Source: Diphasiastrum complanatum
Taxonomy: Eukaryota; Streptophyta; Lycopodiopsida; Lycopodiales; Lycopodiaceae
Length of the DNA stretch: 64,000 bases
Direction of reading: 5' to 3'
Assembly: GCA_029204225.1 (NCBI GenBank)
Contig: MU832089.1
Coordinates: forward strand, 1 to 64,000
Position numbers and translations under genes: made by a program. Positions within the stretch are counted from its first letter, which is position 1, and every line of letters starts with the position of its first letter. Under the pieces are notes generated by a model that saw nothing but the letters and a program-made list of their open reading frames with translations, was not told where the DNA came from and ran no database searches. Below are positions 1 through 64,000 of this stretch, in pieces.

Positions 1-1844
1 AAGATCTCCCAGATTGGAATTGCCCATATTTGATGGATCCACAGATCCTATTAGATTCTTGTAGATTCATGGGCAAGCATGCGAGATCTATGGTGAAACC
101 ACCTCGGCAGAAAAACTGAAGCTGTTTCCAATGTCCCTGACAGGAGCGGTTTTAGATTGGTTTTTCAATCAGACGACATAAGAACGAACAGACTGGGAAG
201 TGGTAAAAGCAGCTTTAATCACTAGATTTAAGCCGCGGAAGTTTCTTGAAGACCCGTTCCTCTTGCTTAGCAAAATCAAGATGGCAAAAAGAGAAAGGGT
301 CAGAGACTACATCGAACGGATCAAACACTTGAGATCCGAGTGTAATGCAGAGCTTACTCCTGATCATGCGGTCATTATGTGATTCCTAGCGGGACTACCT
401 AGAAGCATCAGACGAGAGCTGAAAAGACGAGAGCAATATGCCACATTGCACGAAGCTATGGAAGATGCAATGAGAGAAGAAGATGAAGGATCAGATGATG
501 ATTCTACAACAGGAACTACATCTCTTCATGCTTCAACTCCTTCAAGCATCAACCTTAGTCTTGACAAGCTTGTCCAATGAATCGATGATGGAACAGATCA
601 TGAAGTTACACAAGCAGCAGATGGAGCAGCTCACAGTCCAATTTGACCAAAAACTTAAGGCTCTTCAAAATACTACAGCACCACAACCAGATCCTTATCA
701 ACAGCAGTATCCTCGACGGGACAATGTTTGGTGTCCCATTTGTATCCAAAATCACACTTCCAACGAGTGTCTGGTACTGAAGTAGAATTTGAAGCTGACA
801 CACAGATATTGTCATCTATGCAATGCGTCCTCGCACGACACTGCGTATTGCCCCTACAATCCATTGATCATACAGCAAAAGAGAACTCAATTTCAGACCT
901 CTTATGCTTACCATCAAGGAGCACCTAATGCAGCACCAAGGCTTGGACCAGGCCCTCAACAACAAAGAATGGCACTACCAGCACCACCAGGGCCAAATAA
1001 TTCTCAAGCAGCCCAAGTGAATCTCATAGCGGCAGAAGCTGAAACATTTCCCCAACAGGAAATGCAACAATGGTATGGACCTGATGAACCATTCATCAAT
1101 CCTGCTATTAATGAGTATTATGCCACATACGTGGCACAGCCACAACGCCAAGGGGGTAGATTATATGGATGTTATGGATGCGAAAAAGGACATAGGATTG
1201 TAGAATGTCCAAACAAAGAAATTTATACGCCCTTCTGTCACGAGTGTGGATATGGACATTGCTACAAGAATTGTCCATTGAGAGCCAGCACCAACGCACC
1301 ATTGAATTGGATTGCAGTTCAATCAGCAGGCCCAAGCACAACTCCACACTCAACTATACCACGGAGACCTCCCTATTGTAACGTTCCAGTGTTAGTTGTT
1401 ACGTGAGCACAAAAGCGCAAGGAGGTAGCTCCATCATCACCACACTCTGTATCAGTGCCAACTGATCAGCCTTCAACATCAGGAGGAGCGAGATTACCTT
1501 ATCGGAATGTGAAGGATGAACAAACACGATATCAGAAGATCAAGCATTGGATACAAGAAGCACAAGCGGAGGAAGCTGCTCAAGCTGCACATCAGCCGAT
1601 AGCTCCTCACGACATTGCACCAGAAAGAGATCAACATGCGAATGCACCGCAAGGTTCACCACACAGATCAGATGTGAATGTGCGACTACACCATCGGGAA
1701 GAACCATTCCATATGGCAGAACCTGAAGCTCCAAGGACGGAACTACTGACGAGCATCTTATCCAGCAGAATGAATATCTCTATTGGAGAGTTCCTTCGAC
1801 TTGCACCTCAAGCAAAGGGTGTCTTGTTAGATTGTGAACATTGA
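1..1844 (+). pseudogene. gypsy gag polyprotein, degenerate, with four zinc-knuckle-like motifs
   Basis: Gag is the RNA-binding structural protein that packages element RNA in cytoplasmic particles. The retrotransposon gag domain is read from about base 15 to 480 and includes the segment FKPRKFLEDPF and the motif AGLPRSIRREL. In-frame stops lie near 178, at 380-382 and near 578; the frame then shifts and stops again at 783-785 and 1404-1406. Four Cys-Cys-His-Cys motifs follow: CPICIQNHTSNEC (about 748-786), CHLCNASSHDTAYC (about 810-851), CYGCEKGHRIVEC (about 1168-1206) and CHECGYGHCYKNC (about 1237-1275). The second has the canonical CX2CX4HX4C spacing; the other three have one residue fewer before His. 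A Gln/Pro/Ala-rich linker continues to 1844. Confidence 0.85.
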
Positions 1845-2300
1845 ATCAGACATACCTTCCAAAAAACCATTATTTTGCACTGATTTTGAAGAAGCCAACA
1901 ATGTTCTGAACGTGGGAGCGGCTTGGGAGAGTGAGCAGCACAATATAACTCTTCCTATCAAGCACAAACTCTTTGGAGAAGAAGCTGCTGTTGTAGATGG
2001 AGGATCGGGTGTCAACCTTATCTCCACTACTTTGTATGAGAAGTGGAATCTACAAGGCCTGAAAGCTGCCAAGTTCGCCATCAAACTGGCTGATTAATCA
2101 TGTGTGCGGCCAAACGGGATTGTAGAAGACATTCAAGTCAAGAAAGCGGGGGACAATTTGTCATCACATTTATGGTGATGGACATTCCTGTAACACCCAT
2201 TGCCTATCGAGTTTTGTTGGGATGACCTTGGTTATGAATTGCACAAGTAGTTCATGATTGGGGGACCGGCAAAATCACATTTGAGAACAGAGAGCGGGCA
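1834..2300 (+). pseudogene. gypsy aspartic protease
   Basis: This domain would cleave the Gag-Pol precursor. It is read in another frame from the end of gag. The core reads VVDGGSGVNLIS (about 1990-2025), an Asp-Gly-Gly version of the Asp-Ser/Thr-Gly active site that is common in plant gypsy elements. The frame stops at 2095-2097. The second half of the fold, with a hydrophobic run ending in RVLLG, is readable in another frame at about 2160-2222 and carries stops just after it. A homologous protease remnant lies on the - strand at about 19700-19960. Confidence 0.75.
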
Positions 2301-2306
2301 GTAAAG

Positions 2307-2936
2307 GTGGATCCCTCCACATGGGCGGTGAAGCCTGTACCACCCAAAGCTGATGACACTTCTTCCACAACAGACCATAGCATTGATCGTCCGAAAGCTT
2401 CAATGGGTGCTCATTATGATTCACAAACAGATACCGTGTTGTGGACGGATGCATTGGCAACTATTGACTATATGGCTAGGCATACATGTCATCCAGATTC
2501 AGATTCAGAACCCAGCGAATTACCACCGAGAGGATTCACCCTTGACTTGCCTATCTCATATGGGGTGAACATGATAAATGTAGCATGGCTGTCACCGGAA
2601 CCTGTTGAAGATGATTTAGTTCCTTGGCAACATTCATTGTCCTATGACGAGGAAGCTGAGCTGACATATGAGCAGATCCTACACCACATGGATTCTACGC
2701 GTTATGGAGTTCAACGAATACTAGCTCAACTGCCTCAAAAATCTCAACATGCTAAAGTCTCCAAGATGCCACCACCGAAAGCACCTGTACCAAAGAAAAA
2801 TCGACAAAAGCAAAGATACAATCAGGTGATCAAGTGGAGTGATTTACCCGAAGAGGCTATAGCAACAATGGATGAAGACATTCGGAACCATGTGGCGAAT
2901 GTTAAAGAACCTCAACATAAGATAACGAGCAAATAA
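2307..2936 (+). pseudogene. gypsy protease-RT linker region
   Basis: A 209-residue open frame that is acidic and Pro/Ser-rich, without a catalytic domain I recognise. It is continuous with the protease tail (motif DWGTGKITFENRERAVKVDP around 2255-2315) and ends in a basic stretch before a stop at 2936. The same linker, with motifs such as ISYGVNMINVAWLS, recurs on the - strand at 18880-19660. It is therefore part of the element and not a host gene. No biochemical role can be assigned from sequence. Confidence 0.7.
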
Positions 2937-3032
2937 GCAACAACAACCAACAACAATATACAAGGCAAAAAGAAAGTTGCTGAATCGCATGCTCAATGGT
3001 CATCCGACCAAGCTTCGACATCAGCTTCAGGA

Positions 3033-5318
3033 ATGTCAGAAGCAATGCACAAGATATCACTCACCAATTGTGCTAAGATCAACCTTTTGAAGGAAGAAAC
3101 GAGTAAGGCACCAGTCCATGATGTGCTAGAAAACTTCAAGAGTTATACCTTGGATGACGTGGTGATCATGATGCCGAAAGTGCAACGGGAACTTGATGCA
3201 AATCAGAAAAAAGAAGAACAAGTCTACAAGGGACCGGCTCGCACTCAACCGATGAATCTAGCAGAGCCAGGAGATGAAGACAAAATTGTTTGTGTGGGAG
3301 CACAACTCACGCCCTCACAATTCACCCAACTGCAGAAGTTACTGATGGAGTATAAAGACTGCTTTGCTTGGTCTTACAAAGATTCAAAAGGAATTCCATC
3401 GTCTGTAGTCCAACACACCATACCTTTGGTCGAAGGAGCAACGCCAAAGGTGAGCCAATATTACCCCTGCAACCTGAACTACACCGAGCTAATCAAGCAA
3501 GAGTTGCAGAAGTTGCTCGATGCCGATTTTATTTATGAAATCGAGCACATGGAATGGGTGTCACCCATATTCATTGTTCCCAAGAAGAATGGCAAAATGT
3601 GGATTTGTGTCAATCTGAAGGCACTTAACGCTGTGACACGGAAGAATCACTTTTCCTTACCGTTCACAGAAAGCCTCTTGGATCGAGTAGCTGGAGCGGA
3701 AGCCTACAGTTTTTTGGATGGCTTCAGTGGCTACAACCAAGTGAAGATTGCATTGGAGGATCAACACAAGACTACATTTGCTACTGAATGGGGTACATAT
3801 GCCTACAAGGTCATGCCATTCGGTCTTTGTAATGCCCCTAGCTCTTTTCAGCGCGTCATGCAAAAGGCATTCAAAGACTATTTACAGAAATTCCTAGAGA
3901 ACTTCCTCGATGATCTTTGTGTGCACGGATTTAATGATGAACACTTATCTCAGTTGGAAAGAGTGCTTATACAATGTCGCAAATTTCAAATATCATTGAA
4001 CCCAGAGAAATGCCAATTTTGGGTCACACATGGTCTTATTCTGGGCCATATTGTATCTAGACACAGGATCGCCACTGATTTGTCTAAGATACGTATTATC
4101 ATGGATCTTCCACCCCCTGGAACGATTCGTGGAGTCTATGTATTTATGGGACATGCCAATTACTACCGAATCTTCATTCTATTCTTTGCAGATTTTGCAC
4201 GTCCTATCTACAAGTTGACAATTGATCCACATTGGACGGAGGAAGCCCTACGAGCTTTCCAAAAGCTGAAGGAAGCACTTATATCTGCACCAATCTTACG
4301 GCCTACCAATTGGACAATTGAGTTTTATGTGCATACTGACGCATCAAAGTATGCTATAGGAGCAGTATTGACCCAGCCAGACGAGTACAAGAAAGACTTT
4401 CCTATTCGCTTCGCCAGTCAACAACTCAACGATGTTGAAATCAACTATTCAACGACTGAGCGAGAAGCCATGGCAATGATATTTGCGGTCAAGAAGTTTT
4501 GCCATTATCTTATGGCCACTCATTTTGCATTCTACACTGATCATCAACCTTTGCTCTACCTAGTCAACAGAACCTGGAACATAGGGAGAATCACTAGATG
4601 GTTACTCTTGTTGCTCGAGTTTGATTTTCGAATAGTGGTACGCAAAGGCAAGCAACATTATATGGCGGATCATGTATCAAGAATCAAATTGACACAAAAG
4701 GATCCCCAACCTGATGATGAGTTACTGGAGGCTGCTTTATTTTACATGGATGTTGTAGCCGATTGGGCCGCAGACATAGTTGAGTATTTGATGAACGGCC
4801 AACCAGATCGGTCACTATCCAAGGTGCAACAACAGAAACTTGTACTTAAAGCTCGTCCATATCAGTTGATTGCCGGCCACCTATATCGAAGAGGGGCGGA
4901 TAATATCATTCATCGTTGTACCTTGCCCCATGAGACAAGTCAGATCATGTCTCTCTCGCATGAAGCAATGGGAGGCGAACACTTCACAGTAGATGTAATA
5001 GTACGCAAGATTCTACAATTTGGCTGTTGGTGGCCAACAATGCACAAGGATACCGAGGTATATATCAAGCAATGTGATGTATGTCAGAGAGCGCGTAGAC
5101 CAACGAAGGCAAATTATGAGCCGTTACATCCTGTATTGGCTCAAGCACCATTTGAGAAGTGGGGACTTGATTACATCGGCTCTATTCACATAGCCGCTCG
5201 CAGTACCCAAGTCCGATATATTATCGTGGCTACAAATTATCTCACAAAGTGGGTTGAAGCCAAAGCAGTGCGCGTAGCAGATGCTAGGTCCACCGCAAGT
5301 TCCTTTACGAAAATATAA
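3033..5318 (+). pseudogene. gypsy reverse transcriptase, RNase H and integrase N-terminal part
   Basis: A 761-residue open frame, the longest in the window. The RT palm begins at about residue 95; the fingers motif WVSPIFIVPKKNGKMW lies at about residue 180 and the catalytic box reads NFLDDLCV at about residue 298. RNase H follows (HTDASKYAIGAVL at about residue 438, then EREAMAMIFAV). The integrase zinc finger has two His and the pair CDVCQ at about residue 690. The integrase core starts with WGLDYIGSI, the first catalytic Asp. The frame then breaks and ends at 5318. RT copies the element RNA, RNase H removes it and integrase inserts the DNA. Confidence 0.9.
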
Positions 5319-6031
5319 TTGTACGCTTCGGATGCCCAGTGGAGATACTTAGTGATCGGGGAACTCACTTTGTCAACGAGACCATCAAGGTCTTATTAGA
5401 AGAGTTCTTTGTGATCCATCGTTTCAACATGCCTTACTACCCAAGAGGCAATGGCCACGCCAAATCTTCTAATAAGATTCTGTGTGGCATTTTGACAAAG
5501 ACAGTAGAAGCAAGCAGATCAGATTGGGAGCACAAGCTACACGCTGCTCTGTGGGCTTTCAGAGCTGCATACAAAGGCAACACCGAGCAAACTCCATTCC
5601 AACTGGTGTATGGCCAAGATGTAGTCATGCCAGTGGAATTTCTTGTTCCATCTCTTTGCATTGCCATAGTGCAATGATTAGATGATACAAGATCGCTCCA
5701 CCTTCTTCACGAAGCGCTACACAAGTTGTGCGAAACACGCTTGTTAGCGGTCCATGCTCTTGCTGCAGAGAAAGCATGTCGCAAGGCCTGGCATGATTGT
5801 CGTCTTCACAAGAAAGATCTTCAAAAAGGAGATTTGGTCCTCATGTACAAGACAAAGGCGATCAAAGAAAAGCTGAAGTTCACTGGTGAAGGCCCTTATC
5901 ACATCACCGACATCTTATCGCAAGGGGCAGTGACTTTAGAAACAATGGATGGGACACCGTTTGCTATGCCCATCAACGGTAGCCGGTTACGCAAGTATTG
6001 GTCGCCACCAGCCTTTCCAAACACTTCTTGA
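5290..6031 (+). pseudogene. gypsy integrase core end and C-terminal domain, frame-broken
   Basis: This continues the integrase after a frameshift near 5300. The second catalytic Asp lies in LSDRGTHFVNE (about 5350). The position of the catalytic Glu, normally in a motif like NGxAE, reads NGHAKSSNK here: the codon at 5462-5464 is AAA (Lys). A stop lies at 5675-5677. The chromodomain-like basic tail is open at 5726-6031 and ends 176 bases before the LTR. With the triad broken this copy could not integrate itself. Confidence 0.85.
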
Positions 6032-6193
6032 AGAGCTTAGGATAGGCTCCTCATCATCAAATAAAGCCTCAGGTTTTACGTAAGCAATCTTTATCTACGC
6101 TTTTCCTGACGCACTCCATCATCCGCAATAAACGTGTCGACAACCTTCTTCCACAACAAGCACATGCAGGTGTCGTGGGACCATCACCTATTT

Positions 6194-6206
6194 AGGTGGG
6201 AGATAC
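6194..6206 (+). promoter_or_regulatory. polypurine tract of the gypsy element
   Basis: The purine-rich run AGGTGGGAGATAC lies directly before the 3' LTR start (TGTTGG). This is where the plus-strand DNA primer is made during reverse transcription. Its position fixes the left edge of the LTR. Confidence 0.75.
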
Positions 6207-6653
6207 TGTTGGGCACTTAGTGGGCCCCACCACAGTACATTGTACATGTAGAGCAATAAGTGCGAGGGCACTGGCTTCTTGCGTGTATAAGCCTAACCCA
6301 ATGAGCACGCAATTTGGTTTTGTAGAACTTGTAGAATTAGGAATAAGTGGCTAGGGGCCTAAAACTCTAAAATGACATTAGAGGCCCTAAGTCAAGTTGT
6401 TAATAAAAAAGCTAAAAGGGCCCAAATTAGAACTCACATGAATCATGTGAGTGCCCTTGTGCTTTCTTAAGGAACCATTAGATTTATTTTGTGTTAGTTT
6501 AGGAGGCTTGGATTAGGATCCTTGCCATTGTAATTAACCAATAGGAGAAAGGGGCAAGGGCCTTCCCCATCCATAAAAAGGCACCCTTTGTACCATATTT
6601 CCATGTTCAATAGGAGGAGGAGATTATGCCCAAATGAGATTTGAACATCCTTG

Positions 6654-6746
<93 letters not shown>

Positions 6747-7014
6747 TTTACATTTTGTATTTGCTTTCCATTTGCTTCTTCTATCTACTTGCATGTTGTT
6801 AATGATTTCTAAGAGAGTAGAGAGGATAGGATGTAAGCACTTCCCCCATTGTAATCTATTCTACCTTCTCATGCTTGTGGTTAAAGTAGGGTGGATAGTT
6901 AGATGTGGTTAATCTAGGTGTGGTTAGAGTAGGATTTGCAAGCTAACTTCGCAAGGGAAGCACTATTCCCTTGGGAACGAATCTATGCGTGACAGGTGAA
7001 CCAAGGCCGCTACA
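6207..7014 (+). repeat. 3' LTR of the gypsy element
   Basis: It starts TGTTGGGCAC and ends CGCTACA, giving TG...CA ends, 808 bp. A TATA-like CCATAAAAAG lies at 6571-6580 and a long CT run follows about 80 bases later, where the transcript would begin. A diverged copy of the same LTR family lies at 33057-33892 with the TATA-like box and CT run in the same order. Immediately right of 7014 the sequence reads as copia gag, so the right edge is well supported. Confidence 0.8.
6657..6743 (+). repeat. (CT)n microsatellite inside the gypsy LTR
   Basis: An almost perfect dinucleotide run of about 87 bp. It produces a meaningless Ser-Leu open frame, which I do not annotate as a gene. Confidence 0.98.
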
Positions 7015-8017
7015 TCTAGTGATGGATTGAACTCTTCAAATTATTTAATTTGGAAGTTAAGAATGGAATCCATCCTTATCATGAAAGATTTGATGGATAT
7101 TGTGAATGGAGAGGAAGATGAGCCAATCCATCCACAAGAAGCAACTAAATAAAAGAAAAGACGCAAGATTGCACTTCATTGTATTAAGATGAATGTTGCA
7201 AATGATTTGCTAAAAGAAGTAGGAGCATGTACCTTAGCCCAAGAGGCATGCGAAACTCTTCAAAAGTCTATGAGTCCAAGAATATCTCAAGGTTACTTTC
7301 CCTCAAGAACCAAGTTCTCAATGCTTCCAAAGGAAGAGTGAGAGTGGACATCAATTTGTTTTGAGAGTAAAAGATTTGAACAAAGAGCTTACTTATGTTG
7401 GTGAACCTATTAAAGAGAGTGAGCTTGTGCAACTAGTTTTTAATGGCTTATGTAGTGATTTTACTAACCTTGTCCAAAGCTATGCCATCATGGGAAACTT
7501 GCCTACAATTGAAGACCTTCAAAATGTGTCGATGGCCAAGGAGAGTAGGAAGGCTCATATCAAATCAAGGATGGAGAGGCTCTCCATCAATGATGGTGAT
7601 GACAAAGCCTTATTTTTCAAGAGAAAAGGAAAAGCAAAGACCAAGGGAGGAGCATTCAAAAGGTTGCAAGCAAAGAATGGAGATCAAGGAGGATCCACAT
7701 CCTCATCATCACAAGTCAAGCCCAAGAAGGACAAATCCAAGATAAAGTGCTACTATTGTAGCAAGATGGGGCATTATGCCTCAGAATGCTTCAAGAGGAA
7801 GCAAGATCAAAGGCAAGCCAACATTGGACAAGAGGAGGAAGAGAGCTATCATGAGGACTCACTCATGATGTCAACCTTTTCATCATCAAATGTCAAAGGT
7901 GAAGATCCTTGGTGGACAGATAGTGGGGCTAGCTCCCACATGTCGGGTAAAAGGGAGTGTTTTTCTCAACTCACGCCTTATGTAGGACCTATAAAGTCCA
8001 TTTTTACAGGATCATGA
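7015..8017 (+). pseudogene. copia B gag, zinc knuckle and start of protease
   Basis: The N-terminal UBN2/DUF4219-type gag fold starts SSDGLNSSNYLIWKLRMES at about 7018, carries a stop near 7150 and shifts frame near 7250-7360. From 7361 the frame is open for 218 residues. It contains a CX2CX4HX4C knuckle (CYYCSKMGHYASEC, about residues 130-143), then WWTDSGASSHMSG, the protease active site with Asp-Ser-Gly, at about residue 185. The frame ends at 8017 just after the protease core. The knuckle binds element RNA and the protease processes the polyprotein. Confidence 0.85.
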
Positions 8018-8033
8018 ATGTAAAGTTGAAGGT

Positions 8034-9353
8034 GTGGGATCCATTCTCTTATGCATAGGATCCTCCAAGAAGACTAAGATAGATGGTGTTCTCTTCATTC
8101 CTAGCATCACTAAGAATTTGCTTAGTGTTGGCCAACTTTTAGATCATGGTTTCATTGTGGAGATCTCTACTAATGTATGCAACATCAAGAAAAGTGGGAT
8201 GATCATAGCAAGGGGAACAAGGTTTGGGAGGTTATTTAAGCTTGATGCTTTTGTAAATCCTAGCCAAGTTGTGATGGTAGCCGAGGAGACCAAGATGACC
8301 ACATTTGACTTGTGGCACAAGAGGCTAGGTCACGTCAACACCAAGTCCATGGACGCTATGTGCAAGGAGGAGCTTGCTCTTGGCCTTCCAAGATCTTTGG
8401 CAAAGGAAGAAAGGGTATGTGAAGCTTGTGCCTTGGATAAGGCACACAAGTTACCTTTTTCAAGCTCAATCACAAAGACAAATCATCCTCTCGAGTTGAT
8501 CCACTCGGATGTGCATTTTGCTAGCACAAAGAACAAGGGTGGAGCTGCAATGTTTGTCACCTTTATAGATGACTACACAAGATATGGATGGGTATATCTA
8601 CTTTCCTCTAAAGCACATGTTTTTGAGAGTTTTGTAAAGCTCTAGACTTTTGTTGAGAAGCATCATAATCACAAGATCAAGTTCTTTAGAAGTGATGATG
8701 GAGGAGAATATATCTCCAATGAATTTAAAGACTTTTGTGATCAAGGAGGGATCAAGAAGGAGTTATCTTGCCCCTACACCCCTCAACAAAATGGGGTGGC
8801 TGAGAGAAGAAATAGGACACTATGTGAGTGTTCTAAAGCTCTAAGCTTAGATGCATGCCTAACTAAGTCTTTTTGGGGAGAAGCTCTCATGTGTGCTAAC
8901 TTCTTATGTAATAGAGTTCCATGTAGCTCTATAAATGGTAAAACATCTTATGAGTTATTGTATGGAGAAAAGCCTAATCTCAAAAGCATGAAGGTGTTTG
9001 GATGCATTTTCTATGTACATGTCCCTTTGGACAAAAGAACCAAGGAGGATCCATCATCCATGAAGGGGATCATGGTAGGTTATGGCAATGCAAGCAAAGG
9101 TTACAAAATCTACATCCCCTCTTCTCAAAGGGTTGTCATTTCTAGAGAGATCATTTTTGATGAGACTAGAATGCATAAGCTTGAAGATGATTCATCTAAC
9201 CACTCTATTGGAAGAGAGGTACTCGAGATCAAGGAGGAGATTGATCATGAGGAGGAGCTAGAACCAAGAACACCAAGCACACCAAGAAGATCCACAAGGT
9301 CAAGGATGGAGCCATTAAGGCTCACATACAAGGACAAGGGTAAGCAAGCCTAG
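8034..9353 (+). pseudogene. copia B integrase, three frames
   Basis: The GAG-preintegrase zinc-binding region is at about 8305-8450 (LWHKRLGHVN, then CEACALDKAHKL). The integrase core has its first Asp in HSDVHFA (about 8505). A stop at 8643-8645 interrupts it, the second Asp lies in a DDGGEY-like segment at about 8695-8710 read in the next frame, and the catalytic Glu lies in VAERRNRTL (about 8797-8820) in a third frame. The C-terminal part to 9353 ends in a basic Pro/Arg-rich linker with the motif TPRRSTRSRMEP. The copy cannot encode one continuous integrase. Confidence 0.85.
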
Positions 9354-9359
9354 GGAAGT

Positions 9360-10492
9360 ACTTCTTCTTATGCCTTCATCACATCTTTTGAAGAGCCTTC
9401 AAATGTTAGTGAAGCTTTAGAATCAAAGGAGTGGTTTCAAGCTATGTGTGATGAGTACAATGCATTGATGGAGAATGATACTTGGATGCTTGTTGATCTA
9501 CCTTTGGATAGGAATGTAATTGGATGTAAGTGGGTTTATAAGCTCAACTTGAATCAAGATGGGAGTGTTTCTAAGCCAAAGGCAAGGCTTGTAGCCAAGG
9601 GGTATGCTCAATCAAAGGGCATAGATTATGATGAGACCTTTGCACCCATGGCAAAGATGGTCACCGTAAGACTAATTATTGCTCTTACTTCTCACTTTGA
9701 TTGGTTATTGTTTCAAATGGATGTGTCAAATGCTTTCTTAAATGGTCATTTGGAAGAGGATATATTCATGGAGCAGCCCGAGGGCTTCATCAACCAAGGT
9801 ATGGAAGACAAGGTGTGTCATCTCAAGAGGGGCTTGTATGGTTTGAAACAAGCTTCTAGAACTTGGAACACAAGGCTCAATACTTTTCTTATCTCTATTG
9901 GTTTACTCCTAGTGAGTATGATCCCACTTTGTACATAAGATTTAGTGCAAAAGGCATTGTACTTTTATTACTTTATGTTGATGATATCATACTTAGTGGA
10001 GATGATTTAGAAGGTGTTGAGAAAAGTAAGCTAGATCTATCCAAAGAGTTCAAGATGGTAGATCTCAGGATTTTGCACTTCATTTTGGGTATGGAAGTAT
10101 TTAGATTTTTTGATTATGTCTTCATTTGTCAATCTAAGTATGCCATTTCATTACTCAATAGATTTAACATGCATGGATGCAAGCATGTAGAGACTCCTAT
10201 GGAGCATGATGTAAAAGTGACCAATAAAGAGGATGAAAGATCCTTCAAGGACATCACTCTTTATAGGCAACTTATTGGCTCCTTAATGTGGATAACCATA
10301 ACAAGACCTGATATTTGCTATAGTGTTTGCAAGCTTAGTCAAAATATGCAAGATCCATTAGTTATCCATTGGAAATGTGCCAAAAGAATATTGAGATACA
10401 TATCAGGCACACTAGATTTTGGGATCCTTTATAGAGGTGAATCCATTAACTTGCATATGACTAGATTAACTCAAACAAAAGCTATTTTGTGA
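9360..10492 (+). pseudogene. copia B reverse transcriptase, start of RNase H lost
   Basis: An RVT_2-type reverse transcriptase. The segment IGCKWVYKLN opens the domain (about 9520), QMDVSNAFLNG lies at about 9715 and LYGLKQASR at about 9835. A frameshift near 9870-9900 moves to the frame that carries the catalytic box LLLLYVDDIILSG (about 9965-10000). The thumb region ends in RPDICYSV and YISGTLDFG. The reading then degenerates at 10450-10492, before the RNase H active-site Asp. YVDD is intact, unlike in elements D and F. Confidence 0.9.
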
Positions 10493-10590
10493 GACTTAAG
10501 GTCTACCACTTCTAAGACCTATCTAATACTAGTAAATAGTACTATATAAATTAGATGAAAAAACTTATGAATATTTTTATAGACTAGTAC

Positions 10591-10773
10591 ATCAATGTGC
10601 TAGACTTTAGAACTCCATAAACAATTTTTTGTAATCAAAATAGATATATATTCAAAAGGTAACAATCTATTTTTTAAAGGGCCTATTTAGGTGTCTTTGC
10701 TACCTTTTGAATATACACTTATTTTGATCAAACTGAATATTTATAGAGCTCTTAAAGCTAGCACATTGGCATG
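10591..10773. repeat. imperfect inverted repeat, MITE-like foldback element
   Basis: The left arm (10591-10666) and right arm (10696-10773) are reverse complements with scattered differences. For example, ATATTCAAAAGGTAACAA on the left matches the complement of TTGCTACCTTTTGAATAT on the right, and ATGTGCTAG matches the complement of CTAGCACAT at the outer ends. The loop is about 30 bp. Size and AT content suit a miniature inverted-repeat element; no clear target duplication was found, so the class is uncertain. Confidence 0.6.
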
Positions 10774-11288
10774 CTAACTTAAAAAATTACTTGTAGAATG
10801 TCAAAATCATTAAAAAAATGATGCACAATGATGTAGGTTCTTTGTTGTAGGGTGACCTTTACTAGTGTGTCTTGTGATAAGAATGATAATATTGGTAAAT
10901 TCATGACAATCTGACATAAATGATTATAAATATGCATTACAAAAATGTGAGAATACATTATATTGACAATCAAAATCATTATTTTATATTCATTAGGCAA
11001 AGATATTTCATGATTTATTGCTTGTTAATTTGATTATAATATAACATTGTGAAACATAAACAAGATGTTTTAAATAGACATTGGAGATATAGAGATCAAA
11101 TCATGTATCTCTTGTTATTTTTCTCTTCTTGTATTTGGTAGTCAAAACTATGATATGAATATAACAAATTCCATAATAATTCGTCTAAATTTTGATTGTT
11201 TGCCATTATATGAAAAGTATTAGTACATAAATAAAAATTTATTTGTCTAATTTTGCTATATCAATAAATCTCAACAAGGAAATAATCT

Positions 11289-11500
11289 CCTAGCGTGTGA
11301 TGGCTAAGCTATTTTCTAGTGTGTTAGCTATTTCATGTGCTGACTTAGCTATTTCCTAGCGTGTGCTGACTTAGCTATTTCCTAGCATGTGATGACTTAG
11401 CTACTTCCTAGCATATGCTGACTTAGCTACTTCCTAGCATGTGCTGACCTAACGTGTGCTAACTTTAGCTATTTCCTAGTGTGTGATGATTTAGCTATAT
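11289..11500. repeat. 26-bp tandem repeat array
   Basis: About seven diverged copies of a unit that contains CTTAGCTATTTCCTAGC followed by GTGTGCTGA. The central copies are regular at 26 bp; the edges are irregular. No coding function is visible. Confidence 0.85.
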
Positions 11501-13837
11501 GAGATAACAAATCTTAAATGGGACAAATAGATGGGACCTATTGTTGAATTTAATTGCAAGTTGGTTCACATTAAGTGAGACACTTGGAGTTATTTTTACT
11601 TGATATATTCAAGTTATGTTTGATAAATAATAAAACATTTGGTAAATTGTTGTTATAAAATCAAAATTTAATATGTATCAATATAGCATGGATAAATGTC
11701 ACCACAACTATATTGATCTAAGAAAACTCTAGAAAGAAAATATTAATACAATAATGACATCCAAATATACATGCATAGATGATTTCTACTCATTTAAAAT
11801 AGTTCCTTATATATCATAAAACATATGCTCATTTTGTATACTATCACTTTTAAGATTAAAGAAACTCATGAAAATATTCTATGAACATGCAAGTTCTTTT
11901 CAGAGTTTTTTGACTTGGTACTGTAATAACACCCTATTTTTTAATTTTAAGATAATCTATGAGACAGTTTAATTCTCGTAAATATGACTTGGAGCTTGTC
12001 AACATTGCCAAATTGAAGCTTACTCATGTACCCATTACTAAGTTTAGCATGTAGTAAGTAGCCTATTACATGCTATGACTTCATATATATAAAAACACCC
12101 CCAATCATAATACAATTGTAATTTTTTCTTATCAATTCCAGTAGTACTTGCATTGGTCTATCTCATGCTTGCATAAATATCATCTTTAAAATAAATTTCA
12201 TGTTAAGATTTAAAACTTGTTCAGATTACAATATTCTCTCATCTTATCTTATTGTAATTAGAGACACCAATATATTAAGTAGTGGAAGCAATCTAACAAA
12301 TGTTGATACAAGTGATCAAGATCGAATTGTTTTTCTAATATGTTAATCCATGCAAATAACTAATTTGCTAAACTTGTTTTAAGTTTTATAAGGTTGTCTT
12401 GATAAGAAAAATTTGAACATTGACGCTTATTTGATTCCATTAAAAATTTGATTATTACATTCCTCACAATCTTCTTTTTCTTTTTCATATTTAGACGTTA
12501 ATCTCAATTTTTTTTTAGCTCGATGCACTTACATCCAGCCATTTCTTACATCATGGCAATGCACAAGATAACACCTATTTAGATTATAATTAAATATGCG
12601 ATTATCCACTGAAACTCTAATTCAAATTTAGAATCCCTTATAATGATTATCTATATAAAATAATCTCACAACTACCTATTACTATGATGCTTTGAGAAAT
12701 GAATAACCATATCCAATTAAATGTAATCTAGTTTAAATTTCCTATTACACATCTTTCATTTGTTCTTTCTAATAAATAATATCTCTTCTATGAAAATTTG
12801 GTATGATGTGGAAAAAATTGGGGTCACAAAATTTTAAGATACGAATATAAGAAAAAGACATAATCAGTACTGAATCTTACAATCAAGTTTTATAAGAATA
12901 ATTCCCGACAAACTTGTCTTATAGAATCAACAATGGATATTCAAATGAGTGTCATTATAATTATCAAAAAACCTTCTCATCAAAATACCAAATTGATATG
13001 ATTTATGTAAATAGCTCTCAACAAAAGTTGTCTTATAGAATCAACGATGGATATTCAAATAAGTGCCATTATAATTATCATGATCAACTAAAAGAATGGA
13101 ATTAGTGTCTAAGGGAGGAAGCTTGAGTTTCACTCAATGATTTAAAAATTAAAAACAACCAAAGAGAATGATGAAAATAAAAAATAAAGTGGGAGATAGG
13201 TATTAGATCTCCAACAGAGAATTAGATTTGAGCTTTTCAAGCTTTCAATCTAGTGTTCAATGTGTAGTATTGGAGTAATACTACAATCTAATCATTCTTG
13301 CGTAGTATAAGCTTTGATATAAGGCTTTTTTGGAAGAGGGATTAAAATTTTGCTTGTAAGCTTTAGAATCCATGAAGGAACCTTTTCAAAAATCAATCCC
13401 AATATAGATTGTCTTTTTATGATTCTAGGTCTAGATTTTAGGGCTATATGTGAACATTTGTGCATACTCTTTGTTGCGTGGATACCCTGAATTTTATTAA
13501 CAATAGTAAAAAGATTTTTTTGGCAATTTCAATAAAACCTTATTCTTGGAGATGGCCTCCTACCTTGGGCCTTCCCCCTTGTGAGGTGCCCTCGGGGTGC
13601 CACCCTCGGCGCCTCAACGCCCTCGAAGTCGGGCCTTCCACTATACTTAGAAGTTATTTTACGTTAACTCATAGTTTTGTAATATATTTTCAATGGACTA
13701 TAGGACTTTGGCAATCTATGGACGCTACATAAATCAGCCAAAAAGCAATACTTGTTTTTGTTGCAAGGCAGGGTGAGAGTACACAACTGTGAATTAGCAC
13801 TCACACAACTATACAGGAGATTCATAAGAAAGCAAGT

Positions 13838-15050
13838 ATGGACATGGACAGACAAATCAGAGTAGCATATACATCAAGGAAAGTACTGATTCTAGCTTTA
13901 GTATGTACTATTTGTTTGATACTTACTGCAGTATCTGTTGCTCTAAACCAGTTTAGTGTCGATCGAAATATTTATTACACTTATCTTCGTAAGCAGAAAA
14001 GCAAGCGATTCCATATACCCAATGATCGATTGAGTTCTGTTGATAGGTCCTCAGTAGTCCAAATCAAAGGACAACCCCCACTCCTTACATCATTCAGACC
14101 GGCAAATCTTTCCTCAGTGCATCAAGACCCGCTAATTACAGCAGAATTGCCTCCAGCGCCAGTGCTAGCACCAATATCTATTGATTCCCATGAATGTAAG
14201 CGGGCGTGTGGGAAAGTAGCCATTCCCTACCCCTTCGGCCTTTCTCCTGAATGTGCGCGCAGTTCTCAATATGAACTGAATTGTACATGTGCGCGCAGTT
14301 CTCAATATGAACTGAATTGTACTGACTCAAACAACTCGCTAGCACAAGAAAACCTGGAAGATCCATCTGGCCCATGGCCATTCCTTTCAACTCCATCAGG
14401 CCCCTTTCAGGTTATTAACATCAGTTCCAATTATCTGAGCATCAATACAACAAAAATCAAAGCCATGGCAAAAACCCCAGCCGAGAATGGGGATTGTTCT
14501 GGCCTTGCGAATGCAAGTTTAGAGCTTGATCCTTATGGCCCTTACATTATAAGCTCCCAAAATATCTTTTTGGTGACAGGTTGCGGATCCATTGGGGCAT
14601 ATTCAATGGAAGGCCCATTAGAGTCATTATACTCTGGTGATGGAATATGTGGACCTCCTTGTATAAATCAATTTGATCTGCATTATTGCAATGATTATTC
14701 TTGTTGCATTGTCATCATGAAAGCATCTCGGCAAATCTACATGCAGGGCAGAGGTATTAACTTTACAGGTCAGGACAATGTTTGTGGGTTCTCTAGCATT
14801 CTGGACACAACGACCTACCACACCTGGAATCCCGGTGGGGTTGGAATTGGGCAGTACGGAGTCCGACTTGTCTGGGCAATACTGGATTACCCAAATTGTA
14901 CAGTTGCCAAATCCCAGCCAGACTATGCCTGCTTTGATAAGGGCCCACTCAGCAGTTGTAACGAATCTGGAGACATTTCTGGCTATTTTTGTGAGTGCAC
15001 TGCCACCGGCTATGAAGGCGATGGATATAAGAATGGGACCGGCTGCGCAG
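13838..15050 (+). CDS. WAK-like receptor, exon 1 (ectodomain)
   Basis: Exon 1 of a wall-associated-kinase-like receptor, a plasma-membrane protein whose outer part binds cell-wall pectin in characterised WAKs. The Met at 13838 opens a frame of 404 residues up to the splice site; a second Met lies two codons on. Residues 16-36 are a hydrophobic signal or signal-anchor segment. A Pro-rich spacer follows, then the galacturonan-binding domain with CGKVAIPYPFG at residues 124-134, many Cys residues and several N-glycosylation sites, and an EGF-like module with Cys 365 to Cys 403. The exon ends GCGCAG and the donor GTAAGA follows at 15051, splitting a codon after its first base. A perfect 36-bp tandem duplication lies at residues 139-162. 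Without splicing the frame would stop at 15082. Confidence 0.88.
14251..14322 (+). repeat. perfect 36-bp tandem duplication in the ectodomain exon
   Basis: Two identical 36-bp units, 14251-14286 and 14287-14322, in frame. Each encodes 12 residues, including the segment CARSSQYELNC, so one extra pair of Cys has been added to the pectin-binding domain. Complete identity points to a recent slip or an assembly artefact. Confidence 0.9.
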
Positions 15051-15418
15051 GTAAGAACGTAAAAACATCATGTCAGTGTTAAAATAGCTAAGGGTTTCCA
15101 TCTGAGAATGGTGCAATTTTTCTCCTTGGCATTTTATTTATGTTCCTTTTGATGCTGTCGATGAAATTCAAGATTTCTCTTTTCTAAGTCTATAGTGGCC
15201 CACATGAACTTGAATGTGGAGCTTTGATCTAACATGTTTTGTTAAGATTAAGCAAATTTGGAGGTTTTGAGGAATCTAGGCTGCTTCATTAACCTTGTTT
15301 TTAGATTACAGTACGCATTTGGTCAAGGTGATTGATTGCCTCTATGTTATGAAAGCCACACCATTGTGATAAATTCTTTCTGTTCTCTCTATAATTTGTT
15401 CTTTTGTGGGACCTGCAG

Positions 15419-15595
15419 ACGTAAATGAATGTGCAAACCCCAGTTTGAATAATTGTGCAGAAAATGCGACATGTGCAAATCTTCACGGCACATACAATTG
15501 TTCTTGTGAGAAAGGTCTGATCGGGGACGGATATCGCAATGGCACTAATTGTACCCGTCCATCAGAATCCAATCCCCCAGTAGCCCTCATATCAG
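15419..15595 (+). CDS. WAK-like receptor, exon 2 (calcium-binding EGF module)
   Basis: A 177-bp exon after acceptor CCTGCAG (AG at 15417-15418). It restores the split codon as Asp and gives DVNECANPSLNNC, the calcium-binding EGF signature Asp-x-Asn-Glu-Cys, then CEKGLIGDGYRNGTNC. It encodes about 59 residues and ends after ATATCAG with donor GTTCTT at 15596, again splitting a codon after the first base. EGF modules of this kind sit between the pectin-binding domain and the membrane in WAK receptors. The acceptor has a T-rich tract upstream. The intron between exons 1 and 2 is 368 bp. Confidence 0.88.
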
Positions 15596-16779
15596 GTTCT
15601 TTTCTTTCTTTCCACGAGAATTGTACTATGTCGCACATCCTTATCCTTATTGAACTAAGTATGCAATGTAAAATTAACAAACTTCCTCTTTTTATTAATA
15701 AAAGATGGGAAAGAGTACAAAGGGATGCATTAGAAAGCATAAAAGCATAAAGGTCATCATGTGAATTGAGATATCCAAGTACGTCAACTATAACAAAGCA
15801 AAAAAACGCACAAAGTAGCTATTGAAAGCCTATTGCCTGATATAACTCACTAGGTAAGATAGTTGCAAGTTTAGGTAGTGCAGAAAGCTGTGAAGCAACC
15901 GTTCCTGCAACTACGACACGTCGAAGTATCGCAAGTGCTTGAATGCGTTGTAAAGTGGCAGAAACTCATTGACGATAATAGGACATAATGATAGATAAAG
16001 GTGATGCATCACATCCTTGGAATTTCGTTGCAAATTCCTGCACAAGTTGATATAAAATCATTGAATTTCTTATGCACACACCCATAAGTTTCCAAGGCAA
16101 AAAGAATAAAGTATTCTCCAAGAGTGACATGTGAATAATCCAGCTCTTTTATCTTGAGCTGCATGAGAAGTAGCAGCACCTTGGGAAATGGCACTTCTAG
16201 GGTCATTTTGGAAGTTGTATATCCTGCCTTATCTCCTCTCACCCTAAATAACTTCTAAAATGATCCTAACTTGTAGAGGTCACTGGAGATACAATTTCCA
16301 TGTATAAATGCAGAACGAACACATTCATTATTTTTACCCAAAATGAACATAAGATTTGGTGTAAATTTTTTTAGTGTAGATCTAATGAATTAGTCAAAAT
16401 TTGAAGGCATGGTGTGGGCATGTAAAATTTTTATCGTGAACTTTGATTTATCGATAGGTTAATTTAGTAGGCTTTGACTCAATGTAATGGATTTATATTT
16501 TAGTTCAAAAAAATGGAAAGAAACTTTTATAATACAATTATTAGTTCGATAGTCTACCCTTAACACTCCATTGGTGCACATTCTTATTTTTCACTGGTCC
16601 ATATGATTTGGGCCCTAGGAACTAGTCTTGTTGGTAGTTAACAACTATTATTGGCATTGGGTCATCCCATGCACGATATTTGGGCCACTAATCCTTAACT
16701 CATAAACCCTCTTGGTAATCATAAGTTGAATTGATGACTTATTATTTGTATATTTGTTTGGGAGTTTAGTCTATTGTTT

Positions 16780-16828
<49 letters not shown>

Positions 16829-18880
16829 AGAATTGGTATATAAACAAAAGTACCACAACAAATTCTTTGCTATTTTTATAACTTTGGGTCTTTTTGGGAA
16901 CGTGACAAGTGGGAGCATGGAAAAACACATTCCCATTTTTGGAAAACTTGGGAACATATTCTCGATCAGGGTTTTTTATTTCAGAATATAAAATAGCCAA
17001 ATTATAGCAAAATCAAGCGCATAAAACTTTATATAGTTATTGATTCTTACAATATAGTGATAAATTATCATTTTAAAGGAAAATTATTCATGAAATTTAT
17101 TGAATTCATGTCAAAGTTGGGCGATTTTAAAAAAATAAAAATATAGCCAAAAAGTGAAAAATAGCCCAAATAAAAAACTTTGTTCCCGATTGTCACATTC
17201 CCAAACTTGTGTTCTTGAGGGAAGTATCCTTAAATCTCCTCTATTTTTATGAACATCCTCTGCAATGTGGACATATAGAAAACCCTACAAATAAAATGAA
17301 ATACATGTCATGGCCCTCAATGTGGGCTACGTAAGTGTTGCAAGATATAAACCTGCCAGCAACACATATGCTGGAAATGGTGTCATAGTCTCACTGTTGT
17401 ATAGCTTATAACAAAAAAAGTCTATAATGTGTATCTGCTACAAAAGTATTTATTCTTAACAAAACCTACAACATAAAAGAACTATGAAATGAGGTGGTGA
17501 ACGATTCAAGCTCTGAGATGGATCAAGAATGCAAACGAAGTTATCATGCTGAACCATTTCAAGCTATGAGATGGACCAAGAATGCAAACAAGGTTATCAT
17601 GCAGAACCATGACTCAATATGGGCCCTACAAGGAATGCCATGTAAGCCTATCCTCAATGTTGTTCAACTTTGAGTTCGAAGTTTGTGCCCATGCAACCAT
17701 TTTTGACTATGGGCAAGTTGATAGGCCAATAGCAAGCTTTTAAGACCTTCTTGATGGGCAACTAGAGTCTATTACCACATTATGGGAGTTTTTGTCTATC
17801 ATGTTGAGGTCTATTGGAGAAAATTATATTAATCCACATGTATAAAAAATGGGAGACAAAACAAAATCTTTTGAAAGGGCCCTTTTGCAGTTGAAAGTTT
17901 CTCTAATGATTTGTTGGGACCGAGAATGCTAAGTAAAGGCATCACCATTAATTAGATGGCATGAGTTGTATAATGCCACATAGATACACTTTTGCCAAAT
18001 AACAACAAGACATGCCAAAAGTGTGTAGTAAAAACTCTATTATAGATAAGGAAGGATCATGCCATAGAAACCTTGTCGTCATGTAGCATGATAAAGGAAC
18101 TCTACTATGATGTATCAATATAATATTGCTACACATAGGAAACTACTATTAGATAGGATGAGAGTGCCACAAGAGCATCGTATAAGTATTGACTCCACAT
18201 ATGAGTGCCTCCCAAATAGGTAGCATCACCCAAGAATGTGAAAGACTAGCATCAATAGAATCAACATTGCTAGAGGTGCTATGTCATAATGATGGAATAC
18301 ATGTGGATATAATGTCAAGGGTGTCATCGTATAATGTTGTCTAGAAAGAACAATCACGTCATCCAAAATAAATAGAAGGTGCTACTTATGACTAATAGTG
18401 CTATCGTGAAATAGCAATACGAGCCTATCATAATGTTTAATAAACCTTTGATGTATACTAGGATATATTGGCAAAAGTTCATAAAATAAGTCCCATGCAA
18501 GCCAAATATTCCACTAGTGCTAGATGAAGATATTAGAGTTGTGGGTCATATACGTCTCATAGCAAGCACATGCATGCAAAGCCACCGTAATGGAATCTAG
18601 CATAGGAATGTCAAATTATCACCATGCTTCCACTGTGCCACTCTAAAAGGACAAAAGTGCTAGAGCAAGATAAATATATTACCTAAAAAATACCAAACTG
18701 TCAAAGGGACAATGCATGCCAAGTTAGTTGTATCAACTAGAGATGCCATATGGTAATAGGAGTACAAATTTGGCACCATTTTTTGGGATTGAACCTAGGT
18801 TGTCCATGTGATAGGCAGAAATATGCACCACTATACTACAATGTGATTACCACATCATCCAAAGTGTAGCTTTTTTTATT
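15596..18880. other. left part of the 10-kb receptor intron, no gene seen
   Basis: AT-rich sequence with many stops on both strands. It holds a (GT)n run at 16780-16825 and a 53-bp tandem pair at about 17503-17610. The phrase TTGATGGGCAACTAGAGTCT at about 17752-17771 recurs in the gypsy debris at 24399 and 24476, so some of this stretch is probably old retroelement. I find no exon in it. Confidence 0.65.
16780..16825. repeat. (GT)n microsatellite
   Basis: A pure GT dinucleotide run of about 46 bp inside the receptor intron. Confidence 0.97.
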
Positions 18881-20385
18881 TTACTCTTAGAAGTTGATTA
18901 CTTGGCTCTGAGGATTTTGCCTTCATTGATTTGCGACTCAAGGAATCATCCTTATCAATATTTGGTTCCATCTTTTTTTCTCCTTTGTTCATTTGTTGTG
19001 TTGAAGCAAAATCATCACTGATCTCATGGTCCACCTTCATAATTGCCTCATTTGGGGGATTAATCCATTTGAAAACTTTATTGTAGTGTTGTTTTGTCTA
19101 CTTCTTTGTCATAGCAATTGTAGGTTTATCATCCTTCAATATAACCACTTTTGGAGTTTTTGTTGGAAGTTGATCTGGAATTTGATGCATCATATGACAA
19201 AAAATTTGCTCATCAATTCATTCAGCCTCGTCGTTATAAGATAAAGCATGACCAACTAGTATGAGTTCATCTTCTATTGGATCAGGAATTGGATAAGTAG
19301 AAATCCAAGCCACATTCATCATGTTTATCCCATATGCAATTGGCTTATCAAGAGTGCGTTCATTAGGAGGTGGAATGCTCACTTACGATCTTTCATCATG
19401 GTGACACATATATCCTACTATGCAATCCACCTTTGCTAATGCCTGATTCCAATTGACATTGTCAATTTGTGAATCATAATGGATTTCCAACATTTATCTT
19501 CATAATCTATTGTATGATCCATAGTTGAAGAATCAGCATCAGCTTTTGTTGGTAACGGTTTGATTGTCCAAGTAATTGGATCTAATTTGACTGCTTGCTC
19601 GTGATTTTTCAAAGCAATTTTTCCCGTTCTCCAGTTATGAATCACATGTGCAACTCATAACCAAGGACGACCCAATAAAATCTGGTAAATTGACGATGCT
19701 TCAGGTAAATTCATCACCACAAAAAGAAGACAAATTGGACACTCGCCACTTGCACTGGTATATCCTCTACTACTCTCTTTCTTCTTACACTGGATTGATT
19801 TGCCTACTTAACTACAAAGTTTGTAGGTTTTATCTTTGTAAGTCCCCATTTCGCATACTACTTGAACGAAATCAGATTCATTCTAGATCAACCATCTATC
19901 ATTGTTGCTTCCTGATCAAACTATTTATGCTTGTTTGGAAAAGTGATATTAGGTTGTTCACTTTTCCACGCTACCCCTATATTGAGAATTTCATTTGATT
20001 CTTCAAATCCAGCACAATATAAAGATTCATATTGGATCATTGGTTTTGGGTCTGAGAATCGTCCTACCAAAATGCCCTTCGTATCATTCTATCTATCGTA
20101 AGAACTCCCCAAGAGTTATATCCATCTTATTTGAAAGTATATTTGCAATCAGCTCCATTTTTGGAATCTCTTGTTTAGTCATCTTAAAAGGCTCCTCATA
20201 CTTATGTAATTGGATATTTACATATGCTCATTGATTTGAGCTACGTATTTAATTTGGTTGACCTTTAGTGGATTGGAAGCATCAATTATAGTAGCTACCA
20301 AATTCCTCTTCAGTTTGAAGATCTTTAATTCATTACCTCATATTATGATAATTCTTTTTTTATAATTCCAAATTTGGATAAACTC
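18880..20385 (-). mobile_element. gypsy remnant: gag end, protease and linker
   Basis: Read on the - strand it repeats the element at 1-3000. From high to low coordinates: a gag tail, a protease segment with a broken active site (about 19960-19835, reading NITFPNKHK then MIDG, stop, MNLIS), the segment IHNWRTGKIALKNHEQAVK (about 19645-19590), and the linker with IAYGINMMNVAWIS (about 19350-19300) and a tail at about 19070. It is strongly diverged and full of stops. It sits in the receptor intron and meets a copia gag near 20385. Confidence 0.8.
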
Positions 20386-20531
20386 CAAAAGTTGAAGGTT
20401 GATAATCCCTTAGAAATGTCATGTGGGAGCTTTCCCCACTATCAATCCACCATTCCTCACTAGAATCTCTCTTGCTTGTTGATGTGGATGTAGATGCCAT
20501 CAAAGATGAGATTTCCTCATCTTTCTCCTCT

Positions 20532-21449
20532 TCATGTGCAAGGTTCTCTTGTTGGCTCTCTTCTTGTGCACTTTGCCTCTTGTAGCATTCGGATGCAAAA
20601 TGCCCCTTCTTTCCACAAAAAGAAGCATTTGAGTTTGGATTTGTATCTCTTCCATGAACTTGATGCTTGATCCTCCACCTTGGCTTCCTTGCCTTGGATC
20701 TTCATGGATGCATTGGTCTTATTCTTTCCTTTGAATGAGAAGTTGACCTTCTCATCTCCATCTTGCAAAGATAAGGAACTCATCCTAGTCTTTCCATGTA
20801 GAACTCTACTCTCCTCGGCCACAAGCACACTATGTAGCTTGTCAATAAAAGGTAGGCTCTCTTGAATGGAAAAACTTTGGACAAAATTGGAGTATTCATC
20901 TGCAAGTCCATTTAGGATTACTTGAACAAGTTCATTATCAAGAATTTTGTCACCAATAAAAGCTAACTCTTTGTTTAGTGACTTAATTCTAAGCACATAT
21001 TCTTGTGCACTCTCATCACTTCCTCTCCTGATTTGCAAAACCTGATTTTTTAGCATAAGCACTGTTGAAGTGTTGTTTGATTCATAAATGGCCTTCAAGG
21101 AATCCCAAGCTTCCTTGGCCGAAGTACAAGATCCAACTTCTTTTAGAAGTTCATTACTAACATTCATTTTAATACAATGCAATGCTACTCTTTCTCTTTT
21201 CTTGTACTTTATTGACTCTTGTCCTCCAAGAGGCTCATCCTCTTTATCAAGAACAATGTCAAAGAGATCTTGGAACACAAGGAGTGACTCCATTCTCACT
21301 TTCCATATAGAATAGTTGGTTGTGTTTAGCCTTTCACTAGCCTCTAATAGGTAAACACCTGTAGATCTCATTGCTAATGAACAGTACACAAAAGTATTTC
21401 TTTGCTTTACTAAGTTCTTTTTCAGAATATGACACAATAAGTCACACAC
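20532..21449 (-). pseudogene. copia gag, nearly open
   Basis: A 305-residue frame. The likely true start is the internal Met at 21371 (MRSTGVYLLEASERL), because the upstream residues do not resemble gag. The UBN2-type gag fold includes YSIWKVRMESLL and ALHCIKMNVSNELLKEVG. The zinc knuckle region (SKLKCFFLWKEGAFCI at about 20640) is damaged by a small frameshift, so the knuckle spacing is lost and the frame ends at 20532. The protease core continues in another frame at about 20440 as WWIDSGESSHMTF, with Gly-Glu in place of the usual Gly-Ala. The same family occurs at 25776-26740 and 38532-39820. Confidence 0.8.
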
Positions 21450-21962
21450 TTGATGTCACAAAGACTCAAGCAAACAAGATCCAAACCTATCTTGATTCAA
21501 AAGAACTACAAGAAATCACTAACCAACTTTCTAGCTTTGATTTGATTCTAGAAACTCAAATAGGTTTCAGTACTTGGATAACTCTAATGACTTCTAGTCT
21601 TCTTTCAAGACTTATAGTCTCAAACCTCTCATCCCCTCACTAAGATAGAATGATGGTTAGAAGAGCTTAATCCATTGCATATCAAATCAACAATAGAAAA
21701 CTAAATTTTGACAACAATTTCCTCTAGTTTTCCTAGTTTGTCAAAGATATTTTAAGGTCTATTTTAGATATGGAACATAAAAAACAAATCATGCAGCTTT
21801 TCACACATGTGAAAAGTGTACCTACATCCCACACTAAAATGTGATCTTAAACCTTTGAAGTAATTAAGTGGAACAAGCTCGCCCTCTCATTTCTAGACTA
21901 TTGGCATCAATCTTGCCAATCTTAGATTGATCTTATGATCATTCATGTACATCTTGTACTAG

Positions 21963-21974
21963 GCTCTGATACCA
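21963..21974 (-). promoter_or_regulatory. primer binding site for initiator tRNA-Met
   Basis: The - strand reads TGGTATCAGAGC, the standard plant copia site complementary to the 3' end of initiator tRNA-Met. It directly adjoins the LTR end at 21975. Confidence 0.92.
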
Positions 21975-22638
21975 TGTTGAACTGATTTTGGACCTGAAAT
22001 GAATCACAAATGATTCACAAGAGTACTTGTGTTCTTGCTTTCTAAATCAATCAAAGTTCTAGATACTCAAAACTAGATCTAGATCGATTCTAGATTGATT
22101 CTGGCACTAAAGCAAGCAAGAACAAGTTAAAATAATGATCAAAGAAGGATGAGGGGCCTCACACATGTCATTATCAGTCCCTGTTTGGCCTTCAAGCATA
22201 TTTCAGAGTAGATATGCTAATTGATTACATTTATAACAGAATCTACTCACAAACACAAGCTAGAGATCACAAAATTGCTTCCACCAAAACTCGAGGTTCC
22301 AACTAATGATTTCTTTGATCAAAATGATGATCATATATACAAAAAATTTTCACAGCCAACCAAGCAGGTTTGGCACGTGTAAAATGTCATCTAGATTAGA
22401 TCTAATCACTATTTGCTTACTAATCCACAAAATGACACGCCATCATTGGTGGTTTTCATTGAGCTCCAATTTCCTAGATTTATGGGAATCTTTCCTACAG
22501 AGTTGACTAAGCATTTAGGCAAATGAAATCTAATGTATATACATGATTTTCACACATGGGAACAACTCTCACATGTGTGAAATGACCTATGTACTTTATA
22601 CAATGATTTAATCAAGCTATAATTGTTAAATTTTCACA
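21975..22638 (-). repeat. 5' LTR of the copia remnant
   Basis: On the - strand it starts TGTGAAAATTTAAC and ends CAGTTCAACA, so TG...CA, about 664 bp. The primer site follows without a gap. The outer end was placed by likeness to the LTR ends of element F (TGTGAAAATTG), so that edge is less sure than the inner one. Confidence 0.7.
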
Positions 22639-23360
22639 ATTACTTCCCAAAATAGAGGTCAAGTGAAAGTGTTTTGAGCTTCTGATCATTCTTTGAAAAA
22701 AAAAATCTCAAGATTTTTATCAGAAATATCAGTGCCTCTCTTCTGACCTTTTCCCAACCTTTGTTAGCTTTTCTAAATTTTCCAAATATAGTACTTTATC
22801 ATCAATCAATCAGACGAAGGTTAGTTCCATCAGATTTTTTCAAGTGAGGGTTCTTTTTGAAAAAGGACCATTATAAACCCTCGCCAAGCTAAAAAATCAT
22901 TTTAGATTCCATAAGATCCTTCGCCGAGCCTACCAAAATAACATTTTACAATAGGATCTATCTCCAATCAAGGTTAGTTTTGCCAAATTTGTCAAAAATA
23001 GCCATTTTAGTGATTTTTTATCCAAAAATAGCCACATAGAATCCTCATCGAGTTAACCTTTGCCTAGGAAACATTTCTAGTGCCATTATTGTGTTCTGAT
23101 GATCTTGATTTAGCTACTAACAAGTCTGTGAAAGTTTTTGAGTTAAGATGACACTGATATCCAAGTTTTTTTCAATTCTAGAATATTGATCTAAGATTGA
23201 TTTCCAAAATTATTTTCTGATATCGTCATCAAGCTGTCTCATATCATATCTAACCTTTAGAATTGCTTTTTGAACAGTCCAGATCTATATCCACTGGACA
23301 ACTAAAAGTTAGAAGTCTTTCATTATCAAGAATTTTCACCATCTGAAGAATTTTTTAGAA
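22639..23360. other. intron spacer, probable gypsy leader, no gene
   Basis: No open frame or exon. Phrases such as AAAAATAGCCA recur at about 22995 and 23025. The stretch leads directly into a gypsy gag start at about 23362, so it may be its untranslated leader. I see nothing else. Confidence 0.5.
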
Positions 23361-24500
23361 AATGGCAGAAGGAGACAAAGATGTGAATTGTGATATTCCA
23401 CCTACTCCTCCTATCATCAGATGAACACCTCGTCTGGAGATACCAAAATATAATAGAGTCACAAAATCTTGCGAGGTCTATGGTGAAGTTAGCCCAAAGG
23501 ATATTAAGCTCAAGCTATTTCTAATGGCACTATCGGAGCCACACAAAATTGGTTTTATAGTCAAGCTCCATAAAAACATGTTGATTGGAAAGTCATGAAA
23601 GCTATCTTGATCATGTGTTTTAATCCAATTAGGTTTTTTAAAGATCTATTCTTGTTGTTGAGCAAGATCAACATGGGAAAAAAGGAGACGGCCCAAATGC
23701 TCTAAAGGACTTATGGAGCTAGTGCATGGTGATTGACTGCTTTTAGTGCAGACAAAAAAACAATTGGGTTGGAATTGGAAATACTACATGGAATATTCCT
23801 TAAAATTCTGGGGTCTATATATCTAGTAGGAACTCGCCCACCTCCATAACCAGTTTTCCAGTTCTAGTTGTCAAAATCTTCTCTTCTCATGCATTCAGTC
23901 TCCATGGCTCGAGGGTGAAGCGGCTAGGATTTTGATTATTCATTTTTAGTTGGTTGGTGGTTTGGCTCCACAAACATTCTTTTTGTGCGTGCAAGAGAAT
24001 CTAGGAGATCTTTACTTAACAGATCTCCTAGATCTTGTTCCATGCGCCAAAAAGACATCTAACATCTTCACTATACTTTGAGTTTGAATTTTCCTTGACA
24101 TCTTGACTCTCTCATGACAATATTTCAATCTCCACTATTAATGTTGATGCCTTTATCTAGCATTTTTGAAATTTATTCCTTACCTATGTTGGAGTCCAAT
24201 GGTAGATTATAAACAAGTCTTTTTGGTATGTGACTGAAAAGCCTAAACATTGAACAAAAAGGGCCTTTTAAGAAGTACCAACTAGGGGAGAGGATTTTTA
24301 TAGAGAGAATCGCTCAAGGATGTTTGTTTCAAGCAGCTAGAGTCTATGTTCTCAGTATGGGGGTTTATGCACACTGGTTTTAGAAAATTTCATAACTACT
24401 TGATGGGCAACTAGAGGCTATGTTCAAATTATGAGAATTTGTGCACACTAATTTTGGGCCAATTTTAGAATTGATTGATGGGCAACTAGAGTCTATATAG
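23360..24500 (+). mobile_element. gypsy gag remnant
   Basis: From an ATG at 23362 the reading includes TPRLEIPKYN, then a segment like EVYGE and LKLFLMALS, matching the gag start of the element at 1-200. It has stops and frameshifts throughout and cannot be followed as protein past about 23700. The part 24280-24500 contains two copies of GATGGGCAACTAGAG (near 24399 and 24476), shared with 17755. It lies within the receptor intron, + strand. Confidence 0.7.
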
Positions 24501-25608
24501 TTTGCAACAATCACACTAATTCACTTGTTGCAATTGTCATCAATCGTTCATGGTGGCCTTGCATATCTTGAAATTCATTGCCTTTGGTTATCTTGCACTC
24601 GTAGTCTATGCGAATGCATTGAGTTCCTTTATATGTAATATGATGTCTATGACTACACTATGACATTTATGGTTTATAAGTTGGCATGAGTATGAAGAGT
24701 TCTTTCCGCATGCCTCGGTTCTCTATACATGTTTATGCCTTTAGGTTGTATTCCTCCCCCATCTGTATATCATGACGTTTCATATGTAATTGTGTATTTA
24801 TAATTTAGCTTTCTAGTGACTAATTTAGTTCGTTCATTTTTTCAAGCTTCTACAATATATACAATTGAGTCATTGCCCTTATGTTCCCACTTTCTAACAT
24901 CTTTGGCATATAGATTTTTTATAACATCTTCTCCAACACATGCAATATGTGGTAGTTACTATTTTTCTACATTAGTGTGTTTTTTATACCAACACTAAAC
25001 ACAATGTCTTTTTTAGAGAGGAGCAAGCTATGTTACATGCATCACACACTTAATTGCTAGGGCTAAATGACCATGCCATCATTTTCAATATGGTTACTAG
25101 TATTGGGGCCTATAGCTAATATTTGGGCTTGTGTTGTTATTCGCCATTAGTCTATACATTTCAAGCCCCAAGCACATGTTATTTTGTTAAGCTATTTTAT
25201 CATTGGTATTTGGCCATTTGGGTCCTAAAGTAGGAACTTGTAGATGCATTGATAATTGAGCCAATAACTAATAGCTCATAGGCCTTATAATAGCTACATT
25301 TAGACTTGATGACTCAATATCTAGGTTATTGATTGAGAGGTTAGACTTAGTAAGTTTATTAAAATGTTATTGATTGGATTAATGCATATGTAGTTCATTC
25401 CAATATTATGGCATTGCCTTTTATTACTTATGTTGCTTGGTCTATGCATAGGACTCTATTCTAGGTGAATCTATGTATAGGAAACTTAGGGCTATGCATG
25501 GCTATGTTTATAAAACAATAATCTCATTTACTTAGTCTTCTTATAATTAGCATAGATCTATTTCTATCATGAATAACGGATGAAAATAGTTTATTTGTGG
25601 AAATGCAG
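24500..25608. other. right part of the receptor intron, no gene
   Basis: AT-rich with frequent stops on both strands. The last 20 bases before 25609 give a plausible acceptor (TTATTTGTGGAAATGCAG). I see no other exon or recognisable element. Confidence 0.6.
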
Positions 25609-25775
25609 GTATTGCTAGTGGGATTGGAGTTTTTATAATTATCAATGTGGTCATAATATGGTGTCTATGGAGAAGATGGAAAATCAAATTAGGTGGTTCT
25701 GATGAAAATATCCAACTCTCTACTCTTAGTTTCCAAGAAACTTTGATGGACTTACAAAAAAGAGATGGTGCTAAT
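25609..25775 (+). CDS. WAK-like receptor, exon 3 (membrane span), cut by a breakpoint
   Basis: After acceptor AG at 25607-25608 the frame matches the phase left by exon 2 and gives GIASGIGVFIIINVVIIWCL, a single membrane-spanning helix, followed by the basic stop-transfer stretch WRRWKIK and a juxtamembrane segment ending QKRDGAN. In WAK-like receptors the ATP-binding lobe should follow in the same exon. Here the reading changes at 25776 into the complement of a copia protease. The matching kinase C-lobe lies inverted at 27328-29170. The short overlapping - strand frame is a shadow of this exon and the copia edge. Splicing across the 10-kb intron is inferred from matching phase only. Confidence 0.85.
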
Positions 25776-26830
25776 ATGTGAGAGCTAGCCCCACTATCAA
25801 TCCACCAAGTGTCTCTGGAATTGCCATTGCTTGTTGGTGAGGATGTAGATGCCATCAAGAATAGATCTCCTTCATCCTCCTCCTCCTCATGTGCAAGGTT
25901 TCCTTTCTTGTCGTCCTCCTCTTGTGTTCTTTGCCTCTTGTAGCATTTGGATGCATAATGCCCCTTCTTTCCACAAAAGAAGCATTTTTTCTTTGACTTG
26001 TCCTTGCCTTTGAACTTGATGCTTAATCCTCCTCCTTGGCCTCCTTTTCTTGATCCTTCTAAGATCCCTTGGTCTTCGTCTTGTCTTTGAATGAGAAATT
26101 TGCCTTCTCATCTCCATCTTGCAATGATAAGGAACTCATCCTAGATTTTTCATGGAGCATCCTACACTCAAAAGCCACTAGCACACTATGGAGCATATCA
26201 ATTGATGGCAAAGTATCTTGGATGGCAAAACTTTGAGCCAAATTGGAGAATTCATCTCCTAAGTCATTGAGAATCACTTTTACAAGCTCACCATCTAGAA
26301 TTTTCTCTCCAATAGAAACTAATTCTTTGTTGAGAGACTTGATCCTAAGCACATATTCTTGTGCACTTTCATTACTTATTCTCATACTTTGTAAGATTTG
26401 GTTTCTTAGCATAAGTACTCTTAAGGTTTTGTTGGATTCATATATAGATCTTAAAGAATCCCAAGCTTCCTTGGCCGATGTGCAAGAGGCTACCTCCTTC
26501 AAGAGGTCATTACTAACATTCATTTTGATGCTATGAAGTGCTAGTCTTGTCTTCTTCTTACATCTAACCAATTCTTGTCCTCCAAGAGGCTCATACTCTT
26601 CTTATAGGACAATATCATAGAGGTATTGGAGCACGAAGAGTGACACCATCTTCACTATCCATATTGAGTAGTTTGTAGAATTCAAGCTCTCACTAGATCC
26701 AAGAAGGAATCCACCAATGGTCCCATCTCCCTAATGACTTGTACTAATGATGTACTTGTTGGCCCTCCCTAAGCTCTCTTCAAAAATTTGCCTCACTAGA
26801 AACTCACTTGATGTTCACAAAGACACAAGT
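25776..26830 (-). mobile_element. copia 5' half (gag and protease start), inverted segment
   Basis: On the - strand, gag starts near 26740 with a stop-free stretch from 26571 to 26059. It has the UBN2-type fold (ALHSIKMNVSNDLLKEV), then a frameshifted basic region and zinc knuckle (about 25985-25940), then TWWIDSGASSH, the protease active site, at about 25830-25777. The homology ends exactly at 25776 (CTCTCACAT). The next expected residues of this family (Met-Thr, then Lys-Asp and FSTLH) are found on the + strand from 29171. No LTR is seen above 26740. Confidence 0.85.
26059..26571 (-). pseudogene. copia gag fragment, open for 170 residues
   Basis: A UBN2-type gag core with SAKEAWDSLRSIYESN, the coiled segment ESAQEYVLRIKSLNKEL and a C-terminal stretch LSLQDGDEKANFSF. 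It is closely similar to the gag at 20532-21371 and to 39503-39814, so all three belong to one family. The frame ends at 26059 through a small shift; the zinc knuckle is read in the neighbouring frame (25887-26117). The N-terminal portion upstream of 26571 is disrupted by a stop. Confidence 0.8.
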
Positions 26831-27327
26831 GGCAAGATCCCCTTGATCTTGATTCACAAGAACTATTAGGAAGGAATCTACAAAACAATGCTCAAGAAAA
26901 TTGAAATTAATTTGATCCTAGAAACTCACAAAGGTTTCACGTTGTCTTGACATGATCGTCAATCCAAATCAACTTATGCTTATGGATATGATTATTAATT
27001 TGTATACATCTACAAAGTGTACAAGCCAAACATTTAATATTGGAAAAACTCAGCCGGTTTAAAAATATAAGATTCAAACTAAGTTTCATAAAAGATTACA
27101 AATGCTAATGAAACAACTTCCATTTCTTTCTTTTCAATTATTTTCATTTGAAACTTGTTCACATGTAGAAACAAGTGAACCTACTCTCAAAAACCCAAAA
27201 CAAAACTAATAATGACAACAATTTTCACACATTCTCTTATTTATGTAAAACTGTAATAAATAACCAAAGTATGTATTGGCAAAGCCTTTGTGGTCTATGT
27301 AAGCTGCAAAATCCCATCATACATTTT
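26831..27327. other. spacer between the copia half and the kinase 3' end
   Basis: No coding sequence recognised. On the - strand it would include the 3' untranslated region and polyadenylation region of the inverted kinase exons. I cannot identify the cleavage site. Confidence 0.55.
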
Positions 27328-29170
27328 TCATCTTTGGAAAAGCTCAATATTGGAGATCGAGGCATGTGAATATGAGTTGGTGTTGCTACCATGAAATGGA
27401 AAACTAGTAGATTGAGAAGAGGAATTGAACCCAAAATCTCCAGAACTATCAGCCATCTCTGCCCTCAAAGGTAGCCAATCCTTCTCTGATGACTTAAATG
27501 ATATGGTGTTTGACAACACTTTGTGATCTTTTTTTAGTAAAAGTAACTCATCCAAAACTTCTTTCATGCTTGGCCTATTCTCTCGATACCTTTTGACACA
27601 TTTCAGAGCTACCTGGGTACCCACCAAGATTGACAAATAATCACAATAGTGTGAAAAAAATGAGCATCATACAAAATAAATGACATTACTATATATAGGA
27701 CAATAGGTGCCAAAGCTATTAGCCACTCTTGCATATATCAATATTTTCATACTTTACATAACTAGATAAATTTTACTACTAGTCAAGATTTACCTGGACT
27801 ACTTTGTACATTGCTTGCATCACATGGGGATCAGATGAAGCATCCAAACCTACATCAAATATATCTTCAAGCCTTGCCTTCATTTGTACCCACACCAAGC
27901 AGTAAACAAGAAGTTAGATGACTTTGCAAAGCAAATCTTCTTTTAATGATACTGAGTTTAGTCAACTATTTCAGTAGTGTCATAAGAATGATGTCCCTAC
28001 AAAGACACACCATATAAAATAACTACTTTGAAGTATGCAAGATAGATCTCAACAACCAAAGCCGCATGTGTAAGACTTTCATAGTGGGAGTGTCTTGGAG
28101 AATAAGCCTACACCACGTTTTGGAGATTACCTCTTTCAAAAGTTGAGAAACACGAAAGACTAGACTCTGGTTTCCATGATCACGAGAAAGATCAATTGGC
28201 TTTTCAGCAGTAATGAGTTCAAGTAAAACTACTCCAAAGCTGTAAACATCACTTTTGTCTGATATCTAAGAATGCCAATGATATGAAAATTTAGAAGCCA
28301 GATTCAAACTCTGTATACTATCAAAAGAGTCCCCATCCAATATCCACATTTGTCATTCATAAAATTTATAAATATGAATTAAAATTTGGGAATAGAAAAG
28401 GATCTCTACCTGCATATTTTCAAAAAACTCTGGGTCCTGCCACAAATTCCAAAAAAGTCAAGTTTTGTGCCATCGAATAGTTTAAAAGAAAAAGAAGCAG
28501 TTTGGGAGCAACACACACACACACACACACACACACCAATAGCTAGAAGCATTAAGCAAGTGCATGTTTTGTTTTATGGCCAATACAATGATAAAATATT
28601 TCTCCTATTCCAATAGCTAGAAAAGTAAAGAATAATGAGATTTTACCAAATAACCAGGAGTTCCTGCAAGCAATCCAACAAACAACTCATAGGTGTTAGG
28701 CTAAGCATAAATCCAGCACTGGAAAGTCACTAGCACTATATAGACCTAGTTGAAATTTGGGCTTCAATTGAGAAGAGTTGATTATAAAGTGAGAGAGCAA
28801 AGCAAACTACTATAAATGCAATTTCAATCCACCTAATGGAATGTAAGATCAAATTGGTCAAAAAATTGAGTTGAAAAACACATAATAAGACATCAAACAC
28901 TATTGGTCATAGAGCCGAATCACACTACAAACTCAAGCTTGCATTGAACCTTGAATCATGGTTGAAAAGTGAGTTGATTCAATTGGAATGAGTCTTGAAA
29001 TTCCAAAATCTGCAACTTTGGCTTGATACTTGTCATCCAGTAATATGTTGGAACATTTGACATCGCGATGATAGATTGGTGGTGATGTGCCAAAGTGCAA
29101 GTACTTTAGGGCTTCAGCTATCCCAATTGCTATGTCCAATCGTTTATCCCAATCTAGAACTAGTGAGTTC
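27328..29170 (-). CDS. WAK-like kinase C-lobe, six exons, 5' truncated and inverted
   Basis: The catalytic lobe of a WAK/LRK10L-like Ser/Thr kinase. Exons on the - strand: 29170-28950, 28663-28647 (17 bp), 28436-28410 (27 bp), 28265-28131, 27877-27794, 27612-27328. All introns are GT...AG and every junction keeps frame. Exon 1 starts inside the lobe ([16 protein letters not shown]), then gives the catalytic loop [13 protein letters not shown] and DFGISRL. The two tiny exons encode GTPGYL and DPEFFENMQ, the P+1 loop and APE-like region. Then [24 protein letters not shown], a helix, and [10 protein letters not shown] (invariant Arg), ending with a Ser-rich tail and stop. The ATP-binding lobe (glycine loop, catalytic Lys) is absent. 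It has no internal stop, so the damage is recent. It is probably the displaced 3' half of the receptor at 13838-25775. Confidence 0.88.
28410..28436 (-). CDS. 27-bp microexon of the kinase
   Basis: Bounded by GTGGCAG before and GTAGAG after on the - strand. It encodes DPEFFENMQ, the residues that must follow GTPGYL in a receptor kinase activation segment. Without it the protein would lack the Asp-Pro-Glu motif, so it is a true exon despite its size. Confidence 0.85.
28510..28536. repeat. (AC)n microsatellite in a kinase intron
   Basis: A pure AC run of about 27 bp between the two microexons. Confidence 0.95.
28647..28663 (-). CDS. 17-bp microexon of the kinase
   Basis: Bounded by TTGCAG before and GTAAAA after on the - strand. 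With one base carried from the previous exon it encodes Gly-Thr-Pro-Gly-Tyr-Leu, the conserved start of the P+1 loop. The preceding exon ends at 28950 with donor GTTCAA. Confidence 0.82.
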
Positions 29171-30295
29171 TTGACGTCAAAGGACTTTTTCTCAACTTTA
29201 CACTAAATCAATGATGATAAAAAGTTTCTCTTTACAACAAGTGATGAAGAGTGTAGGATAGATGGTGTTGGTACCATTTCTTTGTGTCTAGAATCCTCTA
29301 AAAGTATGGATCTAGAAAATGTCATCTATGAATCACCAAGAACAAGCAAGGAGTTTGTTCCATTTTGAAGAATGACTTTTTCATTGCAAAAGGATTTAAA
29401 CATGGAAGATTGTTTAAATTGGAAGCTAATATTGCTTTTGAGAATGTGAAGTTGGCAAAGGAGGAGATCACTCAATTGAAGATATTGTCAAAGTGTGATA
29501 TTGCTAGCATTGAGGAGGAGCATCAAAGAGAGGAAGATCTTGAGGATCAGCCTCAAAACATGAGAGTTCCAAGGATGTCCTCGATGACAAAGGCCGAGTC
29601 ATCAAATCGCACACAAATTGTCCATTCAAGTGTGCATGGGTGGAGAGCATTGGAGAGTCTACTATTTTTTAATACTTTTTGGATAGTATTAGTAGACATA
29701 AAGTGGCTTGTTTCTTATCTTTAAGATTCATGGTATTTAGTACTTTGTACATCAAGACAATGAAATTGGATGATTTCAAATCTACATTTGTTGTTGATAA
29801 AGCAATTTCATTGGATAACTATTTTTGTAATAGTTTGAATAGAGTCATAAAAGATGAAACATCATTTGCTTTGGAAATCTTTGTTTCCACATGCTTTGTG
29901 CATGATCATTCCAATGTAAGGACCCAAGATTATCATACTTCAATGATAGGAATAATGGTAGCATTTTGTTCTTCAAGTAGAGATTGTAGAATCTACATGT
30001 TTTCCACCAAAGAAGTTGTCAATGGTGGAAATGTGATCTTTCAAGAGTGGAAGATTTGTAAACTTGAAGAAGCATCTTTGGATCAACACCTTATTCAAAT
30101 CATTGATGTTTTGGAGTCAAGTCAATTGGAGGAGAAAGCTCAAGACCCGAGGACTCCAAGAAGAACCTTGAGTATCAAGATGGAGCCATCAAGACTCAAT
30201 CTTGATACTCAATCATATGGATCAAGCAAGGCAAGTTGCAAGTTAACTTCCTTATTACATGCTGGAAATTCACCTAACTTTACAAAGGAAGAGAC
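29171..30295 (+). mobile_element. copia 3' half (protease end to integrase linker), degenerate
   Basis: From TTGACGTCAAAGGACTTTTT the + strand reads as the continuation of a copia protease (SKDFFSTLH, a stop, then VGTISLCLESSKSMDLENV), next to the kinase cut at 29170. It then shortens to MKNDFFIAKGFKHGRLFKLEA (29365-29430), a linker with IEEEHQREEDL (about 29500-29540), and a separate integrase C-terminal stretch at about 29900-30190 with the motif TPRRTLSIKMEPSRL. Frames are broken in at least three places. The first bases continue the family cut at 25776. Confidence 0.8.
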
Positions 30296-31047
30296 TTTTG
30301 TATGTAGGAGACTCTTTATTGATGACTATTCTAAAAGAGCTATTGTATATTTTATGAAGCACAAATGTGAAGCCTTCTAGTTCTTCAAGAAATACAAGGA
30401 GCATGCAGAGATGTTGCAGACAAGCAAAAGATTCAAATCCCTCAGGAGCGACAATGACTGCGAATACATCTCAAATGAGTTCAAGGACTACTGTTCAACT
30501 AATGGCATCGAACAGCACGGTTTGCTACTTCTTATTTTCCAAAGTCGAATGAACTGGTCGAAGGGATGAACAAGACCTTACTCGAATATGCCAAATGCAT
30601 GATCGCTCATGCTTCATTGCCCAAATCATTCTGGCAACATGTTGTATCAACAACAGCCTATGTGCAGAATCAATGTATGATTAAAGGCCTACTTGACAAC
30701 AAAACCTCTCATGAAGCCTTCATTAAAGCATTTGAGAGTATTTGAATGCATTGCCTATGCTCATGTCCCAAAAGACAAAAGAAAGAAACTTGATGAGCAT
30801 TCTTTCAGAACTATTTCTATTGGCTCTTGTTCTTCTAATGGAATGTATCAACAACTATACAATATTGAAACTTACAAAGTATTAAAAAACATGGATGTGA
30901 CTTGCATTGAAGATCACTTTATTGATTTGAATGGCAAGGACCAGATGCAGTCTGTAAATTCGGCCCCAACAACTAATGTATATCAAAATACTATCATATT
31001 CAATAATGGTCCAATATCCAGGAATAGCTATAAGCAGACCTCCATTG
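30296..31047 (+). mobile_element. copia element C1, left part (integrase to start of RNase H)
   Basis: It begins in integrase (LFIDDYSKRAIVYFMKHKC), has SDNDCEYISNEFKDYC with the second catalytic Asp (about 30440-30490), then in another frame KHLRVFECIAYAHVPKDKRKK (about 30720-30785). It then jumps, with RT deleted, to the RNase H segment NNGPISRNSYKQTSIV, which ends at 31047. Element D starts at 31048. The RNase H continues at 35553. C1 resembles element E in sequence. Confidence 0.8.
31043..31047 (+). repeat. target site duplication of element D, left copy
   Basis: CATTG directly before the LTR start TGTGAAG at 31048. The same five bases follow the 3' LTR at 35553-35557. Confidence 0.88.
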
Positions 31048-31278
31048 TGTGAAGATTATTAAAATATTATCTTCCTATCTCGAGTTTGGGGCCATGTCCA
31101 TGGTTATTTCCATTGTAATTTATGTTGTACATAAAAGCTATGTGAATTGAGCACATAACCTTCTAGAATAGGTCGAGTTTGGGTTAGGTCGATTCAATTT
31201 TGATGACATGCAACTGTTTAGATAGCATGCAATATCTTTCTTATGCATGCAAGCCACATGCAATCAGTGCATGCAACA
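31048..31278 (+). repeat. 5' LTR of element D, about 500 bp missing
   Basis: It starts TGTGAAGATTATTAAAA and matches the first 230 bp of the 3' LTR (34824-35054) closely, then jumps at ATGCAACA straight to the primer site. The full LTR is 729 bp, so the last two thirds are gone from this copy. Confidence 0.88.
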
Positions 31279-31290
31279 TGGTATCAGAGA
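31279..31290 (+). promoter_or_regulatory. primer binding site of element D
   Basis: TGGTATCAGAGA, one base off the usual initiator tRNA-Met site, directly after the shortened LTR. Confidence 0.88.
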
Positions 31291-32052
31291 TTCATGCTTT
31301 GAAGAGGTGAGGGTGTATACATCAGATCATGAATGTTTTTGCTTGCAAGAACTCGGATTTGGGAGAGGGATTCAAACTTGCTGAGAAACAAGCTATCTGT
31401 GGATCATAAGTGGATCAAATCAAGTCTGATCTGCTCTAGTGGAGCCCTGTATGGACAAAGAGCTCACACTGTGAAATCAGCCCTCATTAAAGAGTGCTAC
31501 TTCTCAAGGAATGATCCAAATTTGATGTTCTATAGCTTGTTGGATAGGTATTGAAGAGTAGAATGTGTTGCTCGAGTTTGTAAACCAATTTGATTGGTTT
31601 TTAGAAGAGTTTGAGGCAATTAGAGAGTTTGAGAGAGTACTCAACTCATGGGATATGCCAAAGTGAGCACACATCTGTCTTTTTCACCAATTTCATCATT
31701 TTTCACTGTCAATCAAGTAGAATTGGATAGAAGTGAGTGTTCTGAGGTCTTAGACTTTTCATTTCACACATATTATTGTGTTTGAGTTGAAAGTAAGTTC
31801 CTAGAGAGTTTTTCAGTTCTTTGAAACTCGTGGGAGAGATAGACTTCTTACTTGCATGTGCTTCGTTTTAGTGACTGAAGCAAGATCGAAATTCAAGACA
31901 GATTGATTTTCTGTGTTGAGAATTTGTTCTCACAACTGTTGCTAGATTTCATAGGTTGGATCAACATCATCAGTGTTAGATCCTAGATTGAGATAGCAAG
32001 CAACATCTTTCAACTCCAGTTTTTGTCATTACTAGAATTTCTCATAGAGAAC

Positions 32053-33020
32053 ATGTCTTCATCTGGTTCACATTTCTTGGAGCACAATGAGAGATTAACA
32101 TCTTCCAATTATGCAATGTGGAAGATCAGAATGGAATCATTATTGATTCTACAGGATGTAATGGATATTTTGAGTGGAGTTGAAGATGAACCTGCTACAC
32201 CTAATGAAGCTGCAGCATTTCACAAAAGAACCAAAATTGCCCTTCATTTTATAAAAATGAATGTAACCAATGAAGTGTTAAGAGAGATCAGTACATGCAC
32301 CACTACCAAGAAAGCTTGGGATACTCTAAGAACAATCTATGAAATCAAGAATACTTCTAGATTGCTTACACTTAGAGACCAAATATTTATAAGTTATCAG
32401 AGATTAGATGAGAGTGCTTTATCATATGTGATGAGAGCTAAGGATCTTCATCAAGAGTTAGCTGGTATTGGAGATGCTCTTAAGAACACTGAACTTGTTC
32501 AAGTAGTCCTTAATGTACTTAGAAATGAGTATGACAATATTGTGCAGACTTATGATGTCAGGGAGGATCTTCCATTCTTGGAGACACTGCAAGGTGTTCT
32601 CATTGCTGACGAAAGCAGACAAGAGAACAAGATGCTGAGGATCAACAGACTTTCATTGAAAGATGGTGGAGATGACAAAGCACTCTTCATCAGAGACAAG
32701 TCAAGAGGCAAGGGCAAAGGACAACAACACTTCAAGAAGGACAAAGCCAAAGAAGGTGGTGAGGATCAGTCCTCACAAACTGCAACATCCAGTGGCAAGA
32801 AGAAGCTTTCAAAGATCAAGTGTTTTTTTTGTGGCAAGAAAGGACACTATGCATCAAACTGTTTCAAGAAGAAGAACCAATCTAAGCAAGCTAACCTTAC
32901 TAATGAGGATGAGTGTGAGGGTGTTGAGAGTGAAAGAGAGGATTCGGTAATGATGTTTATTTTTTCATCATTTCCTTTTAAGAATGAAGAAGTTTGGTGG
33001 ATTGTTGTGGATATTTCCTG
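32053..33020 (+). pseudogene. element D gag, zinc knuckle and protease start
   Basis: The Met at 32053 (MSSSGSHFLEHNERL) fits the gag start of this family better than the Met at 32023. The frame is open for about 320 gag residues: UBN2-type fold (SNYAMWKIRMESLLILQ, then ALHFIKMNVTNEVLREI), a Lys/Gly-rich basic stretch, and a canonical CX2CX4HX4C knuckle (CFFCGKKGHYASNC, about 32821-32862). It ends at VWWI, the residues just before the protease Asp-Ser-Gly, which are replaced by gypsy-derived sequence. The open frame runs on to 33051 but the last 12 or so residues are not copia. Confidence 0.88.
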
Positions 33021-33410
33021 CAATAATGAACAAGTGGGTCCCACCACTTGAAATACTGTTGGCCAAGCCTTACCTAGTGGGCCCCGCCATAGTACAATAG
33101 TGTACAGTTAGAATAATAAGTGCGAGGGCACCGGCTTCCTGCGTGTATAAGACCGACCCTGTGATCACACAAATTGGATAAATAGAACTTGAATAAAAGG
33201 ACTTTGGGCCTTATTAGAATAAATTAATTAAAAAGCCCAAAGTCAAGTTCATAAGATTCTAAGTTAAAAGGGAATCTCTCAAACTCACATGAATCATGTG
33301 AGTTTGGCCCTTTTCCTAATGAACCATTAGATTGAAATTCATTTCGTTTGAAGAGCTAGGATGCCATTGTAAATAGGCCAATGAGAACCAAGATGGCTCT
33401 CCCTCCTCAA

Positions 33411-33420
33411 CTATATAAGG
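33411..33420 (+). promoter_or_regulatory. TATA box of the gypsy LTR
   Basis: CTATATAAGG, about 60 bases before the CT run. The corresponding position in the first LTR reads CCATAAAAAG. Confidence 0.6.
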
Positions 33421-33477
33421 AGGCCGTTTTCCATTGTACACATCTTCCATTCTTCATAATAAAGCTCTCTTCTTTTT

Positions 33478-33591
<114 letters not shown>

Positions 33592-33892
33592 AAGGGTGAT
33601 TGGTGCATAGCTATGGGTAGGTGCACGAGCCCCCATAGCCCCAACCATCCTTGGTGAGCTCTCTTCTCTCTCTAATCTCTCCTTACTCTCCCTCTTTACT
33701 CTCTCCTCTCTCTAAACTCTCTTTATCTCTCTCTTTCCTCTCTCCTCTCTCCTCTCTCTACACTCTTTCTCATCACTCCTATCTCTCTACCTCTCTCTAT
33801 CTCCTCTCTCTACCTCCCTTCTCTCTCTATTGCTATGCAGGTGCGCATGGGCCGCTCCCAGTGAACGGACCCCTATACTACAACCGGCTACA

Positions 33893-34345
33893 AGATGCAA
33901 GATCTACAATCATCAATCTTGATGCTGCTCAAGAAGAGGTGTGGCCGAGGCTTGAGGAGGAGCAAATTCAAGCTACCACACCAAGAAGATCTACAAGAGC
34001 AAGATCTGAGCCAAGAAGGCTCACATATGATGAAGAAGGAAGGTAAAACTTCCTATCATGCTCTCTTCATATCAGATGAAGAGCCTAAAGATGTCCAAGA
34101 AGCCCTTCAATCCAAGATGTGGGTTGAAGCAATGACCCAAGAGTTTGAAGCCTTGATGTCAAACAATACATGGAGCTTGTGGAGCCACCAAACAACATGC
34201 ATGTGATTGGATGTAAGTGGGTATTCAGAATCAAGTATAATCATGATGGATCTATCAATAAGTATAAAGCAAGACTTTGTGCCAAAGGCTACTCACAAAT
34301 CAAAGGTCTTGATTATGACTTTGATTGCTTTTTCAGATTCAGATT
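33893..34345 (+). pseudogene. element D integrase tail and RT start
   Basis: It resumes in the linker of integrase (TPRRSTRARSEPRRLTYDEEG at about 33988-34045), shifts frame, and enters the RT N-terminus ([15 protein letters not shown], then [17 protein letters not shown] at about 34270-34320). After this residue the reading passes directly into RNase H. The palm, including the YVDD box, is missing, so no polymerase can be made. The frame ends at 34367. Confidence 0.85.
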
Positions 34346-34812
34346 TTGCAGGAGACAAGTTGGATAGAAAATCCACAAGTGCTTACACTATTTTTCTTGG
34401 AGGGAACTTGGTTTCTTGGCTATCAAAAAAGCAGGCAACTATTTCCTTATCATCCTGTGAAGCTGAATACAAATCTCGTACAACCACAACAAAGGAGGTT
34501 TTATGGATCAAAGGGTTACTTTTGGAGCTAAAGTGTTATGGAGATGAAGATCTTCCAATTATCAAGAATGATAAAATTTCTGCTCAGGCTCTTGCAAATA
34601 ATCCAGTGTTCCATGCAAGGAGCAAACATATCTAAGTGGCTCATCTATTTGTAAGAGAAAAAGTCATTGGGAGAGAGATCTCATTGGAACATGTTGCATC
34701 TTCAAATTGTGTTGCAGATCTTCTTACCAAGCCTCTACTCAAGAATGTCTTTATGAAGATGAGGTCTAATCTTGGCCTCATTTCGAAGTCTATGTTGATA
34801 GGAACATAAATG
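34320..34812 (+). pseudogene. element D RNase H
   Basis: A copia RNase H that would degrade the RNA template. It begins [16 protein letters not shown], with the first active-site Asp, then VSWLSKKQATISLSSCEAEY (Glu) and ALANNPVFHARSKHI. An in-frame stop at 34633-34635 interrupts it; the rest (VADLLTKPLL at about 34720) continues in frame to a stop at 34807. The polypurine tract follows within 10 bases. Confidence 0.85.
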
Positions 34813-34823
34813 TTAAGGAGGAG
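34813..34823 (+). promoter_or_regulatory. polypurine tract of element D
   Basis: TTAAGGAGGAG directly before the 3' LTR start TGTGAAG. Confidence 0.85.
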
Positions 34824-35552
34824 TGTGAAGATTATTAAAATATTATCTTCCTATCTCAAGTTTGGGGCCATGTCCATGGTTATTTCCATTGTAATTCATG
34901 TTGTACATAAAAGGTATGTGAATTGAGCACATAACCTTCTAGAATAGGTCGAGTTTGGGTTAGGTCGATTCAATTTTGATGATATGCAACTTTTTAGATA
35001 GCATGCAATATCTTTCTGTATGCATGCAAGCCACATGCAATCACTGCATGCAAATGCAAAGTAGTTTCTATGATCTACACATGTCTAGGTAGTTTTATGA
35101 GTTGACATGCAGTACATGCAATATCCATGCATGCAGTTACACATGTGGATCTCTGGTAGGTGAATTAGTTCAGCTAAGTGGACTTTCCATGCAACTTCAC
35201 TATAGGAATTAGAGTCTCTCTCATGTAGGAAAATCTTGGCATGTTTTTCCATATTGTGAATAGTGAGATTTTGGTGTTTTGGACTCATTCTCTCTCTACC
35301 CAAGTTCTCTTTCATTGATTTTCTCTCTCTACCTAAGAGCAACCTATTTTTCCCATACTGAACACTTAGAATTATTTCTGACATTCAATTGTCATAGTAA
35401 GAAGTTAGATTTTTAAGTCAGATGTATGCCATTGTGCTCTTACCTTAGATTTTTCAAGCATACTGTTCTTTGATCAATCTTGTGCAATCACAACACCTCA
35501 GTAAGATCCTGTAGGGTGTGTGGTGAAGTTCACACATGCTAAAAACTTCACA
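34824..35552 (+). repeat. 3' LTR of element D, full length
   Basis: 729 bp, starting TGTGAAG and ending CTTCACA, a perfect 7-bp terminal inversion. It is followed by the duplication CATTG at 35553-35557. The first 230 bp match the shortened 5' LTR with a few differences. Confidence 0.92.
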
Positions 35553-36300
35553 CATTGCAATGTCCTTGACAGAATCAGAATACATTGTAGCCTCTCAAGC
35601 TACAAAAAAAATAATTTGATTGAGAACTCTACTGTTTGATATCGGTCTCAGACAAACTGCCCCAACAGTCATCTGATGCAACAATCAGAGTGCTATTGCA
35701 TTACGATCAATCCTAGCTTTCACTCTAGGAGCAAGCACATCGAGATTAAGTACCACTACATCAGAAGTAGAATACTCAACAAGGAAATTTTGCAGAACGC
35801 ACATGGCAGCTGACATTTTTACAAAAGTGCTAAGTTAAGAAGCACAAAAGAAATTCAATGTTATTTTATGTCTGAAGATCAAGACATTCATGGATCCTGA
35901 TTAAGGGGAGGTGTTGGATTTATATCCTCTCCATCCCTTATCTCATTGCTAATCTAGCTCCATTCACTTAGTGTATGTAAATACTTGTACAGTCGCACAA
36001 GTTTGTAGATTTTTGCAACCGCAAAAGAACCACAACTACAAGGTCCCTTCTTGTGGTCTGTAATGGCCTTCATAAAGATGTTCACTACGTATCGCAAGGC
36101 CCCGCAAGAGCGTCACTTGCGGTCACTAGCAATAGTGAGTGCCAAAGAAGACGGATCGCAAAGGACCCTCAAGAGCATCACTTGTGGTCTGCGCCAGACT
36201 TCATAAGACAAGCGATGCCAATTACAATGCTCCATCGCTCACGTTCTCTCTCCACGATCTCAAACATCGACTACTTGTACTTGCATCTGTCAATGTAAAA
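35553..36300 (+). mobile_element. copia element C1, right part: RNase H end, polypurine tract and LTR start
   Basis: RNase H resumes with ESEYIVASQATKK (about 35570-35610), has a stop, then AADIFTKVLS (about 35808-35837). The tract TTAAGGGGAGG (35901-35911) precedes an LTR that starts TGTTGGATTTATATCC at 35912, like the LTR of element E (TGTTGGATTTACTCC). The right LTR edge is not clear; the sequence to about 36300 looks like R-U5 material. Confidence 0.75.
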
Positions 36301-37440
36301 TGATATATAGATCTTCATCAATGTAATCACCAACTTACAATAGAACTCATACAATTCAATCAATTGAACATCAAAGCGCAATAACGTGTTCTTTTTCTTT
36401 GTTATACAAAGGACTATTTTAGGAAAAATACAATTCTGTCTACATTTATACATGTACTCTACAATTATATAATTTCTGTTGCAATAATTTGAATTGTATT
36501 GTACTGTGTCGAATGCATTTTCATCTTGTTCTGATCAATTGATATTATGTAGATAAAGTTATTCGTAGATTAAAATGTTTGTATGATGGATAATTTTTGT
36601 TGATTATAAGCTCTAGTTCTGAACTGATTACACATCTGCAAAGCACATCCAAATTTTTGTGTTCACCTATGGAACCTATCCTAGTAGACGTAGTGCACTC
36701 ACTGAGGGATCGGTTGAGTCATTCCATCTCGGCTCATTCCGTACATTTATTCACCCCCCAACACAATTTGATCACATATTCACATATTCATGTTGGGATT
36801 TGATCACATATTCATGTTGGGATTGGGTCTTGATGCATCCAAATGCGAAAGGAAACCACAAGGTTTCAAAACGAAAATGAGAGAACTTGGATTATCACTA
36901 GAAAGGAAGGATTGTTGATCTGAAAATTGCTAAAGTAGAAAAAATGCAATGGTACAACACGTTTACACTAAACGTGATATTATGTTGGATGAGGTTGTCG
37001 ATGATTTTAATATACCTGCTCATTGTAAGTTGATGTCAAGTTTTGATCGATTTACTTTAGTTTTTTTCAATAATTTTTGACCCATTGTGATTTTGCTGAT
37101 ATTTTTCTATCCAATGTTCAAGAGTGACAAAGTGTGAAATCACTAACAGGATAATTTGTTGTTGTGCATGCTACACTCGAAGAATTAATTTACAAGGGGA
37201 TGGTCCCATCAGACCTAAAACAAAGGAGAATATATTTTTTGAATCGTATGTATCTTCGTGCCAAAGAGGTCCATGAGGCATGAAAAAGTAGTACCTATCT
37301 CTATCCCTGAGTTAGATTTCCAAGATTAGCCTTCTATAGACAGAATAATCCAAGACCTCACAAAAGTGAAACTATGGCAGGAAATCCAATCATGCCTGAA
37401 ATTCACATTTGGGTCAAAATGTGTTTATACTATGAAAGTA
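36300..37440. other. unassigned spacer
   Basis: No gene recognised. A short tandem duplication (TTGATCACATATTCATGTTGG, two or three copies, about 36766-36826) is visible. Open frames here are short and unlike any family I know. Confidence 0.5.
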
Positions 37441-38108
37441 CTATACTTTAGGACAATAAATGGATCTACAAAAGATCCACAAGAGTGATTGGATGCTTTC
37501 TTAACAATCTAACAAAAAACTAGACACAAAAAAGTTGATCTAGATTGGCAATTTGACAAACAACAAGCATTAACAATCAAAAGCATTGATCAACATTTAA
37601 ATCTGAGCCCACATGTGTGTACTATAGGTTGTAGTATGGCCTTCAAGCTGAGAAACAAGTAGAAATTTATTTGTTTTCATTTGGATCACAAAAACTCAAT
37701 GTACATAGTGAACTAGCTTGAGATTGCCAATGAGCTCCAAAAATATTCTATCTTCTCACTATGGGAGCTTGGAATACATAGCAAAATAGATTTCCTTTGT
37801 GAAGTTAGGTGGATTTCCAACATATAATAAGGAAGTTAGCTCACTCTTCTTGCCCTAAAATGAAACCCTAGCCTAGATCCTAGAGTTATGCTTGGTAGGT
37901 TGCTAGTTGGTCAAATTTTCATCTTAAAATTAGGTTTAGGTCCTATAAAGTAGGGATGACCAGTAAATAGACATGACTAACTCTCTTGACCTACATTAGG
38001 AGTGGGTTGCCATGTGGCATTTTGTCTTTACATGTGTGGAGCCCAATTATACACAATATTTACAATGTTCTACATGGCTAGATTTGCCAAATTAGGCTAT
38101 TTTTCACA
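37440..38108 (-). repeat. 3' LTR of a minus-strand copia remnant
   Basis: On the - strand the LTR starts TGTGAAAAATAGCC at 38108, directly after the purine tract AAAGAAGGAG (38118 to 38109). It shares phrases with the LTR at 21975-22638, such as GGCCTTCAAGC and an ACATGTG region. The far edge near 37440 is a guess from that likeness. Confidence 0.65.
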
Positions 38109-38531
38109 CTCCTTCTTTGGAAATAATAATGTATCTATACACAATTCTAAGACCTGATCTTAACATCAGAAATGAATCATATTCAAGATGACTAATCAGC
38201 CCCCAAAGATAATGACATGATCTATCACCATATCCAAGATAGAGCTTCTTTGATCTTGATCTCCTCCAAGATGAATTGAAGAGTCTTGATTCTTCCTTGC
38301 ACCTTTGCACTTGATTTCTTCCATGTTAAGTGAAGATGCATGAAATTGAAACTTGCTCCTCCTTGATCTTGATGCTTCTCTTTGAAGAAAATCTGATGTC
38401 TCCATGTCTTGTGAAAATCACACTGATCAAGATTACAAAACATGTACTTGCTACTATTACCAAGATTCATCATGCTAGAATGACCAGTCCACAAACCATC
38501 AAAAGTAAGCATGATTTTCCTAATCTTGTAA

Positions 38532-39820
38532 TTACAAGTGATCTTGAACTTCATGAATTAGATCACTAAGACATAAAAACTTGTTCTCAAATGAGTCATT
38601 GTACATCTTATCTTCAATTTCCTTCTTGATGAAGCCCTCGAGTTGCCTCATGTAGATCTCATAGCAAAATGGTTCATCAAGCATTGGAGTAAGAAAAGTG
38701 TTGAAAGTGAATGGTTGAGAATCTTCCCCTTGATTACCTTTTCCAAGATAAGTGAGCCTTGAAGGCTCGGCCCTTGCCTTTGTGGATCTTCTTGGAGCAC
38801 TTGATCTTTGAGGTGGATCCTCCTCAATCCTTTGTTGCTCCTCCTCAATCCTTGCAAGATCATTGACACCAAGGTTGTTGATTTCACTTTCATTCATACA
38901 AGATACTAGATAGATCCAAGCATCTCTTGTATAAACATCTAAGAATGTTTCATGCATCTTATCATCACTACATGGTACACGAGGAAAAGAGTGTACATTT
39001 GAATGAATGATTTTCTCTTTTGCCATAACAATAATAGCATCCAACTTAAACAAACCACCTTGTTTAACACCATTTGCTATGCAATTATCATTCTTCATGA
39101 TGGAACAAACTCCATGCTTGAAGTGAACATCTAAACCATCATCCATTAGTTGTCCAACACTAAGCAAGCTCCTGGTAATTAATGATGCAAAAAGGACATT
39201 GTCTAGATCCATCCTTTTGCTAGATCCTAGACTTAATGAGATGGTACCAACACCATATATCTTACACTCTTGATCATTTGCTAAAGAAAAAAATTTATTA
39301 GCACCATTGAAAGAGTGTAAGGTTGAGAATGTGTCCTTTTGGAAAGTCATGTGGGAGCTAGCCCCACTATCAACCCACCAAGTGTCTTTTGAGTTGCTTT
39401 TGCTTGTTGGAGTGGATGTAGATACCATCAAAGATGAGATCTCCTCATCTTCATCCTCTTCATATGCAAGGTTCCCTTGTTTGTCCTCCTCCTCTTTTGC
39501 TCTTATCCTCTTGTAGCATTCGGATGCATAATGCCCCTTCGTTCCACAAAGAAGCATTTTTGCTTTGACTTGTTTTTTGAGCTTGATGCATCATCCTCTT
39601 CTTTGGCCTCCTTTGGATGTTTCTTCTTTCCATTGGTCTTCTTTTTGCCCTTTAATGAAAAATTGGCTTTCTCATCACCATCATGCAAAGACAAGAATCT
39701 CATCCTAGATTTTGCATGGAGCATCCTACACTCTTCAGCCACTAATACATTGTGAAGTTTTTTTATAGTTGGCAAATTGTCTTGGATGGCAAAAGACCAA
39801 ATTTGCAAAGTCATCTCCTA
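38532..39820 (-). mobile_element. copia remnant: gag end, protease, and shortened integrase
   Basis: On the - strand: gag from 39820 (FAIQDNLPTIKKLHNVLVAEE) with a basic Lys-rich stretch and a frameshifted zinc knuckle; then from 39557 a 341-residue frame with WWVDSGASSHMTF (protease, about 39385-39347), VGTISLSLGSSKRMDLDNV and LLSVGQLMDDGLDV (about 39250-39130). It then jumps to the integrase-RT linker (RIEEEQQRIEEDP, then RRSTKARAEPSRLTY at about 38800-38745). The integrase core and RT are deleted. The frame runs to a stop at 38532. The N-terminal half of gag is missing at 39820. Confidence 0.85.
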
Positions 39821-39985
39821 GACCAGGCCCTCCATTTTCTAGTAGGTTCAGCCTTAGAGGAGGAGATATAGTTCAGGGTTTATTCATTGTGGTTCTAAGT
39901 TAATCCAGGCCCTCTATTATTTAGTAGGTTAAGCCTTGGAGAAGGAGGCTTGGTTTAGGGTTCTTATCCATGTTGTAGTTATAAA
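39820..39985. repeat. tandem pair of about 82 bp
   Basis: Two diverged copies beginning CCAGGCCCTCCATTTTCTAG and CCAGGCCCTCTATTATTTAG, each with AGTAGGTT, an AGCCTTAGAGGAGGAG-like stretch and GTTTAGGGTT or GTTCAGGGTT. No coding role is seen. Confidence 0.75.
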
Positions 39986-41985
39986 ACAAGAGAGAAAGAG
40001 AAAGAGAGTGGATCTTACCCTCAGGAATACTCACCACCATGCCCATGACTGTCTTTCTTGCATCCATATCCATGCTAGTTGGAAATAGCCTTAGTGAGGG
40101 TTAGTTGGGAGAAGCCATAACTCGATCTAGTTGGAGCCATAGCTGGTTGCATGCCAAAGTGCCAACATTGGCGTTGTTGCCGCTCTCTTCTCACTATCCT
40201 TCTTGTTTTGTAGCTTCTTGCTTCTAGTTTTTGCTTTTTTGTGCATTGTTTTGTTGCATACTTGCTTAGTTTATGCAATAATCCTATTTTTAGTTTGTTT
40301 GTATGTTCTTTTTGCTGTTTTCAGGTGACAACAAGCTAAGGATAAGCCGGACCGCTCCACATTTGAGGGAGGAGAACCACCCTCAAGAAAACTTGCCAAA
40401 AAGAGGCTCAAAAAAGGGTTTTTTGAGCAAATCTCACACAGCCTATTAGCAGCTCTTTCAACAATTAAGATCGACCAAACAGGCCTATTCAATCATTGAT
40501 GTCCTTCCATCGCTACTGTTCATGTATGCCTACTTTTCTTAGCTTTCTTATTACTGCTCATTTTCCTATAGCTACGCCTACCAAGTTTCCCCCATATTTC
40601 TGCTCACCTAGGCCCTGTTTGTTGCATCTGTCCTACCCATGTTCTTGCTACTGCTCGATCTTTTTCTGGCTACCCGTTCCTATTGCCTCCCAATATATTG
40701 TGAAAGTGCATTCTAAAACAAGGGACCTGAATGTCTTTTCTTCTGGCATGCACTTCCATATTTTGTCAACTCAATTTGGAATGGATTCCATGAGCAAGAT
40801 AATAGATCCACCTCATAGAGAGCACGAGCAGCTCAGTTTTCGTTCATCTACACATGAGCTCATGGGCTGATCTTTTGACAAAGCGTCCACTAGTTCTAAT
40901 GTATCTTGTTGTCTGGAACAAGACCATGGCACAATCTTCAGCCTTGTGAGGTCTCACAAAGTCTTAGACCATCAAGTTTTTCATGCATAATGCAGACCAA
41001 AATACTACACATCCTGACTCACTTCATCAGTGTGTGATGCATAAAGGGAACATGTGTTTTACGCCCGACCACTTGGACTTCACTATGCATTGAAAACTAT
41101 ACTCAAATGGCTGGTGCTGTGCAGACCCAGTTCTTGTCTGCCCCGTTCCTACCTCCTACACCTGTCACATTTCTGAATTGATCTTCTTAGTTGCTATGAA
41201 GCCAAAGCACAATGTTCACACCTGCAGCCCTTTGAACATCTGCATCAATTTTTCTAAAGATTACAAATCTTTGATAATCATGCTTATGGTTGAGAAATTT
41301 CTCTGTCAAAAATCACTCTTTTGATGAAAAGTATTTTTACTAACTAACAAATTTTTGCATTGCAAGTCCGATGCACTTTTCTATCTAGAAAGAGGCATAG
41401 TTCCAATTTAGATATCAATGCACTTTCTGGAAATAGATAGGTGCATTTCTAGTAGCAAAATCAATGTACCTTCTGCTCTCAGAATGCCCTCAAAAGTAGT
41501 GCATTGCATCTACACCATTTTCTAGGTAGTCCAGACCCTAAGGTCCATCAAAATGGCCTGTCAGATTCTCTTCCCCCCTGCAAAGATGATGATGTGTAGA
41601 TCCGCTCCAAAGAAGTTGTGTTTTTGGCTGGGCGAGTGAGTGTAGACTTGCTATAGATTGGCTTTTGGCTGGGCGAGTGCATGAAAAGCACATGGGTCAC
41701 ATTTTTTTGACTGGGCAAGAAGTACACGAGTAGGGAGAATTTTTTTGGACTTTCCAAACATTAAGATCCACCATTTGGGCTGAGAAAACTGGTATAATTA
41801 GTGATAAATGTCGGAGCTAGGCTATTACACTACTCGCACAACCATTTTTGGCATTTGGAGGTATGAAGATCCATCTTTTGGACCTGTGCAAGTACTCAAC
41901 ATCAGCCACACATGAATTTTAACACTTAGGTCTGATTTTTGGACTTCTGAAGTGCTTTTCAGTACTAACATGATTTGCACAACAG
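39986..41985. other. old retroelement debris, mostly unassigned
   Basis: A possible copia RNase H tail is read at about 40810-40930 (LSFRSSTHELM, then a broken LLTKRPL); it is weak. The frame at 40496-40870 has no other recognisable domain. At 41620-41670 the phrase TTTTTGGCTGGGCGAGTG and TTGGCTTTTGGCTGGGCGAGTG form a short repeat. I see no host gene. Confidence 0.45.
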
Positions 41986-41989
41986 AATT

Positions 41990-42930
41990 CAGGTGTGCGA
42001 GTCATTCCTCAGGTGTGCGAGTCATTCCTCAGGTGTGCGAGTCATTTCAAGCTATTTTTTACCTTCTTCCGATCTGTGAGCGAGTTCCTCACCATTCAAA
42101 CAGCTGTATGAGTACCTCAGGTAGGTTGGGCGGGTAGGTTCCCCTATGCGAGATCATTACTTCAACCATTCTATTGTGCAGGTCATTTTTTGGAGTTGTG
42201 CGAGTCATTTTTGGAGTTGTACGAGTCATTTTTTGGAGTTGTACGAGTCATTTTTGGAGTTGTGCGAGTCATTTCTGTGTTGTACGAGTCATTTTTGGAG
42301 TTGTACAAATCATTTTTGGAGTTGTGCTAGTCATTTTTGTGTTGTACGAGTCATTTTTTGAATTGTGCTAAGCGTATCAATAGTCATTTCTATGTTGTAC
42401 GAGTCATTTTTGGAGTTGTATGAGTCATTTTTCACCGTGTGCAAGTCCTTTTTCACCCTGTCTATACGAGTCATTTTTCATCGTGTGCGAGTAAGTAACT
42501 TCTTGTGTGCGAGTCATTTTTCACCCTATTTGTGCGAATCATTTTGACTTCTTTTTTGCATCATTCAGATCTGTGCAAGTCATTTGACTTGTGTTTTGCA
42601 TTATTTAGATTTGTGCGAGTCATTTTGACTTGTTTTTTGCACCGCTCACCTTGTGTGAATAGGTTGACTTGTTCTTGGTTTTTCAGTTGGTGAATCCGTT
42701 TTTCACCCATTTTTTGACATTCGTCCATCTGTTCCTAAACCAAGAAGCAGGGGTGCGAGTTCGTAAATATTTAGTTAGGTGTGCGAGTGCTTACTATATG
42801 GTGTGCGAGTGCATAAACCCTCAGAAGTTTGTTGTGCACATCATTTTTGAATTGTACGAGTCGTTTTTTGAGGTGTGCGAGTCATTTTTTGAATTTTGCG
42901 AGTCATTTTTGAGCTGTGCAAGTCATTCCT
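41990..42930. repeat. degenerate 21-bp tandem array (GTGCGAGTCATTTTTG family)
   Basis: More than 25 partial copies of a unit close to GAGTTGTGCGAGTCATTTTTG. The most regular part is 42180-42440. Earlier copies read CAGGTGTGCGAGTCATTCCT (42000-42045) and later ones are spaced irregularly to 42930. Translation gives a repeated Glu-Ser-Phe or Ser-His-Phe pattern, which is a product of the repeat and not a gene. Confidence 0.88.
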
Positions 42931-42984
42931 TGGAATCCACACAGACCCTTCTCAACTATAGGAGTGTTCAAAAACTCCCAGAGG

Positions 42985-43020
42985 AGTTTAAAAAAAAAAC
43001 AAAACAAAACAAAACAAAAC
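42985..43020. repeat. A-rich (AAAAC)n run
   Basis: A short A run and four to five AAAAC units just left of element E. Confidence 0.9.
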
Positions 43021-43070
43021 CTGTAGAAATACCTTCAAGTGCAAAATCTTTGATCTTTCTCAAAATAGAA

Positions 43071-43075
43071 CTATC
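43071..43075 (+). repeat. target site duplication of element E, left copy
   Basis: CTATC before the LTR start at 43076; the same bases follow the 3' LTR at 54311-54315. Confidence 0.92.
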
Positions 43076-44154
43076 TGTTGGATTTACTCCTTCTTCTCTC
43101 CTAAATTCCAATTTTAATTTGCCTCCATTAATGCTGTACATTTTCTAACATTGTCGAGCAGTCTGCATTTTTACACGTGAATTCGCATAGACGAATAAAT
43201 GGCGAACAAGTCACGACACTTGTTCGCGACACTGTGCAAGAGACGGAAAGGGACACTACCTTACCAAATGGCAAAGTGCCCTAAGAATTAAGGCACTCTG
43301 TAAATTTTACCTTAAGGCCATCTGCAAGAGTGACGCACCTTTACATCATCATAAACGTTCATCTGACATCACACCCTTTTCACGCTCTCCCTATGCAGTT
43401 GCGCTAACAGATTGGACAATGATGGTAGCCGCCCACGATCTACCACAGACAACACATACACTCTGTACTTTCACATCTGCACACCTGTAGTAATATGTAT
43501 ATATACTGGATACTTTTCATGTGTTCAGTGATGAAGTGATGAATGACGCAAAACGTTGAAGTTATGCTATTTTGATCAAGGAGGTTTCATTTCTCATTAC
43601 AGATAGAAATAAGCTTTGTTGAGCATGCGATTTCGTCCGCTATTGCCTTGTGCTCTACCGCAGTATTGATTTGTATATTTTCATGTACTTAATCTGATAA
43701 TAGCTCATTTGTTCTGCATTCAGATCTATTTCAATGTTGCTATGCTTATCTTTCATTCTGTCTGGTCTTTCTAATTGCTCTTTCTGGTTTTAGACGATTA
43801 GTTTTTTTTTTTCTTGTCTTTCGCGAACAATTTGTGACTAACAACCAGTAGAGCATAGCCTAGTTATTCGCAAATCATTCGCGACAAATTATTTATCTAG
43901 TGCTTCAGCCATTCTAAAGGTTTGGCTACGTAATCTAGAATGGCTATGATTTCTATCACTAAAGTTTCTGTTCATTCTGATAGGCGTAGTCATGCTTAGG
44001 GAGAGAGTCATTTAGATCCATTTTTTGCTGTGCATGAACATCATTCGTTCAAGATTTGTTTCTTGTTCGAGTTTCGTCTCTTATTCGAGACTCGTTTCTC
44101 GTTCGCCGATTGTTCGTCATCCATTCGTCCTCATCCCTCTCTCAAAACCCACCA
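43076..44154 (+). repeat. 5' LTR of element E
   Basis: 1079 bp, TGTTGGATTTACTCC to AAACCCACCA. The right edge is fixed by the primer site at 44155 and the left by the duplication. Confidence 0.92.
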
Positions 44155-44166
44155 TGGTATAAGAGC
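44155..44166 (+). promoter_or_regulatory. primer binding site of element E
   Basis: TGGTATAAGAGC, one base different from the standard TGGTATCAGAGC, directly after the LTR. Confidence 0.9.
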
Positions 44167-44313
44167 TATTTTTGTAGCTTGATTAGCTTCCATAGTACAA
44201 GACTCTACTAGCCGATAGAGTAACTGTCTTTTTGTTCTTTATTTCTTCTAGTATTAGATTTTCATACTTAGGTCACTGATAGTTTCGTCTATCACCTAGA
44301 CTAATTCTTCCAC

Positions 44314-45060
44314 ATGGATTCTCAAGGGAAAGCCAGTCCTCTCATGGACAAGCTTGATGGAGCCAATTACCATCTGTGGAAATTCAAGATGAAAACTGTG
44401 CTAATGGCAAAAGAATTGTATGACGTTGTTACAGGTGTAGAAGGAAAACCCGATGCAGACGACGCAACAATCGCCAGATGGAAGCTGAAGGATGGAAAAG
44501 CTTTCGTGCTAATCATCCTCAACATCTCGGATACACAGATCGGCCATGTATCCGAGGCTCAGACATCGAAAGAAGTCTGGGACATCTTGAGCACTCTATA
44601 CGAAGTGCGAGATATAGCTTCCAAGCTACATCTCAGGAAGAAATTTTACTCCCTCAAGATGAAAAATGGTGATTCTCTCTAACACAAATGGCCGCTGTTG
44701 GATCTGTCATAGACGATCAAGACGCAGTAATGCAACTGCTTTCAAGCTTGCCAAGTTCTTACGACAGCTAGGTGATGATCATCACGACTCATCCAGAGTT
44801 GACTCTTTCCAGAGTCATCACTATGTTGTTGCAGGAAGATACGCGGAGGAACGAAGCCTCAAGTTCCTCAGCTGATTCTCACGCTTTATATACCAACAAG
44901 AGCATGACAAAGCAAAAGGAAGAAGAAAGGCCCAAAGCAATCAAAGCCAGACCAGAAACCAGCTCAGCGCAAGGAACAGTCGAATCCGCATACAATGAAG
45001 AAGCTGTTTTACAGATACTGCAAACGAAACAACCACGAAATTCAAGACTACCAAATACTT
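44314..45060 (+). pseudogene. element E gag and damaged zinc knuckle
   Basis: The Met at 44314 opens a UBN2/DUF4219 gag (MDSQGKASPLMDKLDGANYH, then TSKEVWDILSTLYEV). A stop at 44680-44682 ends the frame after 122 residues. The remainder is read in shifted frames to a zinc-knuckle relic at about 45007-45050 (CKRNNHEIQD), where the first or last Cys is lost. The reading then passes within a few bases to the integrase core (LWSDNGGEY-like, about 45100), so the protease and the N-terminal part of integrase have been deleted. Confidence 0.8.
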
Positions 45061-45209
45061 CAAGCAAAAGGAGACTGGAAGGACGATCAAGGCCCTATGG
45101 TCAGACAATGGTGGAGAATACAACTCTGTCGAGTTCAAGGAGTACTGCCAAAGCCAAGGCATTGAGCAGCAATTCATCACTCCTTACAGTCCTCAGTCTA
45201 ATGGCTTAG
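45060..45209 (+). pseudogene. element E integrase core, part left of F
   Basis: Reads SDNGGEYNSVEFKEYCQSQG (second catalytic Asp) and then TPYSPQSNGL up to 45209. Element F interrupts the next residues, which continue on the right at 51008 with VERKNKTL and the catalytic Glu. It follows the deletion joint after the gag zinc-knuckle relic. Confidence 0.85.
45205..45209 (+). repeat. target site duplication of element F, left copy
   Basis: CTTAG before 45210; repeated at 51008-51012. Confidence 0.95.
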
Positions 45210-45864
45210 TGTGAAAAATACAGATCCTAAGTGGATCTAAACTCCAAGATCATTGGCTTGAATGCTTGCACTCCAAACTACATAAGCTAGGAATTGGCAA
45301 CACATTCTATGCTACCTAGAATGCAAAGAACTTGATCAAAAAGCATTTATCACAAATGGAAACTTCCATAAACATCAAGTGCGGCCCAAAATAGCATTAT
45401 AAAGTCCATAATACATCAGCCTATCACTTTTGGAAAGCACCTAAGATCATACACAATAGCTTGAAGACAATACACACAACAATGCTCTCAATGGAGGAAG
45501 AAACAATGACAATGATCTATTGATCTCAATGAAGCATACAAAAGGTTTCTCCAACCTGTTTTCCACGACTTCCCTACTATTTATGGATGAGGAAGATGAC
45601 TCTCTCTCCTCTCTCTAGAAGGTACTTGACCCTAGATATTCCCTATATAGGAAAAATAGCTAAAAATGGCTTATATGACCAAAATACATCAAAATGGTCT
45701 CATTTTGAAGGGTATGAAGTTTGACACTTCATCATACTAAAAAAATACAGTAAATAAAAACATTGTGGCCTGGTTCACACGTGTGAAACTCCAGAACCAA
45801 AACTATTTACAATTTTAGCCAATTTAGACCTCAAACTAGCTAGGAAATGTTGACAATTTTCACA
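45210..45864 (-). repeat. 3' LTR of element F
   Basis: On the - strand TGTGAAAATTGTCAAC to GTATTTTTCACA, 655 bp. It matches 50353-51007 base for base except at 45828 (A on the + strand, where 50971 has G). An 8-bp terminal inversion TGTGAAAA/TTTTCACA is present. Confidence 0.96.
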
Positions 45865-46297
45865 CTCCCTCTTCAACATTGGATGCTAGTTTCAACATAG
45901 TCTTTGAGCACATTCCAAGATTAGATCTATGCATTAAATATAGGTCCTTTCCCAATGGTTTGGTGAAGATATCAGCCACACACTCCTTTGAAGAGACATG
46001 TTGAAGCTCCACCTCTTTGGCAATGACTTGATCTCTCACAAAATGGTGAGCAATCTCAATGTGCTTGCTCCTTGCATGAAAAACAGGATTGCTTGCCAAG
46101 CTTTGGGCTGAAAGGTTATCACAAAGTATGATTGGAGTCTTCTCTGGTTCCAGCAAGTGAAGATCCAATAACATCCTCTTGATCCAAAGAATCTCCTTGG
46201 TGCATGTTGTTAATGCCTTGTACTCGGCTAGGGTGGAAGATAGAGAGATAGTTGGTTGCTTCTTTGATAGCCATGAGACCACTCCATCTCTATCCAT
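45860..46297 (-). pseudogene. element F RNase H
   Basis: A 145-residue frame: VVSWLSKKQPTISLSS, then CDNLSAQSLASNPVFHARSK and CVADIFTKPLGK, all RNase H motifs of copia elements. The active-site Asp segment (DSDFAGDQMD) lies just upstream at about 46320-46290 in the same frame, without a start codon of its own. The usual residues between DSDFAGD and VVSW (Arg-Lys-Ser-Thr and a short loop) are missing, so this copy is shortened. The stop lies 4 bases into the LTR. Confidence 0.85.
45865..45875 (-). promoter_or_regulatory. polypurine tract of element F
   Basis: On the - strand GAAGAGGGAG ends directly at the LTR start TGTGAAAA. Confidence 0.88.
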
Positions 46298-46319
46298 TTG
46301 ATCACCTGCAAAATCTGAA

Positions 46320-47552
46320 TCAACTCCTTGGTGCTTGCTTTAGCCCATACAAACTCTTTTGGAGATAGCACACATGATTAGGCTCATCATGTGAAACATA
46401 GCCCTCGGGTTGCTCCATGTAAATATCTTCTTCAAGATCACCATTCAAGAAGGCATTAGTAACATCCATTTGCCACATATCCCAATCATAAAGAGTTGCA
46501 AGAGAGATTAGGATTCGAATAGTTACCATCTTTGCCACGGGTGCAAAGGTCTCATCATAGTCAATACCATATTCTTGAGCATACCCCTTTGCCACCAACC
46601 TTGCCTTGTACTTGTTGATTGATCCATCTTGATTTGTCTTGATCTTGAAGATCCACTTACAACCAATTGCCTTCTTGTCCTTTGGAAGCTTTACCAACCT
46701 CCATGTGTTGCTTTTGATGAGTGCTTGATGCTCATGATCCATGGCTTGGATCCATTCCTTCTTTTGAATTGCTTCACCTACACAAGTTGGTTCATCAAAA
46801 GAGGTAAGAAAAGCAAAGTTAGAGTTGTCCACCACTTGCTTTCCTTTTTCATCATAGGTTAGCCTTGATGGCTTAGCCCTTTGCCTTTGAGTCTTCCTTG
46901 AAGTTTGCTTTGGAGTGGCATCTCCATCTTCATCCAAGACATCTTGCACATCATGATGATTAGTAGGCACATCAACATCAACATCAACAACATTGGAAAC
47001 ATTCTCTTCATGAAAGATGACATCCCTACTTATGACAACTTTCTTTGTAGAAGGAATGTACACTTTGTAAGTCTTGCTTACTTCACTATAGCCAACAAAC
47101 ACACCCTTCTTTGATGAAGGATCTTCTTTAGTTCTATCATCAAGTGTGATATTGACAAAACATGTACATCCAAAGATCCTACAATGCTTGACACTCGGCC
47201 TTCTACCATAAAGAACCTCATGAGGAGTTTTACCATCCAAGGAAGCACTTGTCCATCTATTACATAGATAGTTAGCACATGCTAAAGCTTCCCCCCAAAA
47301 AGACTTAGCAAGATTAGCATGTAGTCTCATTGCCTTGGCACATTCACAAAGGGTTCTATTCTTCCTCTCGGCCACTCCATTCTGTTGTGGAGTCCTAGGA
47401 CTAGACATCTCCCTCTTAATCCCATGTGCTATACAAAAGTCTTTGAACCTATTTGAGGTGTATTCCCCTCCATTATCAGATCTTAAGCATTTGATCTTTG
47501 TATTGAATTGGTTTTCCATTTCATTCTTGAACTTGACAAATGCAGCAAACAC
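46320..47552 (-). pseudogene. element F integrase core and RT start
   Basis: A 410-residue frame. Integrase: SDNGGEYTSNRFKDFC (second Asp) and GVAERKNRTL (catalytic Glu), the C-terminal region with FGCTCFVNI and VVISRDVIF, then a linker with RQRAKPSRLTYDEKG. RT opens with [33 protein letters not shown] and MWQMDVTNAFLNGDL, and stops at LYGLKQAPR. After that the reading passes into RNase H with about 230 residues of RT missing. The frame overlaps the previous one by 70 bases and is shifted by one base relative to it. Confidence 0.9.
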
Positions 47553-49180
47553 TTCATCCTTACTTTTAAGAAGATAGATCCAAGTATACCTACTAAAGTC
47601 ATCAATGAGAAAGTTGCATACATCTTTGCCCCACCATTGCTAGTTGTACTAGAAGAATGAATATCAGAATGCACAAGTTGAAAAGCTTCTTTAGATCTAG
47701 AAGTAGATCTAGAATAAGCAAGTCTATGAGATTTGGACAAGGCACAATGTTCACAAACACTATTGTTTGCAACAAGACTTTTAGGGAGACCAAGAACAAG
47801 CTCTTTCTTTGCCATTACCTCCAAAGATTTGAAGTTGGGATGGCCCAACCTCTTGTGCCAAACTTCTTGGTTTGTCAATTGCTCCCTAGCCATACATCCT
47901 TCATGATTAGAGATCACACATGCATCAAGCTTGAAAAGTTTACCATGCCTCCTACCTTGAGCAATCAAGGATCCACATTTACTTATCAAACATGCATCTC
48001 CAATGAACTCCACATCAAGTCCTTTGTCAATCATTTGACTTACACTAAGCAAATTCTTAGTGATTGAAGGAATGTACAAGACATTTTCAAGATTTGCTTT
48101 CCTATTTGTTGAAAGGGAAATAGGAATAGTGCCTATGCCTTTGATGTCACATTGACCATCATTTGCAGTGTAGATGATGTTACCTTCTCCCTCATAAGAC
48201 AATAAGGATGTAAAGTATTCCTTATGTCTTGTCATGTGAGATGAGGCTCCACTATCAATCCACCAAGGATCATTATCATCTATGTTGGCTAACAAACTTG
48301 AAGTCATAACAAGTGATTCACATGTGTTATGTTCTTCCTCATCTATTGTAAGATTTCCTTGCCTCTCTCCTTGCTCTCTTTTCTTCTTATAACATTCATT
48401 TGCAAAATGACCTTTTATCCCACAATAAAAGCACTTGAACTTTGACTTATTGTTCTTAGTAGAAGAGGAAGAGGAAGAGTGATCATCATGATCAAAGTTA
48501 CCACCTTTGGACCATTTCCCTTTGCCTTTACCTTTGCCCTTGAATTTGCCTTTTGTGAAGAAAGCCTCTTCACCTCCACCTTGCAAGGATGCACCATCAA
48601 GCTTTGATTGCAACCTATGTTCTTCAGCCAATAAGATTTCTTGCAAGTCAACCACACTTGGCAAGACTCTTTGAATGGCAAAACTTTGCACAAGGTTAGC
48701 ATGTTCATTTAGCAAACCATTCAACATAACTTGGACTATTTCACCATCTTTTATGTTCTCATCAATGCATGCTAAATCATCACTTAGGGACTTAACTCTC
48801 AAGATAAATGCATGAGCACTTTCACCCTCTCTTTGCCTACTAGAAAATATTTGTCTCCTTAGGGTCAATACCCTAGATGTGGACTTTGATTCAAAGAGCT
48901 TCTTTAAGGCATTCCATGCCTCACTTGCACTTTGACACTTTCCAACTTCCTTGAGAAGTTCATTTGTAACATTCATTTTAATGATATGAAGAGCCCTTTT
49001 GGCCTTCTTATCAAACCTTTGTTGCTCTTGAAGTGTGAGAGGTCTCTCTTCAATTTCTGCAACTATGTCCATGAGTTCATTCAACTCAAGTAAGGACTCC
49101 ATCCTCACTTTCCAAGTAGAGTAGTTTGATGAACTCAACCTTTCACTAGACTCTAGCATGATCCCACCATTGGAAGCCAT
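47483..49180 (-). CDS. element F gag, zinc knuckle, protease and integrase N-terminus
   Basis: A 565-residue frame from Met 49180. Residues 10-215 are UBN2-type gag (SNYSTWKVRMESLL, ALHIIKMNVTNELLKEVG). A Gly-Lys repeat (about 211-227) and the CCHC knuckle CFYCGIKGHFANEC (250-263) would bind RNA. The protease active site is WWIDSGASSHMT (306-317). GAG-preintegrase follows (VWHKRLGHPNFKSL, CEHCALSKSHRL) and integrase starts with the first Asp in VHSDIHSSSTT. Near 47615 a one-base shift changes the frame; the last 30 or so residues are out of frame. Gag and protease look intact and could still be made, which fits a copy mobilised by helper RT. Confidence 0.9.
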   Translation of the reverse strand: MASNGGIMLESSERLSSSNYSTWKVRMESLLELNELMDIVAEIEERPLTLQEQQRFDKKAKRALHIIKMNVTNELLKEVGKCQSASEAWNALKKLFESKSTSRVLTLRRQIFSSRQREGESAHAFILRVKSLSDDLACIDENIKDGEIVQVMLNGLLNEHANLVQSFAIQRVLPSVVDLQEILLAEEHRLQSKLDGASLQGGGEEAFFTKGKFKGKGKGKGKWSKGGNFDHDDHSSSSSSTKNNKSKFKCFYCGIKGHFANECYKKKREQGERQGNLTIDEEEHNTCESLVMTSSLLANIDDNDPWWIDSGASSHMTRHKEYFTSLLSYEGEGNIIYTANDGQCDIKGIGTIPISLSTNRKANLENVLYIPSITKNLLSVSQMIDKGLDVEFIGDACLISKCGSLIAQGRRHGKLFKLDACVISNHEGCMAREQLTNQEVWHKRLGHPNFKSLEVMAKKELVLGLPKSLVANNSVCEHCALSKSHRLAYSRSTSRSKEAFQLVHSDIHSSSTTSNGGAKMYATFSLMTLVGILGSIFLKVRMKCLLHLSSSRMKWKTNSIQRSNA

Positions 49181-50340
49181 GATTCTAATGTTTCTTCAAC
49201 TTTTAGGTTTTGTCCTAAAGCACTTAGCACTCACTTTTCTCTCAACAAATGATAGATAAAGAGATCTATGAAGATTTAGGACCCTAAAACACTTCTATCT
49301 TGAACCTAGATGGTTTCCAAGCATAGAAAGGAAGATTGAAACACATGCAACACTTTGCACACACTAAGAATGGATTACAAAATCAAACCAACCTGAACAC
49401 ACTCTTGCTTAAGCTCTCAAACTTTCCAGCAAGTGACCAAATCAAGTTATGGTGTGAAGAGTTACTTGCATTCTTAGAAAATACCCAAAACTAGGATGCC
49501 AAGATTACCTAGTAATGAACAAACTTGATCAACATATGATCAACACACTAAGATATTGATTCAACCTGTAAAACCACATGTAAACCACACTTCTAAAAGT
49601 TTATAAACTCCAGCAAGTGATAAATACAAGATTTAGAGGTGAATGAATGAGCACACTTAGTGAATCACAAGACTAGCTTCACTATCTTGTCAAATCTTGG
49701 TGTTTAGATGTAGATCTAAGATCACTTCACATGAGAATGTTCCTCAACCTGTTAAGAACCTGAAAACACACTTGCATAATGGTTAACACCTTCCAGCAAA
49801 TGCTCCAATCAAATTACATAAGGAGAGTTACTTACATGCTCAACAAAGTACACCAAAATTTATGCCAAAATTGATGACAATCTTTACAATATGCTCTTCA
49901 CAATGGAGCTTACAATATGTTCACCCAAAAAAGGGGATCTTTCATCCAAATGGGAGCTTTGCTCAGCCTTTAGGAGAATTACAACTCACTCAAAAGAGCA
50001 TTTGTCATCCACTTAAGGAGAAGTTTCATCCACTTAAGGAGAGTGTTCATCCAAGAATGGAGATTGTCAACAATAGGACTGAAAAGAACATTGTTAGTAT
50101 TGAATATGCACAAGCCTCACAATCACAAATGATTAGGTGTTATGATCTGATCCAAAATAGTTTCTTTTCAGCCTCTGATCTTCAATAGACCTGAAATATG
50201 CTTTTGATCCACAAGTTCAACTCACAAAACAAAGGTTAGTAAGATTTGATCAACAAAGCAATGCAAAATCATGCTAGAACTTGATCAAACATCTAAATAT
50301 CACCAAAAATGGAATACTTACTGTAAATAGAAGCCAACCA
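49181..50340 (-). other. element F 5' leader
   Basis: About 1.16 kb between the primer site and the gag start. It contains repeated motifs such as CCAGCAAGTGA or CCAGCAAATG (49427, 49612, 49794) and AACCTGTAAAA or AACCTGTTAAGAACCTG (49565, 49748) on the + strand. The frame at 49862-50188 on the + strand has a repeated HP-L-K-E pattern and looks like a by-product of a 27-bp tandem repeat (49975-50060). No conserved gene is seen. Confidence 0.7.
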
Positions 50341-50352
50341 GCTCTGATACCA
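50341..50352 (-). promoter_or_regulatory. primer binding site of element F
   Basis: The - strand reads TGGTATCAGAGC, the perfect initiator tRNA-Met site, directly beside the LTR. Confidence 0.96.
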
Positions 50353-51007
50353 TGTGAAAAATACAGATCCTAAGTGGATCTAAACTCCAAGATCATTGGC
50401 TTGAATGCTTGCACTCCAAACTACATAAGCTAGGAATTGGCAACACATTCTATGCTACCTAGAATGCAAAGAACTTGATCAAAAAGCATTTATCACAAAT
50501 GGAAACTTCCATAAACATCAAGTGCGGCCCAAAATAGCATTATAAAGTCCATAATACATCAGCCTATCACTTTTGGAAAGCACCTAAGATCATACACAAT
50601 AGCTTGAAGACAATACACACAACAATGCTCTCAATGGAGGAAGAAACAATGACAATGATCTATTGATCTCAATGAAGCATACAAAAGGTTTCTCCAACCT
50701 GTTTTCCACGACTTCCCTACTATTTATGGATGAGGAAGATGACTCTCTCTCCTCTCTCTAGAAGGTACTTGACCCTAGATATTCCCTATATAGGAAAAAT
50801 AGCTAAAAATGGCTTATATGACCAAAATACATCAAAATGGTCTCATTTTGAAGGGTATGAAGTTTGACACTTCATCATACTAAAAAAATACAGTAAATAA
50901 AAACATTGTGGCCTGGTTCACACGTGTGAAACTCCAGAACCAAAACTATTTACAATTTTAGCCAATTTAGGCCTCAAACTAGCTAGGAAATGTTGACAAT
51001 TTTCACA
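50353..51007 (-). repeat. 5' LTR of element F
   Basis: 655 bp, identical to 45210-45864 except one base (50971). The duplication CTTAG follows at 51008-51012. Confidence 0.96.
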
Positions 51008-51780
51008 CTTAGTTGAGAGAAAGAACAAAACACTGGTTGAATCTGCCAAGTGTATGCTAGCACATGCATCATTGTCCAAGAGTTTCTTGGCTGAAGTTGT
51101 CTCCATTGTAGCTTACATCCAGAACAGATGTTCGACCAAGGCTCTCTCAGACAAGACACCCCATGAGGTGTGGATAGGCTCCAAGCCTTCTTTGAAGAAT
51201 CTAAGAGTGTTTGGGTGCATTGCCTATGCGCAGATCCCAAAGGACACAAGGAAGAAATTGGATTTCCAAGGTCTAAAGACCATTTTGATCGGATATACTT
51301 CATCTAATAATACCTACAAGCTGTACGATCATGATACCTAGCAAATCTTGTATAGCCGTGATACAGTCTTTATCGAGGATCAGTTCGTCGACCTCAAAGA
51401 CAAGGAAATAGCTCAAGAAGAACCTTCATCACCTGCCATTGATGCGACAGTCCGAGCTTCTGGCTCAGGCATGTCTATTGTCGACCCACTTGGAGACAGT
51501 GAATCAGACAAAGATGTTGCTGCTACACAACAACAAGTCCCAAGAGCGGTTCATCAGTCGAATCTTCCCAGAAGATCAAGCCAAGTGCGGACACAGCCCA
51601 CAAGGTATACTCCTGAGTCTGCCTGTCTTTTAATGCAGAAACCGACAACAGTCGAAGAGACACTTAGCCAACCAGACTCTAATCTCTGGAGAGAAGCTAT
51701 GGACAGAGATTATTCCTCTCTGATCAAGAATCAGACATGGTCATTAGTCGAAGCTCCTATTGGTTGAAATATTGTTGATT
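51008..51780 (+). pseudogene. element E integrase, part right of F, and linker
   Basis: Starts in the integrase core with VERKNKTLVESAKCM (catalytic Glu), then TPHEVWIGSKPSLKNLRVFGC and AYAQIPKDTRKKLD. A stop at 51339-51341 separates DTVFIEDQFVDLKDKE and an acidic, Ser-rich linker with LPRRSSQVRTQPTRYTP (about 51560-51610). The frame enters the RT start (LWREAMDRDYSSLIKNQTWSL) and has a stop at 51765-51767. Confidence 0.85.
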
Positions 51781-53228
51781 GCAAATGGATCTTTAAGATC
51801 AAATACAATGCCAACGAAGCATTTGATCGAAGGAAGGCAAGATTGGTAGCACGAGGATTCACCCAGATCCCGAATGTCGACTATAGTAAGAGTTTCAGTC
51901 CAGTCGTCAAACATTCGTCGATCCAAATGCTCCTGTCTTATGTTGCAGCTGTCGACCTCGAAGTGCATCAACTCGATGCACAAACAACTTACCTGAATGG
52001 AGTTATACCAGAAGACATCTACATGATCCAGCCTGAAGGATACGTTCTGAAAGGTATGAAAAATCATCTCTGTAAACTCCACAAGGCACTGTATGGATTG
52101 AAACAATCTGCCAGAGCTTGGTTTCAGAGGATCAACACGTTCCTCATTGATCAAGGATTCAAACCAAGCACTACTGATTGCAATGTCTATACAAAGTCAG
52201 TGCATCAATCCTTTATCATCATCACCTTGTATGTTGATGATACGTTGCTTTTCAACAATGATGCCAATATGGTCAAGGATTCAAAATAGATGTTGTTCTC
52301 AGAATTCGACATGACTGATCTGGGTGAAGCTCACTTTTGTCTTGGAATTCAAATCCAAAGAGACAGAGCAAATCAACTGATTTACATAAGTCAACAAAGG
52401 TATCTTCACAATGTTCTTAATAGATACAGTCTGATGAATTGTAAATTAGCTCACTCACCAATGGATCCAGGCCTGCATTTGTCAAAGGACCAATGTCCCT
52501 AGACTAAGCAGGAAGAGGAGCAGATGAGAGAATACCCGTATCGATCGATACTCGGATCTCTCATGTATGCAATGGTCTGTGCAAGGCCAGACATTTCTTT
52601 TGTTGTCAGCTCACTTAGCCAATACATGGCTAATCCTGGAATTACCCATTGGAAGGCTCTCATATGAGTCATGAGATACATTTGAGCTACCATGGACCAA
52701 TGCATCTGCTATGGAGATGTCAACAACGACAATCTTCATCAGCTCAGTGGATATTCTGATGCAAGCTGGGGAGGAGATGCAGACCATCGTAAGTCCACAT
52801 CTGGATTTACATTCTTCTTCAACGACGGTCCTATTTCATGGAACAGTCATAAGCAAACCTCTATCGCACTTTCTTCTACTGAAGCAGAATACATTGTTGC
52901 TTCTCAATCTATTAAGGAAGCGTTTTGATTGAGAAATTTGTTGTCAGACATTAGTCTTTACCAACACAGCCCTACAATTTTGTTCTGTAATAATTAGAGT
53001 GCTATCACCTTATTGGCCAACCCTATATTTTATTATAGGAGTAAGCACATTGAAATCAGGTATCATTACATCAGGGGCAAGGTTCTCGACAGAGAGGTAA
53101 GCTTAACGTACTGCAAAACGCAGGACATGGTTGCAGATGTCTTCACAAAAGCACTCAGTATTAATGCACACAATAGATTTTGTGCATTGCCAAGTCTGAA
53201 AATCAAGGCATTCACGGATCCAGATTAA
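51770..53228 (+). pseudogene. element E reverse transcriptase and RNase H
   Basis: RVT_2 reads from [13 protein letters not shown] (about 51780) through [29 protein letters not shown] and [12 protein letters not shown] to the catalytic box [11 protein letters not shown] (about 52225-52255). Stops follow at 52287, 52500, 52666 and 52684. RNase H reads GYSDASWGGDADHRKST (first Asp, about 52750), NSHKQTSIALSSTEAEYIVAS, then after a stop at 52927 LANPIFYYRSKHIEIRYHYI and MVADVFTKALS. The final stop is at 53226-53228, just before the purine tract. The domain set is complete but at least six stops make it inactive. Confidence 0.9.
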
Positions 53229-53235
53229 GGGGGGG
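53225..53235 (+). promoter_or_regulatory. polypurine tract of element E
   Basis: TTAAGGGGGGG directly before the 3' LTR. Confidence 0.9.
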
Positions 53236-54310
53236 TGTTGGATTTACTCCTTCTTCTCTCCTAAATCCCAATTTTAATTTGCCTCCATTAATGCTGTACA
53301 TTTTCTAACGTTGTCACGCAGTCTGCATTTTTACACATGATTCGTGCAGACGAATAAATGGCGAACAAGTTGCGACACTTGTTTGTGACACTGTGCAAGA
53401 GGCGGAAAGGGACACTACCTTACCAAATGGCAAAGTGCCCTAAGAATCAAGGCACTCTATAAATTTAACCTTAAGGCCATCCGTAAGAGTGACGCACCTT
53501 TACATCATCATAAACGTTCATCTGACGTCACACCCTTTTCACGCTCGCCCTATGCAGCTGCGCTAATAGATTGGACAACGATGGTAGCCGCCCACGATCT
53601 ACCACAGATAGCACATACACTCTGTACTTTCACATCTGCACACCTACAATAATATGTATATATACTAGATACTTTTCATGTGTTCAGTGATGAAGTGATG
53701 AATGACGCAAAATGCTGAAGTTATGCTATTTTGATCAAGGAGGTTTCATTCCTCATTACAGATAGAAATAAGCTTTGTAGAGCACGCGGTTTCGTCCGCT
53801 ATTGCCTTGGGCTCTACCACAGTATTGATTTGTATATTTTTATACACTTAATCTGATAACAGTTCATTTTTCTGCATTCAGATCTGTTTCAATGTTGCTA
53901 TGCTTATCTTTCATTCTGTCTGATCTTTCTGATTGCTCTTTCTGGTTTTAGACGATTAGTTTTTTCTTTTTGTCTTTAACGAACAATTTGTGACTAACAA
54001 CTAGTAGAGCATAGCCTAGTTATTCGCAAATCATTCGTGACAAACTATTTATCTAGTGCTTCAGCCATTCTAAATGTTTGGCTACGTAATCTAGAATGAC
54101 TGTGATTTCTATCACTAAAGTTTCTGTTCATTCTGATAGGCATAGTCATGCTTAGGAAGAGAGCCATTTAGATCCATTTTTTGCTGCACACGAACATCAT
54201 TTGTTCGAGATTCGTTTCTTGTTCGAGTTTCGTCTCTTATTCGAGACTCGTTTCTCATTCACCGATTGATCATCATCCATTCGTCCTCATCCCTCTCTCA
54301 AAACCCACCA
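53236..54310 (+). repeat. 3' LTR of element E
   Basis: 1075 bp, TGTTGGATTTACTCC to AAACCCACCA, followed by CTATC. It aligns with 43076-44154 along its whole length. Confidence 0.93.
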
Positions 54311-54315
54311 CTATC

Positions 54316-55640
54316 TAGTACTCGCATAACTTATTTTTGATAAGATCTGGACTTGTGCGAGTCCTAGACATGCATGCGAATTCTATCTAGAGTGGTTCAT
54401 TTGTGATCACAACGAAGACCCATAATTTCAAGCACTTGAAACTTAGTAAAATCCTCTAAGATCAACATCATATGGTTCCACTTAGGAAAATCCAAGTTCT
54501 TGCAGATACACTTTGCATCTAGAACTGTACATATCCATCTTCCATCACCGACAATCCTATCATGATGAATCTGTTTTGATAGCCTTAGGCACCTTTAGTA
54601 GGGAATGCCTTAAAAGTGTCCTAGTAGGAAACCATAGATCCGTCACGATAAGTTTTTCAAAATTGTCGATATTAACATCCATTACCCATCACCTAAGTGC
54701 ATAGAATCTCGACATAGAGAGCGCTTGTTTTGTAACAAGTTTGCTTGAGACAGCTGCTTTTCTCATAAGGAGTTCAATGGTATGTTAAGAGCGTTTAGAT
54801 GGCAAGGAGCAAATGGCTTGTCATAATCTCAAGCTAACAAACGTTGAGTTTTCTGAGTGAAAGTTTTGTCTGCTGAGTTACTACTAACCGGTGGGATCAA
54901 TCCATTGCCTTTAAATCTCGAGACTGCCGATGAAGAGGCCTGTCTAGGTATTGCCACCCTCAAGTGGTAATATGAGAACGGGAGACTCTAGTGAGGAAAA
55001 TGACAGTGGCATGTCAATAATGCCAAACATGTCAAACTAGGATCAGATTTCATTGGAATAACTCGAAAACATTATGAGACTCTATGTTATCACCAGTGGT
55101 AAGATACAGAGCAAAAATGGCTATTTTTGCATATTTCATCATGGTAAGTATTCGCACAGAGGTAAAATATCTCTAAACAATTCATTGTGAATACTCTACT
55201 TACATCTCTTGACCAAGAATTTGAAAAAGGCCCCAGTGCAAATTCTTGATCTTTCCTCAAATAGTACTTGCATAGTCTAGTTTTGGCAAGCTCTAGACTT
55301 GTGCAAGTTCCCAGGTAGGTGTGTGAATTCTCTTTAAAAGAGTACACTAATGAGCCTGAGTAGCACCACTCACTGAGAAAACCTGAATTCTAGTATCACC
55401 TCAGTTGCGCAACGAAACAGTTTCATCAAGATAAGTCGATCTATCATCAGATGCACTACACATAGCCATGTACCAATCTACTTTTCACATCCTATCATGA
55501 GACAATCTAGTTGGAAATAACCTTAGGCACTCTAGCAAGGAAGTTCCTTAGATGTGACCTAGTAGAAAGCCCTAGATTTCTCGTGATAAGATCACCATCT
55601 TGTGAAGACCTTCCACATTCATCATCTAACCACTATGTGT
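54316..55640 (+). repeat. old direct repeat pair, probable LTRs of a gypsy element
   Basis: The unit at 54316-54720 recurs, diverged, at about 55250-55640: GGACTTGTGCGAGT against AGACTTGTGCAAGT; CCTATCATGATGAATCT against CCTATCATGAGACAATCT; CCTTAGGCACCTTTAG against CCTTAGGCACTCTAG. The DNA just left of element E (43035-43075) matches the DNA just before the second unit (55225-55260). So E inserted into the first unit. A gypsy gag starts right after the second unit. Confidence 0.65.
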
Positions 55641-55659
55641 AGAATTATCTATCTTAGAT

Positions 55660-56150
55660 CACAATGTCAAGGGAGACAAACAATCCGCCTCCACCACAAG
55701 TAGATAAGAGGATTCCCAGAATCAATGCCCAAAGTATGATGGATAATCAAACCCAGTTAGGTTCCTCCAAGATTTTGATAAGGCTTGTAAGTTCTATGGA
55801 GACAGCTCTAAAGCTGAAAAGTTAAGGTTTTCTCCAATGATTCTCAATGGCGATGTGAAAGAGTGGTATTTGTATCTAGAGAGTACCAATATGGAGTCAT
55901 GCAAAACCATAGAAACTCTCATCAAGCGATTCAAACCATCTAAGCTGACCCAAAGCCCATTTAGCCAAATGACTCAAATCAAAATGAAGGGCAAGGAGTC
56001 GGTATGCACCTATTCTGAGTGTTATAAACATCTCAAGGTAGAGTGTGTTGACAATAAAATCACCAAAAAATGGCCATGAAATTATTCCTAGTCGGGTTAC
56101 CCAAGGCCATTAGAAGAGAATTGAAACCCACAGACTCTTACCAAAGTCTT
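55660..56150 (+). pseudogene. gypsy gag remnant
   Basis: Start at about 55663 (MSRETNNPPPPQVDKRIPRI), then in shifted frames FDKACKFYGDSSKAEKL, the open piece 55837-56079 (MILNGDVKEWYLYLEST, then FKPSKLTQSPFSQMTQIKMK) and FLVGLPKAIRREL at about 56084-56122. It aligns with the gag at 60-420: same order, same spacing. It has at least three frame breaks. This is an old copy of the family at the left edge of the window. Confidence 0.8.
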
Positions 56151-57500
56151 ATTATCCAAGGTCAATTGCTCCCCATTCAAAACAATAGTCTTTTGTAGTG
56201 AGTCAACATATTGCTACATCGTCTATCACACAAGTTGATTCCGACTACATAGACCCAACGATGTATTGTATAGAAGATACCAATGTGCCTGCTCATCAAG
56301 TTGATCCATTTGCACCTTATCAAAATTAGTAGTATTAGATGTGTCTAGGCTCGTCTAGTCTTACTGATTCTTTTGTCATCCACGGATACATAGTTGCTTC
56401 TAATCCAAATAGAATTACACCCTATCTAGCAACCACGTAAGGTCTATCTCAAACATTATCATAGATAAGATTGAGAATGTACCACCTCAGATCAGTGTCT
56501 TCATTACATCTCTATGACCAAGCAATTGATATCATACCTTGGAGCCAAGTTTTGAGCTACCGCCTGATGAATCATGATTTTTGTGTCTAGATGATAACCC
56601 GTATGTTTTATCTGAGTTAAAGTATTCTAAGACATAATTGTCTTATTGAATTCTATGTAAATGTTACATGTTATGACTTGTTTTTCTTTTGTAACACTGT
56701 AGCTATGGCCTTGTGCAAAGTTCGATATTAGATTGTAAGAGTTTGGTTTAAGAGTGCCATGCAAGTCCTTCTATAGCGTTATTAGATACACTTTTTCATT
56801 TTTTTTCTCTTATTTCAAGTTTTGTCCTGTCAACTATGTTGTTTGTTGTTGCATGCTTGCTTGTTCTATTGTCGTATGGTTTAGTGTGTTTTCTTTTACA
56901 GCCGCACCATAGGTGATATTTCATCGGCAATTTTATTCTACTTCTACAGTTGCAGCATGACCCGAATTGTCATTGGGATATATCTCTACATCATTACCAA
57001 TGATTTCAACATCTTTCAATAGGAACAAAAAGAGCAGTCAAGGGACTTCAACAACAAATGCTCAGCTTGGCAACAAAAAGAGCATCTTATTAGACTGCAA
57101 TTGTGATCCAGCAAAAGATCCATTTTCCCAACAAGATGGAATATCTACAACAACACCACCACCACCATTCGCAATAAGTAGTTGGTTTTATGTAAGCGCT
57201 ACAATATCCACACTTTTTCAATTGCCTCACCATGGCCATCAAATCATCAATAAAGTGGTAGCTTGTACCCATGAAGGGCTCTCAATTAGTCACATCAAGG
57301 GCAAAATCTATGTGCAAGCCGACGCAAACGACCAGTGTTCCTATCAATGCCAACAACAATGCTCCATTGGAAAAATGTACATTGAGCAGTGGTCGCCCAT
57401 ACTACCGTTGTTGTACATCATCCATTCAATCATTTGTGGAGGCCACAAAAAGCACAAGTCATCAGCAGGCGACATCCCATAGACCTACATAGACCAAGCT
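56150..57500. other. retroelement debris without a clear gene
   Basis: The 171-residue frame at 56967-57482 (+) has no domain I recognise; it is Ser/Thr/Pro-rich with a Cys/Gln cluster near its end and lies directly before two zinc knuckles in another frame. It may be the spacer part of a gag. Nothing else is visible. Confidence 0.5.
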
Positions 57501-57544
57501 CTCTACAACAACAAGGAGAAGACTAAGAAGCAATTCAAGACTAA

Positions 57545-57935
57545 GAGGGAGTCAGACCATTGCGTGAGATGCAAACACGAAGGACATATTGTCTATTCGT
57601 GTTGGCTAAATCTAAAAATTGAGTGTATCCTTTGTCATAAGAAGGGTCATGCAGCCATAGACTGCCACCATAACCCAAGAAACAAACAAAGCTCAAGGCA
57701 GATAGGAGAACAATAATAGTTCATCCTATGTCAAAGAACCAGAGAGCTCGAAGATGGGCAAAGGAAGATCAAATCACGTAAATTCGACCACCTACATTTG
57801 TGTAGACATGTGTGCAGTATCAACACCTAACACACATGAGGTAATCCTTGATTCAAGAGCAACCTCACACTTCGTTACATCAAGACAGATCATGTCTAAC
57901 TGTGAACTCAAAGGTGAAGGCCTATCCTAAATTCT
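57545..57935 (+). pseudogene. gag zinc knuckles and protease-like site, broken frames
   Basis: Two canonical CX2CX4HX4C knuckles in tandem: CVRCKHEGHIVYSC (about 57564-57605) and CILCHKKGHAAIDC (about 57627-57668). They are in one frame apart from a stop between them. About 150 bases on, another frame reads EVILDSRATSHFVTS, a protease-like site with Arg in place of Gly after Asp-Ser. The style of the last motif is copia-like; it could belong with the copia remnant at 61652 or with the gypsy gag at 55660. Confidence 0.65.
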
Positions 57936-58097
57936 TAAAGGCCAAAAGATTTAATTGGCTTAATCATTCACATAAGGCTAGTCTCGAATCAACTTAATGA
58001 AAATCAATAAAATTTTAAATCAAAACTCGAAAAACATTGCATCACAAAGATTCATTCACACAATAGCGGAAGCACTGAGGGGTCAAGATGGGGACAC

Positions 58098-58098
<1 letters not shown>

Positions 58099-58129
<31 letters not shown>
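58099..58129 (+). repeat. C31 homopolymer
   Basis: Thirty-one uninterrupted C residues after GGGGACACA. The reading frame through it is a spurious Pro run. Confidence 0.95.
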
Positions 58130-58131
<2 letters not shown>

Positions 58132-58309
58132 GGATTCTTTTCTTATCATTATGCAAATCCAATTGGCCAATGCCAATTACATATACAATGGGTTCCAATA
58201 GGGTCTCAGAAGTAGGAACATCAACTTAGCATAGTCTTACTTCATATTCAATGATCTTAGTTCTATATCTAGCTTAACAAAAGCATAGACTTCATAAGTC
58301 TTAATCTTT

Positions 58310-58680
58310 CTGACATGCAATCATGTAGGATCTCAGATTCTTTTCATGCAATCCAAATGGATCTCAGATTCTTGGCATGCAATCATGAGGGTTCATAGAT
58401 TCTTGGCATGCAACAGTCATGAAGTGACATGCAATCATGAGAGTTCATAGATTCTTGGCATGCAACAGTCATGAAGTGACATGCATGGTCATTCAGGAAT
58501 GCATGGTGTGACATGCAAGCTTCAAATCTGACATGCAAGCTCTAAATCTGACATGCAAAGACAATAGGCCACTGATGGCATGACATGCAAGCCCTAGATC
58601 TAACATGCAAACTCTAAATCTAACATGCATGTACAATAGACCACTGATGGCATGGCATGCAAAAGTACTGAACATCCATT
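58310..58680. repeat. GCATGC-rich short tandem repeats
   Basis: About twenty occurrences of CATGCA or GCATGC in 370 bp. The clearest unit is about 52 bp (TTCATAGATTCTTGGCATGC, then AACAGTCATGAAGTGACATG), twice at about 58390-58490. A shorter unit (CATGCAAGCTCTAAATCTGA) repeats at 58505-58630. CATGCA is the RY motif core used by B3 transcription factors, but a repeat origin is enough to explain it. Confidence 0.75.
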
Positions 58681-58714
58681 CTTACATAGGGGTAACAATT
58701 TCAAGAGCATACCA

Positions 58715-59900
58715 TGGTTTCGAGAGAAGGTGAAAGTGAATGAGGGAGAGAGTGTGTGTGTGTGTGTTTGTGTTGTGATGTGAGAGAGAGGTAGAAATCT
58801 GAGGGCTTGAGCTCCAAATAATCATGCAATCACAAAATAACATAGTCTCCTTGAGGTGATGCCTCAATCCCCTTCTCCAGAGCACCTGTACACAACAAAC
58901 AATATAATGGCAGAGTCTGGATGCATCAATCTTCAATCTTCCTAGTAGAGGGGCACATTTCCACTTATATAGAGAGCGGAGAGACCTTCAAAAGTGAGTG
59001 AGGTGTCAAGTTCAAGTGTATGAGGTGTGAGGGAGACTCCAATTGGACTTAGGGAGAAGTGGAGTGCATGGATGAGGTGTTTTAGTTAGGGAGGGTGAAT
59101 GGGTGATGTGTACTAGCTTGGGAGAGTTATTATGGTGATTTGGCATTTGAAGTGAGAGTGTAGGAGGGCGCCCCATTCTAGGTGTCAAATTGCCTAGAAT
59201 GTATGAGGAAAAGTAGGTGGTACAAGGTTCCAACTTGACTTTTTAATTACATACAATTTTACATGGTTACAACTTGGGAATTCACCCAAGTGCAATCTTC
59301 CTAAGGAAGAGCCAAGGTATATGTCCATCTTGTTTTTGCATAATGTTCATCAATTCCTAGGCCCTTTTTTCTAGAGGTTGCCCATCCTTAGTCATGGTCA
59401 TTGGCACTTATTTTATAGAGGTTGCCCATCCTCAATCATGGTGGAGCAAGTCACTAGGGTGATTAGACCCTAAGCCTTGTCCTGTTCTTTATAGACTCCT
59501 CTGAGCCTTCATTATAGACTTTGTCAAAAAGCCTTGCTTCTTGTTTCGATTCTTGTTCTTCTAGCACTTTCTTGAGTACCTGCACATACCCTCAAAGAGA
59601 GATCAATCCTTAAGCCCAGAGGGCTTCTTATTCTTGTTCAGATTCTTCAGGTACGTTCATGTGTACCTGCACATCCCTTCAAAGAAACGTCAGTGATCAT
59701 AATACCATCAAATATGGTTCATAGAAGATTCTTAATTCTATAGGTGTCAATGCATGTTGCTCGATTCATTAAAGCAATAAATTTATACAATATTCTAAAA
59801 GAATACTGATCATTGATAATTCTATATCATCAAGTTCTATCTAGGTTGGAAGCTGGGAAAGTCTTTATTTGTTAGGAGCAATTTGTCTCTAGAAATTACA
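58715..59900 (-). repeat. LTR-like direct repeat, left copy
   Basis: Starts on the + strand TGGTTTCGAGAGAAGG and ends AGAAATTACA. On the - strand it contains CTCTATATAAGTGG (about 58964-58978), a TATA-like box, followed by a CA-rich leader. Confidence 0.8.
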
Positions 59901-60369
59901 CCCCTCCAATGCATAAAGTGTTGTCCTCAACGAAAATTTCTCAATTAAGAGTCTTCAATCTGTTAAAAATTTCTAGATACCAAACTGCGTTCATGTTTAT
60001 TTCTTTCTCTCAGATTTGATCTTATGTGTAAGATCAACTTTGGGTAAAGAGTCTTTTCTTTCTTGATCTAGCTCAGATCTCTTAATCTATAAATTCAAAA
60101 TTAGCTTACTGAATCTATCTCAAGTAGATCCAATCATTTCATCTTCATCCTGAGCTTTAGATTTCTCAAAAACAATTTTATAGTAAAATTGTTTCTTTGG
60201 GGATTCAGAAATGGCATATAGTCCTCCACAAGTAGGCTTCCAGTGTTTCGTGGTCATCTAGTTCTTCCACAGGCCTAGCAGGAGTCTGGTCTTCTTGATC
60301 TTTTCCAAGCAGTTCTTGCTTTTCGAAGCACAAGGCCTCTTAAACACCGGGTGGAGCTTTGTGTTCTTC
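59901..60369 (-). other. internal region of the small LTR-type element
   Basis: On the - strand an ATG at 60370 (MKNTKLHPVFKRPC) opens 37 codons ending at 60258. A second short frame (MTTKHWKPTCGGLYAISESP, then FYYKIVFEKSKAQDEDE) follows directly in another frame. Neither matches a family I know. The sequence is not repeated elsewhere in the window. It could be a captured host gene fragment. Confidence 0.5.
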
Positions 60370-61651
60370 ATGGTTTTGAGAGAAGGTGAAAGTGAGAGAG
60401 GGAGAGAGAGAGTGTGTGTGTGTGTGTGTGTTTGTGTTGTGATGTGAGAGAGATAGTTAAAAATCTGAGGGTTTGAGCTCCAAATAATCCTGCAATCACA
60501 AAATAACATAATCTCCTTGAGGTGATGCCTCAATCCCCTTCTCCAGAGCACCTGTACACAACAAACAATAAAATGGCAGAGTCTGGATGCATCAATCTTC
60601 AATCCTCCTAGTAGAGGGGTGCATTTCCACTTATATAGAGAGTGGAGAGACCTTCAAAAGTGAGTGAGGTGTCAAGTTCAAGTGTATGAGGTGTGAGGGA
60701 GACTCCAATTGGACTTAGGGAGAAGTGGTGTGCATGGATGAGGTGTTTTAGTTAGGGAGGATGAATGGGTGATGTGTACTAGCTTGGGAGAGTTATTATG
60801 GTGATTTGGCATTTGAAGTGAGAGTGTAGGAGGGCGCCCCATTCTAGGTGTCAAATTGCCTAGAATGCATGAGGAAAAGTAGGTGGGAGGTAGGTGGTAC
60901 AAGGTTCCAACTTGACTTTTTAATTACATACAATTTTACATGGTTACAACTTGGGAATTCACCCAAGTGCAATCTTCCTAAGGAAGAGCCAAGGTATATG
61001 TCCATCTTGTTTTGCATAATGTTCATCAATTCCTAGGCCCTTTTTTCTAGAGGTTGCCCATCCTCAGTCATGGTCATTGGCACTTATTTTATAGAGGTTC
61101 CCCATCCTCAATCATGGTGGAACAAGTCACTAGGGTGATCAGACCCTAAGCCTTGTCATGTTCTTTATAGACTCCTCTGAGCCTTCATTATAGACTTATA
61201 AATAAGCCTTCTTTATAGACTCCTCTGAGCCTTCATTATAGACTTTGTCAAAAAGCCTTCTTGTTTACTGTCTTTAAGTTTAGAAAGCTTTTTGTTTCGA
61301 TTCTTGTTCTTCTAGCACTTTCTTGAGTACCTGCACATACCCTCAAAGAGAGATCAATCCTTAAGCCCAGAGGGCTTCTTATTCTTGTTCAGATTCTTCA
61401 GGTACGTTCATGTATACCTGCACATCCTTTCAAAGAAAGGTCAGTGATCATAATACCATCAAACATGGTTCATAGAAGATTCTTAGTTCTACAGGTGTCA
61501 ATTCCTGTTACTCAATTCATTAAAGCAATAAATTTATACAATATTCTAAAAGAATACTGATCATTGACAATTCTATATCATCAAGTTCTATCTGGGTTGG
61601 AAGCTGGGAAAGTCGATATTTTTTAGGAGCAATTTGTCTCTACAAATTACA
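60370..61651 (-). repeat. LTR-like direct repeat, right copy
   Basis: Aligns with 58715-59900 along its whole length with scattered base changes and a small local duplication near 61185-61290 (ATAAGCCTTCTTTATAGACT). Both copies keep the TATA-like CTCTATATAAGTGG and a GT-rich stretch. Confidence 0.8.
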
Positions 61652-63180
61652 CTAACTTCCAAAGTGCAGATCCATCAAGATTTATCTTTCTTGGAGACGA
61701 ATCAAAGCATCAAGTGAATGGTATTGGTTCACTATGGCTCAACACAAACGGTAGAGACAGATGACTCGAAGACATTTCGTTCATGCCTACACTACAACAG
61801 GACTTGCTATCAGTGGCAAGAACAGCTGATGCATGGATGCGTGTAACATTCTCAAACAAAGCACTTGTTGATTCAAGCACCAGTACATTGATTACTCAAG
61901 GTAGAAGAAAAGGCAACCTGTATCACTTGAAGGTGCGTCTCCCTACCTGCAGATCAAGTGCATCAAACCCATGATGATTCGTCAGATATTCTATGGCACA
62001 TGAGACTATGCCATATGAATTCAATGGACTGTATCAAACAAGTCATCATGGAGCAATCACAGGTTGGAGCATCTCGAATGCAACAAATTCGATGACCTGT
62101 GATGCATGTATAAAAGGTAAGATGTCACGTACTCCTTTTGTCAAAGACTCCTATAGAACGACAAAGATTCTGGAGCTAGTACATTCAGACATCTGTGGAC
62201 CTTTCAACATGATCTCAGAAGGAGGCTCGAAATACTATATCACTTTTATTGATGATTACAATAAGTTTTTCAGAGTCTACTTCATTCACAATAAATCAGA
62301 TGCATTTGACAAATTCACAGAGTATGTGAACTGGATAGAAAAATGCACAAAAAATAAGGTGAAGCAGATCAAAACAGATTGGGGTGGAGAATACATCTCA
62401 AACCAATTCACTGATTTCTACAATGATTGATAAATCATTCACAGAAGGACAACATCTTATATACCGCAGCACAATGGTGTTGCAGAAAGAAAGAACAGGA
62501 CTCTCATGGAAGCTGCTAGGTGTATGATGGCCTATTCGAAGGCTCCAATAGTGCTATGGGCTAAAGCAGTAGCTACAGCTGGTTACATTCAGAACAAGAC
62601 AGAAAAATTTGGTGTTCCTCACACCACACCACATGAATTATAGTGGGGTAGAAAACCCAATCTGACTCTTATTCGAATCTTTGGTTGTGCAGCATATGCA
62701 CATGTTCCTAACAAGCTTCGAAAGAAGCTTGATGAGAAAGCAGAACAAGGATATCTTGTAGGATATGACAATCATTCGTCATACTACATAGTCTATATGC
62801 CAGAGACAAACACAATGAAGACAGTCAAAGACGTCAAATTCAATGAGAGAAAAACAATGGCCAACAATGATCCTGTCGTTATGAAGTCCTTGGAAGACAA
62901 TATTATGATCTACCAACCGTGACAGAGGGAGCAGAGGATGAACACTTAGATGACAATGTTCGAGTCGCATCTCATTCGAGTGACGAATCAGATGAAGAGA
63001 GATTCACAAGCCAGCCTACTAGTACAACACTTGTAAACCGAAATGGTTCCAGACCTAGTAGAACAAACAAAGGCAAGAGCATTGCAGTACCAAAAGAATC
63101 TCCTAGAAGATCAACAAGAGAATGAAGAGCGCTAGATGAATCCTCCAGTTCTGACTCAGTAGCTAAGCAACCTACAAAAT
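61652..63180 (+). mobile_element. copia remnant K: preintegrase region, integrase and linker
   Basis: Begins at the LTR-type element boundary with NFQSADPSRFIFLGDES and NGIGSLWL, then LQQDLLSVARTADAWM and LITQGRRKGNLYHLK (61783-61974). Integrase: DACIKGKMSRTPF, LVHSDICGPFN (first Asp, about 62185), TDWGGEYISNQF (second Asp; Trp replaces the usual Asn), a double stop at about 62428-62434, then GVAERKNRTLMEAARCM (Glu, about 62472). The C-terminal part ends near 62920 and a Ser/Thr-rich linker with SPRRSTRE runs to 63125. RT is absent. The stops show it is dead. Confidence 0.85.
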
Positions 63181-63229
63181 GACTCGGGGAATCGACATCC
63201 CTTCTCATCCTACTCATAATCTGACCGAA

Positions 63230-64000
63230 AACACAATTGTACTATCATGAATCAAACAGATGCATGCCTCAGTATGATTTGGACTCGGTATATCAATGTA
63301 CTGAATCATTGATTTAGGGAACAATGATTATTACACAGATTGATTCCATTTAATAGATGCAGCAAGATCTACAGATAAATACATTACAATACATCCTCTT
63401 CTCTGCTAGGAAGAAGGAAAGATTAAGCTCTATCATAGAACACACACAAAACCAAGACTCCTCTCCTGCAAATCGAAAGAGTAGGAATAGAATACAATAC
63501 TAAAGAAATGAAAAACGTTCTGGCTCATATAGCCAAGAATGGGACTCGTAGAAGAGTCTGGAGGCACGTAACTGCTTCTGAGGATCTCTGCCAGTGTTGT
63601 CTTGCCAAGTGTAGAACTACAAACGTGGACCAACCAGGGACTGCCACAACAAGAAGAGAAAGAAGCCCTTGATAACTGCCTGCAAGAAAGAGCCTGTAGT
63701 TGCTTGACAGGTGGAAGTGGCTATTCCAAAGCCAAAGACAGTCTGCCAAGTGTAATGAAATGGTTGAAGTCCACGACCATGACTGTCTTCTTAGGAATGA
63801 GGATTGAAACACTGCTATGGACTTCAGAATCTGCCCTTGGAAGATCGTGTAAGAGAAGCATTGGTGAACAGCCATGCCCTTTCCAACTGCTGCTATAATG
63901 TTGAAGTCCTGCGTGGATGCTCGGCTGGAAATACAACGTGGTAACTCCAGAAGCGTGGCGTCTGCCTTTGAAGAAACCATACATGGAGAAGAAGCAGAGA
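63230..64000 (-). other. unassigned right edge, possible LTR on the - strand
   Basis: On the - strand a 151-residue frame (63980 to 63525) and shorter overlapping frames are open, but none has a domain I recognise, and the competing frames suggest chance. The - strand stretch 63470-63200 has the look of an LTR R-U5 region (TATTGTAATGTATTTATCTG, then TAAATGGAATCAATCTGTG). A partner copy is not in the window, so this is a guess. Confidence 0.35.

Follow-up and report, generated by a model that had tools for sequence, protein, structure and literature searches.

The window analysed, 64,000 nucleotides in length (C571:1-64000), comes from a Diphasiastrum complanatum genome that was searched over 1.745 Gb in 5176 contigs. 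On its + strand lie three exons of a receptor gene. The first (13838 to 15050) encodes a GUB_WAK_bind domain (PF13947, E 3.1e-7) and is followed by the donor GTAAGA; the second (15419 to 15595), with the acceptor GGACCTGCAG and the donor GTTCTT, encodes an EGF_CA domain (PF07645, E 7.8e-8); the third, the membrane/kinase exon, is present only in its first part (25609 to 25775), which contains a hydrophobic run, a putative membrane-spanning segment, and ends after the residues DGAN. Both domain matches pass the curated cut-off, and by this predicted domain content the receptor is wall-associated-kinase-like (WAK-like). The remaining kinase exons, to the stop codon, are inverted and occupy 27328 to 29173 on the − strand; of their pieces, K1, K3 and K5 were found to be open on translation, three short pieces being left out. 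They are followed on the same strand by the receptor 3′ flank (26998 to 27327), in which homology to paralogues is about 82% as far as 27088 and a weak 74% to about 26998. A complete cytoplasmic kinase domain is absent from the window, the N-lobe being missing and the C-lobe inverted. The long intron of the receptor also carries a dispersed repeat (15735 to 16110), for which the best 40 of 1300 candidate matches comprised 5 window-type gene copies at 99 to 100% and 35 places at 83 to 87%. A stretch within it, 15741 to 16107, which matches sequence behind a related kinase on C5, on the − strand, was considered as a part of the inversion described below and rejected as this repeat.

Two pieces of a copia retrotransposon lie on either side of the inverted kinase exons. 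The first half, from gag to the start of the protease, lies on the − strand inside the inverted segment (25776 to 26950) and has a copia-type gag (Retrotran_gag_2, E 1e-21, 26059 to 26601); its 5′ part and LTR are apparently missing. The second half is on the + strand (29174 to 30315). Homology to copia starts at 26950, about 50 bp past the last trace of the receptor 3′ flank, with no 5′ LTR before that position, and at the other end there is only an LTR match of at most 77 bp (30239 to 30315), so two flanking LTRs were not found. By its sequence, the copia beside the gene is a truncated fragment and not a complete element. Further downstream, a pair of direct repeats that are 96.6% identical (31047 to 31280 and 34823 to 35056) probably represent the LTRs of another copia element, whose gag lies at 31987 to 33051.

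The membrane-exon protein was used to search the genome, and six places were found: the window, a second copy of the locus on chromosome C10, three further C10 loci (at 4724942, 7145535 and 7453851, all on the − strand, 81% identity) and one more distant relative on C5 (53%). The three C10 paralogues are 99.3 to 99.5% identical to one another over 9 to 15 kb, and therefore count as one witness. In the paralogue near 7454 kb, here called P7454, a single exon, open over 257 codons, begins with the membrane segment, takes in the N-lobe and reaches into the C-lobe; this type of exon carries more than half of the kinase (Pkinase, E 3.8e-31, profile positions 2 to 152 of 263). When the window was aligned to the paralogues, all three gave homology on the + strand to 25775, then 338 bp present in the paralogue alone, and then homology on the − strand that starts at 29173, reaches 27088 and stops short of the copia fragment. 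Because the membrane and N-lobe parts share one exon, the left break and the deletion fall inside that exon. The ungapped identity to P7454 was 835/980 (85.2%) for one piece of the gene and 1720/2015 (85.4%) for the other, an equal divergence that fits two halves of one gene. Among the matches listed, protein searches with the membrane exon and with the kinase fragment agree, locus for locus, in their three closest relatives; for the kinase fragment, the nearest among the best 150 of 754 candidates are these paralogue loci at 99% over 72 residues, followed by the C5 relative at 85%.

An earlier reading of the sequence only had proposed that a single inversion of about 3.4 kb split the gene and the copia sequence at the same two breakpoints, with loss of 350 to 400 bp at the left one. 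The loss is borne out, and its size is a little smaller, at 338 bp relative to all three paralogues. We take the lost sequence to encode the glycine-rich loop and the remainder of the N-lobe. Neither the window nor its second copy gave a match to it in searches that took in seven C10 loci (blastn E ≤ 0.01, tblastn E ≤ 0.1), and relocation of the lobe within the window is ruled out at the same thresholds.

At the left junction (25775/25776), the end of the + strand receptor exon at 25775, as originally placed, is the same relative to all three C10 paralogues. The gene sequence ...GCTAAT is followed directly by copia sequence, ATGTGAGAG, with 0 bases in common, and the bases after 25775, ATGTGAGAGCT, read as the complement of AGCTCTCACAT from the end of the copia protease, which establishes at the base level that the complement of the protease begins at 25776. 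At the right junction (29170 to 29173), the sequence-only reading had the kinase break at 29170; its location holds and the exact base does not, since homology on the − strand extends to 29173 in all three C10 paralogues. These three additional bases are explained by CTTG (29170 to 29173), which is compatible with both kinase and copia. The DNA-level match of the more distant C5 relative on the kinase side extends only to 29156. The next five bases, 29174 to 29178, are ACGTC, where 7/7 copia relatives have TGA, and they may be filler or a later mutation.

The continuity of the two copia pieces was evaluated in 12 relatives, six loci each from the best 40 of 2017 and the best 40 of 1199 candidates, both of which lists include the window and C10. 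In 9 of the 12, the homology to the left half (to 25776) and that to the right half (from 29179) are exactly 9 bp apart; the exceptions have 14 bp (L008), lack the first 40 bp of the right half (L004) or have 552 bp in between (L020). An uninterrupted relative within the window itself (39183 to 39820, − strand), which spans the same protease position and serves as an internal control, also has 9 bp between the parts, and in seven longer copia stretches TTGTGAAAA is found soon after CACAT in 7/7. A toy simulation placed two breaks independently and uniformly in a 2.2 kb fragment, and in 0.9% of trials they were within 9 bp. The spacing indicates that the two halves are one interrupted sequence, and the suggestion that copia resumes on the + strand where its first part had ended is thereby confirmed.

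With 0 shared bases at the left join and four (CTTG) at the right, the joins point, as far as their sequence can tell, to end joining and not to recombination between repeats. Little or no shared sequence at the joins is a trace of end joining, unlike recombination between repeats. Inverted copia copies that could have recombined do lie nearby (20421 to 21317 and 39183 to 39820, on the strand opposite to the right half), but such recombination would place both breaks in copia, whereas the left break is in a kinase exon that has no bases in common with copia at the join. The junction sequence, without homologous sequence at both breakpoints, speaks against this route, which we reject and give practically no weight.

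Reversal of 25776 to 29170 explains both the gene and the copia arrangements by one inversion and one deletion of 338 bp. The two junctions are reciprocal, and this single reversal restores colinearity with the paralogues on the gene side and with the copia relatives on the other. The alignments to an uninterrupted receptor relative and to uninterrupted copia copies, which had been suggested as a check, both favour inversion, and the proposal of a single event of about 3.4 kb is upheld by paralogue colinearity, base-level junctions and copia spacing. Therefore, the simplest account of the locus is one inversion in which the ATP-binding lobe was lost at the left break. We put at about 0.94 the probability that an inversion of approximately 3.4 kb (25776 to 29170), together with a deletion, broke the WAK-like gene and the copia fragment.

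That figure includes variants with several steps, in which the N-lobe was deleted before a clean inversion took place or an inverted duplication was followed by loss of the original. A single present-day arrangement cannot separate these from one event, but they require extra events that break at one point, and at the protein level the best 150 of 754 candidates for the kinase fragment include no second copy beyond the paralogues and the C10 copy; we consider them unlikely. In the single-event account, which we infer, a + strand WAK-like gene would have been followed, just downstream of its 3′ end, by the truncated copia fragment, oriented as the gene is. Double-strand breaks at two points, in the membrane/kinase exon and in the copia protease, would have released a segment of about 3.4 kb, and after loss of the 338 bp at the exon end the segment would have been rejoined in reverse by non-homologous or microhomology end joining.

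The broken gene is one member of a cluster of WAK-like receptors. C10 carries the ectodomain stretch (13600 to 15730) in four near-identical copies: that at 7507481 is allelic, and the others are at 7296876, 4740542 and 4660454. The membrane region, among the best 40 of 872 candidates, is confined to the window and the C10 copy, and the paralogues follow at 75%, so that the other three copies of the ectodomain seem to stop short of the inversion. In each of these three, homology to the window breaks off at 19337, where one and the same LTR-like sequence sets in. Matches to this interrupting sequence are also present at 43131 to 44224 (about 98%) and 53291 to 54310 (about 93%) of the window. 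The ectodomain copy at 4.74 Mb lies about 15.4 kb upstream of an open kinase exon of the P7454 type on the same strand, and the 9.4 kb stretch that contains this exon is 99.5% identical to P7454; judged from this order, and if the assembly is right, the ectodomain of the receptor at this locus looks to have been exchanged.

The window was compared with the second copy of the broken locus from 9987 to 62936, positions 1 to 9986 being left out, and was found to match C10:7503868-7569700 piecewise at about 99.5%. The window has a 5.8 kb insertion (45210 to 51007) that starts with TG, ends with CA and is flanked by CTTAG, where C10 has a single CTTAG; it is probably a polymorphic LTR element. Conversely, C10 has about 6.3 kb of extra sequence at window position 60274 to 60278 (L015 1026-7340) that is absent from the window contig. 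The window-side matches around that position have five bases in common, as they would after a target duplication. Across the left and right joins the two copies are identical (100%) over 351 and 341 bases, respectively. Between 24600 and 29300, 16 differing positions were listed, four of which are an alignment-end effect; they lie in introns and copia only, with none in the receptor exons. From these differences, the window contig and the C10 copy look like two haplotypes.

This comparison bears on whether tandem paralogues or repeat copies could have been falsely joined during assembly. Parts of this family are present on C10 in several near-identical segmental copies, where assemblers are able to err. 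However, a chimeric contig is unlikely because the C10 copy has identical junctions despite differing from the window by about 0.5% and by the 5.8 kb insertion with its 5 bp target duplication, and the joins are moreover reciprocal in both the gene and copia. We therefore regard an artefact as very improbable, and the inversion remains the preferred reading. An uninverted allele was not found in this one genome among the matches listed: the left-junction stretch and the membrane region matched at 100% only the window and the C10 copy, the paralogues being next at 75%. The ancestral order consequently rests on the paralogues.

When the three remaining exons, the last taken to 25781 (13838-15050, 15419-15595 and 25609-25781), are joined at their GT/AG ends, they stay in frame and give 520 residues that end in DGANM, since the gene frame continues past the left join for one codon (ATG) and then meets TGA. 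With the C-lobe on the opposite strand and this stop codon one codon past the join, the product would be at most a kinase-less receptor. The frame, splice signals and stop codon are compatible with one that retains the GUB_WAK_bind domain, of the pectin-binding type, and the EGF domain, and each of the three exons is present exactly on C10. Judging from this open frame, it is conceivable, and in our view doubtful, that the broken gene is still expressed, giving a membrane receptor that acts as a decoy or co-receptor beside intact paralogues.

Constraint was estimated by pairwise comparison with P7454 over few codons and without an outgroup, the ectodomain, the EGF exon and three short kinase exons being left out. 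The first inverted kinase piece, K1, was identical at 70/72 residues, with 13 synonymous and 2 non-synonymous changes (dN/dS 0.04), whereas the values were 41/47 residues and 0.46 for K3, 70/92 and 0.55 for K5, and 46/57 and 0.86 for the membrane exon; a pairwise dN/dS cannot place these changes on a branch. The strong conservation of K1 hints, on pairwise evidence only, that the break was late relative to the duplication, and the gene may thus have been functional for much of its history.

The event is an ordinary and familiar route by which duplicated genes are lost, and a new instance of a common kind. Its value is as a clean, base-level record of how a small inversion can silence a duplicated receptor gene in a plant, uninterrupted relatives being there for comparison; beyond that record, little new is learned from it. 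A literature search covering titles and abstract openings of the papers listed found no account of this inversion, and one may exist. Small gene-breaking inversions made by end joining have reciprocal joins, little shared sequence and some bases lost at one end. A 415 kb polymorphic inversion in humans is reported to disrupt a gene (PMC4591017); the event here likewise disrupts a gene, but it is 3.4 kb in length and affects a duplicated receptor gene and a decayed element in a plant. The likeness to WAK and WAKL proteins lies in the GUB_WAK_bind and EGF_CA domains of the window gene and in the kinase domain of the paralogue exon. In Arabidopsis, five truncated WAKLs, at least three of them expressed, are mentioned in a review (PMC11588464). 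These are described there as being without the membrane or EGF part, whereas the window gene keeps its EGF domain and putative membrane segment and loses the kinase.
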